This document shows positions 1-63,598 of a stretch of 63,598 nucleotides of DNA, in pieces (within the stretch, counting starts at the first letter, position 1; every line of letters begins with the position of its first letter). The notes beneath the pieces were generated by a model. It had not been told where the DNA came from. It ran no database searches and saw only the letters and a list, made by a program, of their open reading frames with translations. Source of the stretch: an uncultured Ectothiorhodospiraceae bacterium (lineage in GTDB: Bacteria; Pseudomonadota; Gammaproteobacteria; UBA6429; Thiohalophilaceae); NCBI GenBank assembly GCA_947258695.1, contig CAMYJG010000008.1, forward strand, positions 1 through 63,598. Direction: 5' to 3'. Made by a program: the position numbers and the translations under genes.

Positions 1-1524
1 AGTGTCATGTCACGTGAAGAGGCTATCGACTTCTTTGGTAATATGGGTGAAGTTTATAAAGCCAAGCTCATTGAAGCGATTCCGCACGGTGAAGAGCTCT
101 CTTTATATAAACAGGGCGACTTTATTGATCTTTGCCGTGGTCCGCATGTGCCATCCACCGGTAAAATCAAAGCTTTTAAACTGATGAAAATGGCGGGTGC
201 TTATTGGCGTGGTGATTCCAATAATGAAATGCTGACCCGCATTTACGGCACAGCATGGAGTGACAAAAAAGCCTTAAAAGCGTATTTACACCGCTTGGAA
301 GAAGCAGAAAAACGAGACCACCGTAAGCTGGCGCGTAAACTCGATTTATTCCATGCCCAGGAAGAAGCGCCGGGTATGGTGTTCTGGCATGACAACGGCT
401 GGGCTATTTATACTGAAATTGAAAAGTACATTCGTGAGAAGTTACGTTTACATAATTACACCGAGGTGAAAACGCCGCAGGTGGTGGATCGTGTGCTTTG
501 GGAAAAATCCGGTCACTGGGATAAGTTTGGTGACATGATGTTCACCACGCACTCTGAAAACCGTGATTACGCGGTTAAACCGATGAACTGTCCATGTCAT
601 GTACAGATCTTTAACCAGGGTCTAAAGAGTTACCGTGAGCTACCACTGCGTATGGCAGAGTTTGGTTCATGTCATCGTAACGAGCCGTCAGGGACGTTAC
701 ATGGCTTAATGCGGGTACGTAACTTTACCCAGGATGATGCGCATATCTTCTGTACTGAGGATCAAATTCAATCTGAAGTGTCAGAATTTATCGATTTGCT
801 GTTCGAAGTCTATAAAGATTTTGGTTTTGACGAAGTGATCGTCAAGCTTTCTACTCGCCCTGAACAGCGTGTGGGCTCAGATGAGGTTTGGGACAAGGCC
901 GAGCATTCATTAGAAACAGCGCTTAACAGCAAAGGTCTCGAGTGGGATCTACAACCGGGGGAAGGGGCGTTTTATGGCCCGAAAATCGAGTTCTCGTTGA
1001 AGGATTGTATTGGCCGGGTTTGGCAGTGCGGCACTATCCAGGTGGACTTCTCCATGCCGGGTCGTCTGGACGCGCATTACGTCGCGGAAGACGGATCGAA
1101 GCACGTTCCGGTGATGCTGCATCGTGCCATTTTGGGCTCGTTGGAGCGTTTCATCGGTATTCTGATCGAGCAACATGCCGGTGCTTTTCCTGCCTGGTTA
1201 TCGCCGACACAGGTCATGATCATGGGAATTACCGACAAACACGGTGAATATGTGCAAAAAGTCGAAAAAACTTTGCGAAATAGTGGCTTAAGAGTCAAAG
1301 CGGACTTGAGAAATGAGAAGATCGGCTTTAAAATTCGCGAACACACGCTACAAAAAATCCCTTATCTGCTGGTGGCAGGTGATAGGGAAGCAGAGAATCA
1401 AACTGTGGCCGTGCGCACGCGCTCTGGTGAGGAGCTGGGAGTCATGTCAGTAGACGACTTTACCGCTAAACTTGCCGAAGAAATCGCGAGCCGCGGCCGT
1501 ATTTCGTTGCAAGAAGAAAAGTAA
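1..1524 (+). CDS. thrS: Threonine-tRNA ligase, 5' truncated by window edge
   Basis: Charges tRNA-Thr with threonine in the cytoplasm. The reading frame is open from base 1, so the start lies upstream; 507 residues remain of a protein that is usually about 640, and the N-terminal TGS domain is missing. The window opens in the editing domain ([16 protein letters not shown]). The class II core follows: zinc-site residues in [10 protein letters not shown], motif 2 around [20 protein letters not shown], and motif 3 in [13 protein letters not shown]-terminal anticodon-binding domain begins near [16 protein letters not shown]. It heads the thrS-infC-rpmI-rplT-pheST block typical of gammaproteobacteria. 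Identification is secure. Confidence 0.97.
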
Positions 1525-1535
1525 CGAAATAGATT

Positions 1536-1617
1536 CTCTCCCCCTTGAGGGGGGAGGGTTAGGGAGGGGGTGAATTATAATAACCCTCACCCTAGCCCTC
1601 TCCCAGGGGGAGAGGAG
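1536..1617. repeat. G/C-run palindromic repeat, copy A
   Basis: Intergenic element between thrS and infC made of C-run/G-run hairpins (CTCTCCCCCTTGAGGGGGGAG, then a second hairpin ending in CCCAGGGGGAGAG) joined by an AT linker. The two halves are also complementary to each other. It is the same family as 2221-2307 and the triple array at 33647-33939, though more diverged. Confidence 0.85.
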
Positions 1618-1659
1618 ATTTAATAAAGTTTGGTATTTTTTAGATTTTAGAGGATAGAG

Positions 1660-2181
1660 ATTATCAGCGCAGATAAAGGTACACGGATCAACGACGAAAT
1701 TACTGGGAAGGAAGTTCGTTTAATCGATCAAGAAGGTGAGCAAGCAGGCATCGTTTCATTAGTTGATGCGAAAAACATGGCTGAAGAAGCAGACATGGAC
1801 CTGGTAGAAGTCTCGCCCACGGCAAAACCACCGGTATGCCGGATTATGGATTACGGCAAGTTCGTTTTCGAAGAGAAAAAGAAACGCCACGATGCTAAGA
1901 AAAAGCAGAAACAAGTTCAAATCAAGGAAGTGAAATTCCGTCCTGGCACGGAAGAAGGGGACTATCAGGTAAAACTACGCAACCTGACACGTTTCCTTAA
2001 CCACGGGGATAAGACCAAGGTGACATTACGTTTCCGCGGTCGTGAAATGGCTCACCAGGAGCTTGGCCTTAAACTCTTAAAACGAGTTGAGGAAGATCTT
2101 GCAGAACTCGGAACGGTAGAAGCGTTTCCGAAAATGGAAGGTCGCCAAATGGTCATGGTCATCGCCCCGAAAAAGAAGTAA
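1660..2181 (+). CDS. infC: Translation initiation factor IF-3 (AUU start)
   Basis: Binds the 30S subunit, prevents premature 50S joining and checks start-codon and initiator-tRNA pairing. The first ATG (1777) would remove the conserved N-terminal domain. The frame instead extends in phase to an ATT at 1660, with AGAGGA five bases upstream, giving 173 residues that begin [23 protein letters not shown] initiation is the classical feature of infC and allows IF-3 to repress its own translation. Family blocks are visible: [20 protein letters not shown] near residues 48-67 and the C-terminal [16 protein letters not shown]. It lies between two G-rich repeats, upstream of rpmI. Confidence 0.95.
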
Positions 2182-2220
2182 GAGCACAAGCTTATTATTG
2201 ATAGTTTAGAATTGTTTGTT

Positions 2221-2307
2221 CCCCCTCCCATTTCGGGAGGGGGCTAGGGGGAGGGGATTTTTATATCACCCCCCACCCTAACCCTCCCCCCTTGAAGGGG
2301 GAGGGGA
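2221..2307. repeat. G/C-run palindromic repeat, copy B
   Basis: Hairpin CCCCCTCCC-ATTTC-GGGAGGGGG, a G-rich arm, an AT linker, a matching C-rich arm, then hairpin CCCTCCCCC...GGGGGAGGGG. Bases 2235-2256 hold four G-runs of three or more separated by loops of 1, 3 and 1 bases, a canonical G-quadruplex pattern. It lies between infC and rpmI, which are normally one transcript. Confidence 0.9.
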
Positions 2308-2406
2308 TAAATCTTCTTAGGCTAATCTTGTTAAGAAAATGCTTTTATTTAATTTAAACCTTAGTGCTAATGAATAACGTTAGCCTAAATGCGGAGTTAT
2401 ATAGAA

Positions 2407-2604
2407 ATGCCTAAAATGAAAAGTAACAGCAGTGCCACAAAACGCTTCAAGCGTACTGGCTCTGGTAAAGTAAAACGTGGTCAGTCACATCGTCGCCACA
2501 TCCTCACTAAAAAGAGCACTAAGCGTAAACGCCATCTGCGTTCACCTGAAATGATCCATGAATCAGATATGGTTCTAGTGCGTCGTATGATGCCATACGG
2601 TTAA
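2407..2604 (+). CDS. rpmI: 50S ribosomal protein L35
   Basis: Small basic protein of the large ribosomal subunit, 65 residues, the usual family length. The sequence starts [20 protein letters not shown] and is rich in Lys and Arg, with the family end [10 protein letters not shown]. An upstream in-frame ATG at 2389 would add six residues not found in L35; the chosen start has GGAG at 2393-2396. rplT follows 15 bases later with its own AGAGGAG ribosome-binding site. In E. coli L20 represses this pair translationally; whether the RNA structure for that exists here was not tested. Confidence 0.96.
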
Positions 2605-2619
2605 TAGAGGAGACTTAAG

Positions 2620-2976
2620 ATGCCAAGAGTAAAACGTGGTGTAACGGCAAGAGCCCGTCACAAAAAAGTCCTCGACCAGGCCAAAGGCTATTCAGGTCGT
2701 CGTAAAAATGTATTTCGCGTAGCGGTTCAAGCGGTAACAAAAGCTGGACAATACGCATACCGAGATCGTAAACAACGTAAACGTCAATTCCGTCAATTAT
2801 GGATTGCACGTATTAATGCTGCTTCTCGTGAATGCGGTATTACATACAGCCGATTTATTAACGGTTTAAAGAAAGGCTCAATTGAAATTGATCGTAAAGT
2901 CCTCGCAGACATCGCGGTCCATGACAAAGCAGCCTTTGCAGCAATAGCTGAACAAGCTAAAGCTAACCTGGCGTAA
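2620..2976 (+). CDS. rplT: 50S ribosomal protein L20
   Basis: Binds 23S rRNA early in large-subunit assembly and in enterobacteria is the autoregulator of the rpmI-rplT unit. The protein has 118 residues, the standard length, and starts [20 protein letters not shown]. It has the basic N-terminal extension and the globular C-terminal half ([20 protein letters not shown]). A strong ribosome-binding site (AGAGGAG) lies 6-7 bases before the ATG. A clear Rho-independent terminator follows at 3033, so this gene ends the ribosomal transcript and pheST is probably transcribed separately. Confidence 0.97.
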
Positions 2977-3032
2977 ATCGGACCTGCACTATTTGAACCT
3001 TTAAAATAGTTGCAAACAAAACGATTGAAGAG

Positions 3033-3060
3033 GGAAGGCTTAAAGCCTTCCTTTTTTTTT
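3033..3060 (+). terminator. Rho-independent terminator after rplT
   Basis: Perfect stem GGAAGGC / GCCTTCC with loop TTAAA, followed by nine T residues. It separates infC-rpmI-rplT from pheST. Confidence 0.93.
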
Positions 3061-3075
3061 AAAAGAATAAAGCAC

Positions 3076-4208
<1,133 letters not shown>

Positions 4209-4225
4209 GGTCAAAAGAATTATTC

Positions 4226-4414
4226 ACCGCAGAGACGCAGAGGTCGCAAAGAAAGAAAAATAATTTAAAATGCTGTCATTGCGAGCATAGCGCGGCAATC
4301 TCATGGTTCAACTGCATAAACTTGAGATTGCTTCGTTGCTACGCGCCTCGCAATGACGAGTACTTTTAACTAATGTTATAGGTTTTTTCTTGGCGTCCTC
4401 TGCGTCTCTGCGGT
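4226..4414. repeat. Outer palindromic repeat (ACCGCAGAGACGCAGAGG ends)
   Basis: ACCGCAGAGACGCAGAGG at 4226-4243 and its exact reverse complement at 4397-4414 bound the pheS-pheT gap, with imperfect complementarity continuing inward. A different palindromic repeat (4275-4357) sits inside it, so this looks like a nested insertion. The right arm ends 26 bases before the pheT ATG. Confidence 0.88.
4275..4357. repeat. Inner palindromic repeat, second GTCATTGCGAG copy
   Basis: Bounded by GTCATTGCGAG and CTCGCAATGAC, which are perfect inverted arms. Internal GCGGCAATCTCATG and CTTGAGATTGCTTCG segments also pair. It belongs to the same family as 3076-3171 and lies inside the outer element 4226-4414. 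Confidence 0.88.
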
Positions 4415-4440
4415 AAAAATATTTTTAAAAAGGTTTAAAA

Positions 4441-6792
4441 ATGAAATTTAGCGAACAATGGTTAAGAGAATGGATCAACCCGGGTATTTCCACTGACGAA
4501 TTATCACACCAACTTACAATGGCCGGTCTTGAAGTCGATGCTATTGAACCGGTTGCTGCCGAGTTTACTAAAGTGGTTGTGGGTGAAGTGTTATCGGTTG
4601 CGAAGCATCCTGATGCCGATAAACTCAACGTCTGCCAGGTTAACGTGGGTGATAAAGAGCCACTTAACATTGTTTGTGGTGCAGCCAATGTGCGAGCAGG
4701 TTTACGTATTCCTGCTGCGTTAGTCGGTGCGGTGTTACCGGGCAATTTTAAAATTAAAAAATCAAAACTCCGTGGTGTGCCATCACACGGTATGTTGTGC
4801 TCAACTTCTGAGCTAGGCATCACCGAAACAGCCGAAGGTTTAATGGAACTACCAGGTGATGCTCCTGTTGGAACAGACATTCGTGAGTATTTAGAATTAA
4901 ACGATGTCATGTTTGAACTGAGTATTACACCTAATCGTGCCGACTGTTTTGGTATTCAAGGTATCGCACGCGAAGTCGGTGTCAGTAATAAACAGCCGGT
5001 AAATGAATTTAAGCAAAGCACGATTAAAGCAGAAATAAAAGACACGGTTGATGTTAAGTTAGAAGCAGGTAAAGACTGTCCACGTTATTTAGGTCGTGTC
5101 ATTAAAGGCGTTAACCCTATAGCTGAAACACCCCTTTGGATGCAGGAAAAACTTCGTCGTTCTGGTATTCGTAGTTTAAGTCCTGTTGTTGATGTCACTA
5201 ACTATGTTTTACTTGAGTTAGGGCAACCGATGCATGCCTTTGATTTAGCAAAAATCAATGGTTCTATTCATGCGCGTCATGCCAAGGCAGGCGAAAAACT
5301 TAATTTACTTAATGATCAGGAAATTCCCTTAACAGACGGATGCTTATTGATTGCGGATGATAAAGCACCGTTAGCGTTAGCCGGTATTATGGGTGGTGCG
5401 GATTCGGCTGTGTCAGATGATACAACGGATATTTTATTAGAAGCCGCGCATTTTAATCCATTAGTGATTGCAGGTAAGGCACGTAGCTTTGGCTTACATA
5501 CTGATTCATCACATCGCTTTGAACGTGGTGTGGCAGCCTCATTACCGATTACCGCGATTGAACGCGCAACCGAATTATTACTCGATATAGTCGGTGGACA
5601 AGCAGGCCCTGTCGTTAATCAAACCAATGAAGCCGATCTTCCACAACGTAATGTCGTATCACTCAGAGCTGAACGCGTTAAACGTGTGCTGGGCATCGAT
5701 TTAAGTCGTGATGAAATTACCGGCATGTTAACTCGTCTGGATTTAAACCCGGCTGAAACGAAAGAAGGTTGGAAAATCACCGCGCCAGACTTCCGTTTTG
5801 ATATCGAGATAGAAGAAGATTTAATCGAAGAGATTGGTCGTATCTTTGGTTACGACAATTTACCGGTTAGCCAGGCTTCATCGGCACTGAGCATGGTGGC
5901 AAAACCTGAAGCAAAACTAAAAATGTCGCGTGTGCGCCAGGCATTGGTACAACATGGATACCAGGAAGCGATCACTTATAGTTTCATTGATCCCGAGATG
6001 CAGAAATTATTTGCGCCAGAGATCAAGGCCATCGAATTAGCTAACCCGATCTCAGCGGATCTGGCTGCGATGAGACGCCAGCAATCTCGTGTGGCGCTGT
6101 TCGAGTATGGCCTTACATTTGTGCCAAGCGACGATGAAGTTACTGATATTAAACAAGAAAAGATGTTGGCGGGTGTGATTACCGGATCTAAAACGCCTGA
6201 GCAGTGGGGCGAGGCTACAGAATCGGTCGATTTTTATGATTTAAAAAATCACGTCGAATCTGTGCTTGAAATCACCGGAAGAGCCGCAGATTTCCAATTT
6301 GAAGCCAATAAAAACGATATTTTACACCCTGGCCAGACCGCGGCTATCCGTGATTTAGCAGCAAAAGATCAGCCTATTATTGGCTGGCTCGGCGCGCTTC
6401 ATCCACGTTTACAGAAGAAATTAGGCCTGTCACAAAACGCCTATCTCTTTGAAATTACTATAAAAAATATCGAAGAAGGGCAAATACCTAGTTTTGAACC
6501 GTTATCTAAATTCCCTGCGATTCGTCGCGATATTGCCGTGGTCATGGACGAGGTAGTCACTGCCCAGGAAGTCCATAACTGCATTAAAGAGGTGGCTGGT
6601 GAAACCTTGAGCAAATTCGAGTTGTTTGACGTATATCGCGGCGAAGGTATTGATTTTGGTAGAAAAAGTTTGGCTTTGGGCTTGACCTTACAGGATCTTA
6701 CACGCACACTTACTGATACGGATGTCGACAAAGAACTCAATAAAATCATAGACGTACTTAAAGAACGTCTTGGTGCTACGTTGAGAGAATAA
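4441..6792 (+). CDS. pheT: Phenylalanine-tRNA ligase beta subunit, with a short internal gap
   Basis: Beta subunit of PheRS, which holds the editing site and binds the tRNA. The domain order is normal: tRNA-binding OB domain (about residues 40-150), B3/B4 editing domain with GIRSLSPVVDVTNYVLLELG (about 240-260), B5 (about 400-470), the catalytic-like B6/B7 region, and a C-terminal anticodon-binding domain from SKFPAIRRDIAVVMDE. At 783 residues it is slightly shorter than the E. coli protein (795). The shortfall includes a clean gap: NPISADLAAMR joins directly to RQQSRVALFEYG at bases 6075/6076, where E. coli has about 16 extra residues (SLWTGLL block). The frame is intact. pheT ends 21 bases before ihfA. 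Confidence 0.96.
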   Translation: MKFSEQWLREWINPGISTDELSHQLTMAGLEVDAIEPVAAEFTKVVVGEVLSVAKHPDADKLNVCQVNVGDKEPLNIVCGAANVRAGLRIPAALVGAVLPGNFKIKKSKLRGVPSHGMLCSTSELGITETAEGLMELPGDAPVGTDIREYLELNDVMFELSITPNRADCFGIQGIAREVGVSNKQPVNEFKQSTIKAEIKDTVDVKLEAGKDCPRYLGRVIKGVNPIAETPLWMQEKLRRSGIRSLSPVVDVTNYVLLELGQPMHAFDLAKINGSIHARHAKAGEKLNLLNDQEIPLTDGCLLIADDKAPLALAGIMGGADSAVSDDTTDILLEAAHFNPLVIAGKARSFGLHTDSSHRFERGVAASLPITAIERATELLLDIVGGQAGPVVNQTNEADLPQRNVVSLRAERVKRVLGIDLSRDEITGMLTRLDLNPAETKEGWKITAPDFRFDIEIEEDLIEEIGRIFGYDNLPVSQASSALSMVAKPEAKLKMSRVRQALVQHGYQEAITYSFIDPEMQKLFAPEIKAIELANPISADLAAMRRQQSRVALFEYGLTFVPSDDEVTDIKQEKMLAGVITGSKTPEQWGEATESVDFYDLKNHVESVLEITGRAADFQFEANKNDILHPGQTAAIRDLAAKDQPIIGWLGALHPRLQKKLGLSQNAYLFEITIKNIEEGQIPSFEPLSKFPAIRRDIAVVMDEVVTAQEVHNCIKEVAGETLSKFELFDVYRGEGIDFGRKSLALGLTLQDLTRTLTDTDVDKELNKIIDVLKERLGATLRE

Positions 6793-6813
6793 ATAAAAAA
6801 CAGAGAATAAAAG

Positions 6814-7113
6814 ATGGCGTTGACGAAAGCCGACATGGCAGAGCGACTTTTTGAGGAACTAGGGCTCAATAAGCGAGAAGCCAAAGAATTAGTAGAGATG
6901 TTTTTTGAAGAAGTGCGTGATGCACTCGAAAACGGTCAGCAGGTGAAACTATCTGGTTTTGGCAATTTCGATTTAAGAGACAAAAAACAGCGTCCAGGGC
7001 GAAATCCCAAAACTGGACAAGAAATTCCGATCACGGCCAGACGTGTTGTGACGTTTAGGCCTGGACAAAAATTAAAAGCGAGAGTCGAAGCATATGCTGG
7101 AACCCACGAATAA
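6814..7113 (+). CDS. ihfA: Integration host factor alpha subunit
   Basis: DNA-bending protein that pairs with IHF-beta and helps sigma-54 promoters, recombination and replication complexes. It has 99 residues, the family length. The HU/IHF fold is clear, with the flanking arm [22 protein letters not shown] that inserts into the minor groove. The start [20 protein letters not shown] matches IHF-alpha rather than HU. It sits in the conserved position downstream of pheT, and its last codons overlap the start of the MerR gene by 20 bases. Confidence 0.96.
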
Positions 7114-7450
7114 TAACGAATTGCCACCAATACCAGGCAAACGCTACTTTACCATTGGTGAAGTCAGTGAGTTATGTGCGGTAAAACCGCATGTATTACG
7201 TTATTGGGAGCAAGAATTTCCGCAACTAAAACCGGTAAAACGTCGTGGTAACCGTCGTTATTACCAACGCCAAGACGTCGTAATGATTCGTGAAATTCGT
7301 AGCTTGTTATATGAACAAGGTTACACCATTGGTGGTGCACGTTTACAACTGAGTGAAAACCAGGATAAAGAAACGACCAAGTGTGATCAAAATACGATTC
7401 AGCAATTACGCATGGAAATGGAAGAAGTATTGGAAATTCTCACGCTGTAA
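7094..7450 (+). CDS. MerR-family transcriptional regulator
   Basis: Small DNA-binding regulator of 118 residues. The N-terminal winged helix-turn-helix spans about residues 18-85 ([20 protein letters not shown], then [19 protein letters not shown]). A short helix near the C-terminus ([20 protein letters not shown]) can form the antiparallel dimer coiled coil. No effector domain or metal-binding cysteine cluster is present, so the inducer cannot be predicted. The gene commonly follows ihfA in gammaproteobacteria and here overlaps it, which implies co-transcription. Target genes are unknown. Confidence 0.9.
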
Positions 7451-7470
7451 ATAAATCAGTTATTTATCTT

Positions 7471-7510
7471 AAATGGGGTCAGACTCGAACTGTCGAATCT
7501 GACCCCATTT
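7471..7510. repeat. Palindrome of the GGGGTCAGA type
   Basis: AAATGGGGTCAGA and its exact complement TCTGACCCCATTT flank a TCGA-containing centre. Palindromes of this type are dispersed in many proteobacterial genomes and can be linked to REP-associated transposases; no transposase is nearby. It may also act as a transcription boundary after the MerR gene. Confidence 0.8.
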
Positions 7511-7568
7511 AGTTTTAAAAACCAGTTTTAAAATCACCCACAACTCAATAAAATATCAAACCAGATTT

Positions 7569-7645
7569 CGGGACGTAGCGCAGCCTGGTAGCGCACTACA
7601 ATGGGGTTGTAGGGGTCGGAGGTTCGAATCCTCTCGTCCCGACCA
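7569..7645 (+). tRNA. tRNA-Pro (anticodon GGG)
   Basis: A 77-base cloverleaf with CCA encoded. The acceptor stem is CGGGACG/CGTCCCG. The D arm is AGCGCAGCCTGGTAGCGC. The anticodon stem CTACA/TGTAG holds loop ATGGGGT, which places GGG at positions 34-36. The T arm is GTCGG/TTCGAAT/CCTCT-like. It closely resembles the E. coli proL tRNA. A bidirectional terminator follows 13 bases later. Confidence 0.95.
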
Positions 7646-7658
7646 TATAAATAAAAAG

Positions 7659-7683
7659 GCCAGCGAAAAGCTGGCTTTTTTTA
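7659..7683. terminator. Bidirectional terminator between tRNA-Pro and glgC
   Basis: Stem GCCAGC / GCTGGC with loop GAAAA, a T-tract on the right and an A-tract on the left. It can stop both the tRNA transcript and the converging glgC transcript. Confidence 0.9.
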
Positions 7684-7710
7684 TTTATATACTATATTTA
7701 CTTATAGATT

Positions 7711-8940
7711 TTATTCACTCGAAGCAAAAACATAACCTTGCGGTATCACAACGATGCCTGATTTAGTGACGGTAAATCTTTTTCTATCCTCATCAATATC
7801 TTCACCAATGATCTCGTTATCAGGAATCTCAACATCTTTATCAATAATACATTTATTTATTTTTGTATTTTTTCCGATTTTTACACCGTTAAACAATACT
7901 GAATTTATAACTTGTGATTCATCATCGACAAAAACATTTTGAAACAATACTGAATGCGAAACACTACTGCCGGAGATAATCGTTCCACCCGATAACATCG
8001 AGTTTATGAAAATACCTTCATTACCCGATTTACCCGGGACAGCACGTGCCGGGGGTGTTTGCGACTGGTAGGAACGGATGGGCCAATCATCTTGATACAA
8101 GTCGAGGGGAGGGATTGATTTTAACAAATCCATATTTGCCTGGTAGTAAGAATCTAAGGTACCGACATCACGCCAATATTTGTCGGGAGAAACACGGCCT
8201 TTGGTTTCACCGAATTGATGGGCGCAAATACGGTGAGTATTAATTAATTTTGGTAAAATATCATTACCAAAATCATGACTCGATTTCTCATCTAAACTAT
8301 CTTCTTCCAATATATCAACCAGTAGCTTGGTTGAAAAAACATAGATCCCCATCGAAGCCAGGGCATGTTTTGAATCATCTACACATGGCTCAGCTTTTTT
8401 AGGTTTTTCGTGGAACTCAGTAATTTGATGATCTTTATTCGTTACCACAACACCAAATTGATCGGCTTCTTCAATCGGTACTTTCATGCAAGCAACCGTG
8501 GCATCGGCATTTAATGACTTATGCGTTTCTAACATCGAGGCATAATCCATACGATAGATATGATCACCGGATAAAATTAATGTGTATTCTGAATCGCTTC
8601 GTTCGAGTAAATAACTATTTTGATGAATCGCATCGGCCGTACCCTGGTACCACTTATTGCCGTGACGCATTTGTGCAGGCACAGGGGTAATATATTCTCC
8701 CAGTTCGGGGTTAAAAATAGACCAGCCATCCCGTAAGTGTTTTTGTAATGAGTGCGACTTGTATTGGGTCAATACAAGAATGCGACGTAACCCTGAGTGC
8801 AAACAATTCGATAAGGTAAAATCTATGATTCGATATTTTCCACCAAAAGGAACCGAGGGTTTAGCTCGTAACTTGGTTAATGGTTGCAATCGAGATCCTT
8901 CGCCTCCTGCCAGCACAACTGCTAATGTTTTTTCAATCAT
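7711..8940 (-). CDS. glgC: Glucose-1-phosphate adenylyltransferase, first copy
   Basis: Makes ADP-glucose from glucose 1-phosphate and ATP, the committing step of bacterial glycogen synthesis. It has 409 residues. The N-terminal nucleotidyltransferase signature LAGGEGSRLQPLTKLRAKPS is at about residues 10-30, followed by VPFGGKYRIIDF, the substrate loop SGDHIYRMDY, and the sugar-phosphate site EFHEKPKKAE. A C-terminal left-handed beta-helix begins near residue 310. It faces gnd-zwf-pgl across a 332-base divergent region, so it is regulated apart from the second copy at 16933. The two differ clearly in sequence and are old paralogues, not a recent duplication. Confidence 0.95.
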   Translation of the reverse strand: MIEKTLAVVLAGGEGSRLQPLTKLRAKPSVPFGGKYRIIDFTLSNCLHSGLRRILVLTQYKSHSLQKHLRDGWSIFNPELGEYITPVPAQMRHGNKWYQGTADAIHQNSYLLERSDSEYTLILSGDHIYRMDYASMLETHKSLNADATVACMKVPIEEADQFGVVVTNKDHQITEFHEKPKKAEPCVDDSKHALASMGIYVFSTKLLVDILEEDSLDEKSSHDFGNDILPKLINTHRICAHQFGETKGRVSPDKYWRDVGTLDSYYQANMDLLKSIPPLDLYQDDWPIRSYQSQTPPARAVPGKSGNEGIFINSMLSGGTIISGSSVSHSVLFQNVFVDDESQVINSVLFNGVKIGKNTKINKCIIDKDVEIPDNEIIGEDIDEDRKRFTVTKSGIVVIPQGYVFASSE

Positions 8941-9272
8941 TGAAATTCCCTTGCCTTAAATTTTACTAGTCGTATAGCTGCACTAATTTGGACAACTTTT
9001 CATATGTATTTAAATAATTGCATCATATTTGCACAATATTAGTGCTGAAAATTATCATTTTCTTGATGTTTTGTACTATTAACTCTATCTGCATATCCTG
9101 TACCAAGTGTAATATTGTATGTGAATAATGTGTATATGAAGTATTTATCCTATTAATTAACGCTTACTATAAAAATTGTCATGTATATGTTCTATGCTGG
9201 TATAAACCTTGCTCTATAAAATAAAGCTGACTCGTTTTACTCTCTATAATTAATAATATTCAGGAAAAAAAT
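8941..9272. promoter_or_regulatory. Divergent glgC / gnd control region
   Basis: AT-rich, no reading frame of interest. It contains a candidate promoter for gnd (TTGTCA 9176-9181 and extended -10 TGGTATAAA 9198-9206) and several TGCAC/GTGCA words near 8975-9045, including GCACAATATTAGTGC. Similar words occur in the other intergenic regions of this island. Confidence 0.5.
9176..9206 (+). promoter_or_regulatory. Candidate promoter for gnd-zwf-pgl
   Basis: TTGTCA, a 19-base spacer, and TATAAA preceded by TGG (extended -10 form). It lies 66 bases before the gnd ATG. The spacing is long, so the extended -10 would carry recognition. Confidence 0.45.
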
Positions 9273-10190
9273 ATGAAACTTGCAATGATTGGCTTAGGAA
9301 AGATGGGTGCAAATATGGTTCGTCGACTGGTTAAAGATGGGCATGAAGTGGTTGCTTATAATAAATCACCCGACACTGCGATAGAGCTCGCGAATGAAGT
9401 CGATGGTGTCATTCCTGTCGCAAGTTTATCTGAATTAATAGAAGCCCTTGAGCCGCCGCGCGCTATTTGGTTAATGGTTCCCCATCAAGTGGTGGATGAA
9501 AGTATTGCTGCTTTAAAAGGGGCAGGAATGTCTGAAGGTGACCTGCTTATTGATGGGGGAAATTCTAATTTTAATTTAAGCCGCAAACGTGCTGTTGATC
9601 TGCTTAAACAAGGCATTCATTTTGTTGATTCTGGCACCTCGGGTGGAATTTGGGGGCTGGAAAATGGCTATAGCATTATGGCGGGGGGGAGTAACGAAGC
9701 CATTGATATGATTCGTCCAGCATTAGAATCGTTAGCACCGGCCAAAGATAAAGGCTGGGGACACGTCGGACCCGCTGGAGCAGGTCATTATGTCAAAATG
9801 GTACATAATGGCATTGAATATGGAATGATGCAGGCGTTTGCAGAAGGTTTTGAGTTGCTTGATGCTAAAAAAGAAATGGATCTTGACCTGCAACAAATTT
9901 CTGAAATTTGGCAACACGGCAGTGTTGTTCGATCATGGTTACTTGATTTAATTGCCGATGCGTTTGCTGGCGATAAATCATTATCGTCATTAAGTGATTA
10001 TGTCGATGACTCCGGTGAGGGGCGCTGGACAGTACAAGACTCGATTGACCTTGCTGTACCGACACCGGTATTAACGTTGGCATTACAGATGCGCTTTCGC
10101 AGCAGGCAGGATGACGCCTTTGCCGGTAAAGTCCTTAACGCGATGCGGGCTGGTTTTGGTGGTCATAGCATAAAGCCTGCTGATAAATGA
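9273..10190 (+). CDS. gnd: 6-phosphogluconate dehydrogenase, short form
   Basis: Oxidatively decarboxylates 6-phosphogluconate to ribulose 5-phosphate in the cytoplasm. It has 305 residues, the short single-lobed family, not the roughly 470-residue enterobacterial form. The N-terminal Rossmann fingerprint is GLGKMGANMV. DGGNSNFNLS and the catalytic block KMVHNGIEYGMMQAF follow. The residues after the second strand (AYNKSPDT) lack the Arg usual for NADP selection, and the short family is often NAD-linked; cofactor choice is inferred. The ribosome-binding site CAGGAA precedes the ATG. It leads an operon with zwf (10-base gap) and pgl (16-base gap), so all three oxidative pentose phosphate steps are together, ordered in reverse of the pathway. 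Confidence 0.94.
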   Translation: MKLAMIGLGKMGANMVRRLVKDGHEVVAYNKSPDTAIELANEVDGVIPVASLSELIEALEPPRAIWLMVPHQVVDESIAALKGAGMSEGDLLIDGGNSNFNLSRKRAVDLLKQGIHFVDSGTSGGIWGLENGYSIMAGGSNEAIDMIRPALESLAPAKDKGWGHVGPAGAGHYVKMVHNGIEYGMMQAFAEGFELLDAKKEMDLDLQQISEIWQHGSVVRSWLLDLIADAFAGDKSLSSLSDYVDDSGEGRWTVQDSIDLAVPTPVLTLALQMRFRSRQDDAFAGKVLNAMRAGFGGHSIKPADK

Positions 10191-10200
10191 GTGTCTAGAT

Positions 10201-11697
10201 ATGGATGAATCTGATTTCAATCAATGCATTGGTGAGCCGACTGAACCCACCAATATCGTTATCTTTGGTGCCGGTGGTGATTTAACAAAACGTAAACTGA
10301 TTCCAGCACTGGTTAAGATGTTGCGTTGTGGCTTACTGCATCCAGAGAGCAAAATTATTGGCGTTTTAAAAGGTCGTGCATTTGAAACCTGGCTTGAAAC
10401 CTTGCATCAAGGCATGCTTGACTATGCCGCCGATATTGAAATGAATGATGAGCAATGGGCATCATTCTCTACCATGTTTAAAATGGTGGATGGTGATTTA
10501 CAAGATGAACAGACTTATCAATCACTTGCGTCATCATTAGAATCTCTTAAAGGTAAGACCCATGCGATGTTTTACTGTGCAGTACCGCCGAGATGGTACA
10601 CAACCATAGCCGCAGGATTACATAAAGTTGGATTATCCAATGAGGAAGATGGTTTCAGGCGCGTGGTTATTGAAAAACCGTTCGGTATGGATTTAGCGTC
10701 CTCACGTGAGTTAAACAATGAGTTGCAAGGGCTATTGGATGAATCGCAAATTTACCGGATTGATCATTACCTTGGTAAGGAAAGTGTTCAAAATTTATTA
10801 GTATACCGCTTTGCAAACAGCATTCTTGAACCTTTATGGAACCGAAATTTTATTGATCACATTCAGATATCCGCTGCAGAATCAATTGGAATTGGGTACC
10901 GGGCAAACTATTATGAAAAATCAGGTTCCTTACGTGACATGATTCAAAGTCATTTAATGCAGGTCATGACCTTAGTGGCGATGGAACCACCGGTTGAATA
11001 CACCGCGGATGCGGTTCGTGATGAAAAAATTAAAGTACTGCGTGCGGTTCGTCATTTTGCAGAAGAAGATATACCCGCACAAACCGTTGCCGCACAATAT
11101 GGTTCAGGTGCAATTGGTGATGAAAGTTTAAGTGCCTATGTTGCAGAAGAGGGCGTTTCGCCAGAGTCTGTCACGGAAACCTTTTCAGCTGTTCGTTTTT
11201 ATGTTGATAACTGGCGCTGGCAAGGGGTGCCTTTTATTCTATGGACTGGCAAACGCCTACCTAGACGTGTTTCTGAGATTGTTATTCGATTTAGAAAGTT
11301 ACCTTTTAATTTATTTGACAAACATGCAACTGCGCCTATCACCAACTCATTAGTTTTTCGCTTGCACCCGGATGAAGGTATATTTTTAAGAATGAATGCC
11401 AAAATGCCTGGCTTAACCACGAATACACAACGCCTGGTGATGCGCGCACCTTATTCTGAAGATGGGACAGATGTGTCTGATGCCTACGAGGTTTTATTAC
11501 ATGATGTATTGACGGGGGATGCGACGTTATTTTCTCGCGGCGACGAAGTTGAAGAATCCTGGTCAATAATAGAGCCGATATTAAATGTATGGAAAGATCG
11601 TCTTTCGGTCGAACGCTATCGCGCCGGTACCTGGGATGTATCCGGCATGGATGAATTATTTAAAGATTGTGTCGGTGGCTGGCATAAACCCAGTTAA
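10201..11697 (+). CDS. zwf: Glucose-6-phosphate dehydrogenase
   Basis: First step of the oxidative pentose phosphate pathway: glucose 6-phosphate to 6-phosphogluconolactone with reduction of NAD(P). It has 498 residues, the normal size. The N-terminal nucleotide fingerprint FGAGGDLTKRKLIPAL is near residue 25. The substrate signature with the catalytic His is RIDHYLGKESVQN near residue 185. Middle gene of gnd-zwf-pgl. It draws on glucose 6-phosphate that pgi and glk, encoded downstream, supply. Well supported. Confidence 0.97.
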   Translation: MDESDFNQCIGEPTEPTNIVIFGAGGDLTKRKLIPALVKMLRCGLLHPESKIIGVLKGRAFETWLETLHQGMLDYAADIEMNDEQWASFSTMFKMVDGDLQDEQTYQSLASSLESLKGKTHAMFYCAVPPRWYTTIAAGLHKVGLSNEEDGFRRVVIEKPFGMDLASSRELNNELQGLLDESQIYRIDHYLGKESVQNLLVYRFANSILEPLWNRNFIDHIQISAAESIGIGYRANYYEKSGSLRDMIQSHLMQVMTLVAMEPPVEYTADAVRDEKIKVLRAVRHFAEEDIPAQTVAAQYGSGAIGDESLSAYVAEEGVSPESVTETFSAVRFYVDNWRWQGVPFILWTGKRLPRRVSEIVIRFRKLPFNLFDKHATAPITNSLVFRLHPDEGIFLRMNAKMPGLTTNTQRLVMRAPYSEDGTDVSDAYEVLLHDVLTGDATLFSRGDEVEESWSIIEPILNVWKDRLSVERYRAGTWDVSGMDELFKDCVGGWHKPS

Positions 11698-11713
11698 TTG
11701 TCAGGATAACTAA

Positions 11714-12367
11714 ATGCATAAATGGTTTGTTTATAAAGAGTTCGATGATGCAGCCAAAGCCGCTGCAGATTTATTAGCATCTAAAATAAACACCTGTATT
11801 GAGAGAAAAGATGAATGTCATATTGCTTTACCCGGTGGCAATTCACCCAAGCAATGTTTAGCTTACCTGGCAGAAATGAATTTGCCCTGGCAAAAAGTCC
11901 ATTGGTACCTGGGCGATGAGCGTTGTTATCCACCGGGGCATGAAGAGCGCAATGATGTCATGCTTGAAAAATATTTATGGTCAAATATTGGTGAGACAAA
12001 TATTTATCGGATACCCGCTGAACTGGGACCAGAAAAAGCTGCCGAAGAATATAGAAAAGTCATAGAAAAAATAGAAAAACTCGATATTGCCTTTTTGGGA
12101 ATGGGCGAAGACGGACATACAGCAAGCTTGTTTCCTGACAACGACGCATTAAACGATAATAGAACGGTGATTCCTGTCTTTAATTCACCTAAAGCACCTG
12201 CTGAACGTGTCTCGTTAAGTATTGATACTTTACAAAAAACGCAAAATCGGGTTGTTTTAACGAGCAGTGCATCAAAAGCCAGTATGCTTGAACGTATAAA
12301 AAAGGGTGAAGATTTACCTATAAATAGTATTGGTGATATTTATTGGTATATTGATCAACAAAATTAA
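11714..12367 (+). CDS. pgl: 6-phosphogluconolactonase
   Basis: Hydrolyses 6-phosphogluconolactone to 6-phosphogluconate, linking zwf and gnd. It has 217 residues, typical of the DevB/SOL family. Conserved blocks are ALPGGNSPKQCL near residue 39, WYLGDERCYPPGHEERN and LGMGEDGHTASLFP near residue 135. Last gene of the operon; no terminator hairpin was found after it, and the next 289 bases hold an operator-like palindrome before a small SAP-domain gene. Confidence 0.95.
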   Translation: MHKWFVYKEFDDAAKAAADLLASKINTCIERKDECHIALPGGNSPKQCLAYLAEMNLPWQKVHWYLGDERCYPPGHEERNDVMLEKYLWSNIGETNIYRIPAELGPEKAAEEYRKVIEKIEKLDIAFLGMGEDGHTASLFPDNDALNDNRTVIPVFNSPKAPAERVSLSIDTLQKTQNRVVLTSSASKASMLERIKKGEDLPINSIGDIYWYIDQQN

Positions 12368-12468
12368 CTTGAAAAAAAATATTTAATTGAATAGATTCCG
12401 TATCTGCACTATGTTTATTTTATTGAATAAACCCACTTAAATAGATGCATAAATAAAAGTGCAATACA

Positions 12469-12487
12469 GGTGCAATATAATTGCACC
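12469..12487. promoter_or_regulatory. Operator-like palindrome upstream of the SAP-domain gene
   Basis: GGTGCAAT-ATA-ATTGCACC is a perfect inverted repeat with 8-base arms. A further direct half site GTGCAAT lies just upstream (12460-12466) and GCAC/GTGC words just downstream. It lies about 170 bases before the 12657 start. The binding protein is unknown. Confidence 0.55.
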
Positions 12488-12656
12488 AAAGCACAACAGC
12501 AGTGCATTAAATTGGCTTCATAATATTATAAAATAAGTAACTGGTTGTTTTATTAGAGATTATTATTCAATATATTGTTGGCGTAATTTTTGCTCGTTAA
12601 AATATAGACATCCAGTATTTATAATTAGTTTTATAAGTGTCAGGAGGAGACGCATA

Positions 12657-12860
12657 ATGAATATGCAGGAAATTCGTGAAAAAGCAAAAGATTTTGGGAT
12701 TAAAACTTCACGTATGAGCAAAATGAAGTTAATTCAAACGATACAATTATCCGAAGGGAATTTTAGTTGTTTTGCCTCAGCTATTGATAATGAGTGTGAT
12801 CAGGTAGGCTGTCTTTGGCGAGAAGACTGTTTTGCCGCGGCAAAAAAATTACATAGTTAA
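12657..12860 (+). CDS. Small SAP-like protein with four cysteines
   Basis: A 67-residue protein. Residues 1-33 (MNMQEIREKAKDFGIKTSRM onward) look like a SAP or Rho N-terminal helix-extended-helix motif, a nucleic-acid-binding fold. The second half holds four Cys at about 38, 47, 52 and 58 (SCF, NEC, VGC, EDC), ending in CLWREDCF. Cys spacing suggests a metal or Fe-S site, but this is inference. A strong AGGAGG-type ribosome-binding site precedes the ATG (12663 is an alternative start). It converges with glgA with only 12 bases between the stops. Similar small SAP proteins occur in other bacteria without known function. Confidence 0.75.
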   Translation: MNMQEIREKAKDFGIKTSRMSKMKLIQTIQLSEGNFSCFASAIDNECDQVGCLWREDCFAAAKKLHS

Positions 12861-12872
12861 TTACTGACAGGC

Positions 12873-14321
12873 TTAAATTTCTTTTATTGCTTCCTGGTAT
12901 AAAGCAACGTAACTTTTTGCGCTTGCCTCCCATGAAAAATCACCACTCATGGCGGTAACTTGCAATTGCTGCCATATCTCGGGTGTTTGATAAAGTGATA
13001 ATGCGTTTTTAATACAGTTTAATAATTCACTCGATGACTTGTTTTTAAGGACAAATCCATTGGCTGTAGTGTTTCTGATATTTTCTTCACTCGCATTGAT
13101 TACCGTGTCTGCAAGACCACCAACAGCGGTGACAATGGGTAAGGTACCATAGCGTAAGCTGTAGAGTTGATTAAGGCCACAGGGTTCAAACGTTGATGGC
13201 ATTAAATACATATCACTTGCCGCTTCAATACGATGAGCAAGAGCTTCATTATATCCAACCACGATTTTAAAATTTTCTGGGTGTTGTTTTTCAAACTCGC
13301 ATAATTTTAATTCATAATGGGATTCACCCGTACCCAGGATAACTAACTGTAAGGGCATCTTTAATATTTCCTTGAGCGCTTGTAATATAATATCAAAGCC
13401 TTTTTGCTCTACCAGTCGACTCACCATTCCTATCATTGGTATATCTTGATTGATAGGGAGCGATAATTCCTTTTGCAGTGCCGTTTTATTAATTGATTTT
13501 TTAGCTAATGAACGTCGATTATATTTTTGTGCTAAGTAATTGTCTGTACCCGGGTTCCAGTGTTTTTCATCAATACCATTAAGAATACCTGACAGGTGTT
13601 GTTTTCTGTGAGAGAGTAAACCATCGAGTCCATATGCATATTCAGGTTCGAGGATTTCTTTTGCATAAGTTGGACTGACCGCGGTAATTTTATCTGCATA
13701 GGCGAGCCCAGCTTTAATAAAAGAGAGCTGGTTATAATATTCAACGCCATCCATATGCCAAAGTTCACCTGGAAGGTGTAAATCAGCAAATGTTGATTGC
13801 TCAAAGACACCCTGGTAAGCCAGGTTGTGAATGGTAAATACGGTTGCTGGTCGTTTTTTATGTAGACTTAACAAGGCAGGAATAAGTCCGGATTGCCAGT
13901 CATTGCAATGTACAATATCGGGTTGCCAGTTAAGGTTTAGTTTGTTTAAGGCGATATCAACCGCGGCGTGACAGAAAATGGCAAAACGTAGTGCATTATC
14001 ATCCCATTCTCGACCAAATTGATTGCTATAAGGTCCGCCGGGACGATCAAACGCTGCGGGGCAATTTACTAACAAAACGGTGACATTTGTTCCAGGCAAA
14101 CGGCTTTCGATTAGCTCGACATCTAAATAATAATAGGAGCTTTTAGCCAGAATTTTTTTCTTGGTGGTATTTTTTAATACATCAGGGTAAGCAGGTAATA
14201 ATAAGCGAACATCCTGTGCTTGCTTTAATAATGCAGAAGGCAGGCTTCCAGCAACATCACCTAACCCGCCTGTTTTTATCAGTGGGAATGCTTCACTACT
14301 TACAAATAAAACGTTACTCAT
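12873..14321 (-). CDS. glgA: Glycogen synthase (ADP-glucose type)
   Basis: Adds glucose from ADP-glucose to the growing alpha-1,4 chain. It has 482 residues, a GT5 enzyme. The N-terminal ADP-glucose loop KTGGLGDVAGSLP is at about residues 16-28. The catalytic-domain hinge HNLAYQGVF follows, and the C-terminal Rossmann domain holds SRLVEQKGFD and EPCGLNQLYSLRYGT. It is transcribed leftwards, 13 bases behind glgB, so the pair forms one operon opposite to the glgC2-GH57-malQ-glgP operon. Confidence 0.96.
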   Translation of the reverse strand: MSNVLFVSSEAFPLIKTGGLGDVAGSLPSALLKQAQDVRLLLPAYPDVLKNTTKKKILAKSSYYYLDVELIESRLPGTNVTVLLVNCPAAFDRPGGPYSNQFGREWDDNALRFAIFCHAAVDIALNKLNLNWQPDIVHCNDWQSGLIPALLSLHKKRPATVFTIHNLAYQGVFEQSTFADLHLPGELWHMDGVEYYNQLSFIKAGLAYADKITAVSPTYAKEILEPEYAYGLDGLLSHRKQHLSGILNGIDEKHWNPGTDNYLAQKYNRRSLAKKSINKTALQKELSLPINQDIPMIGMVSRLVEQKGFDIILQALKEILKMPLQLVILGTGESHYELKLCEFEKQHPENFKIVVGYNEALAHRIEAASDMYLMPSTFEPCGLNQLYSLRYGTLPIVTAVGGLADTVINASEENIRNTTANGFVLKNKSSSELLNCIKNALSLYQTPEIWQQLQVTAMSGDFSWEASAKSYVALYQEAIKEI

Positions 14322-14334
14322 TAACTTCTGCTTA

Positions 14335-16551
14335 CTAGTTTATTTTCTTTATTATAAGACCAGCTAAAGGGGGCAGAGTGATTTCGATTGATGCAGGTCT
14401 ATTCATCCAGGGAATAGTTTCCGCTTCCATAATAGTATAACTACCTGCATTACTCCCCGCGTAATAATCTGAATCGGAATTAAGAATAATTTCATAACGG
14501 CCTGAGCCAGGCACACCAATACGATAATTGTTACGAATCACCGGTGTGAAATTAAGCACCACCACAATTGAATCAGTTTCTGTTTTTCTGAGATAGGATA
14601 AAACGGATTGATCGGTATCATTGCAATCGATCCATTCAAAGCCAAAATGATCAAAATCATATTTATGTAATGCGGTTTCATTGCTGTAGGTATGATTTAA
14701 GTCGCTTACCAGCTTTTTAACACCGGCATGAAGTGGGTATTGTAATACATACCAATCGAGTGATTGATCATGATTCCATTCGTCACCCTGGCCAAATTCA
14801 CAGCCCATGAAGAGCAGTTTTTTACCTGGGTAGGTAAACATGTAAGTATATAACAACCTTAAATTGGCAAAGCGTTGCCATTCATCGCCCGGCATTTTAT
14901 TGAGCATTGAATTTTTGCCATGAACCACTTCATCATGTGAAAAGGGCAATATGAAATTTTCAGTAAACAGGTATAACAGGCCAAAAGTCAGTTGATCATG
15001 GTGGTAATGACGATGAACAGGATCATGACTCATGTAACTTAAGGTGTCATGCATCCAACCCATATTCCATTTCATACTAAACCCAAGACCACCTAGATTG
15101 ACGGGTCGGGTGACTTGCGGCCAGGCCGTCGATTCTTCTGCCATAATGGTTGTGCCAGGAAAGTGAGCATGCGTTACTGAATTAAGTTCACGCATAAATT
15201 CAATCGCTTCGATATTCTCGTTGCCACCATGCTGATTGGGGATCCAATCGCCTTCTTCACGTGAATAATCCAGGTAAAGCATAGAAGCAACCGCATCAAC
15301 GCGTAATCCGTCAAGGTGAAATTCTTCTAACCAGAATATCGCGCTGGATATCAAAAAGTTTTTAACTTCATTTCTGCCATAATTATAAATTAAGGTTCCC
15401 CAGTCACGGTGTTCACCTCGGCGAGGATCTTCATGTTCGTATAGTGCACTACCATCAAATCTTGCCAGGCCATGTTCATCTTTAGGAAAGTGGGCAGGCA
15501 CCCAATCGAGTAATACGCCAATATTATGTTGATGAAAGTAGTTAACAAAATAGCGAAAATCATCAGCACTGCCAAAACGGCGGGTTGGTGAAAAGTAACC
15601 GGTTGTTTGGTAGCCCCATGACGCATCTAAAGGATGTTCTGTGATAGGCAATAACTCGATATGAGTGAAACCCGTTTCTTTAATGTAATCTACCAGCCTA
15701 TGTGCAAGCTCCCGGTAATTAAGAAACTCGCCATTGTCATCACGTTGCCATGAGCCTAAATGGCACTCATAAATAGATAAGGGGGCATGTAACCAGTCAT
15801 GCTTTTCTCTGTCTTGCAGCCAAGTTTGATCATCCCATTGGTAGTCAGAATCATTTTTTACTACAGATGCTGTGCGTGGACGCAGCTCAAGCTGTTGTGC
15901 ATAGGGATCAGACTTAGATAATATTTCTCCAGATTCACTGTTACGAATTTCATATTTGTAGAGTGTCTCACTACTGAGTCCAGGAATAAATAATTCCCAT
16001 ACACCGCTACTGCCACGGGATCGCATCGGGTGACGACGGCCATCCCAGTCATTAAAATCACCGGTAATACTAACCCGGGATGCACTCGGTGCCCATGTCG
16101 CAAACAATACCCCATCTATACCATCAACGGTTTTTGGATGGGCACCTAATATAGTATAGATATGTAAGTGTTTTCCTGCTGAGAACAGTTCTAAATCATA
16201 GTCACTTAACTGCGGTTGAAAACTATAGGGGTCATAGTCAGAAAAATAATTGTCTGAGTGATCAGTTTTGTTTATTAAATAATGTTCACCTAGATTTTTA
16301 ACGTTATTTAAAATAAAAAAATCACTATCTGGAATTCGGGTTGCAGGAATTTTTTCCTTGCTAATGCTGAGCTCTCGGGTTCCTGGTGAATAAATAACAA
16401 GAAATTGTTCATCGCCAAAGGTGTGGTTTCCAAGTAGCTTAAAAGGATCGTGGTGCCGCGCGTGAGCAATAGCATCAAATTCATCCTGCAAGTCACTCAA
16501 AATAGATTTCATTTTTTTAGAAAATGATGTGTTTATAGTTGCTGTAGACAA
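14335..16551 (-). CDS. glgB: 1,4-alpha-glucan branching enzyme
   Basis: Cuts alpha-1,4 chains and rejoins them as alpha-1,6 branches. It has 738 residues, with the two N-terminal beta-domains seen in E. coli-like GlgB, then the GH13 barrel. Catalytic regions are visible: [11 protein letters not shown] (nucleophile Asp), TIMAEEST (acid/base Glu), and [12 protein letters not shown] (third carboxylate). A C-terminal beta-domain ends VNKIN-like at [12 protein letters not shown]. The longest frame starts at TTG 16551, with GGGAA a few bases upstream; the first ATG (16512) lacks a ribosome-binding site, so the start is uncertain by 13 codons. It is the first gene of a leftward glgB-glgA operon. Confidence 0.95.
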
Positions 16552-16932
16552 AAGATGATTCCCGTTTAATTAATGTTCAGTTTTAATAAAAATTATTAAT
16601 ATATATGCTATCAAGCAATTTTCATGCACAAATACTATTTGATGATATATCACATCTATACTGACTGCACATATGCTATAACTATGTAGTTATAACATGA
16701 TTAAGTCTTATCTTTATTATTATTGCACTTAAATAAGGCATATATTTAGTTTGCGCTCTTTATTTGCACATTTTTCAGTATGTGATCTTTATCGTACGCA
16801 GTTTGTTGCTGAATTTATTATAATTTTTTGTATGGCTTAATTATTGCAGTCACTAAATTGTCATGATACCTGTATATATTGAGTTGATTTTGTAATAAAT
16901 AATTCACAATAAATAAGGCAAAACAGTATCCT
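16552..16932. promoter_or_regulatory. Divergent glgB / glgC2 control region
   Basis: A 381-base AT-rich gap without genes. It holds the perfect palindrome TATAACTA-TG-TAGTTATA at 16677-16694, and TGCAC words at about 16625, 16666, 16726 and 16765. No unambiguous -35/-10 pair was picked. It must carry promoters for both glycogen operons. Confidence 0.5.
16677..16694. promoter_or_regulatory. Perfect palindrome between glgB and glgC2
   Basis: TATAACTA and TAGTTATA arms with a TG centre, placed midway between the divergent operons where a shared operator would be expected. Pairing is AT-rich, so it suits a protein site better than an RNA hairpin. Confidence 0.45.
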
Positions 16933-18201
16933 ATGAAAAAACAAGAATCGCCGCGTTTTATCAGTAATCTTACAAGGAATACGCTGGCATTAATCATGGC
17001 TGGTGGAAGAGGCAAACGCCTTAAGCATTTAACCAAATGGCGTGCAAAACCGGCAGTTCCTTTTGGAGGTAAATTCCGAATTATCGATTTTCCATTATCA
17101 AATTGTATTAACTCGGGCATACGCCGAATAGGGATTTTAACACAGTACAAAGCACATTCCCTGATACTGCATATTCAGAGAGGTTGGGGGCATTTACGTG
17201 GTGAGTTTGGAGAATTCGTTGAGCTATTACCCGCACAACAACGCATTGAAGAATCCTGGTATGCCGGTACAGCAGATTCAATTTATCAGAATATGGATAT
17301 TATTCGTGCGCATTCGCCTGAGTACGTATTAATCCTCGCCGGTGACCATATTTATAAAATGGACTATGGTGCTATGTTAGCTAAACATGTTGAAGCTAAT
17401 GCGGATGTTACCGTTGGTTGTATTGAAGTTTCAGCTGAAGAAGCCTCTGCATTCGGTGTAATGGGAGTGGATGAAGATCTTCGTATCAATAGTTTTACCG
17501 AAAAGCCGGAAAATCCTGCAACTATTCCAGGTAAAGATGATGAAAGTTTATGTTCGATGGGAATTTATATCTTTAACACGAGTTTGTTATTTGAACTATT
17601 AATACGAGATGCAGATACCCGTAATTCTAGTCATGACTTCGGGAATGATATTATCCCAGACGCCATTAAAAAGTATCGTGCCTATGCCTATCCATTTACA
17701 GACGCGAAAAGTGGTGTTCAATCATATTGGCGTGACGTTGGAACAATAGATGCATTTTGGGAAGCTAATTTAGAATTAATTGGTATTACTCCTGAACTGA
17801 ATTTGTATGACGATGAATGGCCAATATGGACCAGCCAGGAGCAGTTGCCCCCGGCAAAATTTATTTTTGATGATGATCAGAGAAGAGGGGTGGCTATTGA
17901 TTCAATGGTTTCGGGTGGTTGTATTATATCGGGTGCCCGGGTACGACATTCATTACTCTTTTCAAATGTCAGTGTTGATTGTTATACCAAGATTGATTCA
18001 TCAGTCATCTTACCCAATGTAACGATTGGTAAAAATTGTCGAATCTATCATGCCGTTGTAGATAAGGGCTGTGTCATTCCTGATGGTATGGTGATTGGAA
18101 AAGATAATAAAATGGATAAAGAACGTTTTTATGTTTCACCAAAGGGGGTTGTTTTAGTAACGCCCGATATGCTAGGTCAGGAATTACACCATGTCCGATA
18201 G
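16933..18201 (+). CDS. glgC: Glucose-1-phosphate adenylyltransferase, second copy
   Basis: Second ADP-glucose synthase, 422 residues. The signature [20 protein letters not shown] is at about residues 18-37, then [19 protein letters not shown]. The loop [14 protein letters not shown] and the block [14 protein letters not shown] follow, and the C-terminal beta-helix runs to the end. The N-terminal region resembles the E. coli enzyme, in which Lys39 contributes to fructose-1,6-bisphosphate activation; activation here is inference. It heads glgC2-GH57-malQ-glgP, and its last 11 bases overlap the GH57 start. Confidence 0.95.
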
Positions 18202-19900
18202 TGCGGATAAAAAAAATCAGCTAAATGTTGTGCTCTATTGGCATATGCACCAACCGGAGTACCGTGATTTACGTAATGGTGAATACCATTTGCCATGGAC
18301 CTACCTGCACACGATAAAAGATTATGTTGATATGGCCGCACATCTTGAAAATAATCAGGCGGCACGTGCTGTAGTTAATTTTGTCCCGGTGTTACTGGAA
18401 CAGATTGATGATTATGCGAAACAACTTGATGATTATTTAAATCATGGCCAGGCATTACGTGATCCTCTGCTATCAGCCCTGGCTGATCCGGTTTTGTCTT
18501 TAAATGAAGAGAATCGTCTTCACCTGGTTAAATCCTGTCTGCGGGCAAATAAAGAGCGCCTGGTTGAACCGTTTGATGCCTTCGTTACCTTAGCCGATAT
18601 GGCTGAGGCTGGATTAAAAGAACCAGAGATTATTTCTTATTATTCTGAACAGTTTTTTTCTGATTTATTAGTCTGGTATCACCTGGCCTGGATGGGAGAA
18701 ACAGTACGAAAATCTGATTCGCGTATAAAAACTCTAATAAAACAGAAACAACACTTTACTTTACATCATCGACACATATTAGTGGAAGTGATCAATGAGT
18801 TGGTCAGTGGTGTGATAGGGCGCTATAAAATACTGGCTGAGTCCGGGCAAATTGAATTATCGATGACACCGTATGCTCACCCGATTGTTCCGTTACTTAT
18901 TGATATTCAGTCTGCGGAACAAGCAATGCCTGGTGCGCAACTCCCATTAGCAACACATTATCCTGATGGCGAAGCGCGATCACGTTGGCATATGCAAAAA
19001 GGAATTGAAGTTTTTAAGAAGTTCTTTGGTTTTGAACCGAAAGGATGTTGGCCATCTGAAGGCAGTATAAGTAATGAAACCGTTGAATTAATTTCGGATA
19101 TGGGACTACAGTGGTTGGCAAGTGGCGAAACCGTGTTAAGAAACTCATTTGCCAAGTCAGAAATTGAACCCGATCAATGTATTCATGAGGGCTATAAATT
19201 TCGAGACACAGATGCAACGTGTTTTTTTCGGGACGATGGTTTATCGGATTTAATCGGTTTTAAATATTATGACTGGCATTCGGATGACGCATTAGGAAAC
19301 CTTATTTCTCATTTAGAATCAATTGCTGAAAGTTGTCAATCCAAAGATGATGCGATTGTTTCAATTATACTGGATGGTGAAAATGCCTGGGAATACTACC
19401 CACAAAATGCTTATTATTTTTTAAGAACCTTATATAAAGAGCTTGCAGAACATGATTTCATAAACCTAACTACATATAGTGAGTATTTGGAGACACATAA
19501 ACCGCATCAACAATTACCCGATATTGTCGCCGGAAGCTGGGTATATGGAACATTGTCTACCTGGATTGGCGATAAAGATAAAAATCGTGCCTGGGATATG
19601 TTAGTTGATGCTAAGAAAGTGTACGACAAAGTTATAGCAGAAGGACATTTATCTGAACAGGAAATGCAAAAAGCACAAATGCAGTTGGCAACCTGTGAAA
19701 GTTCAGATTGGTTTTGGTGGTTTGGAGAATACAATTCTGCAGAATCGGTTGAGGCATTTGATGAGCAATATCGCTTACACCTAAGTAACCTTTACCAGTT
19801 ACTTAAAGTTGAACCACCTGAATACTTATCGCAGGCATTTTCCTTTGGTAGCGGTGACCCTGCCATGGGAGGGGCCATGTTACCTGGCCAAAGTCACTAA
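18191..19900 (+). CDS. Glycoside hydrolase family 57 alpha-glucan enzyme
   Basis: Predicted cytoplasmic retaining glucanohydrolase or transferase of 569 residues. GH57 motif 1 is [10 protein letters not shown] at about residues 18-27. The WPSEGSIS block near residue 282 carries the probable nucleophile Glu, and [10 protein letters not shown] near residue 396 the probable acid/base Asp. There is no signal peptide. GH57 includes amylases, branching enzymes and 4-alpha-glucanotransferases; the sequence alone does not decide. Position between glgC2 (11-base overlap) and malQ (start directly after its stop) indicates a role in glycogen or maltodextrin turnover. Confidence 0.88.
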
Positions 19901-21397
19901 ATGAAATTTGAAGACGCAAATTTTAAAACCGTTAGCCGGGATAGACGAGCAGGAGTCTTGTTACACCCCACATCATTACCAAACTCATTGCCGAATGGTG
20001 ATATTGGTCACCAGGCATATCGTTTTATTGAGTTTCTTAATAGTCATGGATTTAAAGTTTGGCAGATGCTGCCATTAGGCCCAACACATGATGATAAGTC
20101 ACCTTATCAATGCCTTTCTTCTCATGCAGGTAACCCATTGTTGATCAGTTTGGATTGGCTTGAAGATAAAAAGTTGTTAAATCGTGAGGTTATTGATGAA
20201 AAGCTTGATGGAGATGCCTATCGGTATCAGTGTTTAAAACAAGCGGGTGACTATTTTTATCAGCTAGATAGTAAGGAATGGCGAACATCTTTAATTGATT
20301 TCAACAAGCAACATGATTTCTGGCTTAGTGATTATGCCTTGTTTATTGCGTTTAAGAAAAAATTTAACAATACCCCATGGTATGAATGGCCCGATGATAT
20401 AAGGCACCGCGAAAAAAAAGCGCTGGAACTTGCTCGCGTTGAACTCGATGAAGAGGTTCAGCAAGTTAAATTTGAACAGTTTATATTTTTTACTCAGTGG
20501 AAAGAAGTTCGGCAATACGCGAAACGCCATTCGATTGAACTATTTGGTGATATACCGATTTTTGTTGCTCGTGATAGTGCAGACGTTTGGGCCGATAGAA
20601 ATAATTTTCTTATGGATGAAAATGGCGATATGGATTTTGTCGCCGGTGTACCACCCGATGCGTTTACAGATACTGGACAAAGATGGGGTAACCCGTTATT
20701 CGACTGGGAGTTTATGCAATCCGATAAATACCAATGGTGGAAAGAACGTTTTAAAACTCAACTGGAATTATTTGACCTGGTTCGTATCGATCATTTTCGT
20801 GGCTTGCAGGCATGTTGGCAGATTCCACAACAGGATGAGACCGCGATAAATGGTGAATGGCATGACGTACCTGGGAATGAGTTATTACTCGAGTTATTTA
20901 ATTCATATGAGCATCTTCCGCTGGTCGCTGAAGACCTGGGTGTGATCACTGATGAGGTAATTGCACTTAAAGAAAAATTTAATTTGCCCGGCATGAAAGT
21001 ATTGCATTTTGCCTTTGATGGAAATACACATAATCCACATTTGCCGCATATGCACAGTATTGATGATGTGGTGTATACCGGTACTCACGATAATGATACG
21101 ACACTAAGTTGGGCAGAAGATGATAACAATTATAATAAAGAATATTTTGAATCGTATCTTGGAATAGAAAATATGTCCGTTCAGCAAAGAGCGTGGGCGT
21201 TAATTCGTGCTGCCTTATCATCGGTTTCCTTTCTCAGTGTACTTCCTATGCAGGATTTATTGATGCTGGGTAATTCTGCCAGGATGAATATGCCAGGCAC
21301 TGTTGGTGGTAACTGGCAATGGCGATTTGAGTGGAGACAGGTTCAACCTGAAAAAATGACGAATATATCTCAGTTAATTACGTTGTATGGGAGGTAG
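19901..21397 (+). CDS. malQ: 4-alpha-glucanotransferase (amylomaltase)
   Basis: Transfers maltodextrin segments between chains, releasing glucose. It has 498 residues, normal for GH77. The N-terminal block is LHPTSLPNSLPNGDIGHQAY. Catalytic sites are RIDHFRGLQACW (nucleophile Asp), VAEDLGVITDEV (acid/base Glu) and TGTHDNDTT (third Asp). The C-terminal GTVGGNWQWRFEW block is intact. The ATG follows the GH57 stop with no gap, so it is translationally coupled. Free glucose from this reaction would feed glk downstream. Confidence 0.95.
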   Translation: MKFEDANFKTVSRDRRAGVLLHPTSLPNSLPNGDIGHQAYRFIEFLNSHGFKVWQMLPLGPTHDDKSPYQCLSSHAGNPLLISLDWLEDKKLLNREVIDEKLDGDAYRYQCLKQAGDYFYQLDSKEWRTSLIDFNKQHDFWLSDYALFIAFKKKFNNTPWYEWPDDIRHREKKALELARVELDEEVQQVKFEQFIFFTQWKEVRQYAKRHSIELFGDIPIFVARDSADVWADRNNFLMDENGDMDFVAGVPPDAFTDTGQRWGNPLFDWEFMQSDKYQWWKERFKTQLELFDLVRIDHFRGLQACWQIPQQDETAINGEWHDVPGNELLLELFNSYEHLPLVAEDLGVITDEVIALKEKFNLPGMKVLHFAFDGNTHNPHLPHMHSIDDVVYTGTHDNDTTLSWAEDDNNYNKEYFESYLGIENMSVQQRAWALIRAALSSVSFLSVLPMQDLLMLGNSARMNMPGTVGGNWQWRFEWRQVQPEKMTNISQLITLYGR

Positions 21398-21399
21398 TA

Positions 21400-23877
21400 A
21401 TGCCTATTAGTAAGATGAATCATAAAAATAAAAAATCAACCATGATGGATAAGCTACCGGTTGATAGCGAATCATTAGCGAATGACTTCGAGAGATATTT
21501 AACCCGTCACCTGGGTCGGTTTATTGGTTCCGTACCAAACTATTTATACGAGGCGCTTTCTTTAACAATCCGTGATCGTATTATGACGGACTGGCAAAAT
21601 ACCTGGAAAGTGTATGAGAAAAAGAATGTTAGAAAAGCCCATTACATGTCATTGGAATTTTTAATAGGACGTTCACTGGGTAATCATGTTCTTAACCTCG
21701 GCATCGATAGCAAGCTAAAAGAAGCATTGAATCACTTTGCACTCGAGCTGGAAGAAATTATTACCGAAGAACATGATGCCGGATTAGGTAATGGTGGCCT
21801 GGGACGGCTTGCGGCTTGTTTTATGGATAGCTGCGCTACTTTAAACTTACCGGTTATTGGTTATGGTATCCGTTATCAATATGGCATGTTCCGCCAGGAA
21901 ATCGAGAATGGTTACCAGGTTGAAGAACCTGATCATTGGTTAAGAGACGGTAATCCATGGGAGTTAGAGCGACCAGAGTTTGCACAAACCGTAAAGTTTG
22001 GTGGCCATGTTGAAAGGGTCACAAATCATAATCGTAAACCTCACCTGGTTTGGGTGGATACCTCTGATGTGGTTGCGATACCTTACGATGTGCCTATTTC
22101 AGGCTACGGTAATGATGTGGTAAATACCTTAAGGCTATGGAGTGCCAGCGCGAGTAACGTATTTAACCTGGATGACTTTAATGCTGGCAGTTATGCTGAA
22201 GCGGTGGAAGCCAAAAATGATGCAGAACATATCAGCATGGTGTTGTACCCGAATGATGCCAGTGAAAATGGCAAAGAGTTGCGTTTAAAACAACAGTATT
22301 TTCTCGCCTCGGCCAGTTTACAAGATGTCTTTAGAATGTGGAGCCTGAATGAAGATCATGATTTTAGTAAGTTTGCACAACTGAATGTTTTCCAGCTAAA
22401 TGATACGCATCCAACCATTGCCATTGCAGAATTGATGCGCTTATTGATGGATGAACACTATATGTCTTGGGATGATGCCTGGGACATCACCACCAAAACA
22501 ATGGCCTATACCAACCATACCTTGCTGCCCGAAGCGCTGGAAAAATGGCCGGTTCCTTTATTTGAAAAGCTATTGCCTCGACTATTGCAAATTATTTATG
22601 AAATTAATGCTCTGTTCTTAAAAGAAGTCGCCAGAAAATGGCCGGGGGATACTGATAGACAAATTCGAATGTCGATTATTGAAGAAGGAGAGACAAAACA
22701 TGTACGCATGGCTTATCTTGCCATTGTCGGTAGCTTTTCAGTTAATGGGGTTGCCGCTTTACATTCACAATTATTAACCGAAGGTTTATTTAAAGATTTT
22801 TATGAACTATGGCCAGAGAAATTCAATAATAAAACAAACGGTGTTACACCGCGTCGATGGGTGGCACATTCAAACCCACAGATGAGCGAGTTGATATCTA
22901 AAAAAATTGGCACAGACTGGATATCAAATCTGGATGAACTAACTAAGTTAAAACTGTTAATTGATGATAAAAAATTTACTGACAAATGGCACCATGTTAA
23001 GCAGCAAAATAAACAACGTTTAGCTGACCTCGTTAAAGAAGAAACCGGTGTTGATTTTGATGTTGCATCATTATTTGATGTACAGGTTAAACGCATTCAT
23101 GAATATAAACGCCAACTGCTTAATGTATTACATGTGATCCATCTTTATGCTCAAATTAAAAATGATGACATTACTGAGTGGACAAACCGATGTGTGTTGA
23201 TTGGTGGTAAAGCTGCACCAGGTTATTATTTAGCTAAATCCATTATTAAGTTAATAAACAATGTTGCTAATGTTATTAACAATGATCCCGAGATAGGTAA
23301 CAAGTTAAAACTGGCATTTATACCAAACTATGGTGTTTCCAAAATGGAAGTGATTTGTCCCGGCACCGATCTATCCGAGCAAATTTCAACGGCAGGTAAA
23401 GAAGCATCCGGTACTGGTAATATGAAGTTCATGATGAACGGCGCAATAACCATTGGTACTTACGATGGTGCCAATATTGAAATACTTGATGCGGTGGGAG
23501 AAGAGAACTTCTTTTTATTTGGTTTAAATGCAGAAGAAGTGGTCCAACAACGCAAAAACTACGATCCTCAAGCTCTGCTTGATAACGATGAGGATCTAAA
23601 ACGCGTTATGCATCTTCTGCAGTGTGGTCACTTTAACTCCTTCGAGTATGGCATTTTTGATGATATTGTCAGTTCACTGATGAATCCGCATGATCCCTGG
23701 CTGACATTGGCTGATTTTAGAAGTTTCATCGATGCCCAGGAACAGGTGTCACAAGCTTATCGTGATCAAGACGCATGGCTGAAAATGAGTATTTTAAATA
23801 CCGCCTGCAGTGGCTTTTTCTCTACGGACCGAACGATGCAAGAATATAATAATGATATCTGGAAGTTGCACAAATAA
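21400..23877 (+). CDS. glgP: Glycogen/starch/alpha-glucan phosphorylase
   Basis: Releases glucose 1-phosphate from non-reducing glycogen ends, using pyridoxal phosphate. It has 825 residues, the usual length. Key blocks are ARKAHYMSLEFLIGRSLGNH-like near residues 77-95, EHDAGLGNGGLGRLAACFMD near 128-147, and the PLP lysine region EASGTGNMKFMMNG near residue 670. The start at 21400 has a strong GGGAGG site two bases after the malQ stop. It ends the glgC2 operon. The N-terminal 20 residues are basic and variable. Confidence 0.96.
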   Translation: MPISKMNHKNKKSTMMDKLPVDSESLANDFERYLTRHLGRFIGSVPNYLYEALSLTIRDRIMTDWQNTWKVYEKKNVRKAHYMSLEFLIGRSLGNHVLNLGIDSKLKEALNHFALELEEIITEEHDAGLGNGGLGRLAACFMDSCATLNLPVIGYGIRYQYGMFRQEIENGYQVEEPDHWLRDGNPWELERPEFAQTVKFGGHVERVTNHNRKPHLVWVDTSDVVAIPYDVPISGYGNDVVNTLRLWSASASNVFNLDDFNAGSYAEAVEAKNDAEHISMVLYPNDASENGKELRLKQQYFLASASLQDVFRMWSLNEDHDFSKFAQLNVFQLNDTHPTIAIAELMRLLMDEHYMSWDDAWDITTKTMAYTNHTLLPEALEKWPVPLFEKLLPRLLQIIYEINALFLKEVARKWPGDTDRQIRMSIIEEGETKHVRMAYLAIVGSFSVNGVAALHSQLLTEGLFKDFYELWPEKFNNKTNGVTPRRWVAHSNPQMSELISKKIGTDWISNLDELTKLKLLIDDKKFTDKWHHVKQQNKQRLADLVKEETGVDFDVASLFDVQVKRIHEYKRQLLNVLHVIHLYAQIKNDDITEWTNRCVLIGGKAAPGYYLAKSIIKLINNVANVINNDPEIGNKLKLAFIPNYGVSKMEVICPGTDLSEQISTAGKEASGTGNMKFMMNGAITIGTYDGANIEILDAVGEENFFLFGLNAEEVVQQRKNYDPQALLDNDEDLKRVMHLLQCGHFNSFEYGIFDDIVSSLMNPHDPWLTLADFRSFIDAQEQVSQAYRDQDAWLKMSILNTACSGFFSTDRTMQEYNNDIWKLHK

Positions 23878-24117
23878 TGTCATAGAGTGATCCGTCTTCG
23901 AACTTCTGTCATATTTCGGCGCTAAAATGGTGCATTAGCTCTCATATCGCCTGAAAGTATGCACCTTAATGGTACTTGTTTGAGGTAGATCGCCATGTAA
24001 AATGCTACTAAATGGCTACCTGATAGGTTGGAATGAATATTGCTGAACCTATAGTATAGGGTAGATAGGGTATCAATGATGAACAATATAGCATTTAAAC
24101 GAAAGGAATTTGACTCA
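23878..24117 (+). promoter_or_regulatory. Structured leader upstream of pgi
   Basis: About 240 bases without a gene. GGTAGATCGCCAT (about 23983-23995) can pair with ATGGCTACC (24012-24020) with a three-base bulge, and CCTATA-G-TATAGG is a perfect inverted repeat at 24048-24060. A promoter is expected here, but no single hexamer pair stands out. Whether the hairpin regulates pgi is unknown. Confidence 0.4.
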
Positions 24118-25773
24118 ATGTCTGAGCTTAAGCAATCAGCGGCATGGCAAGCACTGTTACAGCACTATGACGATATAAAAGATGTGCATATGCGTGATAT
24201 GTTTGGTGAAGATCAGGGCCGGTTCGACAAATATTCACTGCAACTCAATAACATACTTTATGACTACTCCAAAAACCGTATCAACGATAAAACCGTAGAG
24301 CTGTTGCTGCAACTTGCAAACGAAGCTGAACTACCAGGTTGGATTGAGAAGTTATTTAGTGGCGAGCACATTAATCACACTGAAAACAGGGCCGTATTGC
24401 ATACCGCGTTAAGAGATAAAAGTAACAAACCGATTATTGTTGATGGGGTTGATGTTCTTCCTGAAATCATGCAAGAGCGCGTAAATGTAAAACAGCTGGC
24501 AGAAAAAATTAGAACACGTCAATGGCGTGGCGCAACCAACCAGGCAATTACCGACATAGTTAATATTGGTATCGGCGGTTCGCATCTCGGTCCATTAATG
24601 GTGACCGAAGCTTTAAAGTCGCATTCACTACACGATTTAAATATTCATTTTGTCTCTAATATTGATGAAAACCATATTAACGATACCCTGGAATATCTCA
24701 ATCCAGAAACGACGCTTTTTATTATCGCGTCTAAAACATTTACTACCCAAGATACCATGGTCAATGCAGAAACCGCGCGACAGTGGTACTTGAAAAAATT
24801 AGGCAGTGATGAGCATATTAGTAAGCATTTTGCCGCAGTCACTTCAAATGTGAAATTAGCAAAAGAATTTGGTATTGCGGAAGACAATATTTTTAAAATG
24901 TGGGACTGGGTAGGAGGCCGTTATTCACTCTGGTCATCAATTGGTCTTTCTATTGTTATCGCAATCGGTTCAGAACAATTTGATGAGCTTCTTGAGGGTG
25001 CTTACGAAGTTGATCAGCATTTTCGAACTGCGCCACTGCAAGAGAATATCCCGGTGATGATGGCTTTACTGGGAATTTGGTATAACAACTTTTTTGATGC
25101 GCAATCCATGGCCGTTTTACCTTATGATCAACACCTGCATCGTTTTCCTGCATACCTGCAACAAGCGGATATGGAAAGTAATGGTAAATATGTTGATCGC
25201 AATGGTGATGAAGTTGATTACACCACTGGCCCCGTACTGTTTGGTGAAATTGGTATTGCCGGTCAGCATGCGTTCTTCCAGTTGTTACACCAGGGCACCA
25301 AGCTGGTTCCATCCGATATCCTTGCGCCAGTATGGAGTTTTCGTTGTATCGCAAGACATCACCGCGCCTTAATGTCTAACGTGTTCGCACAAACAGAAGC
25401 GATGATGCGTGGTAAAACAGCAGAAGAAGCAAGAGCTGAATTACAAGCAGAAGGGCTCGATGCACAAGCGATTGAACAGCTTTTACCTTACAAAGTTTTT
25501 CCCGGTAATCGTCCTACCAGCACTATCTTGTTTGATACTTTAGATGCAAAAACACTGGGCTCAATTATCGCGCTATACGAGCACAAGATATTTGTACAAG
25601 GTGTTATCTGGAATATTAATTCCTTTGATCAATGGGGTGTTGAACTCGGAAAACAACTGGCAAAGAGCATCTTACATGAACTTGATGATACCGATGAAGT
25701 GGCGACACATGATAGCTCTACCAATGGTTTGATAAACCATTATAAAAAACGCCGTCCAAAAAAGAATAGTTAA
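24118..25773 (+). CDS. pgi: Glucose-6-phosphate isomerase
   Basis: Interconverts glucose 6-phosphate and fructose 6-phosphate. It has 551 residues from the chosen start. The frame opens at 24076, but MSELKQSAAWQALLQHYDDI at 24118 matches the family start and has AAGGAA nine bases upstream. Conserved blocks are RQWRGATNQAITDIVNIGIG, NIGIGGSHLGPLMV, the signature DWVGGRYSLWSSIGLS, and QGTKLVPSDIL. It sits between glgP and glk and supplies zwf with substrate or takes it to glycolysis. Confidence 0.95.
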   Translation: MSELKQSAAWQALLQHYDDIKDVHMRDMFGEDQGRFDKYSLQLNNILYDYSKNRINDKTVELLLQLANEAELPGWIEKLFSGEHINHTENRAVLHTALRDKSNKPIIVDGVDVLPEIMQERVNVKQLAEKIRTRQWRGATNQAITDIVNIGIGGSHLGPLMVTEALKSHSLHDLNIHFVSNIDENHINDTLEYLNPETTLFIIASKTFTTQDTMVNAETARQWYLKKLGSDEHISKHFAAVTSNVKLAKEFGIAEDNIFKMWDWVGGRYSLWSSIGLSIVIAIGSEQFDELLEGAYEVDQHFRTAPLQENIPVMMALLGIWYNNFFDAQSMAVLPYDQHLHRFPAYLQQADMESNGKYVDRNGDEVDYTTGPVLFGEIGIAGQHAFFQLLHQGTKLVPSDILAPVWSFRCIARHHRALMSNVFAQTEAMMRGKTAEEARAELQAEGLDAQAIEQLLPYKVFPGNRPTSTILFDTLDAKTLGSIIALYEHKIFVQGVIWNINSFDQWGVELGKQLAKSILHELDDTDEVATHDSSTNGLINHYKKRRPKKNS

Positions 25774-25802
25774 TAAAGAATGTTCTGTCACTATTTACAA
25801 TA

Positions 25803-26786
25803 ATGATTATATTAGCGGGCGATATAGGAGGGACCAATACCCGGCTGGTTATCGCAGAACGTGAACAATCAAACTTAACTATTCTCGCTGAAAAAAACTA
25901 TGCGAGTAATCTATATACCAGCTTTGAAGAGGTGGTCAGCCTTTTTATAGCCGATGCTAATTTCAACGATGAAATTGATGCCGCCTGTTTTGCAATCGCA
26001 GGCCCGGTTACTTCAGGTCAGTCTAAAATAACCAACTTACCCTGGCTAATATCAGAAAAACAACTAGAAGATAGGTTTAAACTACCACGCGTAAAACTCA
26101 TTAATGACTTTATGGCTGTGGCACTGGGTATTTCCTGGCTCAAAGATAATGATATCCAGGTTATTCAACAGGGCAGCGTGTTGAACAATAAAAGTCAGCC
26201 TGATGCAGCTATTATCGGTGCTGGTACAGGTTTGGGTGCCTCACATCGAGTCTGGATCAATCATCAATACCATATATTACCGAGTGAAACAGGACATATT
26301 AGTTTTGCCCCAGCCAACGAACAACAGACTCAATTGCTGACATGGTTACTAAAAACACAACAGCATGTCAGCTTGGAATCGATTCTTTCAGGCGGTGGTC
26401 TTTATACTGTTTACCAGTTCTTAAAGGAAACTAATCAGGGTAAAGAGTCCATTACAGTAAAAACTGAAATGCAAAATACTGATCCAGCAAAAGTTATAAC
26501 AGACTATGCGCTTACCAATAAGGATGAGCTAAGTAGTAAAGCGCTCGATATGTTTGTCGAAATCTATGGCGCCATCGCTGGTGATGTCACTTTGCATTAC
26601 TACCCTGTCGATGAGCTTTATATCGCCGGCGGTATTGCTCCAAAAATTAAAAACAAAATTTCTTCTCCAGCTTTTCTTAATAGTTTAACTAATAAAGGTT
26701 TAATGAGTGAAAATTTGAAGAATATTACCGTGAAATTAGTGCTCAATGAGAAAGTTGGACTGTATGGCGCGCTTTGGAATGCATAA
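25803..26786 (+). CDS. glk: Glucokinase
   Basis: Phosphorylates glucose with ATP to glucose 6-phosphate. It has 327 residues, the proteobacterial Glk family. The ATP-binding block is LAGDIGGTNTRLVIAE at residues 4-19; IGAGTGLGASHRVW and LPSETGHISFAP follow, and the second phosphate block YIAGGIAPKIKN is near the C-terminus. It lacks the zinc-binding Cys cluster of ROK kinases. It follows pgi by 29 bases and is closed by a strong terminator, so pgi-glk form one unit that recycles glucose from MalQ. Confidence 0.94.
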   Translation: MIILAGDIGGTNTRLVIAEREQSNLTILAEKNYASNLYTSFEEVVSLFIADANFNDEIDAACFAIAGPVTSGQSKITNLPWLISEKQLEDRFKLPRVKLINDFMAVALGISWLKDNDIQVIQQGSVLNNKSQPDAAIIGAGTGLGASHRVWINHQYHILPSETGHISFAPANEQQTQLLTWLLKTQQHVSLESILSGGGLYTVYQFLKETNQGKESITVKTEMQNTDPAKVITDYALTNKDELSSKALDMFVEIYGAIAGDVTLHYYPVDELYIAGGIAPKIKNKISSPAFLNSLTNKGLMSENLKNITVKLVLNEKVGLYGALWNA

Positions 26787-26844
26787 TATTTTGACTATTA
26801 CAGTATTATTTTAGTACGAGGTATTTTATAAAACATAATCAACA

Positions 26845-26872
26845 GCCGCATTACTTACAATGCGGCTTTTTT
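26845..26872 (+). terminator. Rho-independent terminator after glk
   Basis: Perfect 8-base stem GCCGCATT / AATGCGGC, loop ACTTAC, followed by six T residues. It ends the sugar-phosphate island. Confidence 0.93.
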
Positions 26873-26960
26873 AGTATTGGCTTATAGCTATCGTTAAACT
26901 ATTATTGAAATATGCCGATGATATGTACATGACAGCAGATAGAAAAAGTTATTACTGACA

Positions 26961-27329
26961 ATGAGAATAGTTTATTTTTCTTTAGGCTGGCTTTTCTTTT
27001 TTATTGGTGCCGTGGGTGTAATTTTACCCGTGTTACCCACTACACCATTCATGTTGCTGGCCTTGTGGGCCTTTTCTAGAAGTTCAGAACGTTTTCATAA
27101 CTGGCTTTACCATCATAAATTTTTTGGACCACCTATTCAGAAGTGGTGTAAATATCGGGTTATTCCTTTGCAGGCAAAAATCATTGCACTTAGCGTTATG
27201 CTTAGCAGTATGGTCTATTTATTGATATTTGCGTCACATCACTACATATATAAGGTATCTGCATCAGTATTAATCTTGTATGGTGCTTTTTTTATTTTAA
27301 CCAAACCCTCTCGTCCGCCTGATAGTTAA
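26961..27329 (+). CDS. DUF454 (YbaN-type) inner-membrane protein
   Basis: A 122-residue hydrophobic protein with three predicted membrane segments: about residues 5-42 (probably two crossing halves) and two between 78 and 115. The family block VLPVLPTTPFMLLALWAFSR with a following SSERFHNWLYHHKFFGPPIQ is clear. The YbaN/DUF454 family is widespread in proteobacteria and its function is not established. It is followed within five bases by the zinc-ribbon membrane protein, so the two are probably co-expressed. Confidence 0.85.
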   Translation: MRIVYFSLGWLFFFIGAVGVILPVLPTTPFMLLALWAFSRSSERFHNWLYHHKFFGPPIQKWCKYRVIPLQAKIIALSVMLSSMVYLLIFASHHYIYKVSASVLILYGAFFILTKPSRPPDS

Positions 27330-27334
27330 GTTTT

Positions 27335-28078
27335 ATGTACAGTAAATGTCCAAAATGTGGGTATGAAAATTCACCTGATATTGAGGATAAAACATGTCCA
27401 CGTTGTGGATTGATTTTTGATAAGTGGTTAAAGAATAAATATAAAACGAAGTCACCGATAAATACACACGAAAAATCACCATATGCAGTGAGTTTTTTTC
27501 AAATAATTAAACCGTATTTATTCGCTGTTCCGCAAAATATCTCTAAACCACGCTTATATGTAAACCTGGCTATTTATGTCATCTTTTTTATATGGGGCTG
27601 GTCGTTTATTTTAGCGAACCATTACTCTTCAGAATTAAACAACTCTTTTATGCATGTGATTAACCTTGTTTTCCATGAAGCAGGGCATGTGATATTTCGT
27701 TTGCTGGGACAATTTATGTCGATTCTTGGTGGTAGCTTGTTGCAGTTGCTTGTTCCTGTTGTTTTTATGTTTTCCTTTTTACAGCGTAAAGATACCTTTG
27801 CGGCCTCTATTATGCTGTGGTGGTTTGCGCAAAGTATGATGGATTTAGTAGCCTATATAGATGACGCGCAGCGCCAGGAAATGTGGTTACTTGGTGGGGT
27901 GCAGGGCAAAGATTTGCCAGGTATTCATGATTGGAACAATATTTTGAGCCAGGCAGGCTTGCTCGAGTACAGCCATGGGATTGCTGTTAGTTTTTCATGG
28001 TTGGCGATTTTGGTCATGTTGGTGGCATTCGGTTGGTCAGGTTATCTACTGAGTAAAATGAGAAAAGTTACTGGCTAG
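27335..28078 (+). CDS. Zinc-ribbon membrane protein with HEAGH motif
   Basis: A 247-residue protein. The N-terminus is a zinc ribbon (Cys 5, 8, 21, 24: CPKC and CPRC). A cytoplasmic linker follows, then about four or five membrane segments (about 75-95, 120-152, 156-170, 218-240). The second carries HEAGH at residues 114-118, which resembles the HExxH metal site of site-2 (M50) proteases. The second conserved acidic zinc ligand of M50 is not obvious, so protease activity is only possible. It starts five bases after the DUF454 stop. Function unknown. Confidence 0.75.
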   Translation: MYSKCPKCGYENSPDIEDKTCPRCGLIFDKWLKNKYKTKSPINTHEKSPYAVSFFQIIKPYLFAVPQNISKPRLYVNLAIYVIFFIWGWSFILANHYSSELNNSFMHVINLVFHEAGHVIFRLLGQFMSILGGSLLQLLVPVVFMFSFLQRKDTFAASIMLWWFAQSMMDLVAYIDDAQRQEMWLLGGVQGKDLPGIHDWNNILSQAGLLEYSHGIAVSFSWLAILVMLVAFGWSGYLLSKMRKVTG

Positions 28079-28105
28079 GACCAAAATACTGGCTAATTCA
28101 GAGAC

Positions 28106-28147
28106 TTGACATGTCATGATTTGTCATCTAGTCTGTTGATATGTCAA
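28106..28147 (+). promoter_or_regulatory. Toxin-antitoxin promoter and operators
   Basis: TTGACA at 28106-28111, a 17-base spacer, and TAGTCT at 28129-28134. The palindrome TGACATGTCA (28107-28116) overlaps the -35, and TTGATATGTCAA (28136-28147) overlaps the antitoxin start codon. The expected transcription start falls at about 28141, on the ATG itself. The sites suit autorepression by the ribbon-helix-helix antitoxin. Confidence 0.6.
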
Positions 28148-28353
28148 CGATAAAAATAAGTTCAAAAGTCGAAGAAGCGGTCTGGAATGAGCTAAAAGAG
28201 GCTGCCAAAGAGTCACACCAAAATGTCTCTGGTATGCTGACTGAAGCCATTAGTGATTATCTCCAACGTCGCCGTGTTCGACCCGCCGTAAAAAGTCATT
28301 TAGAAGACTCTATTCGTGAGAACGAAGAGCTAGGGCGACTTCTTGCCAAGTGA
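28141..28353 (+). CDS. Ribbon-helix-helix antitoxin
   Basis: A 70-residue protein. The N-terminal strand MSTIKISSKVEEAVWNELKE and the following helices match an RHH (MetJ/Arc/CopG) DNA-binding fold in about residues 1-45. The charged C-terminal tail (SHLEDSIRENEELGRLLAK) is the expected toxin-binding part. No ribosome-binding site precedes the ATG and the promoter predicts a leaderless mRNA. It overlaps the doc start by 11 bases. In the P1 system the Doc partner is Phd, so this is a different antitoxin fold. Confidence 0.85.
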   Translation: MSTIKISSKVEEAVWNELKEAAKESHQNVSGMLTEAISDYLQRRRVRPAVKSHLEDSIRENEELGRLLAK

Positions 28354-28735
28354 AGCAACCCAGTTTTTGTCACTGGATGAAGTATTAGAAATCCATTCTG
28401 TTTTAATTGAACGTTTTGGTGGACCTGAAGGTGTCCGTGATCTTGGATTACTGGAAAGCGCATTATACAGGGCGCAAACGGGCTACTATGATAGCCTTGC
28501 AGAAATGGCAGCTGCGATGTTCGAGTCATTAATTAAGAATCATCCATTTGTTGATGGTAATAAACGGGTGGCATTTTTTGCTACTGATGTGTTTTTACGA
28601 ATGAATGGCTACAAACTACAAGTTGAAGCTAAAGCAGCGCATGCTTTCTTAATGGAATTATTTGATTCAGATAGTTGTGATTTACAACATTTATTGCCCT
28701 GGATTACTAAATATATGCAAAAGCTGTATAAATAG
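28343..28735 (+). CDS. doc: Doc-family (death-on-curing) toxin, TTG start
   Basis: Fic-fold kinase-type toxin; P1 Doc phosphorylates EF-Tu and stops translation. It has 130 residues. The Doc signature HPFVDGNKR is at residues 67-75, with Lys where AMP-transferring Fic enzymes have Gly. The N-terminal FLSLDEVLEIHSVLIERFGG and the motif GVRDLGLLESALYRAQ are typical. The start is TTG 28343, inside the antitoxin gene, so translation is coupled and toxin output is likely kept lower than antitoxin. The active site appears complete, so the toxin is likely functional. Confidence 0.9.
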   Translation: MPSEATQFLSLDEVLEIHSVLIERFGGPEGVRDLGLLESALYRAQTGYYDSLAEMAAAMFESLIKNHPFVDGNKRVAFFATDVFLRMNGYKLQVEAKAAHAFLMELFDSDSCDLQHLLPWITKYMQKLYK

Positions 28736-29069
28736 TTGGCTTAGTCTAAATATTCTATAATTAGTATGTATTAAATTTGTAATATTACTGCTAGGCTAGC
28801 TTTATTTACCAATAAGGTTATTGACAATTTTAAATTGTTACACCACGTCACAAATTTTTTTATGCCCCCCCAAACAATCATTTAACTTATTGATTTTTAT
28901 GCTATTTATCCGAAGTGTGAAACTTGACACATAAACGATTGCTGGCCTAGACTAGCTCGCGCTTTTTGAAAAAGCCTTGGCTGCTTTTTGTACAAAAAGT
29001 ATCAGAATAACTATAAAAGAAGCCGTTTTAACGGCTCAATAACATAATAAAAGGGTGAGGCTGGAGTTA
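28736..29069 (+). promoter_or_regulatory. nuo operon promoter and hairpin-rich leader
   Basis: A 334-base gap without genes. A candidate promoter is TTGACA 28924-28929, an 18-base spacer and TAGACT 28948-28953. The transcript would then pass three short perfect palindromes: GCTTTTTGAAAAAGC (28961-28975), CTTTTTGTACAAAAAG (28984-28999) and AGCCGTTTTAACGGCT (29021-29036), before the nuoA site GAGG (29057-29060). Confidence 0.55.
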
Positions 29070-29426
29070 ATGTTAGAGAATTACCTACCAGTATTAATAT
29101 TTATTGTTATCGGCCTGGCTGTCGGTGGCATCATGGTAACTCTGGGTTTTGTCCTTTCTCCGCACAAACCCGATAGTGAAAAACTATCTCCCTATGAGTG
29201 TGGTTTTGAAGCCTTTGGTGATGCACGTATGAAATTCGACGTACGTTATTACCTGGTGGCTATTCTATTTATCATCTTTGATTTAGAAATCGCGTTTTTG
29301 TTTCCCTGGGCTATCGTGCTTGACGATATTGGCATGTTTGGCTATGTCGCTATGGCGATTTTCCTTGGCATCCTGGTCATCGGTTTCATTTACGAGTGGA
29401 AAAAAGGAGCGCTGGAATGGGAATGA
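29070..29426 (+). CDS. nuoA: NADH:quinone oxidoreductase subunit A
   Basis: Small membrane subunit at the junction of the complex I arms. It has 118 residues and three membrane helices (about 5-27, 63-85, 90-110). The loop [20 protein letters not shown] is typical, with the conserved Cys near residue 43. A GTG at 29055 would add five residues; the ATG at 29070 is preferred because GAGG lies nine bases upstream and it gives the family N-terminus. First gene of a complete nuoA-N operon. Confidence 0.94.
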
Positions 29427-29899
29427 TCGAAGGCAAGCTCAACGAAGGGTTTATTACTACTTCGGCTGATAAGCTCATTAACTGGGCCAGAACGGGTTCA
29501 ATGTGGCCAATGACATTTGGTTTGGCCTGTTGCGCGGTTGAAATGATGCACTCTGCGGCAGCGCGATATGATTTAGATCGTTTTGGTATTATTTTTCGTC
29601 CAAGTCCACGTCAATCGGATGTGATGATTGTTGCCGGTACATTGGTAAATAAAATGGCGCCGGCATTACGTAAAGTTTATGACCAGATGGCAGAACCACG
29701 TTGGGTTATTTCAATGGGCTCATGTGCAAATGGTGGTGGTTATTACCATTATTCTTATTCTGTTGTTCGTGGTTGTGATCGTGTTGTTCCTGTCGATATT
29801 TATGTACCAGGTTGTCCGCCTACAGCTGAAGCGTTGATTTACGGTATTTTGCAGTTACAAAACAAAATTCGCCGCACTAATACCATCGCCCGAACTTAA
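29417..29899 (+). CDS. nuoB: NADH:quinone oxidoreductase subunit B
   Basis: Carries the N2 [4Fe-4S] cluster that passes electrons to quinone. It has 160 residues from the ATG at 29417 ([20 protein letters not shown]), preceded by AAAGGAG and overlapping nuoA by ten bases. The cluster ligands are visible: adjacent Cys in [10 protein letters not shown], the Cys in [10 protein letters not shown], and the Cys in [12 protein letters not shown] frame extension to 29396 is a shadow of nuoA. A 14-base palindrome, TAGAAGCGCTTCTA, fills most of the gap to nuoC. Confidence 0.96.
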
Positions 29900-29920
29900 C
29901 CGAGTAGAAGCGCTTCTATT

Positions 29921-30544
29921 ATGTCTGAATATTATAATAAGTTAGCAGAATCATTACGCAGTCGTTTTGCAGACAGCATTGATGAATGCTTTGTTAGTGT
30001 AGGTGAAGTTAACCTCGTTGTTAAAAAACAAAATTTAATTGAAGTCTGTACAGCTCTAAGAGATGAAGCTGAATTTGCTTTTGAAGAAATGATTGATCTC
30101 TGCGGTGTGGATTATAGTGAATACGCCGACGGTGACTGGGATGGTGAGCGTTTTGCCGTTACATACCAGTTGTTATCGGTAAAGAATAATCATCGACTTC
30201 GTGTTCGTGTCTTTGCAGATGGCGAACCACCGCAGGTTGCTTCAGTTGTAAACGTATGGAACAGCGCAAACTGGTTTGAACGTGAAGCGTTTGATTTATA
30301 TGGCATCATATTTGATGGTCACCCTGATTTACGTCGTATCCTGACCGATTATGGTTTTGTTGGTCATCCTTTCCGTAAAGATTTCCCACTATGTGGTAAC
30401 GTTGAAATGCGTTACGACGAAGATAAAAAGCGTGTTATTTATCAACCCGTTTCCATTGAAACACGTGTTAATACCCCACGTATAATTCGTGACGATCACC
30501 GTTATGCTGATGGCATGCAAGAAGAGGAAAGTAGTAATGCCTGA
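29921..30544 (+). CDS. nuoC: NADH:quinone oxidoreductase subunit C
   Basis: Peripheral-arm subunit with no cofactor that helps hold NuoB and NuoD. It has 207 residues, the usual length of unfused NuoC. The signature [20 protein letters not shown] is near residues 111-130, then [20 protein letters not shown]. It is a separate gene, unlike the fused nuoCD of E. coli. The palindrome TAGAAGCGCTTCTA (29905-29918) ends two bases before the ATG and leaves little room for a ribosome-binding site other than AGAAG. Confidence 0.96.
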
Positions 30545-31790
30545 GATTCGTAATTACACATTGAATTTCGGCCCACAACATCCTGCTGCGCATGGTGTAT
30601 TACGCCTGGTACTTGAACTCGATGGTGAGGTAATTCAACGTGCTGATCCACATGTAGGCTTACTGCATCGTGGTACTGAAAAATTAGCAGAGTACAAACC
30701 GTTTAATCAAAGCATTCCTTACATGGATCGTCTCGATTACGTATCGATGATGAGTAATGAACACGGTTATGTTCTTGCCTTAGAAAAATTACTCGGTGTT
30801 GAAGCACCGGAACGTGCGCAATACATTCGCGTTATGTTCGATGAGATTACCCGTATCCTGAATCACTTAATGTGGTTAGGTACACATGCATTAGACGTGG
30901 GTGCCATGACCATGTTCCTGTATTGCTTCCGTGAACGTGAAGACCTCATGGATATGTATGAAGCAGTATCGGGTGCACGTATGCATGCGGCATATTATCG
31001 TCCCGGTGGTGTTTATCGTGATTTACCTGATCGTATGCCGATGTTTAAAAAGTCAAAATACATCGACAACAAAAAAGTTGCGCAGTTAAATGAAAACCGT
31101 GAAGGTTCTTTACTTGATTTTATTGAAGACTTTACCGAGCGTTTCCCAAAACTTGTTGATGAGTACGAAACCTTATTAACAGATAACCGTATCTGGAAAC
31201 AACGTACCGTTGATATTGGTATCGTGACACCGGAACGTGCATTACAGCTTGGTTTTACGGGTCCGATGTTACGTGGTTCTGGTGTTGAGTGGGACTTACG
31301 TAAAAAACAACCTTACGAAGTTTACGATAAGATGAACTTTGATATTCCTGTTGGTGTGAACGGTGATTGTTATGATCGTTACCTGGTTCGTATGGAAGAG
31401 TTCCGCCAATCAAACAATATTATTAAACAGTGTGTGAAATGGTTACGTGAAAACCCGGGCCCTGTCATGCTGGATGATCATAAGTTAACGCCACCCAGTC
31501 GTGAACATATGAAAGGTGATATGGAATCACTGATTCATCACTTTAAACTATTTACCGAAGGATACACCTTACCAAAAGGTGAAGCTTATGCTGCAGTAGA
31601 ACATCCAAAAGGTGAGTTTGGTGTTTACCTGGTAACTGACGGTGCGAATAAACCCTATCGTTTAAAAATACGTGCGCCAGGTTTTGCGCACATTGCTGCA
31701 ATGGATGAAATGACATCCGGGCACATGATATCGGATGTGGTTGCAGTTATCGGTACGATGGACGTGGTATTCGGAGAAATTGACCGATGA
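30537..31790 (+). CDS. nuoD: NADH:quinone oxidoreductase subunit D
   Basis: 49-kDa subunit that shapes the quinone pocket with NuoB. It has 417 residues from [20 protein letters not shown], with AGAGGA upstream; it overlaps nuoC by eight bases. The quinone-site motif [17 protein letters not shown] and [12 protein letters not shown] are intact. The C-terminal [20 protein letters not shown]-like end is standard, with the terminal Asp-Arg. Its stop overlaps the nuoE start (ATGA). Confidence 0.97.
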
Positions 31791-32299
31791 TAGGTTATAA
31801 GAAAAAAGAACAAAGCAAGCTTCATTTATTAAGTGAAACATCTCTAAAAGAAATCGATGTTTGGATTAATAAATACCCGGCAGATAAAAAACAATCGGCG
31901 GTGATGTCTGCTTTGCGCATTGCACAAGATCAAAACCGTGGCTATTTAACCGAAGACTTGATGGATGCAGTAGCAGAATATTTAGAAATGCGCCCAATCG
32001 CGGTTTATGAAGTTGCAACGTTTTATTCCATGTATGAGTTAGAACCGGTTGGTAAACATAAGATTTGTGTTTGCACTAATATCTCTTGCATGTTGTGTGG
32101 TTCAGATACCGTAGTGAGTCACTTGTCGAATAAGCTGGGTATTAAGCTTGGTGAAACAACGACCGATGGACGTTTCACTTTAAAAGAAGTGGAATGTTTA
32201 GGTGCCTGCGTAAATGCACCCATGATGCAAATCGGTGATACCTATTATGAAAACCTGACAGAAGAAAAAATCGATCAGGTTCTTGATGGTTTAGATTAA
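31787..32299 (+). CDS. nuoE: NADH:quinone oxidoreductase subunit E
   Basis: 24-kDa subunit carrying the N1a [2Fe-2S] cluster. It has 170 residues. The thioredoxin-like fold has cluster Cys ligands in [10 protein letters not shown] and [33 protein letters not shown] is the family block near residue 68. It is translationally coupled to nuoD by an ATGA overlap. A 71-base gap to nuoF holds a GAAGGTTGGAG ribosome-binding site. Confidence 0.96.
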
Positions 32300-32370
32300 A
32301 TAATAATTAGAATTAAAAATCGTTAGTTTAAAGTTTTAGCAAATTAAATAAAGAAGGTTGGAGTCAACCA

Positions 32371-33636
32371 ATGGCGAATGAAGTCTGTTTTCGGACCCTA
32401 CACATGGACAAACCGTGGACACTTGAGAATTACTTGAGTGTGGGTGGCTATGAGCAGCTGAAAAAAATTCTTAAAGAAAAGATTCCGCCTGAAGATATTA
32501 TTGAAGAATTAAAAACCTCGGCATTACGTGGTCGTGGTGGTGCAGGTTTCCCTACCGGCTTGAAGTGGAGTTTTATGCCGCGTACCGCACAAGGGCAGAA
32601 ATATATTGTATGTAACTCGGACGAAGGTGAACCGGGTACCTGTAAAGATCGCGATATTTTACGTTATAACCCACATCAACTAATTGAAGGGATGATCATT
32701 GCAGGTTACTGCATTGGTGCTTCTGCTGGTTATAACTATATTCGTGGCGAATTCTGGGAACCGTATGAACGTTTTGAAGGTGCTTTAGAAGAAGCCTACA
32801 AAGCAGGCTTCTTAGGTGAAAACCTGCAAGGTTCTGATTTTAGTTTTGATCTTTATGCACACTTAGGTGCCGGTGCCTATATCTGTGGTGAAGAAACCGC
32901 GCTGCTTGAATCAATTGAAGGCAAAAAAGGTCAACCACGTTTTAAACCGCCATTCCCGGCTGGTTTTGGTTTATATGGAAAACCAACAACAATAAACAAT
33001 ACTGAAACACTGGCTTCTGTTCCTGTCATATTAGAGAAGGGTGGTAAGTGGTTCTTAGAGCAAGGCCGACCCAATAATGGTGGGACTAAACTGTTCTGTG
33101 TTTCCGGGCATGTCAATAAGCCTGGTAATTTTGAAATTCCTTTAGGTACGCCTTTTTCTGAACTGTTGGAAATGGCCGGTGGTGTACGTAACGGTCATAA
33201 CTTAAAAGCGGTTATCCCAGGTGGTTCATCTGTGCCTGTATTACCGGCCGATATTATTATGGATACCGATATGGATTACGACTCGTTATCGAAAGCCGGC
33301 AGTATGTTAGGTGCGGGTTCGGTTATCGTAATGGATGAAACGACTTGTATGGTTGGTGCCTTAGCGCGTTTATCGCATTTCTACTATGAAGAGTCCTGTG
33401 GTCAATGTACACCTTGTCGTGAAGGTACCGGTTGGTTAGCGAAAGTGATGCACCGAATTGAACACGGGCAGGGCGTGCAAGAAGATATCGATTTATTAAA
33501 TGATGTGGCGCAACGCATTGGTGGTCGAACCATTTGTGCGCTGGGTGATGCAGCGGCAATGCCGGTGATGAGTTTCTTAAAGCATTATCGTGATGAGTTC
33601 CAGTACCACATCGATCATAAGAAGTGCATGGTCTAG
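32371..33636 (+). CDS. nuoF: NADH:quinone oxidoreductase subunit F
   Basis: 51-kDa subunit that binds FMN and NADH and carries cluster N3. It has 421 residues. The NADH/FMN glycine-rich block is [15 protein letters not shown] near residues 54-68. The block [18 protein letters not shown] follows, and the [4Fe-4S] ligands are in [15 protein letters not shown] with a final Cys in [11 protein letters not shown]. The gene is directly followed by a triple G-rich repeat array before nuoG. Confidence 0.97.
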
Positions 33637-33646
33637 TTTTATATAT

Positions 33647-33939
33647 CCCCCTCTCTCTGGGAGGGGGCCAGGGGGAGGGGAATGTTTTAAGCCCCTCCCT
33701 AACCCTCCCCCTTAAAGGGGGAGGGGATATAGAAGAAAGTTGTTTTATTTCCCCCTCCCTTTATGGGAGGGGGCTAGGGGGAGGGGGATGTTGTAAATAC
33801 CCCCTCCCTAACCCTCCCCCGTAAAGGGGGAGGGGATATAGAAGAAAGTTGTTTTATTCCCCCTCCCTTTATGGGAGGGGGCCAGGGGGAGGGGAATGTT
33901 TTAAGCCCCTCCCTAACCCTCCCCCTTAAAGGGGGAGGG
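33647..33939. repeat. Triple tandem array of the G/C-run palindromic repeat
   Basis: Fills most of the 362-base nuoF-nuoG gap. Units run about 33647-33726, 33751-33835 and 33859-33939, separated by the identical spacer ATATAGAAGAAAGTTGTTTT plus ATT. Each unit is hairpin CCCTCCC/GGGAGGG, a G-rich arm, an AT linker, a C-rich arm, and hairpin CTCCCCCTTAAAGGGGGAG. Each G-rich arm fits a G-quadruplex pattern. It is the same family as 1536-1617 and 2221-2307. There is no gene in this gap. Confidence 0.92.
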
Positions 33940-33998
33940 AACATAGAAGTTTAATATTGTATAAACAAAATAATATAAAAAGCTGAACGAGATAAAAG

Positions 33999-36365
33999 AT
34001 GGCAAATATAGAAATTAACGGAAAACCGCTTCAGGTAGCTGATGGAGCCATGGTGATCGAAGCGGCCGATGAAGCCGGTATCACTATTCCGCGTTTTTGT
34101 TATCACAAAAAATTATCTGTCGCGGCGAATTGCCGTATGTGTTTAGTTGAAGTGGAAAAAGTCGCTAAACCTGTTCCTGCTTGTGCCACGCCTGTGACCG
34201 ACGGCATGAAAGTATTCACCAAATCAAGCATGGCGCTGGAAGCACAAAAAAGTGTTATGGAGTTTTTGTTAATCAATCATCCACTAGATTGTCCAATATG
34301 TGATCAAGGTGGCGAGTGTGACTTACAAGATATTGCTGTTGGCTTTGGTCAGGATATTTCACGCTATAGTGAACAAAAGCGGGTCGTTGCTGATAAAAAT
34401 ATTGGTCCGTTAATTTCAACAGAAATGACACGTTGCATTCACTGTACTCGTTGCGTGCGCTTTGGCCAGGAAGTGGCCGGCATTATGGAGTTAGGTGCGA
34501 CAGGCCGAGGTGAGAATATGCGGATCGGCACTTATGTTGAACGCGCTGTTTCATCCGAATTGTCAGGTAACGTGATCGATCTCTGCCCGGTTGGCGCGTT
34601 AACCTCGAAGCCATATCGTTACACGGGACGTCCATGGGAAAACGATCAAGTTGATAGTATCTCGGCTCACGATTGTCTTGGCTCAAACATTGAAATTGAA
34701 ACACGCCGTAATCAGGTGATGCGCGTATTACCAAAAGACAATGAATCGATTAATGAACTTTGGTTATCTGACCGTGATCGTTTTAGTTACCTTGGTTTAA
34801 AAAGTGAAGAGCGTTTGCAATCACCGATGATCAAGCAAGGTGATAGTTGGAAAGAAGTCGATTGGCAAACCGCGCTTAATTATGCCTATGAAGGTTTAAA
34901 CACGGTTATTAGTAAAGATGGTATCGAAAATGTCGGTGCATTGGTTTCTCCATCTGCTACTGTTGAAGAAATGTATTTATCGCAAAAACTTATGCGTGCA
35001 CTGGGTTCAAATAATATTGATCATCGTTTACGCCAAACTGATTTTAGCAATCAAGATAATGCACCACAGTTTCCATCACTCGGACAATCTTTGTCTGATT
35101 TAGAAAACAGTGATGCGGTGTTGTTAGTTGGTTCATGGATTACAAAAGATCAACCGATTGCAGGACACCGAATTCGTAAAGCTACACGTAACGGTGCAAA
35201 AGTAATGTCTGTTAACGCGGTTGATTTTGACTTTAACTTCCCGATTGTAGAAAAAGCGATTACATCACCTTCAGAAATGGTGAATTCCCTTGCTGAAATT
35301 ACAAAAGCGTTATTAACACTCAGCGGTAAGCCAGCGGCTGAAGGCTTAGATGCATTATTAAGTAATATAAAAACCAGTGATGCTTGCCTTGATATGGCAA
35401 AACATTTACACAGTGCAGAAAAAGCGACTGTTATTTTAGGTACTCAAGCGGTATTACAACCAGAGTTTGCTGATCTGCGCGCTTTAAGTAATGTGATTGC
35501 AGAACTTTCTGGTGCCACTATAAGCACATTAACTGATGGTGCGAATGCTGCCGGTGCCTGGTTAGCTGGTGCGATTCCTCATCGTGCATGTGGCGGAGCA
35601 ACAACAACAGGTAAAAATGCAAATGACATGCTAACAAATGGCATGAATGCTTTTGTGTTAGTGAATGTTGAACCTGAACTCGATAGTTCAATACCATCGA
35701 CAGCGATGAAGTCAGTTAATGATGCAGATTTTGTGGTATCCATGACACCTTATGTGACTGACGAAATGAAAGCGTATGCTGATGTGTTATTACCGGTATC
35801 ACCGTTTAGTGAAACATCGGGTACCTATGTTAATGCAGAGGGTACATGGCAAAGCTTTGCTGGTGCAGTGACGCCGCTGACTGAAACACGCCCAGCATGG
35901 AAAGTGCTTCGTGTTTTAGGCAATATCTTTGAAGTAGAGGGTTTTGATTACATCACTTCTGAAGATGTACGTGATGAAGCGAAACAACAGGCGGGTGATA
36001 TTGATAATAGCAATAAATCTAAATGGTCTTGCCCATCGGCATTACCTAAACAAACTGATGTTGTAAACCGCATTGGTTTATTACCACTTTATGCAGTCGA
36101 CAGTATTGTTCGGCGTTCAGAGGCATTACAAGAAACAGATGATGCATTACCTGCATGCCTCATCCTCAATTCAGATTTAGCAAAACAACATAATATTGAA
36201 GATGACGACAATGCCGTGGTGACACAAAACGGCGTTAAATTAAAGCTTCGAGTTCATATTGAAGATTCTGTCCCGGATAATTGCGTCATCATTCCACAAG
36301 GTGTGCAGGGCGTCGATGTTTTTGATACGGCTTATTCAGAAATAAACTTAAGTAATAACGGCTGA
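33999..36365 (+). CDS. nuoG: NADH:quinone oxidoreductase subunit G
   Basis: 75-kDa subunit carrying several Fe-S clusters. It has 788 residues. The N-terminal [2Fe-2S] domain has RFCYHKK, NCRMCLVEVE and PACATPV Cys. Next come NHPLDCPICDQGGECDLQ (N5 region with His) and TRCIHCTRCVRF, then the N4-type Cys near GNVIDLCPVGAL. A molybdopterin-oxidoreductase-like domain without Mo cofactor fills the rest; its C-terminal half is less conserved. The ATG follows the repeat array by about 60 bases. Some mid-protein sequence is divergent but the frame is intact. Confidence 0.96.
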   Translation: MANIEINGKPLQVADGAMVIEAADEAGITIPRFCYHKKLSVAANCRMCLVEVEKVAKPVPACATPVTDGMKVFTKSSMALEAQKSVMEFLLINHPLDCPICDQGGECDLQDIAVGFGQDISRYSEQKRVVADKNIGPLISTEMTRCIHCTRCVRFGQEVAGIMELGATGRGENMRIGTYVERAVSSELSGNVIDLCPVGALTSKPYRYTGRPWENDQVDSISAHDCLGSNIEIETRRNQVMRVLPKDNESINELWLSDRDRFSYLGLKSEERLQSPMIKQGDSWKEVDWQTALNYAYEGLNTVISKDGIENVGALVSPSATVEEMYLSQKLMRALGSNNIDHRLRQTDFSNQDNAPQFPSLGQSLSDLENSDAVLLVGSWITKDQPIAGHRIRKATRNGAKVMSVNAVDFDFNFPIVEKAITSPSEMVNSLAEITKALLTLSGKPAAEGLDALLSNIKTSDACLDMAKHLHSAEKATVILGTQAVLQPEFADLRALSNVIAELSGATISTLTDGANAAGAWLAGAIPHRACGGATTTGKNANDMLTNGMNAFVLVNVEPELDSSIPSTAMKSVNDADFVVSMTPYVTDEMKAYADVLLPVSPFSETSGTYVNAEGTWQSFAGAVTPLTETRPAWKVLRVLGNIFEVEGFDYITSEDVRDEAKQQAGDIDNSNKSKWSCPSALPKQTDVVNRIGLLPLYAVDSIVRRSEALQETDDALPACLILNSDLAKQHNIEDDDNAVVTQNGVKLKLRVHIEDSVPDNCVIIPQGVQGVDVFDTAYSEINLSNNG

Positions 36366-36380
36366 GAATTGGAACGATAG

Positions 36381-37508
36381 ATGGAATGGTTAAATACAAG
36401 TATTGATTGGATAACCGTAATGTTTCAGGAATGGGTAGTGGTTTATTACCATATGTTGCCTGATGTATTACAGACGGTTATCTGGATCGTATTAAAAATC
36501 GTTGTCATTATGGCACCACTGATGTTGTGTGTGGCTTACCTGACCTTAGCTGAACGTAAAGTTATCGGTGCGATGCAAGTGCGAATGGGCCCAACTGAAG
36601 TTGGACCGCGTGGTTACTTACAGCCTATTGCTGATGCCGTTAAGTTAATGTTTAAGGAAATCATTATTCCTACCGGCGCAAATAAATATTTGTTCCTCAC
36701 CGCTCCTTTATTATCACTTGGGCCTGCATTAGCAGCCTGGGCCGTGTTGCCATTTGGTGATGGTCTGGTATTGGCCGAAGTTAACGCGGCATTACTCTAT
36801 GTCTTGGCGCTGACATCAGTTGGAGTATATGGCGTTATTATTGCGGGTTGGTCTTCGAATTCTAAATACGCCTTATTAGGCACAATGCGTTCAGCTGCAC
36901 AAATTGTTTCCTATGAAATTGCCATGGGCTTTGCACTGGTTGGTGTATTGATCGCGGCAGGTAGTTTAAATTTAGGTGAAATAGTTAATTCACAACGTGG
37001 TGAATATGGCCTGTTAAACTGGTTTATGATTCCGCTGCTTCCTTTATTTGTTATTTACTTTATTTCTGGTGTTGCGGAAACAAACCGGGCACCGTTTGAT
37101 GTGGCTGAAGGTGAGTCAGAAATTGTTGCCGGTTTCCATGTTGATTATTCGGGTATGGCATTTGCGGTCTTCTTCCTCGCTGAATACGCCAACATGATCT
37201 TAATTGCTGCATTAACCGCGATTATGTTTATGGGTGGCTGGTTATCACCTTTGCATGGCTTGTTACCTGAATCAGTCACATCGATTCCAGTATTGGGGTG
37301 GATACTTGGCGATGGCATACATTGGTTCTTTGCCAAAATGTCCATCTTCCTTTTCTTGTTCTTATGGTTCCGTGCCACATTCCCACGTTATCGTTATGAC
37401 CAGATTATGCGTTTAGGTTGGAAAGTATTTATTCCAATTACCATTGTTTGGATATTGGTGGTGGGTGTCTTTGTTTTAGCCGGACTTGGTCCATGGTTTA
37501 GCGCTTAG
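36381..37508 (+). CDS. nuoH: NADH:quinone oxidoreductase subunit H
   Basis: Membrane subunit forming the quinone entry channel. It has 375 residues and about eight to nine membrane helices. The signature [20 protein letters not shown] is near residues 52-71, and the acidic loop [20 protein letters not shown] is near residue 234. An N-terminal extension of about 25 residues precedes the first conserved helix, as in many proteobacterial NuoH. It lies 15 bases after nuoG. Confidence 0.97.
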
Positions 37509-37528
37509 TACGGATTAGGAGAGTAGAC

Positions 37529-38017
37529 ATGTCAGGACTTATTCGATTTTTAAAAAGTTTATCCCTTAAAGAGCTAAGAGTTGGCTTGGGTGTAACCGGG
37601 CGTTACTTATTTGCCCGCAAGTTTACCTTGCAATACCCGGATGATAAGACACCATTATCACCGCGATTCCGTGGCTTACATGCATTGCGTCGTTACCCGA
37701 ACGGTGAAGAACGTTGTATTGCCTGCAAACTCTGTGAAGCAGTTTGCCCGGCACTTGCAATTACGATCGAATCAGAACAACGCGATGACGGTTCACGACG
37801 TACCACTCGTTATGATATTGATTTAACGAAATGTATTTTTTGTGGTTACTGTGAAGAGTCTTGTCCGGTTGACTCGATTGTAGAAACACACGTTTTTGAA
37901 TATTACGGTGAGAAAAAAGGTGATCTTTATATGACGAAGGAACGCTTGCTTGCTGTTGGTGATAAATATGAAAAAGAAATTGCAGCTGCTCGCAGTCAAG
38001 ATGCAAATTATCGTTAA
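37529..38017 (+). CDS. nuoI: NADH:quinone oxidoreductase subunit I
   Basis: Ferredoxin-like subunit with clusters N6a and N6b. It has 162 residues. Two classical CxxCxxCxxxCP motifs are visible: [13 protein letters not shown] near residue 60 and [13 protein letters not shown] near residue 99. An N-terminal amphipathic helix anchors it to the membrane arm. It has an AGGAG ribosome-binding site and lies 20 bases after nuoH. Confidence 0.97.
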
Positions 38018-38038
38018 GGGCGACCAGGATTAAGACTA

Positions 38039-38644
38039 ATGGGATTTGAAAATATCGTTTTTTATGTATTTGCCGCCATTATGGTGTTTAGTGCCTTTAT
38101 GGTTATTACGGTAAAAAATCCGGTGCAGGCATCACTGTTCCTGGTTTTAACCTTTTTCTCTTGTTCTGCGATTTGGATGTTACTTGAAGCGGAATTCCTG
38201 GCGATTACCTTAGTCTTGGTTTATGTTGGTGCCGTAATGGTGTTGTTCTTGTTCGTAGTAATGATGTTGGATATCAACGTTGCCCGGATGCGTGCCGCCT
38301 TTATGCAGTATTTACCGATTGGTATTGCTGTCTTGATAACCATGATAGCGATGATGTTTATGGTAGTTGGTGGTGATCATTTTGGTTTAGAACAAGTTGC
38401 CGCGCCGGCAAGACAGGCCGCGGATTACAACAACACACGTGAACTTGGATTGGTTTTATATACCGTCTATGTCTACCCATTTGAAATTGCAGCCGTCATA
38501 TTATTAGTGGCGATTGTAGCAGCGATTGCATTAACACTGCGTCGCAGACCAAAAACAAAATATCAAAACCCGGATGCACAAATTGCAGTTAAACGCGATG
38601 ATCGTATTCGTATGGTTGAAATGAAAGCAGAAGAGAAAAAATAG
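38039..38644 (+). CDS. nuoJ: NADH:quinone oxidoreductase subunit J
   Basis: Membrane subunit with the central pi-bulge helix. It has 201 residues and five predicted membrane helices. The family blocks are [18 protein letters not shown] near residue 23 and [20 protein letters not shown] near residue 57. The C-terminal tail is charged and cytoplasmic. It lies between nuoI and nuoK in canonical order. Confidence 0.95.
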
Positions 38645-38652
38645 GTTCTATT

Positions 38653-38958
38653 ATGATTGCTTTATCTGATTATCTTACATTAGCTGCCATTATGTTCAGC
38701 TTAAGCGTTGCCGGTATTTTTCTTAACCGCAAAAACATCATTATTATCTTGATGTCGATCGAGCTTATGTTGTTGTCAGTTAATATCAACTTTGTTGCCT
38801 TTTCCCATTTTCTTGGAGATTTATCTGGCCAGGTTTTTGTTTTCTTTATTCTTACCGTTGCCGCAGCAGAAGCCGCGATTGGTTTAGCCATCCTGGTTGT
38901 TTTATTCCGTAATAAACGGACTATCGATGTTGATGAACTCGATAGCATGAAGGGGTAG
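38653..38958 (+). CDS. nuoK: NADH:quinone oxidoreductase subunit K
   Basis: Small MrpC-like membrane subunit with two conserved Glu used in proton transfer. It has 101 residues and three helices. Glu within [20 protein letters not shown] (about residue 36) and Glu within [17 protein letters not shown] (about residue 72) are both present. It sits eight bases after nuoJ and three bases before nuoL. Confidence 0.96.
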
Positions 38959-38961
38959 GGC

Positions 38962-40923
38962 ATGACCGATAATATGGAAAATATTTATATCTGGATTGTG
39001 TTGTCACCACTGATTGGTGCAATTATTGCGGGCTTCTTTGGTCAGCGTATTGGCCGCAGTGCCTCTCACTGGGCAACCATTATTGGTGTGGCCGTTTCCT
39101 GTGTACTTTCTATCTATGTCTTCAAATATATTAATATTGATGGTGGTGAAATATTTAACGGCACCATTTATAAATGGATGGAAGTTGATGGCTTAAGCCT
39201 TGAAGTTGGTTTTTTAGTTGATCAGTTAACCTCAATGATGATGGTGGTTGTAACTTTTGTGTCTTTAATGGTGCATATCTATACCATCGGCTATATGAAA
39301 GAAGATCCCGGCTATCAACGTTTCTTTAGCTACATCTCCTTGTTTACTTTCTCAATGCTTATGCTGGTTATGTCGAATAACTTTATGCAGTTATTCTTTG
39401 GTTGGGAAGCAGTAGGCCTGGTTTCTTACCTGTTAATCGGTTTCTGGCATACAAAAGAAACAGCAATTTATGCCAATATGAAAGCCTTTTTAGTTAACCG
39501 CGTTGGTGACTTTGGTTTCTTACTGGGTATCGCGGGTGTCTTGATGTATTTTGGTTCGCTTGATTACGCCACTGTCTTTGCTGGTGTCGATAAAGTGAAC
39601 GGTCAGACCATGGAAATTATTCCAGGTAGTGACTGGTCGGTGATGACCGTGATTTGTATTTCTTTATTTATTGGCGCTATGGGTAAATCTGCACAAGTGC
39701 CATTACATGTTTGGTTACCCGATTCAATGGAAGGTCCAACACCGATCTCGGCATTGATTCATGCCGCTACCATGGTTACCGCGGGTATCTTTATGGTGAC
39801 GCGTATGTCACCGATGTTTGAATTCTCTGAAACAGCATTAAGTTTTGTACTGGTTATTGGTGCAATTACGGCACTCTTTATGGGCTTCTTAGGCCTGGTA
39901 CAAAATGATATTAAACGTGTTGTTGCTTATTCCACCTTATCGCAACTTGGTTATATGACGGTTGCCTTAGGTGCATCTGCTTATGCCGCCGGTGTATTCC
40001 ACTTAATGACCCATGCTTTCTTTAAGGCATTACTCTTCTTAGGTGCCGGTTCGGTTATTATCGCCATGCATCATGAGCAGGATATGCGCAAAATGGGTGG
40101 CTTACGTAAGTACATGCCATTTACCTGGATTACATCGCTAATTGGTTCTTTGGCGTTGATCGGTACGCCGTTCTTTGCCGGTTTTTATTCAAAAGATTCT
40201 ATTATATTAGCCGTACAGCAATCGCAGATAGCAGGTTCAGGTTTTGCGTACTTTGCTGTATTAGCCGGTGTCTTCATTACTGCACTCTATAGTTTCCGTA
40301 TGTACTTCCTGGTTTTCCATGGTAAAGAACGTATGGATGAACATACCCGTGAACATTTACATGAGACCGATAAAGTGGTGTGGGTGCCTTTAGTGCTGCT
40401 CGCTATTCCATCCGTGTTTATTGGTGGGGCATATGTAATGGATATGGTGTTTGGTGATTTCTTTGGCGACGCTATTTTCGTTTTACCGCAACATGATGTG
40501 TTGGCTGAAGTAGGTAAAGGTGTTGATAGCTGGTTTGGCATGGGGATGCATGCCTTTGTAACAGGGCCATTTTTCTTAGCCGCAGCGGGAGTGGGTGTGG
40601 CCTGGTTCTTCTATATGAAACGTCCGGATATTCCGGAATGGTTTGAACAAAAGTTATCTTTTGTACATAAAGTGTTAGTGAATAAATATTTCGCAGATAA
40701 GTTTAATGAAGTTGTATTTGCTGCAGGTAGTGTCGGAATTGGCAAACTGTTTTGGAAAATGGGTGATGAAAAACTGATTGATGGGTTAGTTGTAAATGGT
40801 TCAGCTAAAACGGTAGGTTATATCAGTAGTATTGTTCGTCACGTCCAGACAGGTTATTTATACCATTACGCATTCGCAATGATTATTGGTTTAATTGTAT
40901 TAATGGGTTTATTTGTTCTTTAA
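38962..40923 (+). CDS. nuoL: NADH:quinone oxidoreductase subunit L
   Basis: Largest antiporter-like proton-pumping subunit. It has 653 residues, the usual size, with about 14-16 membrane helices and the long C-terminal lateral helix region. Key blocks are FFGWEAVGLVSYLLIGFWH (pump Glu near residue 148), the Lys in GKSAQVPLHVWLPDSMEGPT near residue 236, and HAATMVTAGIFMVTRMSP. The start has GGGGTAGGG immediately upstream. Confidence 0.97.
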   Translation: MTDNMENIYIWIVLSPLIGAIIAGFFGQRIGRSASHWATIIGVAVSCVLSIYVFKYINIDGGEIFNGTIYKWMEVDGLSLEVGFLVDQLTSMMMVVVTFVSLMVHIYTIGYMKEDPGYQRFFSYISLFTFSMLMLVMSNNFMQLFFGWEAVGLVSYLLIGFWHTKETAIYANMKAFLVNRVGDFGFLLGIAGVLMYFGSLDYATVFAGVDKVNGQTMEIIPGSDWSVMTVICISLFIGAMGKSAQVPLHVWLPDSMEGPTPISALIHAATMVTAGIFMVTRMSPMFEFSETALSFVLVIGAITALFMGFLGLVQNDIKRVVAYSTLSQLGYMTVALGASAYAAGVFHLMTHAFFKALLFLGAGSVIIAMHHEQDMRKMGGLRKYMPFTWITSLIGSLALIGTPFFAGFYSKDSIILAVQQSQIAGSGFAYFAVLAGVFITALYSFRMYFLVFHGKERMDEHTREHLHETDKVVWVPLVLLAIPSVFIGGAYVMDMVFGDFFGDAIFVLPQHDVLAEVGKGVDSWFGMGMHAFVTGPFFLAAAGVGVAWFFYMKRPDIPEWFEQKLSFVHKVLVNKYFADKFNEVVFAAGSVGIGKLFWKMGDEKLIDGLVVNGSAKTVGYISSIVRHVQTGYLYHYAFAMIIGLIVLMGLFVL

Positions 40924-40956
40924 CAATAAAATCATAATAAAAAAAGGTTATAAAGC

Positions 40957-42474
40957 ATGTTTTTAGATTGGCCATTATTAAGCCTGGTTATTTGGACACC
41001 GATTATCGGTGGCCTGTTTTTGCTTGGCTTTGCAAAAAAAGATAACCCATCGAATACGCGTTTTATCGCTTTATTAATTTCTGTTTTAACGTTTGTTTTA
41101 TCCATTCCACTTTATACCAGTTTTGATACCACCACTGCGTCAATGCAGTTTTCTGAGATGACGCCATGGATTAGCGCTTTTAATATCAACTACCATTTAG
41201 GTATTGATGGCATCTCCATGCCGCTGATTGTGTTAACCACATTTATGACGGTTATTGTTGTTATCGCGGGTTGGGAAGTCATTAAAGACAAAGTTGAGCA
41301 ATACATGGCGGCGTTCCTGATTATGGAAGGCTTAATGGTTGGTGTGTTCTCTGCCTTAGATGCGGCGTTATTTTATGTGTTCTGGGAAGCGCTACTTATT
41401 CCAATGTTTATCGTGATCGGTATATGGGGTGGTCCTAATCGTGTTTATGCAACGATTAAATTTTTCCTTTATACCTTCTTTGGTTCAGTCTTTATGCTGA
41501 TTGCTTTACTGTACATGTATTCGCAAAGTAACAGCTTTGAAATTTTAGATTATCACCAGCTTAAAATTGGTTTAACCGCACAAGTTCTTATTTTCATCGC
41601 ATTCTTGTTGGCCTTTGCGGTTAAAGTACCGATGTGGCCGGTTCATACCTGGTTACCCGATGCTCACGTTGAAGCACCTACGGGTGGTTCAGTCATCCTG
41701 GCCGCGATCATGTTAAAACTGGGCGGTTATGGTTTCTTACGCTTCTCTTTACCGATCACACCAGATGCAAGTCATGAGCTTGACTGGTTAATGATTACCT
41801 TGTCATTAATCGCTGTTGTCTATATTGGTTTTGTCGCGTTAGTACAACAGGATATGAAAAAGCTAATTGCTTATTCATCGATTTCGCATATGGGCTTTGT
41901 TACCTTAGGCTTCTTTATTTCTTACCAAATCCTGGAAAATAGCGGTAACTTAAAAGGTGCAGCCTTAGGTATGGAAGGCGGCATGGTACAAATGATTTCA
42001 CATGGTTTTATCTCGGGTGCCATGTTCCTCTGCGTCGGCGTGATGTATGACCGCTTACACTCACGACAAATAAAAGATTACGGTGGGGTAGTGAACCATA
42101 TGCCGAAATTCGCGGCGTTCATGGTGTTTTTTGCAATGGCAAATGCTGGTCTCCCGGGTACTTCAGGTTTTGTTGGTGAGTTCATGGTTATCTTAAGTAG
42201 TTTTAAAGCCAACTTCTGGTATGCCTTCCTTGCAGCAACAACATTAATTATTGGTGCCGCGTACACCTTATGGATGGTGAAGCGTGTCATTTTCGGTAAG
42301 GTTGTTAATGATGCAGTAACAACAATGCAGGATATTAATAAACGCGAGTTTTTCTTCCTCGCAGTATTAGCCTTTACCGTTTTATTATTCGGTGTTTGGC
42401 CTGCACCTCTGGTTGAAGTCATGGATGTGACTGTCGAGAACCTGCTACAACATATTATGCAAAGCAAATTATAA
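40957..42474 (+). CDS. nuoM: NADH:quinone oxidoreductase subunit M
   Basis: Second antiporter-like proton-pumping subunit, 505 residues with about 14 membrane helices. The pump Glu is in VFWEALLIPMFIVIGIWGG near residue 144. The Lys is in FAVKVPMWPVHTWLPDAHVE, followed by APTGGSVILAAIMLKLGGYG. The ribosome-binding site AAAGGTT lies nine bases before the ATG. Spacing to nuoL is 33 bases. Confidence 0.97.
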   Translation: MFLDWPLLSLVIWTPIIGGLFLLGFAKKDNPSNTRFIALLISVLTFVLSIPLYTSFDTTTASMQFSEMTPWISAFNINYHLGIDGISMPLIVLTTFMTVIVVIAGWEVIKDKVEQYMAAFLIMEGLMVGVFSALDAALFYVFWEALLIPMFIVIGIWGGPNRVYATIKFFLYTFFGSVFMLIALLYMYSQSNSFEILDYHQLKIGLTAQVLIFIAFLLAFAVKVPMWPVHTWLPDAHVEAPTGGSVILAAIMLKLGGYGFLRFSLPITPDASHELDWLMITLSLIAVVYIGFVALVQQDMKKLIAYSSISHMGFVTLGFFISYQILENSGNLKGAALGMEGGMVQMISHGFISGAMFLCVGVMYDRLHSRQIKDYGGVVNHMPKFAAFMVFFAMANAGLPGTSGFVGEFMVILSSFKANFWYAFLAATTLIIGAAYTLWMVKRVIFGKVVNDAVTTMQDINKREFFFLAVLAFTVLLFGVWPAPLVEVMDVTVENLLQHIMQSKL

Positions 42475-42495
42475 GAATTTAATGAGAGTAAAGTA

Positions 42496-43935
42496 ATGAC
42501 CGCTACATTATTAACAAACTTACATCTGGCAGTACCAGAAATATTTATTCTCAGTATGGCGAGTATTATTTTGGTTGTTGATTTGTTCCTGACAGAAAAA
42601 AATCGCCACATTACCTATTTATTGTCACAAGCAACCCTGGTTATTGCTTTTGTATTAACCCTTAATTTATTCAGCGGTGAAACCTTTTATATCTTTAGCC
42701 AGACCTTCATTGCAGATCCTATGAGCTCTATTTTAAAGCTGGGTGTATATATTGCGACATTTGTTACTTTTCTTTACTCGAAAGATTACCTGATTCAACG
42801 CAATATATTCTGTGGCGAATACTTTGTACTGGGCCTGTTTGGCGTGCTTGGTATGATGATTATGATTTCAGCCAGTAGTTTCCTGACTTTATATCTTGGA
42901 CTGGAATTACTGTCTCTATGTCTTTACGCGATGGTTGCCTTACAGCGTGATTCAAGTGTCGCATCCGAGTCAGCAATGAAATATTTTGTGCTCGGCGCCA
43001 TTGCTTCGGGTATGTTGCTTTATGGTATGTCCATGCTATACGGCGTTACCGGCAGTCTTGATTTACAAATCGTGAGCCAACAGTTGGCATCTGTGACTGA
43101 TAAAACAATTTTAGCATTTGGCCTGGTATTCATCATTGTCGGTGTTGCCTTTAAGCTGGGTGCAGTTCCTTTTCATATGTGGGTGCCGGATGTATACCAG
43201 GGTTCACCAACAGCGGTGACACTTTATATTGCGACTGCACCAAAAATCGCCGCATTTGCAATGTTGATGCGTTTACTTGTCGGTGGATTAATTGAAATTC
43301 ATGCGCAATGGCAGGGAATACTGATTATTCTTGCTGTCGCATCGATGGCGATTGGTAACATTGTCGCGATTGCACAAACAAACATTAAACGTATGTTGGC
43401 TTATTCAACGATTTCACACATTGGCTTTTTAATGCTCGGTGTGCTGTCAGGTAGTCAGGAAGGCTTTGCTGCTTCGATGTTTTATACCATCACCTACGTT
43501 CTTATGTCGCTGGCGAGTTTCGGTATGATTATTATTATGAGCCGCAAAGGTTTTGAGGCTGATAAGCTGGATGACTACAAAGGTTTAAATCAGCGTAGCC
43601 CCTGGTTGGCGGTGATGATCTTGTTTATTATGTTTTCGATGGCGGGTGTGCCTCCATTTGTCGGCTTCTGGGCAAAACTGTCGGTACTTAAAGCCGTGGT
43701 TTCTGCAGATTTAATTTGGTTAGCTGCGGTTGCCGTGCTCTTCTCCATCATCGGTGCGTTCTACTACTTGCGTATTATTAAATTGATGTATTTTGATAAG
43801 CCTGAAGAGTCTCAGGATATTGAATGTGCTACAGATTTACGCTGGGTATTTACGCTTAATGCGGGCCTGATATTGCTGGTTGGTTTAATGCCAGATAGCT
43901 TGCTGGCTCTGTGTAAGCAGGTTGTTATGTCTTAG
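42496..43935 (+). CDS. nuoN: NADH:quinone oxidoreductase subunit N
   Basis: Third antiporter-like subunit, 479 residues with about 14 membrane helices. The pump Glu region is LYLGLELLSLCLYAMVAL near residue 133. The Lys block is VGVAFKLGAVPFHMWVPDVY near residue 217, then QGSPTAVTLYIATAPKIAAF. Last nuo gene. It is followed by a hairpin with a short T-run at 43992 that overlaps the start of the DUF2818 gene. Confidence 0.97.
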   Translation: MTATLLTNLHLAVPEIFILSMASIILVVDLFLTEKNRHITYLLSQATLVIAFVLTLNLFSGETFYIFSQTFIADPMSSILKLGVYIATFVTFLYSKDYLIQRNIFCGEYFVLGLFGVLGMMIMISASSFLTLYLGLELLSLCLYAMVALQRDSSVASESAMKYFVLGAIASGMLLYGMSMLYGVTGSLDLQIVSQQLASVTDKTILAFGLVFIIVGVAFKLGAVPFHMWVPDVYQGSPTAVTLYIATAPKIAAFAMLMRLLVGGLIEIHAQWQGILIILAVASMAIGNIVAIAQTNIKRMLAYSTISHIGFLMLGVLSGSQEGFAASMFYTITYVLMSLASFGMIIIMSRKGFEADKLDDYKGLNQRSPWLAVMILFIMFSMAGVPPFVGFWAKLSVLKAVVSADLIWLAAVAVLFSIIGAFYYLRIIKLMYFDKPEESQDIECATDLRWVFTLNAGLILLVGLMPDSLLALCKQVVMS

Positions 43936-43991
43936 GAATATGATAATTTTGTGCCTTTTGCGAGGCATTTACTCATAATTTCAGTTAAAAT

Positions 43992-44018
43992 AATGCCCTC
44001 AAAATGAGGGCATTTTTA
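43992..44018 (+). terminator. Terminator-like hairpin that contains the DUF2818 ribosome-binding site
   Basis: Stem AATGCCCTC / GAGGGCATT, loop AAAAT, followed by TTTTA. The 3' arm GAGGG (44006-44010) lies seven bases before the ATG at 44018 and is the only ribosome-binding site for that gene. The element could end nuo transcripts or hide the site until opened. Confidence 0.75.
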
Positions 44019-44350
44019 TGTTAAGTAGTATCATCATTATCTTTCTTATTACTGCATTTATCGCAGCCAATTTACCATGGATCAGTGAGCGCATATTTGG
44101 GATTATTGCCACTAAATCAGGTAAAAAGTCCGCCTGGCTATGCTTACTAGAGTGGTTTGTGTTGTACCTGATGATTGGCCTGGTTGCACTGGGTATTGAA
44201 AAGAAATTCACCTCTGATATTTACCCCCAAGGCTGGGAATTTTACGCCTCAACCCTTTGCTTATTCCTCGTGTTTGCCTTACCGGGCTTTATTTACCGTT
44301 TTGACTTAAAGCATTTGTTATCTCGCCCAAAACAAGCAAAAAATAGCTAA
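44018..44350 (+). CDS. DUF2818 family membrane protein
   Basis: A 110-residue protein with about three membrane helices (residues 2-20, 46-66, 80-98) and the block IAANLPWISERIFGI near the N-terminus. DUF2818 genes characteristically follow nuoN in beta- and gammaproteobacteria, which suggests a link to complex I assembly or function, but no role is proven. Its ribosome-binding site is buried in the hairpin at 43992-44018. Confidence 0.85.
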   Translation: MLSSIIIIFLITAFIAANLPWISERIFGIIATKSGKKSAWLCLLEWFVLYLMIGLVALGIEKKFTSDIYPQGWEFYASTLCLFLVFALPGFIYRFDLKHLLSRPKQAKNS

Positions 44351-44493
44351 ATTTGGTGCATATTGAAACGCTTTTATTCGTTTTTGCATATTTTATTACT
44401 TGCTGAATTACTTAAATAGTTCGATTTAATTGTCTTATTCATAAAGCTACTCTAAAATTGTTTGCAACTTGCAATTGTACGGGTTTTTACTAA

Positions 44494-46446
44494 ATGCAGT
44501 TAAGACATAAGTTTTTCATTGCTATCTCCTTGTTGACGACACTTCCATTGCTGATATTGCAATTTGGGGTGGTTGAGCGCATGGAGCAAGAAGTACAAAT
44601 GCGTACAGAGCATGAAATTAATGCGACTCTCGACAAAATGTCGGGAGAACTCTCTCTTATTTTAAATAACCAAAAATCCATCGCGAATGGCTTGTCTCGT
44701 GTACCCGCAGTAAAACATTTTGCGAATAGTGTGGTGCCCATAAAAGCCGCAGTATACAGTCAGCGTGCTACAGACTTAGAGCATTTCTTTTTAAATTACC
44801 AACACTCTGTGCCGAGTATTCAGGCCCTACGTTTTATTGATACTTCGGGAAAATCTTTAGTCAAAGTGAAAGAAGGTAAACCGATCGATGCCAAAAAATT
44901 CGATATAAAGAATAAACGCTCTTTTGTTGCTGATCAGTCACCCAAACACTTTTTTAAAGAGGCGATAAAGTCTGCGCACGATGGCAAAGTTGTCATGTCT
45001 GATTTTGAATTAGGCCAGGTGACTTTTGGTGAAGATTTTTGTCCTTCGATGGTTCGCTATTCTGTCCCGGTCAGAGATGAGCTTGAACAACTTCAGGGCT
45101 TACTTGTCGTTAATATGTGGGGGACACGTTTAGACTCAGCTGTTGAATCAACCATGAGTGGGTATCCGGCTAAGAGTTATATTGTTGAAATAAATAAAAA
45201 TAAGTTACGTGATGGTATCTATCTTTATCACCCGGATAGTAAGAAACGATTTGCAAACCAGTTGAATACTAATTTTAGATTTACTAATGTAGTCACTGCA
45301 GAAGAATGGAAAGAAATGCAATTTCTCGATTCATTTGGTTCTTTTGTTCATGACACTGGTCGTATGTATTTTTACAAAGCCATATCGCCTTTTCAAAATC
45401 GCGATACTAAGTGGTTGTTACTCATAGAAGCCGAGAGTGGACAAATCTTTCAGTCAGTTAATAATATGCGTCGTTCTATCTGGATGCTGGTTGGGAGTCT
45501 TGTTTTCATTAGTTTACTTCTTGCTGTCTGGGCATCAGGTCGTTTAACTGGTCCGGTTCACCGGCTCGCTGAAATTATTAATAAATATGCAGATGGAGAA
45601 CGAGGAGTACGTTACCAGGGGGCTGTAAATGATGAAGTTGGCTTAGCGGGACGCGCCTTTAATTATTTAACTACCACCCTGGAACAAACTGAAAAAGAGC
45701 GGGAAAGCGCTGTACGTGCTGCCTGCCAGTCAGAACGTTTAGCCGCATTAGGTCAAATGGCGGCAGGCATTGGTCATGAAATTAATAACCCGTTAATGAA
45801 TATTATGTCCTTAGCGACTTTAGTCGAAGAGTCGTTGGCTGATGGACATGAAAGTACAAAGAACGATTTACATTTGTTGCGTAAAGAAGGGCAACGATGT
45901 GCGAGGATTATTCAGGGCATTTTAAATTTTGCCCGTGAAAATGAGCCAAGTTATGAAGCGTTTAATCTATCTGAACTCATTGAAGAAACCTTAGAATTAT
46001 TAGCCCATCGAATTGAATCAGCTAATATTAATTTAGTGACTAATATTGAAAAAGATTTAATGATGGAAGGCGATTCTGGCATGTTACAACAGGTGCTTGT
46101 TAACGTGATATTAAATGCGATACAGGCATCTTCTGCTAAAGCAGCCATAATCGTTAATGCTAAACAACAAAAAGAAAAACTGAGTGTTGATATTATTGAT
46201 GAAGGAACCGGGATTAAAGGGCATGATTTCTCCAAAATCTTTGATCCTTTCTTTACTACGAAATCTGAAGGCGAGGGCACAGGCCTGGGCCTCTCAGTTA
46301 GCTATGGCATTATTAAACATCATGGTGGCAGTATTTCAATTGAGAATATGAAAGACGCAGGGGTGAAAGTTAATATTACCTTACCGGTAAAAGGAACGGT
46401 TGAAAATAAAGAGTTGGATTATCTGGAGGCAAGGAATGTCGGATAA
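44494..46446 (+). CDS. Membrane sensor histidine kinase
   Basis: A 650-residue sensor. Membrane helix 1 spans about residues 6-27. A periplasmic sensing domain of about 300 residues follows, of Cache type by layout (IQALRFIDTSGKSLVKVKEG). Helix 2 is at about 331-350, and a HAMP region follows (LTGPVHRLAEIINKYADGE). The phosphorylated His is H428 in GQMAAGIGHEINNPL. The ATPase has N-box NVILNAIQAS, and G-boxes IDEGTGIKG and GEGTGLGLSVSYGI. It overlaps the NtrC-type regulator gene by 11 bases, so they form a pair. The ligand is unknown; location between nuo and sox suggests an energy or sulfur signal but does not prove it. Confidence 0.92.
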   Translation: MQLRHKFFIAISLLTTLPLLILQFGVVERMEQEVQMRTEHEINATLDKMSGELSLILNNQKSIANGLSRVPAVKHFANSVVPIKAAVYSQRATDLEHFFLNYQHSVPSIQALRFIDTSGKSLVKVKEGKPIDAKKFDIKNKRSFVADQSPKHFFKEAIKSAHDGKVVMSDFELGQVTFGEDFCPSMVRYSVPVRDELEQLQGLLVVNMWGTRLDSAVESTMSGYPAKSYIVEINKNKLRDGIYLYHPDSKKRFANQLNTNFRFTNVVTAEEWKEMQFLDSFGSFVHDTGRMYFYKAISPFQNRDTKWLLLIEAESGQIFQSVNNMRRSIWMLVGSLVFISLLLAVWASGRLTGPVHRLAEIINKYADGERGVRYQGAVNDEVGLAGRAFNYLTTTLEQTEKERESAVRAACQSERLAALGQMAAGIGHEINNPLMNIMSLATLVEESLADGHESTKNDLHLLRKEGQRCARIIQGILNFARENEPSYEAFNLSELIEETLELLAHRIESANINLVTNIEKDLMMEGDSGMLQQVLVNVILNAIQASSAKAAIIVNAKQQKEKLSVDIIDEGTGIKGHDFSKIFDPFFTTKSEGEGTGLGLSVSYGIIKHHGGSISIENMKDAGVKVNITLPVKGTVENKELDYLEARNVG

Positions 46447-47815
46447 ACAGACAAAAATCATGTTTGTTGATGATGACCTGGTAACTGGGCGGGTTATGAA
46501 ACGAAACTGTGATAATGCAAATTACAGCTGTACCGTATTTCAAAGTGGACATGATTGTATCAATGCGTTTAAAAAATCAGCTGCAGATATAGTGATAACT
46601 GATTTACGCATGCCTGGTATGAATGGTTTTGAATTGTTGTCTGAATTGCGTGCAATTGATGAAAATGTACCTGTGTTAGTGATGACAGGTTATTCCTCTG
46701 TTGAAAATGCGGTAGAAGCCATGAAACGAGGTGCGACGGATTTTATAAAAAAACCGTTTGATTTTACAGAGTTAAAACTCATGTTAGATCGCACCATGAA
46801 AGGCGTACAGCTTAAGAATGAAAATAAATTATTAAAACGCCGCCTCGATAAGCAACGCAACCGCTATGGCATGATCGGTGATACACCGGTTATGCGTTCG
46901 TTATTTAATACGATAGAAAAAGTCACGGATGTAAATTGTAATGTCGTTATAACCGGTGAATCAGGTACAGGAAAAGAACTGGTAGCACGCGCCTTACATG
47001 ATTACAGTTCGCGTAAAGAGGCTCCTTTTGTCACGGTTGACTGTGGCGCCTTAAATGAAAACATGCTCGAGAGTGAATTGTTTGGCCATGAGAAAAATGC
47101 TTTTTCTGGTGCGGAACAACGGCAACAAGGATTAATGGAGCAAGCCAGTGGAGGAACATTATTCCTCGATGAAATTTGTAATATCTCTGATGCAATGCAA
47201 ATTAAACTCATGCGCACGATTGAAACAAATAAAATAACTCGCATCGGCAGTTCAGATGAGATTCCTATTGATGTTCGTATACTTGCTGCGAGTAACCGTA
47301 ACCTGGAGCAAGCCATTGAGAATGGCGAGTTACGACATGATTTTTATCACCGCCTAAACGTCGTCAATATTTATGTGCCTACCCTGGCCGAGCGCAGGGA
47401 AGATATCCCCGCCCTGGTTGAACAGTTTGTGCAGGAGTTTGCTGAACACTACAATCGTGATATCAAAGGTTACGATGCCGCGTCGTTGAGTTTGCTATGT
47501 GAGGCCAGCTGGGCAGGAAATGTTCGTGAATTACGAAATATTATAGAACGTGAGGTCATTCTTTCGGAAGACAAGATATTACATTGGCAAGGTGCAGATG
47601 CTTCAGATTTGACCGATGAGAATGGTGCTTTAATTAATTTTTCTGATAATAACTTGATGTCGCTGGAGCGGCTCGAAGAAGAATATATCAATCATGTTCT
47701 ACGTTGTTTTAAAGGCAAAAAGACCAAGGCAGCGAAGACATTGGGGATTGATAAGACAACATTGTGGCGTAAATTAAGACGTTACGATATCACAGAAGAA
47801 ACAAGCAAAGATTAG
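46436..47815 (+). CDS. NtrC-type sigma-54 response regulator with variant GAFTGA loop
   Basis: A 459-residue regulator starting MSDKQTKIMFVDDDLVTG, with GGAGG-like site GGAGGCAAGG upstream. The receiver domain carries the phospho-acceptor Asp56 (VITDLRMPGMNG). The AAA+ domain has Walker A GESGTGKELVARALH and Walker B-like GGTLFLDEI. The C-terminal Fis-type helix-turn-helix is KTKAAKTLGIDKTTLWRKLR. The sigma-54 contact loop reads NAFSGA at residues 221-226 (bases 47096-47113) instead of GAFTGA. Ser for Thr is often tolerated; Asn for the first Gly is unusual. Targets are unknown; no convincing sigma-54 promoter was found nearby. Confidence 0.93.
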   Translation: MSDKQTKIMFVDDDLVTGRVMKRNCDNANYSCTVFQSGHDCINAFKKSAADIVITDLRMPGMNGFELLSELRAIDENVPVLVMTGYSSVENAVEAMKRGATDFIKKPFDFTELKLMLDRTMKGVQLKNENKLLKRRLDKQRNRYGMIGDTPVMRSLFNTIEKVTDVNCNVVITGESGTGKELVARALHDYSSRKEAPFVTVDCGALNENMLESELFGHEKNAFSGAEQRQQGLMEQASGGTLFLDEICNISDAMQIKLMRTIETNKITRIGSSDEIPIDVRILAASNRNLEQAIENGELRHDFYHRLNVVNIYVPTLAERREDIPALVEQFVQEFAEHYNRDIKGYDAASLSLLCEASWAGNVRELRNIIEREVILSEDKILHWQGADASDLTDENGALINFSDNNLMSLERLEEEYINHVLRCFKGKKTKAAKTLGIDKTTLWRKLRRYDITEETSKD

Positions 47816-48010
47816 TGTTTTTTGAAAAATAATGGTGCAGATTGCAGCGTTAGGTGAAATTTAGTTGCACGAAATTGAGATCTACATATAGTTAGTTAAA
47901 TGAATTATGAAGAAATACTACAAACTTACAAAATAAGTAAGGGTAATATTTCTGATAATGCAAAGCCTTCCGTCAGTGAAGGGTGTATAAATGTATGGAG
48001 GAGTCCACAA

Positions 48011-48487
48011 ATGAAAAAAGGTATTATTTTAGCGGCATCACTATTAAGCCTGGCAGCGACATCAGCTTTTGCAGCAGGTCCTGCTAAAGACGGTAAAGCA
48101 AAAAATGGTTACTTAAAATCAAAAGTTGTATACCACATTAACAACATTCACACCGCAACGGGTGCTTTACGTAATGTAAAAAACCATCTGAATGCTGTTG
48201 GCGACAAAAACATCGAATTAATCGTTGTCACACATAGCTCGGGTGCTTTTGCTATGGTTGACGGTTCAATGGGTAAGAAAAACAAAAAAACCGGTAAAGT
48301 TTATAACTTTAACGATACTATCGCTGGTTTAGCTAACCGTGGTGTTAAGTTCACCATTTGTGCTAACACTATCCGTGGTAAGAAAATCAACAAAAACTTA
48401 ATCAACGAAAATGCTGAAGTTATTCCTTCAGGCGTTGCTGAAGTTGCCTTCTTACAACAAAAAGGTTACATGTACGTTAAGCCTTAA
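48011..48487 (+). CDS. Exported DsrE-family protein
   Basis: A 158-residue protein with a Sec signal peptide (MKKGIILAASLLSLAATSAFA, cleavage after AFA at about residue 21). The mature part has the DsrE/F fold pattern: KVVYHINNIHTATGALRNVK, IELIVVTHSSGAFAMVDG, and FTICANTIRG with the protein's single Cys. DsrE-family proteins carry sulfur on such a Cys. The start at 48011 has GGAGG upstream; an upstream in-frame ATG at 47900 would bury the signal peptide. It is followed by a strong terminator and lies near soxYZ, consistent with a periplasmic sulfur-handling role (inferred). Confidence 0.85.
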   Translation: MKKGIILAASLLSLAATSAFAAGPAKDGKAKNGYLKSKVVYHINNIHTATGALRNVKNHLNAVGDKNIELIVVTHSSGAFAMVDGSMGKKNKKTGKVYNFNDTIAGLANRGVKFTICANTIRGKKINKNLINENAEVIPSGVAEVAFLQQKGYMYVKP

Positions 48488-48511
48488 GGTTTAATTGTCA
48501 CTGTACAGAGA

Positions 48512-48539
48512 ACGGGTGTTTCGGCACCCGTTTTTTTTT
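48512..48539 (+). terminator. Rho-independent terminator after the DsrE-like gene
   Basis: Stem ACGGGTG / CACCCGT with loop TTTCGG and nine T residues. Confidence 0.92.
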
Positions 48540-48557
48540 CGGTAGGTTTCTATGGGG

Positions 48558-48598
48558 TAAAAAAAAAGCCTAACTTATTGAAAAAGTTAGGCTTTTTT
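48558..48598. terminator. Bidirectional terminator, mainly for the initiator tRNA
   Basis: Stem AAGCCTAACTT / AAGTTAGGCTT with an A-run on the left and a T-run on the right. Read on the minus strand it ends the tRNA transcript in a run of T residues. Confidence 0.9.
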
Positions 48599-48606
48599 AG
48601 AAATTT

Positions 48607-48683
<77 letters not shown>

Positions 48684-49010
48684 ATCGATGGCGCATTCTA
48701 CGGCATTTACCGGAGTATTAGCAAGCATTAATGCGAATTATCTGTAAATTAGCATGGCAAAATGCACCAAAATTGGGTGCAAAAATCCTAACTTTTTGAA
48801 ATATTAGACTGAATCAAGACTCACTAATAATTTCACGCTACAATTACCTTAGTTGCAAAATATAAATTGCATTTTGCATATAAAACTGAGTTTTGTTATT
48901 TGTGAGTACAATAAAGTCGTGATTTTGTTGTCTTTTAAATAGCTGCAACTTTTACATAAAAATAAACACTGTCCGAATTTGAAAACGGACTGTTTTAAGG
49001 AGTCTTATTG
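48684..49010 (+). promoter_or_regulatory. Region between tRNA-fMet and soxY
   Basis: A 327-base AT-rich gap without a gene. It holds the inverted repeat TGCACC-AAAATTG-GGTGCA (about 48763-48781), which resembles an NtrC-type site but with a wider centre, several TTGCA words, and the hairpin GTCCG...CGGAC at 48971-48990 followed by TGTTTT. It must carry the soxYZ promoter and the tRNA promoter on the other strand. Confidence 0.45.
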
Positions 49011-49481
49011 ATGGATACCACGCGTCGAATTATTCTCAAAGCGACTATGGCTGCGGGTACGCTTGCTGTTGCAGCTGGGGCGAATCTATTAACACCAAGT
49101 ACAGTTTTGGCGGCCTGGCCAGCTAAAGCTTTTAAAGCCAAGAAAATGGATGAAGCAATGAACGCCATTTCTGGTAAAGCAAAACCAGCTCCAAGTGGTG
49201 ATATCACGGTGAAAGCACCGGATATTGCTGAAAACGGGGCCGTTGTTTCAGTTGAAGTTAAAACAACATTACCTAAAGTAGAAAGTATTTCCATTTATGT
49301 TCCAGCGAACGCTTTCCCACTATCTGCGAGTTACATTTTATCTAATCAAATGGAAACTGCGATTACAGGCCGTATCAAAATGGCTAAAACTGCAGATGTT
49401 GTTGCTGTTGTTAAGTCGAATGGTAAGCTTTATACCGCTAAAAAAGGCGTTAAAGTGACCTTAGGTGGTTGTGGCGGTTAA
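49011..49481 (+). CDS. soxY: Sulfur-carrier protein SoxY
   Basis: Periplasmic protein that carries sulfur intermediates on a C-terminal Cys during thiosulfate oxidation. It has 156 residues. The N-terminus is a twin-arginine signal (TRRIILKATMAAGTLAVAAG), so it is exported folded, probably with SoxZ bound. The C-terminus ends in the invariant swinging arm GGCGG. The ATG at 49011 has AAGGAG eight bases upstream; a TTG one codon earlier is not needed. soxZ follows 50 bases later. SoxAX, SoxB and SoxCD are not in the window. Confidence 0.96.
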   Translation: MDTTRRIILKATMAAGTLAVAAGANLLTPSTVLAAWPAKAFKAKKMDEAMNAISGKAKPAPSGDITVKAPDIAENGAVVSVEVKTTLPKVESISIYVPANAFPLSASYILSNQMETAITGRIKMAKTADVVAVVKSNGKLYTAKKGVKVTLGGCGG

Positions 49482-49531
49482 TCGTTGTTTAACATTATTA
49501 TTGATTAAAGAATTTACTGAAGGACATTATC

Positions 49532-49846
49532 ATGGCTAGAAAGATGAAAATTCGTGCTTGGGATAACGGTAAGAACACGTCGATTAAAGCGATTATCTTC
49601 CACCCAATGGAAACAGGTTTACGTAAAGATAAAAAAACAGGTAAAAAGATTCCTGGACATTACATTACAGAAGTTAACTGTGAGCATAATGGAAAAAACA
49701 TACTCACCTGCCTCTGGGGACCGGGTGTCTCAAAAAATCCTTTTCTTGCGTTTAGTTTCAATGGCGCAAAAAAAGGTGACAGCGTTAAAATAAGCTGGGT
49801 TGATAACCAGGGTGGTAAAGGTGGTTCAACTGCAAAAATTGGCTAG
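49532..49846 (+). CDS. soxZ: Sulfur-carrier partner SoxZ
   Basis: Partner of SoxY, with which it forms the SoxYZ carrier complex. It has 104 residues, the family length, starting MARKMKIRAWDNGKNTSIKA. It has an immunoglobulin-like beta fold (HPMETGLRKDKKTGKKIPGH, then FLAFSFNGAKKGDSVKISW). It has no signal peptide, as expected if it is carried out with Tat-exported SoxY. A strong terminator ends this two-gene operon. Confidence 0.96.
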   Translation: MARKMKIRAWDNGKNTSIKAIIFHPMETGLRKDKKTGKKIPGHYITEVNCEHNGKNILTCLWGPGVSKNPFLAFSFNGAKKGDSVKISWVDNQGGKGGSTAKIG

Positions 49847-49873
49847 TTAATCACTTAATTTACACTGCTGAAA

Positions 49874-49898
49874 AAGGCGCACTTAGTGCGCCTTTTTT
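49874..49898 (+). terminator. Rho-independent terminator after soxZ
   Basis: Stem AAGGCGCAC / GTGCGCCTT with loop TTA, followed by a run of T residues. Confidence 0.94.
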
Positions 49899-50119
49899 AT
49901 TGCCTGCCGATAAATAATACTCCTCAGCTTCTTGTGCTACTTGTAAAAAGTGAACTGGTACACAAAATTTGTCTGATAGCCTGAAATATTTAGCATTATT
50001 AGGGACATAGCTTTAGATATTTCATAAATTGTCGATAAGTTCTATGTATTAAAAGGTATACAGTGATAGCCTGATTGTTGGCTATATCATGATGTGTCTT
50101 AATCGATAAGTGAATTTCT

Positions 50120-50626
50120 ATGATGAAAAAAATTATTACAGTATGCAGCGCATTGATTTTATTGACCCCATTAACTTGTTGGTCAGCTGGAATGTCCAGG
50201 GAACAGATTAAAGGGCTTGATGAGCAGGTACAGGAAATTAAAAAAGATGTACTGGCTATCTCAGCAGAGCTTCAACTATTAGAAGAAAAGTTACTCTATC
50301 CCTCTACCAGCCAGGTTTCACTTTTTGTTTCAGTGGCCAAAGGTAGTAACTACATTCCAGACGCGATGCAAATAAAGCTTAATGGAAAAAAAGTGGCTCA
50401 TCATATTTATAGTTTTAAAGAAGTTAATGCTATGAGTCGTGGTGGTGTGCAGCGGATTTATACCGGAAATATTCGCGGTGGTGAACATCGATTGGATATC
50501 AGTGTTATTGGAAAAAGTAGTGGCAGTAAGTCTAAACAACAAACAACATATACTTTGAATAAAGGTGTTGGCCCCAAATTAGTTGAAATTAATTTAGGTA
50601 CTGCAATCACAATAAAAGATCGATAA
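50120..50626 (+). CDS. Exported coiled-coil protein, first gene of the envelope cluster
   Basis: A 168-residue protein with a Sec signal peptide (cleavage after CWSA, about residue 23; ATG at 50123 is an alternative start). Mature residues 24-62 form a likely coiled coil (REQIKGLDEQVQEIKKDV). The rest is beta-rich with the pattern SLFVSVAKGSNYIPDAMQIK and GGEHRLDISVIG, similar in style to PEGA-like or immunoglobulin-like modules. No clear homologue was recognised. It lies three bases before the next gene and is almost certainly co-transcribed with the TPR and TolQR-like genes. Function unknown; periplasmic location inferred. Confidence 0.75.
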   Translation: MMKKIITVCSALILLTPLTCWSAGMSREQIKGLDEQVQEIKKDVLAISAELQLLEEKLLYPSTSQVSLFVSVAKGSNYIPDAMQIKLNGKKVAHHIYSFKEVNAMSRGGVQRIYTGNIRGGEHRLDISVIGKSSGSKSKQQTTYTLNKGVGPKLVEINLGTAITIKDR

Positions 50627-50629
50627 GTT

Positions 50630-52585
50630 TTGAATACAAAAGTTTTCATATTATTAGCTGTCTTCGTTTCCAGTTCAGTAATAGCGAAAGATAGCGCTGA
50701 TGTTAAAAAAGATCTCTTTTTTAGCGAGGGCTTATATTATGCTTATCAAGAGCAGTATTTTGATGCGATTAGTAAAATAGATGCTGAGCTGGGTCAATAC
50801 TATGGTCTGGATGAACCTGAACTTAATTCACTTCATTTTTATTTGAATCATGCCGAGTTTTCTATTGGTGATTTTGAGCTTTATTACCGTATGCATAACC
50901 GGGCTGGTCGAGCCATTAAGTCGGTACTTGAAGGAAATGTCGAAGATGTTATCAGAAATGATGCTGCTTACCGTCTTGCAAAAATTTATCATCAGAAACA
51001 GCAACCCATCAACGCCTTGCATACCATACAGCGTATTAAAGGCGAAGTAGCCGAAAAAATAAAATACGACCTGGAGCTATTAAAAGCACAAATCTATATT
51101 TCGAACGCTAAATTTACAGATGCTATTGAAGTACTTGAAAGTATAGAAAGTGAAACAGCAGTTGCCGGATATGCCAGTTATAACCTGGCTATTGCCTATA
51201 TCGGTAATAATGAAACCGCTAAGGGAATCTTACAACTTGATCGGGCAGGGCAGGTTAACTCATCAGATAAAGCTGTATTAGCCATGCGGGACAAGGCCAA
51301 CCTTGCGCTTGGTTATAAATTAATGGAAAACAAGCAACCTGAACGTGCCGCAAAATATTTTGAGCGCATCCGGTTAGATGGACCATTTTCAAACAGGGCG
51401 TTACTGGGGTCCGGTTGGGCAGCGGTTGCAGCCGAAAAATTTAAACAGGCTATCGTGCCGTGGAGCATACTTGCCAAACGAAACGTAACCAATCAATCGG
51501 TACAGGAAGTGTTGCTAGGTTTACCTTTTGCTTATGGCAAACTTGAGGCACATGGCAAGGCTGCTGTTTTATATGGCAAAGCGCTGGATATATATAGCAA
51601 AGAGTTAGCAAATCTGGATAATTCAATTAAATCTATCCGTGAAGGCAAGTTTCTGGAAGCTGTTGTACGTGAAGAATTTAGAAAAGATAAAAACTGGTTG
51701 ATTAATTTACGTAATTTACCTGATGCTCCTGAAACACATTATCTCATGCAATTGTTGGCATCGAATGATTTCCAGGAATCTTTAAAGAATTATTTTGACC
51801 TGGATGATCTTGGGAAAAAAATTAAATCATGGGATGGACACCTGGATTCTTATACTGAGGTGATCGGACACCGCCGTAATTATTACACCCCGTTGTTTCC
51901 ACCTATGCAGGAAAAATTTCGTTTACTCGATTCCAGAATGAAACTTCGTTTGGCTCAGCGTAAAAAAATTGCTGACAGGCTAAATAAAATGTTGATAGCC
52001 CCAAGACCGGATTACCTGGCTAAAGTTAATGAACGAATAGCGCTTAATAATATTTATGGAATAGAAAAAAAATATAAAACGGGTAAAAACTCTTCCTCTG
52101 ATATTGATGATCGGATTAGTCGCTTAAAAGGTGTGATTCAATGGAATATTGAAACCGAGTACCAGGACAGGTTTACTGAGGCAGACAAAAATCTGCGTGC
52201 ATTGAATGAGCACATTGAAGAACTGGACAGGAAATACCGTTCATTTGTCAGAACACGCCAGGCGGCGACTCAAAGTTTTATTGGTTATGATGATCAAATT
52301 CGCCAGTTAAAAAATCGTATTCGTTTTGCCAGTGAAAAAATTGAATTACTACTGGCCAGGCAGGGACATTTCCTGGAACAGATGTCGATTAGTGAACTCG
52401 AGAACAGGCGTAAGCGAATTGAAGCATTACAAATAAAAGCCCGCTTCTCGGTGGCTGAAAGTTATGATCGAGCGGTTAAGAAACAACAAAATTTAGAATT
52501 GGAAAAACAAAAACAGGAGTCATTAAAAAATAAACCGGAAAGTAAACCAGCTTCTGAAAAAGACAAGCCTGAAGGTAATAAATAA
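50630..52585 (+). CDS. Exported TPR and coiled-coil protein (TTG start)
   Basis: A 651-residue protein starting at TTG 50630. The signal peptide MNTKVFILLAVFVSSSVIA is cleaved before KDS. Residues about 30-330 show helical TPR-like repeats (FFSEGLYYAYQEQYFDAISK, IYHQKQQPINALHTIQRIKG, YNLAIAYIGNNETAKGILQL). Residues about 440-630 are long charged helices, probably coiled coil, ending in a Lys/Glu/Pro-rich tail. Overlapping its stop (one base) is the 1044-residue TPR lipoprotein. Periplasmic scaffold by inference; the layout resembles TPR proteins of the myxobacterial Glt apparatus, but no ortholog is claimed. Confidence 0.82.
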   Translation: MNTKVFILLAVFVSSSVIAKDSADVKKDLFFSEGLYYAYQEQYFDAISKIDAELGQYYGLDEPELNSLHFYLNHAEFSIGDFELYYRMHNRAGRAIKSVLEGNVEDVIRNDAAYRLAKIYHQKQQPINALHTIQRIKGEVAEKIKYDLELLKAQIYISNAKFTDAIEVLESIESETAVAGYASYNLAIAYIGNNETAKGILQLDRAGQVNSSDKAVLAMRDKANLALGYKLMENKQPERAAKYFERIRLDGPFSNRALLGSGWAAVAAEKFKQAIVPWSILAKRNVTNQSVQEVLLGLPFAYGKLEAHGKAAVLYGKALDIYSKELANLDNSIKSIREGKFLEAVVREEFRKDKNWLINLRNLPDAPETHYLMQLLASNDFQESLKNYFDLDDLGKKIKSWDGHLDSYTEVIGHRRNYYTPLFPPMQEKFRLLDSRMKLRLAQRKKIADRLNKMLIAPRPDYLAKVNERIALNNIYGIEKKYKTGKNSSSDIDDRISRLKGVIQWNIETEYQDRFTEADKNLRALNEHIEELDRKYRSFVRTRQAATQSFIGYDDQIRQLKNRIRFASEKIELLLARQGHFLEQMSISELENRRKRIEALQIKARFSVAESYDRAVKKQQNLELEKQKQESLKNKPESKPASEKDKPEGNK

Positions 52586-55500
52586 TGCAGTTTAAATTAT
52601 TAATACTATTACCTGTCGTTTTAATTATTAATGCCTGCGCAATTTCTGAGCAGGGAACGATTGCTGACTTACGGGATGTTGATGTCGAAATAGTAGATAC
52701 TCGTATTGATGGTGGTCTTGAAAAGGCCATGAAAAGTTATCAAAAATTTCTTGAGCAAACCCCGGAGTCAGCCAGAACTCCGGATGCGATACGCCGTTTA
52801 GCTGATCTGAATATCGAAAAAGAATACGGTGTTGTAGAGGAAACTAAACCCGTTAAACCTACAGCAACTAAAGAAATTGTAAAACCTGCCAAACAATCTG
52901 TTGTAGCCGCGGTAGGGAAATCCAAATCTAAATCCAAGCCAGAAGATAAACCAAATAAAATTGCTAATGTTAAATCTGAATCGGTTAAACAGTTTGAGAA
53001 GCGTGCTGCAGGTAAGGAAAAAATAAAAGCCGCGAAAAGCTCAGGTGTTATTCCTTTACCTAAAGGCGCAAATATCGATGATTTACAAACCGCCGGTGCA
53101 AAAAAAGCGATTCGGTTGTATAAAAAATTACTGAAAAAGTTTCCATTATACGAGCATAAAGACCAGGTTCTATACCAGCTTTCACGGGCCTATGAAGAAA
53201 TCGGCCAGGTTGAAGCAGCAATGAAAGTGATGAACCAGCTTGTCCGGAAATATCCCGCTTCTCGTCATTTTCCGGAAGTACAGTTCAGGCGAGCTGAGTA
53301 TTATTTTACCCGTAAAAAGTATCTGGATGCTGAAGATGCCTATAAATCAATTATTAAAATAGGTAAGGGTACTGAATTTTATGAATTGGCTTTATATAAA
53401 CAAGGCTGGACATTTTATAAACAGGACCTGTATGAAGATGGGCTCAATCATTTTATTGCTTTACTCGACTTAAAAGTCAGTATTGGTTATGACTTTGCGC
53501 AGACAGATGACAAAGCTGAAAAGAAACGGATGGATGACACTTTTCGTGTTATCAGTCTGAGTTTTTCAAACCTGGGTGGAGCGGATACGGTTATTTCTTA
53601 CTTTAAGAAAATTGGTTCAAAAAGTTATGAAAGCGATATTTATAGTTTCTTAGCAGAATTTTACCTGGATAAACGGCGTTATAGTGATGCGGCATTAACC
53701 TATAAAGCCTTTATTGATAATAACCAGTATCACAAGCTCGCGCCACATTTTAGTATGCGAATGATAGAAATTTACCATAAAGGTAATTTCCCCAAGCTGG
53801 TTATCGAGGCTAAAAAACATTATGCCTCGTCTTATGGTGTGAATAAGGATTACTGGAAATATTATAATATTAAAGAACATCCCCAGGTTGTTAAATTCTT
53901 AAAAACTAATATTATTGATTTAGCTAATCATTACCATGCTATTTACCAGGATCCTCGCTATCTTGCAAAAAAGAAGAAAAACTTTCAGGATGCCTCATAC
54001 TGGTATAAAGAATTTTTGCGTTCTTTTCCTAAGGATCTGCAGTCACCTGAAATCAATTACTTACTGGCAGATTTATACCTGGAGAATAAAAATTATTTAG
54101 ATGCGGCTAAGGAGTATGAGAAAACAGCTTATAAATATCCTGTTAATAAGAAATCATCGAAAGCCGGTTACGCTGCGGTTTATGCATACCGTGAACACCT
54201 GAAAAGGGTACCTCAACATCAGAAAAGAAGAATTAAACGTGAAGTTATACGCACATCATTAACGTTTGTTGATGTCTTTCCAAAGCATGACAAAGCAGCT
54301 GTTATTCTTACTGCAGCCGCAGATAACTTGTATGAAATGAAAGATTTTCAACCGGCTATTAATACGGCTCATCAATTAATAAAGCAATACCCAAAATCTA
54401 AGCTGTCACTGCGTCGTTCTGCATGGTTAGTCATCGCGTATTCATCATTTGATATTCTAAAATATAAAGATTCTGAATTGGCCTATTTACAAGTGTTAAA
54501 TATGCCGAGTAAAAATAAAAAAACACGTAAAAAACTGGTAGAAAATTTAGCTGCTGCTGTTTATAAACAAGGTGAAGCTGCTAATAAACTATCGAAATAT
54601 AAATTGGCTGCTGAACATTTTCTTAGAATACGTCAATTAGCACCAGGCTCTAAAATTCTCTCAACGGCTGAATATGATGCAGCGACCGCACTGATTAAAC
54701 TTAAAGACTGGCCTAAAGCGGCAGAGGTTTTATTGACGTTCAGAAAAAACTATCCCAAGCATAAGCTTCAGGCTGAAGTCACTAAGAAAATTGCCTATGT
54801 ATACCGGGAAGATAAACAGTATTTACAGGCGGCTAAAGAGTTTGAACGCATTTTCGCACAGGCTAAAACCCGGCAAATACAGCGTGAGTCTTTACAAATT
54901 GCAGCAGAGTTATATAAAAAAATACCGGATCAAAAAAATACATTACGTATTTATAAACGCTACGTAAGATATTTCCCTAAACCGTTGGAAGAAGCGCTTG
55001 AAATACACAGTAATATTGCAAAGATATATAAGGATAATAACGAACATAAGAAACACCTGAAAACGCTTAAATATATTATCAAAGCCGATGCAAAAGCAGG
55101 ATCGGCTCGCACCGAGCGCACTCGTTACCTTGCTGGGATTGCCTCATTATCAATTATCGAACCCATCTATGATGAATTTGTTGCAATTAAACTCAACCGT
55201 CCGTTTAAACGTAATTTAAAGAAAAAGCAAAAGAAGCTGAAACGTAATATTCGTAAATATAATAAGCTGGTTGATTACCATGTCGGAGATGTCACTGCTG
55301 CTGCTACGTATTACATTGCAGAAACTTACTATCATTTTAGTCGAGCATTATTGGAGTCAGAGCGCCCAAAAAACCTAAACGAGCTGGAATTGGAACAATA
55401 TAATTTAATTCTTGAAGATCAGGCTTATCCATTTGAAGAAAAGGGTATCAATATTCACAAGAAAAATATCGAACTGCTTTCTGCTGGTGTTTATAGTCAG

Positions 55501-55719
55501 TGGATAGAGAAAAGTTTGGCTAAATTGGCTGTTTTGGTGCCAGGTCGTTATGCCAAGCATGAATTAAGTACTGGTGTCATCGATACGATCATGGAATACG
55601 AATATGAGGTGGATGATGTCAGTTCACCACCAGCTGCTGTGGTTTCACAAAATGAGCAATTGAAGTCTGAATCAGAGCTAGCCTCAGAACAAAAACAAGA
55701 CTCAAATACAAGCAATTAG
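52585..55719 (+). CDS. Giant TPR outer-membrane lipoprotein
   Basis: A 1044-residue protein with lipobox INAC, lipidated Cys18 and Ala at +2, so outer-membrane sorting is expected. A Lys/Pro/Ser-rich linker spans about residues 85-160. Residues 170-890 then hold many TPR units, such as YKKLLKKFPLYEHKDQVLYQ, YELALYKQGWTFYKQDLYED and AAEVLLTFRKNYPKHKLQAE. A charged tail ends in Glu/Ser/Gln. Large TPR proteins of this kind (AgmU/GltD) are part of the Agl-Glt machine; similarity in architecture is seen, orthology is not shown. The stop is followed by a 290-base gap before the next cluster gene. Confidence 0.85.
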   Translation: MQFKLLILLPVVLIINACAISEQGTIADLRDVDVEIVDTRIDGGLEKAMKSYQKFLEQTPESARTPDAIRRLADLNIEKEYGVVEETKPVKPTATKEIVKPAKQSVVAAVGKSKSKSKPEDKPNKIANVKSESVKQFEKRAAGKEKIKAAKSSGVIPLPKGANIDDLQTAGAKKAIRLYKKLLKKFPLYEHKDQVLYQLSRAYEEIGQVEAAMKVMNQLVRKYPASRHFPEVQFRRAEYYFTRKKYLDAEDAYKSIIKIGKGTEFYELALYKQGWTFYKQDLYEDGLNHFIALLDLKVSIGYDFAQTDDKAEKKRMDDTFRVISLSFSNLGGADTVISYFKKIGSKSYESDIYSFLAEFYLDKRRYSDAALTYKAFIDNNQYHKLAPHFSMRMIEIYHKGNFPKLVIEAKKHYASSYGVNKDYWKYYNIKEHPQVVKFLKTNIIDLANHYHAIYQDPRYLAKKKKNFQDASYWYKEFLRSFPKDLQSPEINYLLADLYLENKNYLDAAKEYEKTAYKYPVNKKSSKAGYAAVYAYREHLKRVPQHQKRRIKREVIRTSLTFVDVFPKHDKAAVILTAAADNLYEMKDFQPAINTAHQLIKQYPKSKLSLRRSAWLVIAYSSFDILKYKDSELAYLQVLNMPSKNKKTRKKLVENLAAAVYKQGEAANKLSKYKLAAEHFLRIRQLAPGSKILSTAEYDAATALIKLKDWPKAAEVLLTFRKNYPKHKLQAEVTKKIAYVYREDKQYLQAAKEFERIFAQAKTRQIQRESLQIAAELYKKIPDQKNTLRIYKRYVRYFPKPLEEALEIHSNIAKIYKDNNEHKKHLKTLKYIIKADAKAGSARTERTRYLAGIASLSIIEPIYDEFVAIKLNRPFKRNLKKKQKKLKRNIRKYNKLVDYHVGDVTAAATYYIAETYYHFSRALLESERPKNLNELELEQYNLILEDQAYPFEEKGINIHKKNIELLSAGVYSQWIEKSLAKLAVLVPGRYAKHELSTGVIDTIMEYEYEVDDVSSPPAAVVSQNEQLKSESELASEQKQDSNTSN

Positions 55720-56009
55720 ATGAGCTATGATCGTTTAAATAACCATGGAAAGATAATGGTTACTGGTAACAAACGACTGGATTTTACTAAAGTGACAGCT
55801 GGTTCACAGTAGTGAATTTATTGACTAAAGCTATTTCTTATATAACCGAAATATAAGGTATAAGTGAGTTGTTATTAGACCTTAAATTTAGTGACTTATT
55901 TCTCATAATAGCAATAAAAACAATAGTTTAGGATTTATTGTTAATAAATAGGATAAACTAGAGTATTACGATAGCCCTTAGTTGGGATTGTGTTTGAAAA
56001 TTAAAGTGT
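55720..56009 (+). promoter_or_regulatory. Gap inside the envelope cluster
   Basis: 290 bases with no gene. Inverted repeats AACCAT...ATGGTT (about 55742-55762) and GTTAC-TG-GTAAC (about 55759-55770) are present, with no T-run terminator. A second promoter may lie here, making two transcription units. Confidence 0.35.
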
Positions 56010-56624
56010 ATGTTTATTACAAATTTCTCTAATTATAAGAAGTATATTGCCGTGTTATTTGCAGCTTTTCTGACGGCTTGTGCTACTACGTCTGGCAATA
56101 AAGCCGTTGTAATTGACAGCGACGATATTGTCATATCTGAAGAGTATGGAATTGATACCGATTTGCGTGAGAAATTTGAGCAGGCTGTTCAGCTAATTAA
56201 GGATAATAAGTATAAGCCCGCTATTGAATTATTAGTTAAGGTGACAGATAAAACCGATAAGCATAGTGCGCCTTATATTAATCTTGCGATTGCTTATTCA
56301 GAATCAGGAAATATACAACAGGCAGAAAAAATTTTATTAAGAGCGATTAAAATTAATCCGCAACACCCGGTCACTAACAACGAGCTTGGTTTACTTTATC
56401 GTAAAACAGGACGCTTTTCAGATGCAAAGAAAACGTATGAAAAAATAGTCAAAAGGTATCCCCAGTTTTTACCTGCAAGAAAAAATTTAGGTATTTTATG
56501 TGATCTATTTATGGCTGATCTGGGTTGTGCTATTTCTCACTATGAAACTTTTCTACAGTATCAGCCCAATGATAAAGAAGTAAAAATCTGGCTGGCTGAT
56601 TTAAAAAGCAGGGCAGGGAAATAA
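56010..56624 (+). CDS. Small TPR outer-membrane lipoprotein
   Basis: A 204-residue protein with lipobox LTAC, Cys24 and Ala at +2, which predicts an outer-membrane lipoprotein. Residues about 55-190 hold three to four TPR units (FEQAVQLIKDNKYKPAIELL, INLAIAYSESGNIQQAEKIL, NELGLLYRKTGRFSDAKKTY). The size and architecture fit PilF- or AglT/GltE-like lipoproteins; here the company of TolQR-like genes favours the second. Its stop overlaps the next start by one base. Confidence 0.82.
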   Translation: MFITNFSNYKKYIAVLFAAFLTACATTSGNKAVVIDSDDIVISEEYGIDTDLREKFEQAVQLIKDNKYKPAIELLVKVTDKTDKHSAPYINLAIAYSESGNIQQAEKILLRAIKINPQHPVTNNELGLLYRKTGRFSDAKKTYEKIVKRYPQFLPARKNLGILCDLFMADLGCAISHYETFLQYQPNDKEVKIWLADLKSRAGK

Positions 56625-56911
56625 TGATGTTGTTAAAGAAAATACTATTAATAACAATTTTTACTTTTGTTGCAAGCCATATAAGTTATGCAGAAAAAAA
56701 GAAAACTGATCAGGCTAAAACCTTATCAGGTATATCAATTATTGGTAATAAAGATGCACCTAAATCTTTGTATATCGTTCCCTGGCGTAGTTCAGATTTA
56801 GGATTCGAAACAGATTTAAATTCAAGCCTTCTTAACGAAGGCCTTCATCCTGTTGACAAGGATGTTTTTATTCGCGAGCTGAATTTCTATGAAATCAGTA
56901 CAGATAAATAA
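56624..56911 (+). CDS. Small exported protein of the envelope cluster
   Basis: A 95-residue protein with a Sec signal peptide ending SHISYA at about residue 23 (ATG at 56627 is an alternative start). The mature part is about 70 residues with the block SGISIIGNKDAPKSLYIVPW near residue 35 and no Cys. I do not recognise a named family. It overlaps the TPR lipoprotein gene by one base and lies 38 bases before the TolQ-like gene. Periplasmic location inferred, function unknown. Confidence 0.7.
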   Translation: MMLLKKILLITIFTFVASHISYAEKKKTDQAKTLSGISIIGNKDAPKSLYIVPWRSSDLGFETDLNSSLLNEGLHPVDKDVFIRELNFYEISTDK

Positions 56912-56949
56912 TTAACATAATTAAAAGTGTAGGTATGAGGTAATAGTTT

Positions 56950-57594
56950 ATGGGTTTTCTATATTCGATAGTGGAATTTATTCAGGCCGGGGGTGCATTT
57001 ATGTATCCCATTCTTATTGTTTTTGCTGTTGGTGGTGCGATTGCAGTAGAACGTATTGTCGTTTTAGCTGCTACCCGAGGGAAAAACAGAAAAATGTGGG
57101 ATAAGTTACATCCTGTGATGGTTGAAGGTGATTTTGACCAGGCACGTTCTATGACAAGTGAAGATGAATCTTTTCTTAGTCAGCTTTTAGGTATGGGCCT
57201 GGCACGAGAAGGTGCGGTACGGCGTCGTGATGATATTGAAATTGCGATGGAAGAAAGCATGATGGAAATTATCCCACAACTTGAGAAACGCACTCCTTAT
57301 GTTGCCTTGTTTGCAAATATATCAACTTTACTTGGGTTACTCGGTACTATCATGGGTTTGATCGAAGCATTTACCGCGGTGGCCAATGCCAACCCGGCAG
57401 AAAAAGCGGACTTATTATCTGCCAGTATCTCGGTTGCGATGAATACCACAGCATTTGGCTTGATGGCTGCTATCCCACTTTTAATAACTCACACTTACTT
57501 AACTTCTAAAACCGGTGAAATTATTGATAGTTTAGAGATGGCATCGGTTAAAACATTAAATATTATTTCTGAATCAGCTAAACGTCAGGGATAA
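56950..57594 (+). CDS. TolQ/ExbB-like proton channel subunit
   Basis: Inner-membrane subunit that forms the pentameric channel around TolR/ExbD-like partners. It has 214 residues with three membrane helices at about 15-40, 117-143 and 158-183. The TM2 block LFANISTLLGLLGTIMGLIE and TM3 block SISVAMNTTAFGLMAAIPLL keep the channel-lining Thr (166/167). A cytoplasmic loop lies between helices 1 and 2. GAGGTAATAG precedes the ATG. Two ExbD-like genes follow directly. It is not next to pal, tolB or exbB-linked receptors, so this is neither ordinary Tol-Pal nor TonB. AglR of Myxococcus is the closest functional parallel. Confidence 0.92.
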   Translation: MGFLYSIVEFIQAGGAFMYPILIVFAVGGAIAVERIVVLAATRGKNRKMWDKLHPVMVEGDFDQARSMTSEDESFLSQLLGMGLAREGAVRRRDDIEIAMEESMMEIIPQLEKRTPYVALFANISTLLGLLGTIMGLIEAFTAVANANPAEKADLLSASISVAMNTTAFGLMAAIPLLITHTYLTSKTGEIIDSLEMASVKTLNIISESAKRQG

Positions 57595-57599
57595 ATATA

Positions 57600-58115
57600 A
57601 TGTCTAGACGACATCACTATAGAAGAAAAGATAAAGAAGTTCCTGAGCTTGATATCACTACCTTTTTAAATTTAATGGTGGTATTGATTCCCTTTCTTTT
57701 AATTTCAGCAGTATTTTCACGAGTCACTGTTCTTGAACTTGATGTGCCTACCGGTGCTGGTGGAGCACAGGAAAAACCAAAGTTAACACTTGAAGTTATT
57801 GTGCGTAAAAAAGGAATTGAAATAGGTAATGGTAAAGGTGTAGTTGCCAGTATGAAAAAAGTGGATGGGAAGTATGATATTCCAACTTTATCTAAATACT
57901 TGCAAAAAATTAAAAAGAACTACCCGGATAAAACAGACGCGACTGTTTTAATGGAACCTAATCTTGAGTATGAATACCTGGTGCTTGTGATGGATGCTGT
58001 GCGTAGCGCAGAAAAAATACCAGAACGTCCTTTGCTTGATATGGAAATAAAACCAAACACTCCTCCGGAGAAAGTCGTTTTGTTTACAGATATTTCAGTT
58101 GGAGACGCACCATAA
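57600..58115 (+). CDS. TolR/ExbD-like subunit 1, Asn at the proton-carrier position
   Basis: A 171-residue protein with a cytoplasmic basic N-terminus, one membrane helix at about residues 22-41 and a periplasmic domain. The helix reads ELDITTFLNLMVVLIPFLLI. Aligned to the ExbD/TolR pattern (T-P-L-I-D-V-M), the essential Asp is Asn24 (AAT at 57669-57671). An Asp is present six residues earlier (D18), outside the usual position. It starts five bases after the TolQ-like gene and overlaps ExbD-like gene 2 by one base. It may pair with that second, Asp-bearing subunit. Confidence 0.9.
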   Translation: MSRRHHYRRKDKEVPELDITTFLNLMVVLIPFLLISAVFSRVTVLELDVPTGAGGAQEKPKLTLEVIVRKKGIEIGNGKGVVASMKKVDGKYDIPTLSKYLQKIKKNYPDKTDATVLMEPNLEYEYLVLVMDAVRSAEKIPERPLLDMEIKPNTPPEKVVLFTDISVGDAP

Positions 58116-58609
58116 TGCATAATTCACGGCGCATGAAACGTATGGGGCGCAGTAAAAAGAAAGTTGCCGGGTTAAGCCTGGTATCCCTGATGGATGTATT
58201 TACTATCCTGGTGTTTTTCCTGTTAACGAACTCATCTTCAAATGAAGTGTTATCAAACCCAAAAGAAATAAACCTGCCTGACTCTGTGGTTGAGTCAAAA
58301 CCTCGTGAAACACTTGTTGTTTTTGTGTCTTCGACGGTCGTTATGTTACAGGGCGAACCCATCATGAAAACTGAAGATTTGTTAAAAACAAAACAGGATG
58401 TGGTTGCAACTTTAAGAGCGAAATTAATAGAGCAAAAAAAGAAAGTTATTGGCGTAAGCACCAAGGCAGTAGCTGAAAGTAAAGAGGTAACGGTACTGGC
58501 AGATAAAAAAATTCCTTTTAAATATCTAAAGAAAATCATGTCGACATGTACTAGCGCAGGCTATGGGAAAATTTCTTTAGCTGTAATTCAAAAAGCATCT
58601 CAGGGTTAA
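58115..58609 (+). CDS. TolR/ExbD-like subunit 2, conserved Asp present
   Basis: A 164-residue protein with a very basic cytoplasmic N-terminus (residues 1-19), one membrane helix at about 20-38 (LSLVSLMDVFTILVFFLLTN) and a periplasmic domain. Asp27 sits in the LMDVFTILVFFLL motif, the standard proton-carrying place of TolR/ExbD. The periplasmic part is predicted to form the usual swapped alpha/beta fold. It overlaps subunit 1 by one base and lies ten bases before the TonB-like gene. Two different TolR-like proteins with one channel protein also occur in the myxobacterial AglRQS motor. Confidence 0.92.
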   Translation: MHNSRRMKRMGRSKKKVAGLSLVSLMDVFTILVFFLLTNSSSNEVLSNPKEINLPDSVVESKPRETLVVFVSSTVVMLQGEPIMKTEDLLKTKQDVVATLRAKLIEQKKKVIGVSTKAVAESKEVTVLADKKIPFKYLKKIMSTCTSAGYGKISLAVIQKASQG

Positions 58610-58619
58610 GGATTAGATT

Positions 58620-59942
58620 GTGAACTCTGCCGTTTATTCTGAACAGAATAAAATATTAATTAAAATTGATGAAGCGGAACAACGCCGTAATAAATTAAAA
58701 GAAGAGTTATCGCGTGTTTCTCGCGAATTGAATAATATTACTGAGCAGACTTCTGTGTATTCTCATTTAGAAGAAGTCAGCATGCAACTTGAGAAGTTGC
58801 ATGAATTAGGTGGCGGAAAACTATTTTGGGAAGATAAATATACTACTGAAACTGAGTTGCTTGAGCACATTAGAGGTTTGCGTAGTAAAGCGAAAACATT
58901 TACCGACAAAGTTGATGTTGTTCGTGAAAAAAGAGATGTCTTGGAAAAAAAGCTCCAGGATGCCGCTTATGAAGTTGGTTATTTAAAAGAAGAGCTTGAG
59001 ATTGAAAAACATAATCAGGCTGAAAGTAAGCATGATTTTGTAATAAACAGAGATTTTCAACCGGTTCCTTATCGTGCAGTGGTTATGCCCTGGACGAATA
59101 AGGGCGAAGATGAAAAACGATTTAGAAAATATTTACTACTTGCGTTCTTATACTGTGCCTTAGTTATATTGATTGTTCCCTATATTGATATCCCAATACC
59201 TGATAAAGAAGAAGAGGTAAAGGTTCCGGAACGAATTGCGAAGTTTATTAAGAAACAGCAGCCTAAGCCTAAGCCAAAGAAAAAAGCACAAATTGCAGAG
59301 AAAAAGAAACCGTCTAAAGAGGAAACTAAAAAGGCGCGTAAGAAAGCTGAAAAATCAGGACTATTGGCTTTCAAAAATAACTTTGCCGATCTTATTGATG
59401 ATTCCAGTGAAGCCAAGCTAGGGGCGAATGCGAAATTATCTAAACAGGGATCACAGGCAAAATCAACGTCGCGTTCTTTGGTTCTGGCTCAAGCTCAATC
59501 CGGGAGTGGTGGTATCAAATCCTCATCATTGAGTCGTGATGTTGGCGGTGCTGGTGGTAATATTGGTGCGGTTAAATTTTCACGGGTAAGCAGTGCTATC
59601 GGTACTGCAGCAGCGGATGATCGGCCGCTCAGCTCAGGTCCGGGACCATCGCGTACCGATGAAGAAATACAAATTGTCTTTGATCGCTACAAAGCGACGC
59701 TTTATCGTATCTACAATCGAGAACTGCGTAAAAACCCGACCTTGCGAGGCAAAATGGTATTACGCATAACGATATTGCCAAACGGTAAGGTATCAAACTG
59801 TAAGGTTGAATCGACGGATCTAGACTCAGCCCTGTTATCGAAAAAGATTGTGGAAAGGGTAAAACGTTTCAATTTTGGAGCGAAAAAAGGTGTGCCGAAA
59901 GTGACGATTTTGTACCCGATCGACTTCTTGCCAGCCTCATAA
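58620..59942 (+). CDS. TonB-like protein with cytoplasmic coiled coil (AgmX/PglI C-terminal domain type)
   Basis: A 440-residue protein starting at GTG 58620 with AAGGA upstream. Residues 1-130 are a likely cytoplasmic coiled coil (RNKLKEELSRVSRELNNITE). A block FQPVPYRAVVMPWTN and a membrane helix (171-188, YLLLAFLYCALVILIVPY) follow. A Pro/Lys-rich periplasmic spacer (about 205-250), a Ser/Gly-rich segment (270-345) and a TonB-like C-terminal domain come next (RGKMVLRITILPNGKVSNCK onward). TonB itself has only a few residues before its helix, so the long cytoplasmic part is distinctive and recalls GltG/GltJ of Myxococcus. Last gene of the cluster. Confidence 0.88.
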   Translation: MNSAVYSEQNKILIKIDEAEQRRNKLKEELSRVSRELNNITEQTSVYSHLEEVSMQLEKLHELGGGKLFWEDKYTTETELLEHIRGLRSKAKTFTDKVDVVREKRDVLEKKLQDAAYEVGYLKEELEIEKHNQAESKHDFVINRDFQPVPYRAVVMPWTNKGEDEKRFRKYLLLAFLYCALVILIVPYIDIPIPDKEEEVKVPERIAKFIKKQQPKPKPKKKAQIAEKKKPSKEETKKARKKAEKSGLLAFKNNFADLIDDSSEAKLGANAKLSKQGSQAKSTSRSLVLAQAQSGSGGIKSSSLSRDVGGAGGNIGAVKFSRVSSAIGTAAADDRPLSSGPGPSRTDEEIQIVFDRYKATLYRIYNRELRKNPTLRGKMVLRITILPNGKVSNCKVESTDLDSALLSKKIVERVKRFNFGAKKGVPKVTILYPIDFLPAS

Positions 59943-60014
59943 ATGTGAACGATGTCATATTATAAATATGTGTATTTGATTATTATTTCACCACATCGCT
60001 TGCTGCGAAATGTA

Positions 60015-60090
60015 CTGTGCGGAAAGTCGAGTTTGCCTCATTGCTGGGGCAAAGCAAGATGTGCCGGAAGTCACAATCTCCACTAAATGA
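60015..60090 (+). pseudogene. Decayed duplicate of the 3' end of the TonB-like gene
   Basis: Bases 60039-60080 match 59870-59911 at 29 of 42 positions by hand alignment, and the reading frame gives GAKQDVPEVTIS before a stop (TGA 60088-60090), against GAKKGVPKVTIL in the intact gene. It has no start and is too short to work. It lies between the cluster and the giant protein. Confidence 0.55.
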
Positions 60091-60183
60091 CCATCTTATC
60101 AGCACTATAATGTGACCAATATCAGAGTTAAAGTACTGATTTAGATATAAAATTATCTATATTATCAGTAACTAATGCAATTT

Positions 60184-63100
60184 ATGAGCGATCTGCAAAA
60201 GCCTCTCTCGCGACTACTAAAAATGATTTGTATCGTTGTGGGCCTCGCGATGCCAATCGAAACGTTATTCGCTCATAACATCAATTGCAACAGCAATCCC
60301 GACAATATCTCGGGCATTATTTCTTACAATACCAGCGGTTCAAATAACACCTATTGTGAATTATGCGGTATTGGCCAGGTTCGAATCGTCGTCACTAATC
60401 CCACCCATGAAGACATGGCTGATTTCACTATCCGGCATGTTTTCGATTCGAACGAACTCGAATACGTACCTGGTACAACCAATGGCGGCGCTGATGGTGA
60501 TCCGGATATTACCGGCGGTGGAACAATACTCACCTGGACCTCAGCCGAGGTTGCTGCACTGGCTCAAATCGATGGTGCAAATAATCACTCATACAACACG
60601 GTTGAAATTGTCTTCAATGTCCGTAGCCGGGCTGGTACGGAAGAGAACCTGGTCAATATCGATCGCGATATCCAGGGCTTTGCAGATTTTAGATTTTGTC
60701 CGCTAGATACAAACACGAATGGTTCTGTTCAAACTAATAAATTTCCCTTACCGATTAATGAACCTGTTCCTTCGGTTACTAAACTTGGTCGTAATATCGA
60801 CGCAGCACAAGGTGCATATACATCGACTGTCTACGGCAATATTGCTGATGATGTGATCTGGCGCATTCGAATTTCAAATAGCGGCATTGTAGATATGCAG
60901 GACGTCATCTTTGATGACCTGATGCAAAATGGTAATTTCCAGATCAATTATGCATGTCCGACTGAAGGAGAAGCATTAACGATTGCCAATGCCAACGGGG
61001 CAGGGCCGGTTGGTGATTGTATTAACTCAAGTAACACAATAAATAACTTTCAACTTGATAACGATTTTAGTGATGCCTCATCACTTGAGACCGATGTACC
61101 GGCTGGTGGGTCAACGGATATCTTTCTAGTTGGTAAGATAACAAACTCATGTACAGCTAACAGAACCAATACAGTCAGTGGAGTAGAGTGGGGCTGTGAA
61201 GTGGATTCACCGGATGGTGGCATTACCCAAACATCAACCGGTGCTACAGCAGGAACTTCTACAACAACATTAAGCTCACTGGTTAATAATAATAACCTGC
61301 AAATTACTCGCGCATTAACAGGTTTGAATACCAATCAACCTGTGGGTAGCCGTGGTTTAATGACAATTACTATACGTAACCTGTCAGGGGGTAGTGTTAA
61401 AAACCTGGTATTAAAAAATACCTTACCATCAGAATATGTCGTTGATTCTACTTTTGATCCCACCTTAACCATGAATTATGCCTATGGTAATTTTGATGGG
61501 CGAATTGATGGAATGACGGTAGAGATGGAGGATGCCTCAAATAATATCGTAGCAGTACCGCCTGCCGATCCACTTGATTATAAAATACCGGTATTTACTT
61601 TAACCAGTACAACTCGAAACGTGATTGATGGAGGAACTCCGGGTACTGATCAGTTTAATGTATTAAGACATGGTGATGTCGCTGTTATTCGATTTAGGGT
61701 GGTGATGATTCAGCCTGATCACTTTGATTTAGTAGCTGATTTAGATACGACACCAGAAGAAATTGGAAATACTTTTGATCCTGATAATGTTCATAACACC
61801 GTCGGGGATCAATTAAGCAATACGCTTGAAGTTGACTTTGAAGATTTTTGTACCGGACCACAGTCACTCGTTTTTAATGACCCCTTTAATGCAAATCCTG
61901 AGGATTTGGATATATCAATAGAAGGTGGTTCAATTTTTATCTTGACCAATGATGAGAATCAACGTTTACCATTACGGGTAAGATTGACGAACAATGGTGG
62001 TCACTATGCGGATGACTATACGGCTTACGTTACTTTTGGTTCCACCATGGAAGTTGTTGCGGCACCCAATAATTGTACCAGGTTAGCTAAACCACCAAAT
62101 CCTGCAATTTTAGAGGTATGGGATGCTCCTGCTGATTTACCGGCATCAGCACAAATATATGAATGTTTAAGTACAGATTTTGGAACGATTGGGCCAAATG
62201 GCACGTTTATCGATTTTGATTTTGAAGTGGTAAAAGTCAGGCCGACTGATCCCGATTATACAAATAGAATAGATGAAGATGATCTCTCGTTTCGAGCAGA
62301 TGTTATCGGTGAAGTTCGGCAAAGTGATAACACTTTAACAGGTAGTGGTCCTTTATTAATTTTTCCAACAGTACCTACTACACCTGCAGTTCAAATTAAT
62401 AGTCGTGCTAATAACTATTCACTTGATGCGGTACGTGCAAAAGTGATCGGATTTAATCTGACAAAAGCACAAGCTGCTCCTGGCTATTGTTCTGAGAATA
62501 ATTCACCACTTCCTGCTTTACCCGATACGTTGGTTCAAATTGGTGAAGAGTGTACCTTCCATATCGAAACCGGTGGTTGGTTTGGTTTCCAGACACCAGG
62601 GTTTATCTATATCGCGGTAGAAGATGTACAGGTTATTGACCAAATCCCGGATGGCCAGGCTTATATCTCTTCAACCGATCCCACTTTAACCAGTGATATC
62701 GAAATTCAAGGCATTAATTTAAACACACCTCCAACCCCACCTGCACCTAATGAAGGATTTTTCGACTGGACATTTAACCAGGTAGTTCGCATTACGGAAA
62801 GAGATAAATGGTTCAGGGTAGATGCGACAACACGGATACTTAATGATCCTGATGATGTTCGTGCAGCCCCGAATGTACATGCGGCAACCAGTAGTAATGT
62901 ACTATTATCAACTTTTACTGCTATTTTTGATGATGGCAGTGGAGAAGTTCCTGTTCCTTTGGATGATAATGTAGTTGGGTATCCAGATCCGCCTATACGT
63001 ACTGTTGATCTAACGGTCACAGAACCAAGAATTATTGTAACCAAAGAAGCGTGTAATGAAACGCTGAGTATTGCTGCGAACGCGGCCAATAGTGGCGCAA

Positions 63101-63598
63101 ACTGTACTCCCTTTTCTTCAACTTTACCGGCAGCAAATGGCGGTGATACTCAGGATACTTATGTATTTCGTATTCGAGTTGAAAATGAGTTAGATAGTGG
63201 TTCTCCTAATACTGTACGTGCACCGGCGTATAACGTGGTTGTTACAGACACACTTGATGACAGTGATTTAATGTTAGTCATCCCGTTTAACTCAGGTGGT
63301 GATGATGGTTTAGATAACGATGGCGATGGTAGTACTGATGAAGTTGGTGCAGGTTTGGAAGGTAGTATTAGTAATAATGTATTAACACCACTAGCACCAG
63401 ACCCTGCTGTAATAACATTTTCACACTCGCACAGTACCGCGTTAGAAAAAATCAATCCAGGCGGTGTTGTTAACCTGTATTACAAAGTTGATCCTGATGA
63501 TGAAGTTGCACCATTGCAAATACTCACCAATAACGTTTCAGTGACTTATGATAGTTTGGCCGGACAATCTGGTAATCAAACTGAACCAGCACCACTGG
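60184..63598 (+). CDS. Giant secreted DUF11-type repeat protein, 3' end beyond window
   Basis: The frame is open without a stop from ATG 60184 to the window end: 1138 codons and still open. The N-terminus is a likely signal peptide (basic residues, then MICIVVGLAMPIETLFA, cleavage about residue 30; an alternative start is 60223). The mature protein is beta-rich, Asn/Asp/Thr/Gly-rich, with repeated DUF11-like modules starting near residues 196 (PSVTKLGRNIDAAQGAYTST), 374 (ITRALTGLNTNQPVGSRGLM) and 949 (PRIIVTKEACNETL). DGLDNDGDGSTDE near residue 1041 is an EF-hand-like calcium loop. Scattered Cys suggest disulfides. Likely a surface or secreted adhesin; its link to the preceding machine is inferred from position. 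Confidence 0.88.
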   Translation, partial: MSDLQKPLSRLLKMICIVVGLAMPIETLFAHNINCNSNPDNISGIISYNTSGSNNTYCELCGIGQVRIVVTNPTHEDMADFTIRHVFDSNELEYVPGTTNGGADGDPDITGGGTILTWTSAEVAALAQIDGANNHSYNTVEIVFNVRSRAGTEENLVNIDRDIQGFADFRFCPLDTNTNGSVQTNKFPLPINEPVPSVTKLGRNIDAAQGAYTSTVYGNIADDVIWRIRISNSGIVDMQDVIFDDLMQNGNFQINYACPTEGEALTIANANGAGPVGDCINSSNTINNFQLDNDFSDASSLETDVPAGGSTDIFLVGKITNSCTANRTNTVSGVEWGCEVDSPDGGITQTSTGATAGTSTTTLSSLVNNNNLQITRALTGLNTNQPVGSRGLMTITIRNLSGGSVKNLVLKNTLPSEYVVDSTFDPTLTMNYAYGNFDGRIDGMTVEMEDASNNIVAVPPADPLDYKIPVFTLTSTTRNVIDGGTPGTDQFNVLRHGDVAVIRFRVVMIQPDHFDLVADLDTTPEEIGNTFDPDNVHNTVGDQLSNTLEVDFEDFCTGPQSLVFNDPFNANPEDLDISIEGGSIFILTNDENQRLPLRVRLTNNGGHYADDYTAYVTFGSTMEVVAAPNNCTRLAKPPNPAILEVWDAPADLPASAQIYECLSTDFGTIGPNGTFIDFDFEVVKVRPTDPDYTNRIDEDDLSFRADVIGEVRQSDNTLTGSGPLLIFPTVPTTPAVQINSRANNYSLDAVRAKVIGFNLTKAQAAPGYCSENNSPLPALPDTLVQIGEECTFHIETGGWFGFQTPGFIYIAVEDVQVIDQIPDGQAYISSTDPTLTSDIEIQGINLNTPPTPPAPNEGFFDWTFNQVVRITERDKWFRVDATTRILNDPDDVRAAPNVHAATSSNVLLSTFTAIFDDGSGEVPVPLDDNVVGYPDPPIRTVDLTVTEPRIIVTKEACNETLSIAANAANSGANCTPFSSTLPAANGGDTQDTYVFRIRVENELDSGSPNTVRAPAYNVVVTDTLDDSDLMLVIPFNSGGDDGLDNDGDGSTDEVGAGLEGSISNNVLTPLAPDPAVITFSHSHSTALEKINPGGVVNLYYKVDPDDEVAPLQILTNNVSVTYDSLAGQSGNQTEPAPL

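Follow-up and report, generated by a model that had tools for sequence, protein, structure and literature searches.

The nine genes at 50120-59942 of the window (the whole 63,598-nucleotide stretch analysed here) are the AglRQS-Glt 'core complex' as described in the main text of Luciano et al. (PMC3169522), and the set extends beyond them, with at least ten genes here and eleven in relatives. The tenth encodes a giant exported repeat protein found after one subtype of the core, in which the GltG-like transducer carries a long N-terminal extension. We give a probability of roughly 45% to the reading that the locus encodes a proton-driven trans-envelope machine of the AglRQS-Glt type, belonging to a subtype dedicated to the giant surface protein.

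Gene content and extent of the locus

Genes 1-9 are real open reading frames, all on the forward strand at 50120-59942 and lying nearly end to end. The first-pass annotation had described nine genes linked without large gaps. Their linkage is confirmed, with a single internal gap, 290 bp long, separating gene 3 from gene 4; their number was underestimated, with a tenth gene starting at 60175 and cut by the contig end, and an eleventh present in relatives. The features are as follows.

50120..50626, + strand: gene 1, product of 168 aa, read by eye as exported, consisting of a helix and a beta sandwich, conserved in order
50630..52585, + strand: gene 2, TPR protein of 651 aa, read by eye as exported, its position making it a GltC candidate
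52585..55719, + strand: gene 3, GltD-like TPR protein of 1044 aa with a lipobox-like start
56010..56624, + strand: gene 4, GltE-like TPR protein of 204 aa, predicted lipoprotein
56624..56911, + strand: gene 5, product of 95 aa, read by eye as exported, with GxSIIGNxExPKxLYIVPWK as consensus of its family
56950..57594, + strand: gene 6, AglR-like (MotA/TolQ/ExbB) channel subunit
57600..58115, + strand: gene 7, AglQ-like (ExbD/TolR) subunit in which Asn stands in place of the canonical Asp
57645..57647, + strand: gene 7 Glu16 codon, acid at -8, Glu/Asp in 94/94 gammaproteobacterial homologs
57669..57671, + strand: gene 7 Asn24 codon, position of AglQ Asp28
58115..58609, + strand: gene 8, AglS-like (ExbD/TolR) subunit
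58193..58195, + strand: gene 8 Asp27 codon, Asp in 94/94 gammaproteobacterial homologs
58620..59942, + strand: gene 9, GltG-like transducer of 440 aa with an AgmX/PglI C-terminal domain
58620..59114, + strand: gene 9 N-terminal extension, coiled-coil-like by eye, preceding the membrane helix, 'long' type only
59130..59186, + strand: gene 9 putative membrane helix, the most hydrophobic stretch (hydropathy)
60175..63598, + strand: gene 10, incomplete (contig end), giant exported DUF11-repeat protein

Pfam recognises MotA_ExbB in gene 6 (89.1 bits, cut-off 22.9), ExbD in genes 7 and 8 (54.8 and 56.8 bits, cut-off 25.4) and TPRs in genes 2, 3 and 4; genes 1 and 5 have no Pfam match. With NCBIfam, gene 9 scores 69.5 bits for the AgmX/PglI C-terminal domain (cut-off 40) but just 57.3 bits for GltG, far under the equivalog cut-off of 650. 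Gene 3 lies above the threshold for YbgF (106.3 bits, cut-off 90.1), and gene 4 reaches 36 bits for GltE, below the cut-off of 225 and lower than its scores for Tgl and PilW. Neither library matched an FHA domain in gene 9, or TolB or Pal among the nine proteins. No gltA, B, F, H, I, J or K product was recognised among the nine by such group A models as NCBIfam contains, the GltJ C-terminal model giving 22.8 bits only. Lipobox-like signals were read by eye at the start of genes 3 and 4, and a loose lipobox pattern fits 77/113 gene-3 homologs and 81/97 gene-4 homologs. The AlphaFold2 model of gene 1 has a pLDDT of 86.7, and its fold has no PDB match at E 0.001 or better (best E 3.8e-3).

Relation to the Tol-Pal and TonB systems

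A complete Tol-Pal set, six genes above NCBIfam cut-offs, is present on contig C11 of the same genome, and the system is therefore not Tol-Pal; a second Tol-Pal set was rejected on the same ground and for want of TolB and Pal among the nine proteins. A TonB system was also rejected, the TonB_C score of gene 9 falling below the Pfam cut-off (20.9 against 24.6 bits) and no TonB receptor being recognised by eye among the open reading frames listed at 44494-63598. The initial placing of the machine outside both systems thus stands, with TPR genes adjoining motor genes, and pal and tolB in a separate complete set. The absence of Pal noted at the same time is true of the window, but gene 11 of relatives bears OmpA-type domains. 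With Tol-Pal the locus shares the motor family, the OmpA/Pal-type domains of gene 11 (in relatives) and the YbgF-type TPRs of gene 3.

Relation to the Agl-Glt core and the gliding machine

The core itself is already in print. In their main text, Luciano et al. (2011; PMC3169522) described a 'Group B core complex' of gltD, E, G and C with aglR, Q and S, clustered in Gammaproteobacteria and of unknown function. The locus has the same gene content, clustering in a single region and occurrence in duplicate copies: aglR-Q-S and gltD/E/G/C-type genes lie together, the GltC part resting on position. The parts of it consulted name one extra gene, whereas genes 1 and 5 are both extra here. They say nothing, figures and supplements aside, of the giant protein, the OmpA-barrel protein, the long GltG subtype or the Asp-to-Asn change, and no title listed from the mostly open-access literature searched is plainly on the giant-protein subtype, the gene 7 Asn or the T6SS link.

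Direct comparisons support this assignment. Gene 3 matches the GltD encoded at L277, a genuine gltDEG locus of myxobacteria, with an E-value of 2e-80; the neighbour of that GltD ORF scores 1083 bits for GltG (cut-off 650). The gene 9 profile finds the L277 GltG (67 bits, E 5e-19), and the gene 4 profile gives 124 bits with the ORF following GltD, a score to be read with caution as TPRs are generic. For gene 2, a 10-row profile reaches at best 26.7 bits in Myxococcus and has no match in Sorangium or Nannocystis, and a wider one gives weak matches of 50 and 62 bits to ORFs at the matching position in L276 and L278. In Myxococcus, the gene 6 profile retrieves two AglR-type proteins (170 and 152 bits) far ahead of the next MotA/TolQ protein (77 bits). 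Gene 6 is 38% identical to Myxococcus AglR, against 22% for the genome's own TolQ and 33% for its own ExbB, and the gammaproteobacterial rows group apart from a TolQR outgroup of one row.

These GltD and AglR-type matches bear out the first-pass annotation in naming the AglRQS-Glt core as closest kin. The likeness to the gliding apparatus of Myxococcus was upheld as homology of the motor and GltD/E/G parts, checked on myxobacterial loci, but does not extend to the AglQ aspartate on which gliding depends, replaced by Asn in gene 7. The two machines also differ in that the GltG-like protein has no FHA match here, and group A genes were not seen at the locus, which in its long form has a giant DUF11 protein and an OmpA-barrel protein instead.

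Conservation and distribution

A GltD-like gene occurs in 88 of 369 genomes of the class. There are at least 116 GltD-like matches, all but 9 inside the stretches examined; at most two candidates were scored per genome, so that copy numbers are lower bounds. All nine genes are found at 60 of 113 gene-3 loci and genes 6-9 at 90, in identical order, and some of the genes missing at the other loci are lost to contig ends. This conserved order led us to reject a chance neighbourhood, and the TPR genes stay beside the motor genes, contrary to the first of the refuting outcomes named at the outset. The genome studied here, that of a sulfur-oxidising bacterium, possesses three copies of the system, one of them motor-only and adjoining a type VI secretion locus.

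A subtype associated with a giant protein

Loci were classed as long when the GltG-like protein has a long N-terminal extension, and a giant gene was defined as a same-strand ORF of at least 300 aa, starting within 650 bp and either running off the stretch or reaching 1,500 aa. Such a gene follows 19/19 testable long-type clusters and 0/68 short-type ones (Fisher 1.4e-19), after setting aside one long-type locus (L087) and five short-type loci with less than 1 kb left, and counting L088 as short since its apparent extension is a mis-started ORF; the giant ORF is partial before the contig or stretch end in L072 (316 aa), L049 (553 aa) and L062 (634 aa).

At least five short-type loci (L038, L068, L076, L081, L157) have a complete same-strand ORF of 912-1,276 aa nearby. 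By eye these ORFs belong to another family, and they were not counted as giant.

Eleven genomes were tried for the downstream region, and in 8/8 with enough sequence gene 11 (1,698-1,724 aa) comes after the giant gene (1,610-5,022 aa). One gene 10 fragment contains DUF11, SdrD_B and isopeptide-type domains, and gene 10 has by eye a Sec-type start; the protein is presumably located at the cell surface. Its C-terminus looked by eye like an OmpA relative, a kinship rejected by hhalign (E 0.17 against the gene 11 OmpA domain, 0.58 against Pal).

Gene 11 combines OmpA domains with a probable outer-membrane barrel. The OmpA domains were found in the two proteins scanned, and the first was aligned in eight. 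The predicted barrel shows many antiparallel barrel-like strands (mean pLDDT 55, eight sequences), and the 50 PDB matches listed of 817 for this low-confidence model are all, by title, outer-membrane barrels or complexes containing one (TM-scores 0.11-0.18).

Strong gene 11 and long-type gene 9 occur together in 12/369 class genomes, with two long-type genomes lacking strong gene 11 and one gene-11 genome lacking a known long type; the strength limit was chosen after the scores were seen and is a thin line, G122 counting only as two pieces of 1,451 bits summed. Seven of the 12 shared genomes are seeds of the gene 11 profile, and without them the counts become 5 against 2 and 1 (p 2.5e-9). The next-best relatives (989-1,334 bits) come from a further six genomes of the class that have no known long type, and in four of these (G102, G343, G378, G044) there is no GltD-like match; counting such weaker relatives as well gives a seed-free p of 3e-7. 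Among the genomes of the genus, 4/6 of the long type (one a seed) and 0/2 others have gene 11. The window's own assembly gives 0 matches; because its contig ends inside gene 10, the presence of gene 11 here would be expected from the relatives.

Conserved asymmetry of the motor subunits

The mutation D28N in AglQ paralyses the Myxococcus motor. The proton-carrying Asp is not found in both subunits here: gene 7 has Asn24 and gene 8 has Asp27. Asn occupies the AglQ Asp28 position of the gene 7-type subunit in 92/94 gammaproteobacterial clusters, and the gene 8-type partner keeps its Asp in 94/94; these triplets comprise every examined locus at which genes 6-8 score more than 100 bits, so that loci lacking a motor close by are excluded, and with several per genome or genus they are not independent. 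The Myxococcota set of 52 triplets brings together the 30 best-scoring loci of a phylum search, 20 hand-picked ones and the loci of four other genomes, leaving out those without two clean ExbD ORFs. In gene 6, Thr133 and Thr167 are at least 95% conserved. As a homodimer of gene 7 would lack any proton-carrying Asp, the conserved split suggests either a heterodimer or a working gene-8 homodimer.

Proposed function and alternatives

The sequences show an AglR-like ring protein, a pair of dissimilar ExbD-like proteins, TPR proteins, two of them lipoprotein-like, and a GltG-like protein that has a single hydrophobic helix and a long, coiled-coil-like N-terminal extension; downstream lies the giant repeat protein, followed in relatives by the OmpA-plus-barrel protein. 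From this anatomy we infer the following function. One gene 7 and one gene 8 subunit would form an axle inside a gene 6 pentamer, the single Asp of gene 8 being the route taken by the protons. This axle would move the GltG-like transducer, whose C-terminal domain would tug the TPR proteins at the outer membrane. Together with these, the gene 11 barrel, held to the wall by its OmpA domains, may pass the force to the giant fibre, which would be moved, exposed or tensioned at the surface. The gene 9 extension, probably cytoplasmic, could be a control input, like the FHA domain in GltG. The core as a whole cannot exist for the sake of the fibre, since its short-type copies share this motor but lack a giant protein. 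No experiments on any gammaproteobacterial member were found in the literature searched.

A proton-driven motor of such a kind is paired with a giant surface adhesin in GldLM-SprB of Bacteroidota and in SiiAB-SiiE. The transducer and TPR parts here are of the Glt type.

An unlikely but serious alternative is that the motor supplies energy for exporting the giant protein or for maturing it at the outer membrane, and does not move it afterwards. SiiAB would play a comparable part for the giant adhesin SiiE, and the association of the giant gene with the long-type motor fits this view. SiiAB is moreover listed in the motor family for type I secretion in the available text of PMC12204202. However, no secretion ATPase or pore gene was seen by eye in the flanks of seven loci or downstream of eight, and the Sec-type start of gene 10 also speaks against such a role.

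Locomotion is less probable. Gene 10 would be the adhesin and gene 11 the component in the outer membrane, in place of the group A Glt proteins of myxobacteria, as the homology to AglRQS, GltD, GltE and GltG might suggest. An MglA-like GTPase was read in the same-genus genome G002, and in the genome studied here the corresponding stretch of the profile gives an Arf-family match. However, AglQ Asp28, required for gliding and sporulation in M. xanthus according to the accessible part of PMC3858216, is Asn in the corresponding subunit, which argues against a simple equation with the gliding motor. The genome also holds, by eye, two MotA-MotB-like pairs, and the main text of Luciano et al. (PMC3169522) judged motility unlikely for the bare core.

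Slightly less credible again is an envelope maintenance system resembling a second Tol-Pal, tethering the outer membrane to the wall via gene 11. The OmpA domains, the TolR-like subunits and the YbgF score of gene 3 would fit, but the genome already has a full Tol-Pal set, TolB is missing among the nine proteins and the giant repeat protein would be left unexplained. That the motor no longer conducts protons and forms a static scaffold is very improbable despite the Asp lost from gene 7 in 92/94 clusters, because decay would not keep the gene 8 Asp and Thr133 and Thr167 of gene 6.

A broader proposal can be made tentatively. Envelope motors of a widespread class may run on a single proton-carrying Asp, their unlike axle subunits forming an obligate pair, one with the Asp and the other, an AglQ match with a natural D28N, with an acid at -8. 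The long-GltG subtype would work a giant surface fibre via an OmpA-anchored barrel, as a gammaproteobacterial counterpart of SprB-type machines made from Glt parts. The core, described in 2011 without a known job, gains a concrete candidate client and a testable system, and the Asn/Asp split raises the question whether a pair of Asp residues is needed at all in this motor family.

A known core in the window

Nine open reading frames lie on the forward strand at 50120-59942, almost end to end, as the first-pass annotation had claimed. The same holds for its single TolQ/ExbB-like channel (gene 6, a MotA/TolQ/ExbB-type subunit), its two TolR/ExbD-like proteins (genes 7 and 8, ExbD/TolR-type) and its three TPR proteins, two as predicted lipoproteins (genes 2-4, with genes 3 and 4 lipoprotein-like by eye). 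Gene 9, described as TonB-like, carries an AgmX/PglI C-terminal domain above the curated cut-off, with a TonB_C score below cut-off. The set does not end at nine genes, since a tenth frame opens at 60175 and runs for 1141 codons to the contig end without a stop. The upstream presence of soxY and soxZ is in line with a sulfur oxidiser. Elsewhere in the window, a dense gene run (7711-26786) appears by eye devoted to glycogen and sugar-phosphate metabolism; two of its genes resemble ADP-glucose pyrophosphorylase (7711-8940 and 16933-18201, by eye).

Judged by profile matches, the nine-gene set is the already described AglRQS-Glt core. In Gammaproteobacteria, gltD, E, G and C cluster with aglR, Q and S plus one more gene (PMC3169522); the passages of that paper on this core report occasional multiple copies and leave its function open (Luciano et al. 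2011, PMC3169522). The proposed kinship to Agl-Glt was upheld, profiles of genes 3, 4, 6 and 9 matching myxobacterial GltD, the TPR protein at the GltE position, AglR-type subunits and GltG. The myxobacterial sequences, reached via MglA, came from Myxococcus sp. CA023 and from a record that carries the name Comamonas sp. KCTC 72670 and behaves like a member of the Myxococcaceae; in these two the GltD-like profile found four long ORFs. At one locus of the "Comamonas" record (L277), a GltD-like ORF lies near a GltG scoring 1083 bits (cut-off 650), and GltD, the adjacent TPR protein and GltG matched at E 2e-80, 2e-36 and 5e-19. With the AglR-like profile, two motors scored 170 and 152 bits, the next match only 77. 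The record looks mislabelled, given its full GltG and an MglA that shares 99% identity with the Myxococcus query (L164, BNCN01000011.1).

Two Myxococcaceae loci (L273, L274) show one GltD locus in which a weak gene 1 match (25-27 bits) precedes a TPR protein and a GltD-like protein; GltE-like and GltG-like matches come next in L274. A gene 1 relative may thus exist in Myxococcota. A same-genus genome encodes an MglA-like GTPase (L161, G002:C63, 990-1652, minus strand; E 4e-44 to PDB 5ymx) beside receiver and HD-GYP proteins (by eye), and an Arf-family match covering the same part of the profile lies on contig C12 of the window's genome.

Distribution and separation from Tol-Pal

The GltD-like protein occurs in 88 of 369 genomes and 67 of 272 genera of the class sample. 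That the TPR genes stay beside the TolQR-like genes in relatives was confirmed: the motor set is present at 90 of 113 gene 3 loci and all nine genes at 60, in unchanged order. Six loci (L098, L099, L100, L139, L141, L142) have genes 1-3 and no motor genes within the fetched stretch, the first three also having gene 5; such clusters may use a motor that another copy supplies.

The window's genome holds seven MotA_ExbB genes. A Tol-Pal identity of the nine-gene set is ruled out by a separate set on contig C11, where tolQ, tolR, tolA, tolB, pal and ybgF each exceed at least one NCBIfam cut-off; pal and tolB belong there, and the machine stands outside Tol-Pal as annotated. An ExbB/ExbD-like pair precedes msbA, MotA-MotB-like pairs lie at two loci (by eye), and the remaining three genes all belong to GltG-like clusters.

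GltG-like clusters of the window's genome
Copy 1: window, 50120-59942, forward strand; nine genes
Copy 2: L038, contig C10; nine genes
Copy 3: L039, contig C2; motor-only

Copy 3 (G000:C2:131000-149000, at 848-11469) is made up of genes of the 6-9 kinds, and a type VI secretion locus with TssM/IcmF, TagF, a PP2C phosphatase and a Ser/Thr kinase comes right before it. Another genome (L052, G032) has a matching order by eye.

A conserved asparagine in one motor subunit

At the ExbD/TolR Asp position, 92 of 94 gammaproteobacterial triplets of genes 6-7-8 carry Asn in gene 7, the other two having Asp and Ser; the gene 8 residue is Asp in every one of the 94. The aligned residue in four myxobacterial AglQ sequences is Asp28. 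In the experiments described by Wartel et al. (2013, PMC3858216), AglQ D28N abolished proton conductance, paralysed the motility machinery and prevented sporulation. Among 52 Myxococcota triplets, the AglQ-type subunit has 41 Asp, 10 Asn and 1 Gly, its partner Asp throughout. In a tree of genes 6 and 8, gene 7 left out (a quick method, with one long outgroup branch), Asp fills 37/37 rows of the Myxococcus AglRQS clade and Asn 38/40 gammaproteobacterial rows; a second Myxococcota group is mixed (n=14; 9 Asn, 4 Asp, 1 Gly), one further Asn row stands apart, and seven changes among three states are required. At position -8, an acid occurs in gene 7 in 94/94 gammaproteobacterial rows and in gene 8 in 1/94, against 32/41 on the AglS side and 10/41 on the AglQ side of Asp-type Myxococcota. 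Genes 7 and 8 seem to divide the acids between them, which would favour a heterodimer.

A subtype with a giant protein

GltG-like proteins fall into two types. The long type, to which the window's belongs, has about 165 residues before the hydrophobic helix, coiled-coil-like by eye and presumably cytoplasmic, most sharing an LG(A/G)..LFW motif (by eye). A giant same-strand ORF follows at 19/19 testable long-type loci versus 0/68 short-type loci (Fisher p 1.4e-19; six loci were untestable, and relatedness of the genomes makes independence less than this value implies). In all eight genomes with enough sequence, the giant ORF (1,610-5,022 aa) is succeeded by one of 1,698-1,724 aa, gene 11; three further genomes ran off their contigs. 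A giant-protein fragment in G202 contains DUF11, SdrD_B and isopeptide-type domains, and the window part of gene 10 gave one DUF11-type NCBIfam match and no Pfam match.

Of the two gene 11 proteins scanned, that of G007 contains three OmpA stretches and that of G202 two; an alignment of all eight proteins covers the first OmpA region. A beta-rich region follows, whose low-confidence model has many long strands; the 50 PDB matches listed, all at low TM-scores, have titles that name outer-membrane barrels or complexes containing one. The occurrence of gene 11 follows that of the long type: across the class sample, 13 genomes with strong gene 11 (one counted from a match split in two) and 14 with long-type gene 9 share 12. 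The exceptions are two long-type genomes lacking it, G352 (79% complete, contig end) and that of the window, where the contig breaks off inside gene 10, and one with gene 11 and no known long type, G249. Profile seeds came from 7 of the 12; once the seed genomes are taken out, 5 genomes still have both, against 2 + 1 exceptions (p 2.5e-9); counting next-tier matches as gene 11 as well gives 5, 2 and 7 (p 3e-7). Within the genus, gene 11 occurs in 4/6 long-type genomes (one a seed) and 0/2 others. Weaker relatives in genomes without a GltD-like match show that the barrel family extends further; one barrel-profile match (G148:C2:460792-463989) lies inside an 11777-codon open frame.

The core was known before; the giant-protein subtype and the conserved Asn were not met in the open-access literature searched, nor was a plain report of a type VI-linked motor copy.

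Proposed mechanism

In the most likely arrangement, an inner-membrane ring of gene 6 would enclose one pair of gene 7 and gene 8 subunits, with protons supplying the drive via gene 8 Asp27. Gene 9 would act as transducer, its extension cytoplasmic and its C-terminal domain periplasmic. Periplasm and outer membrane would hold the products of genes 1, 2 and 5 together with the lipoprotein-like ones of genes 3 and 4. Giant gene 10 would lie at the surface, and gene 11 would provide both the barrel and the anchor to the wall. The path of force, the placing of gene 10 at the surface and the purpose of the machine are inferred; competing readings are that the motor serves to export the giant protein, drives gliding or tethers the envelope.
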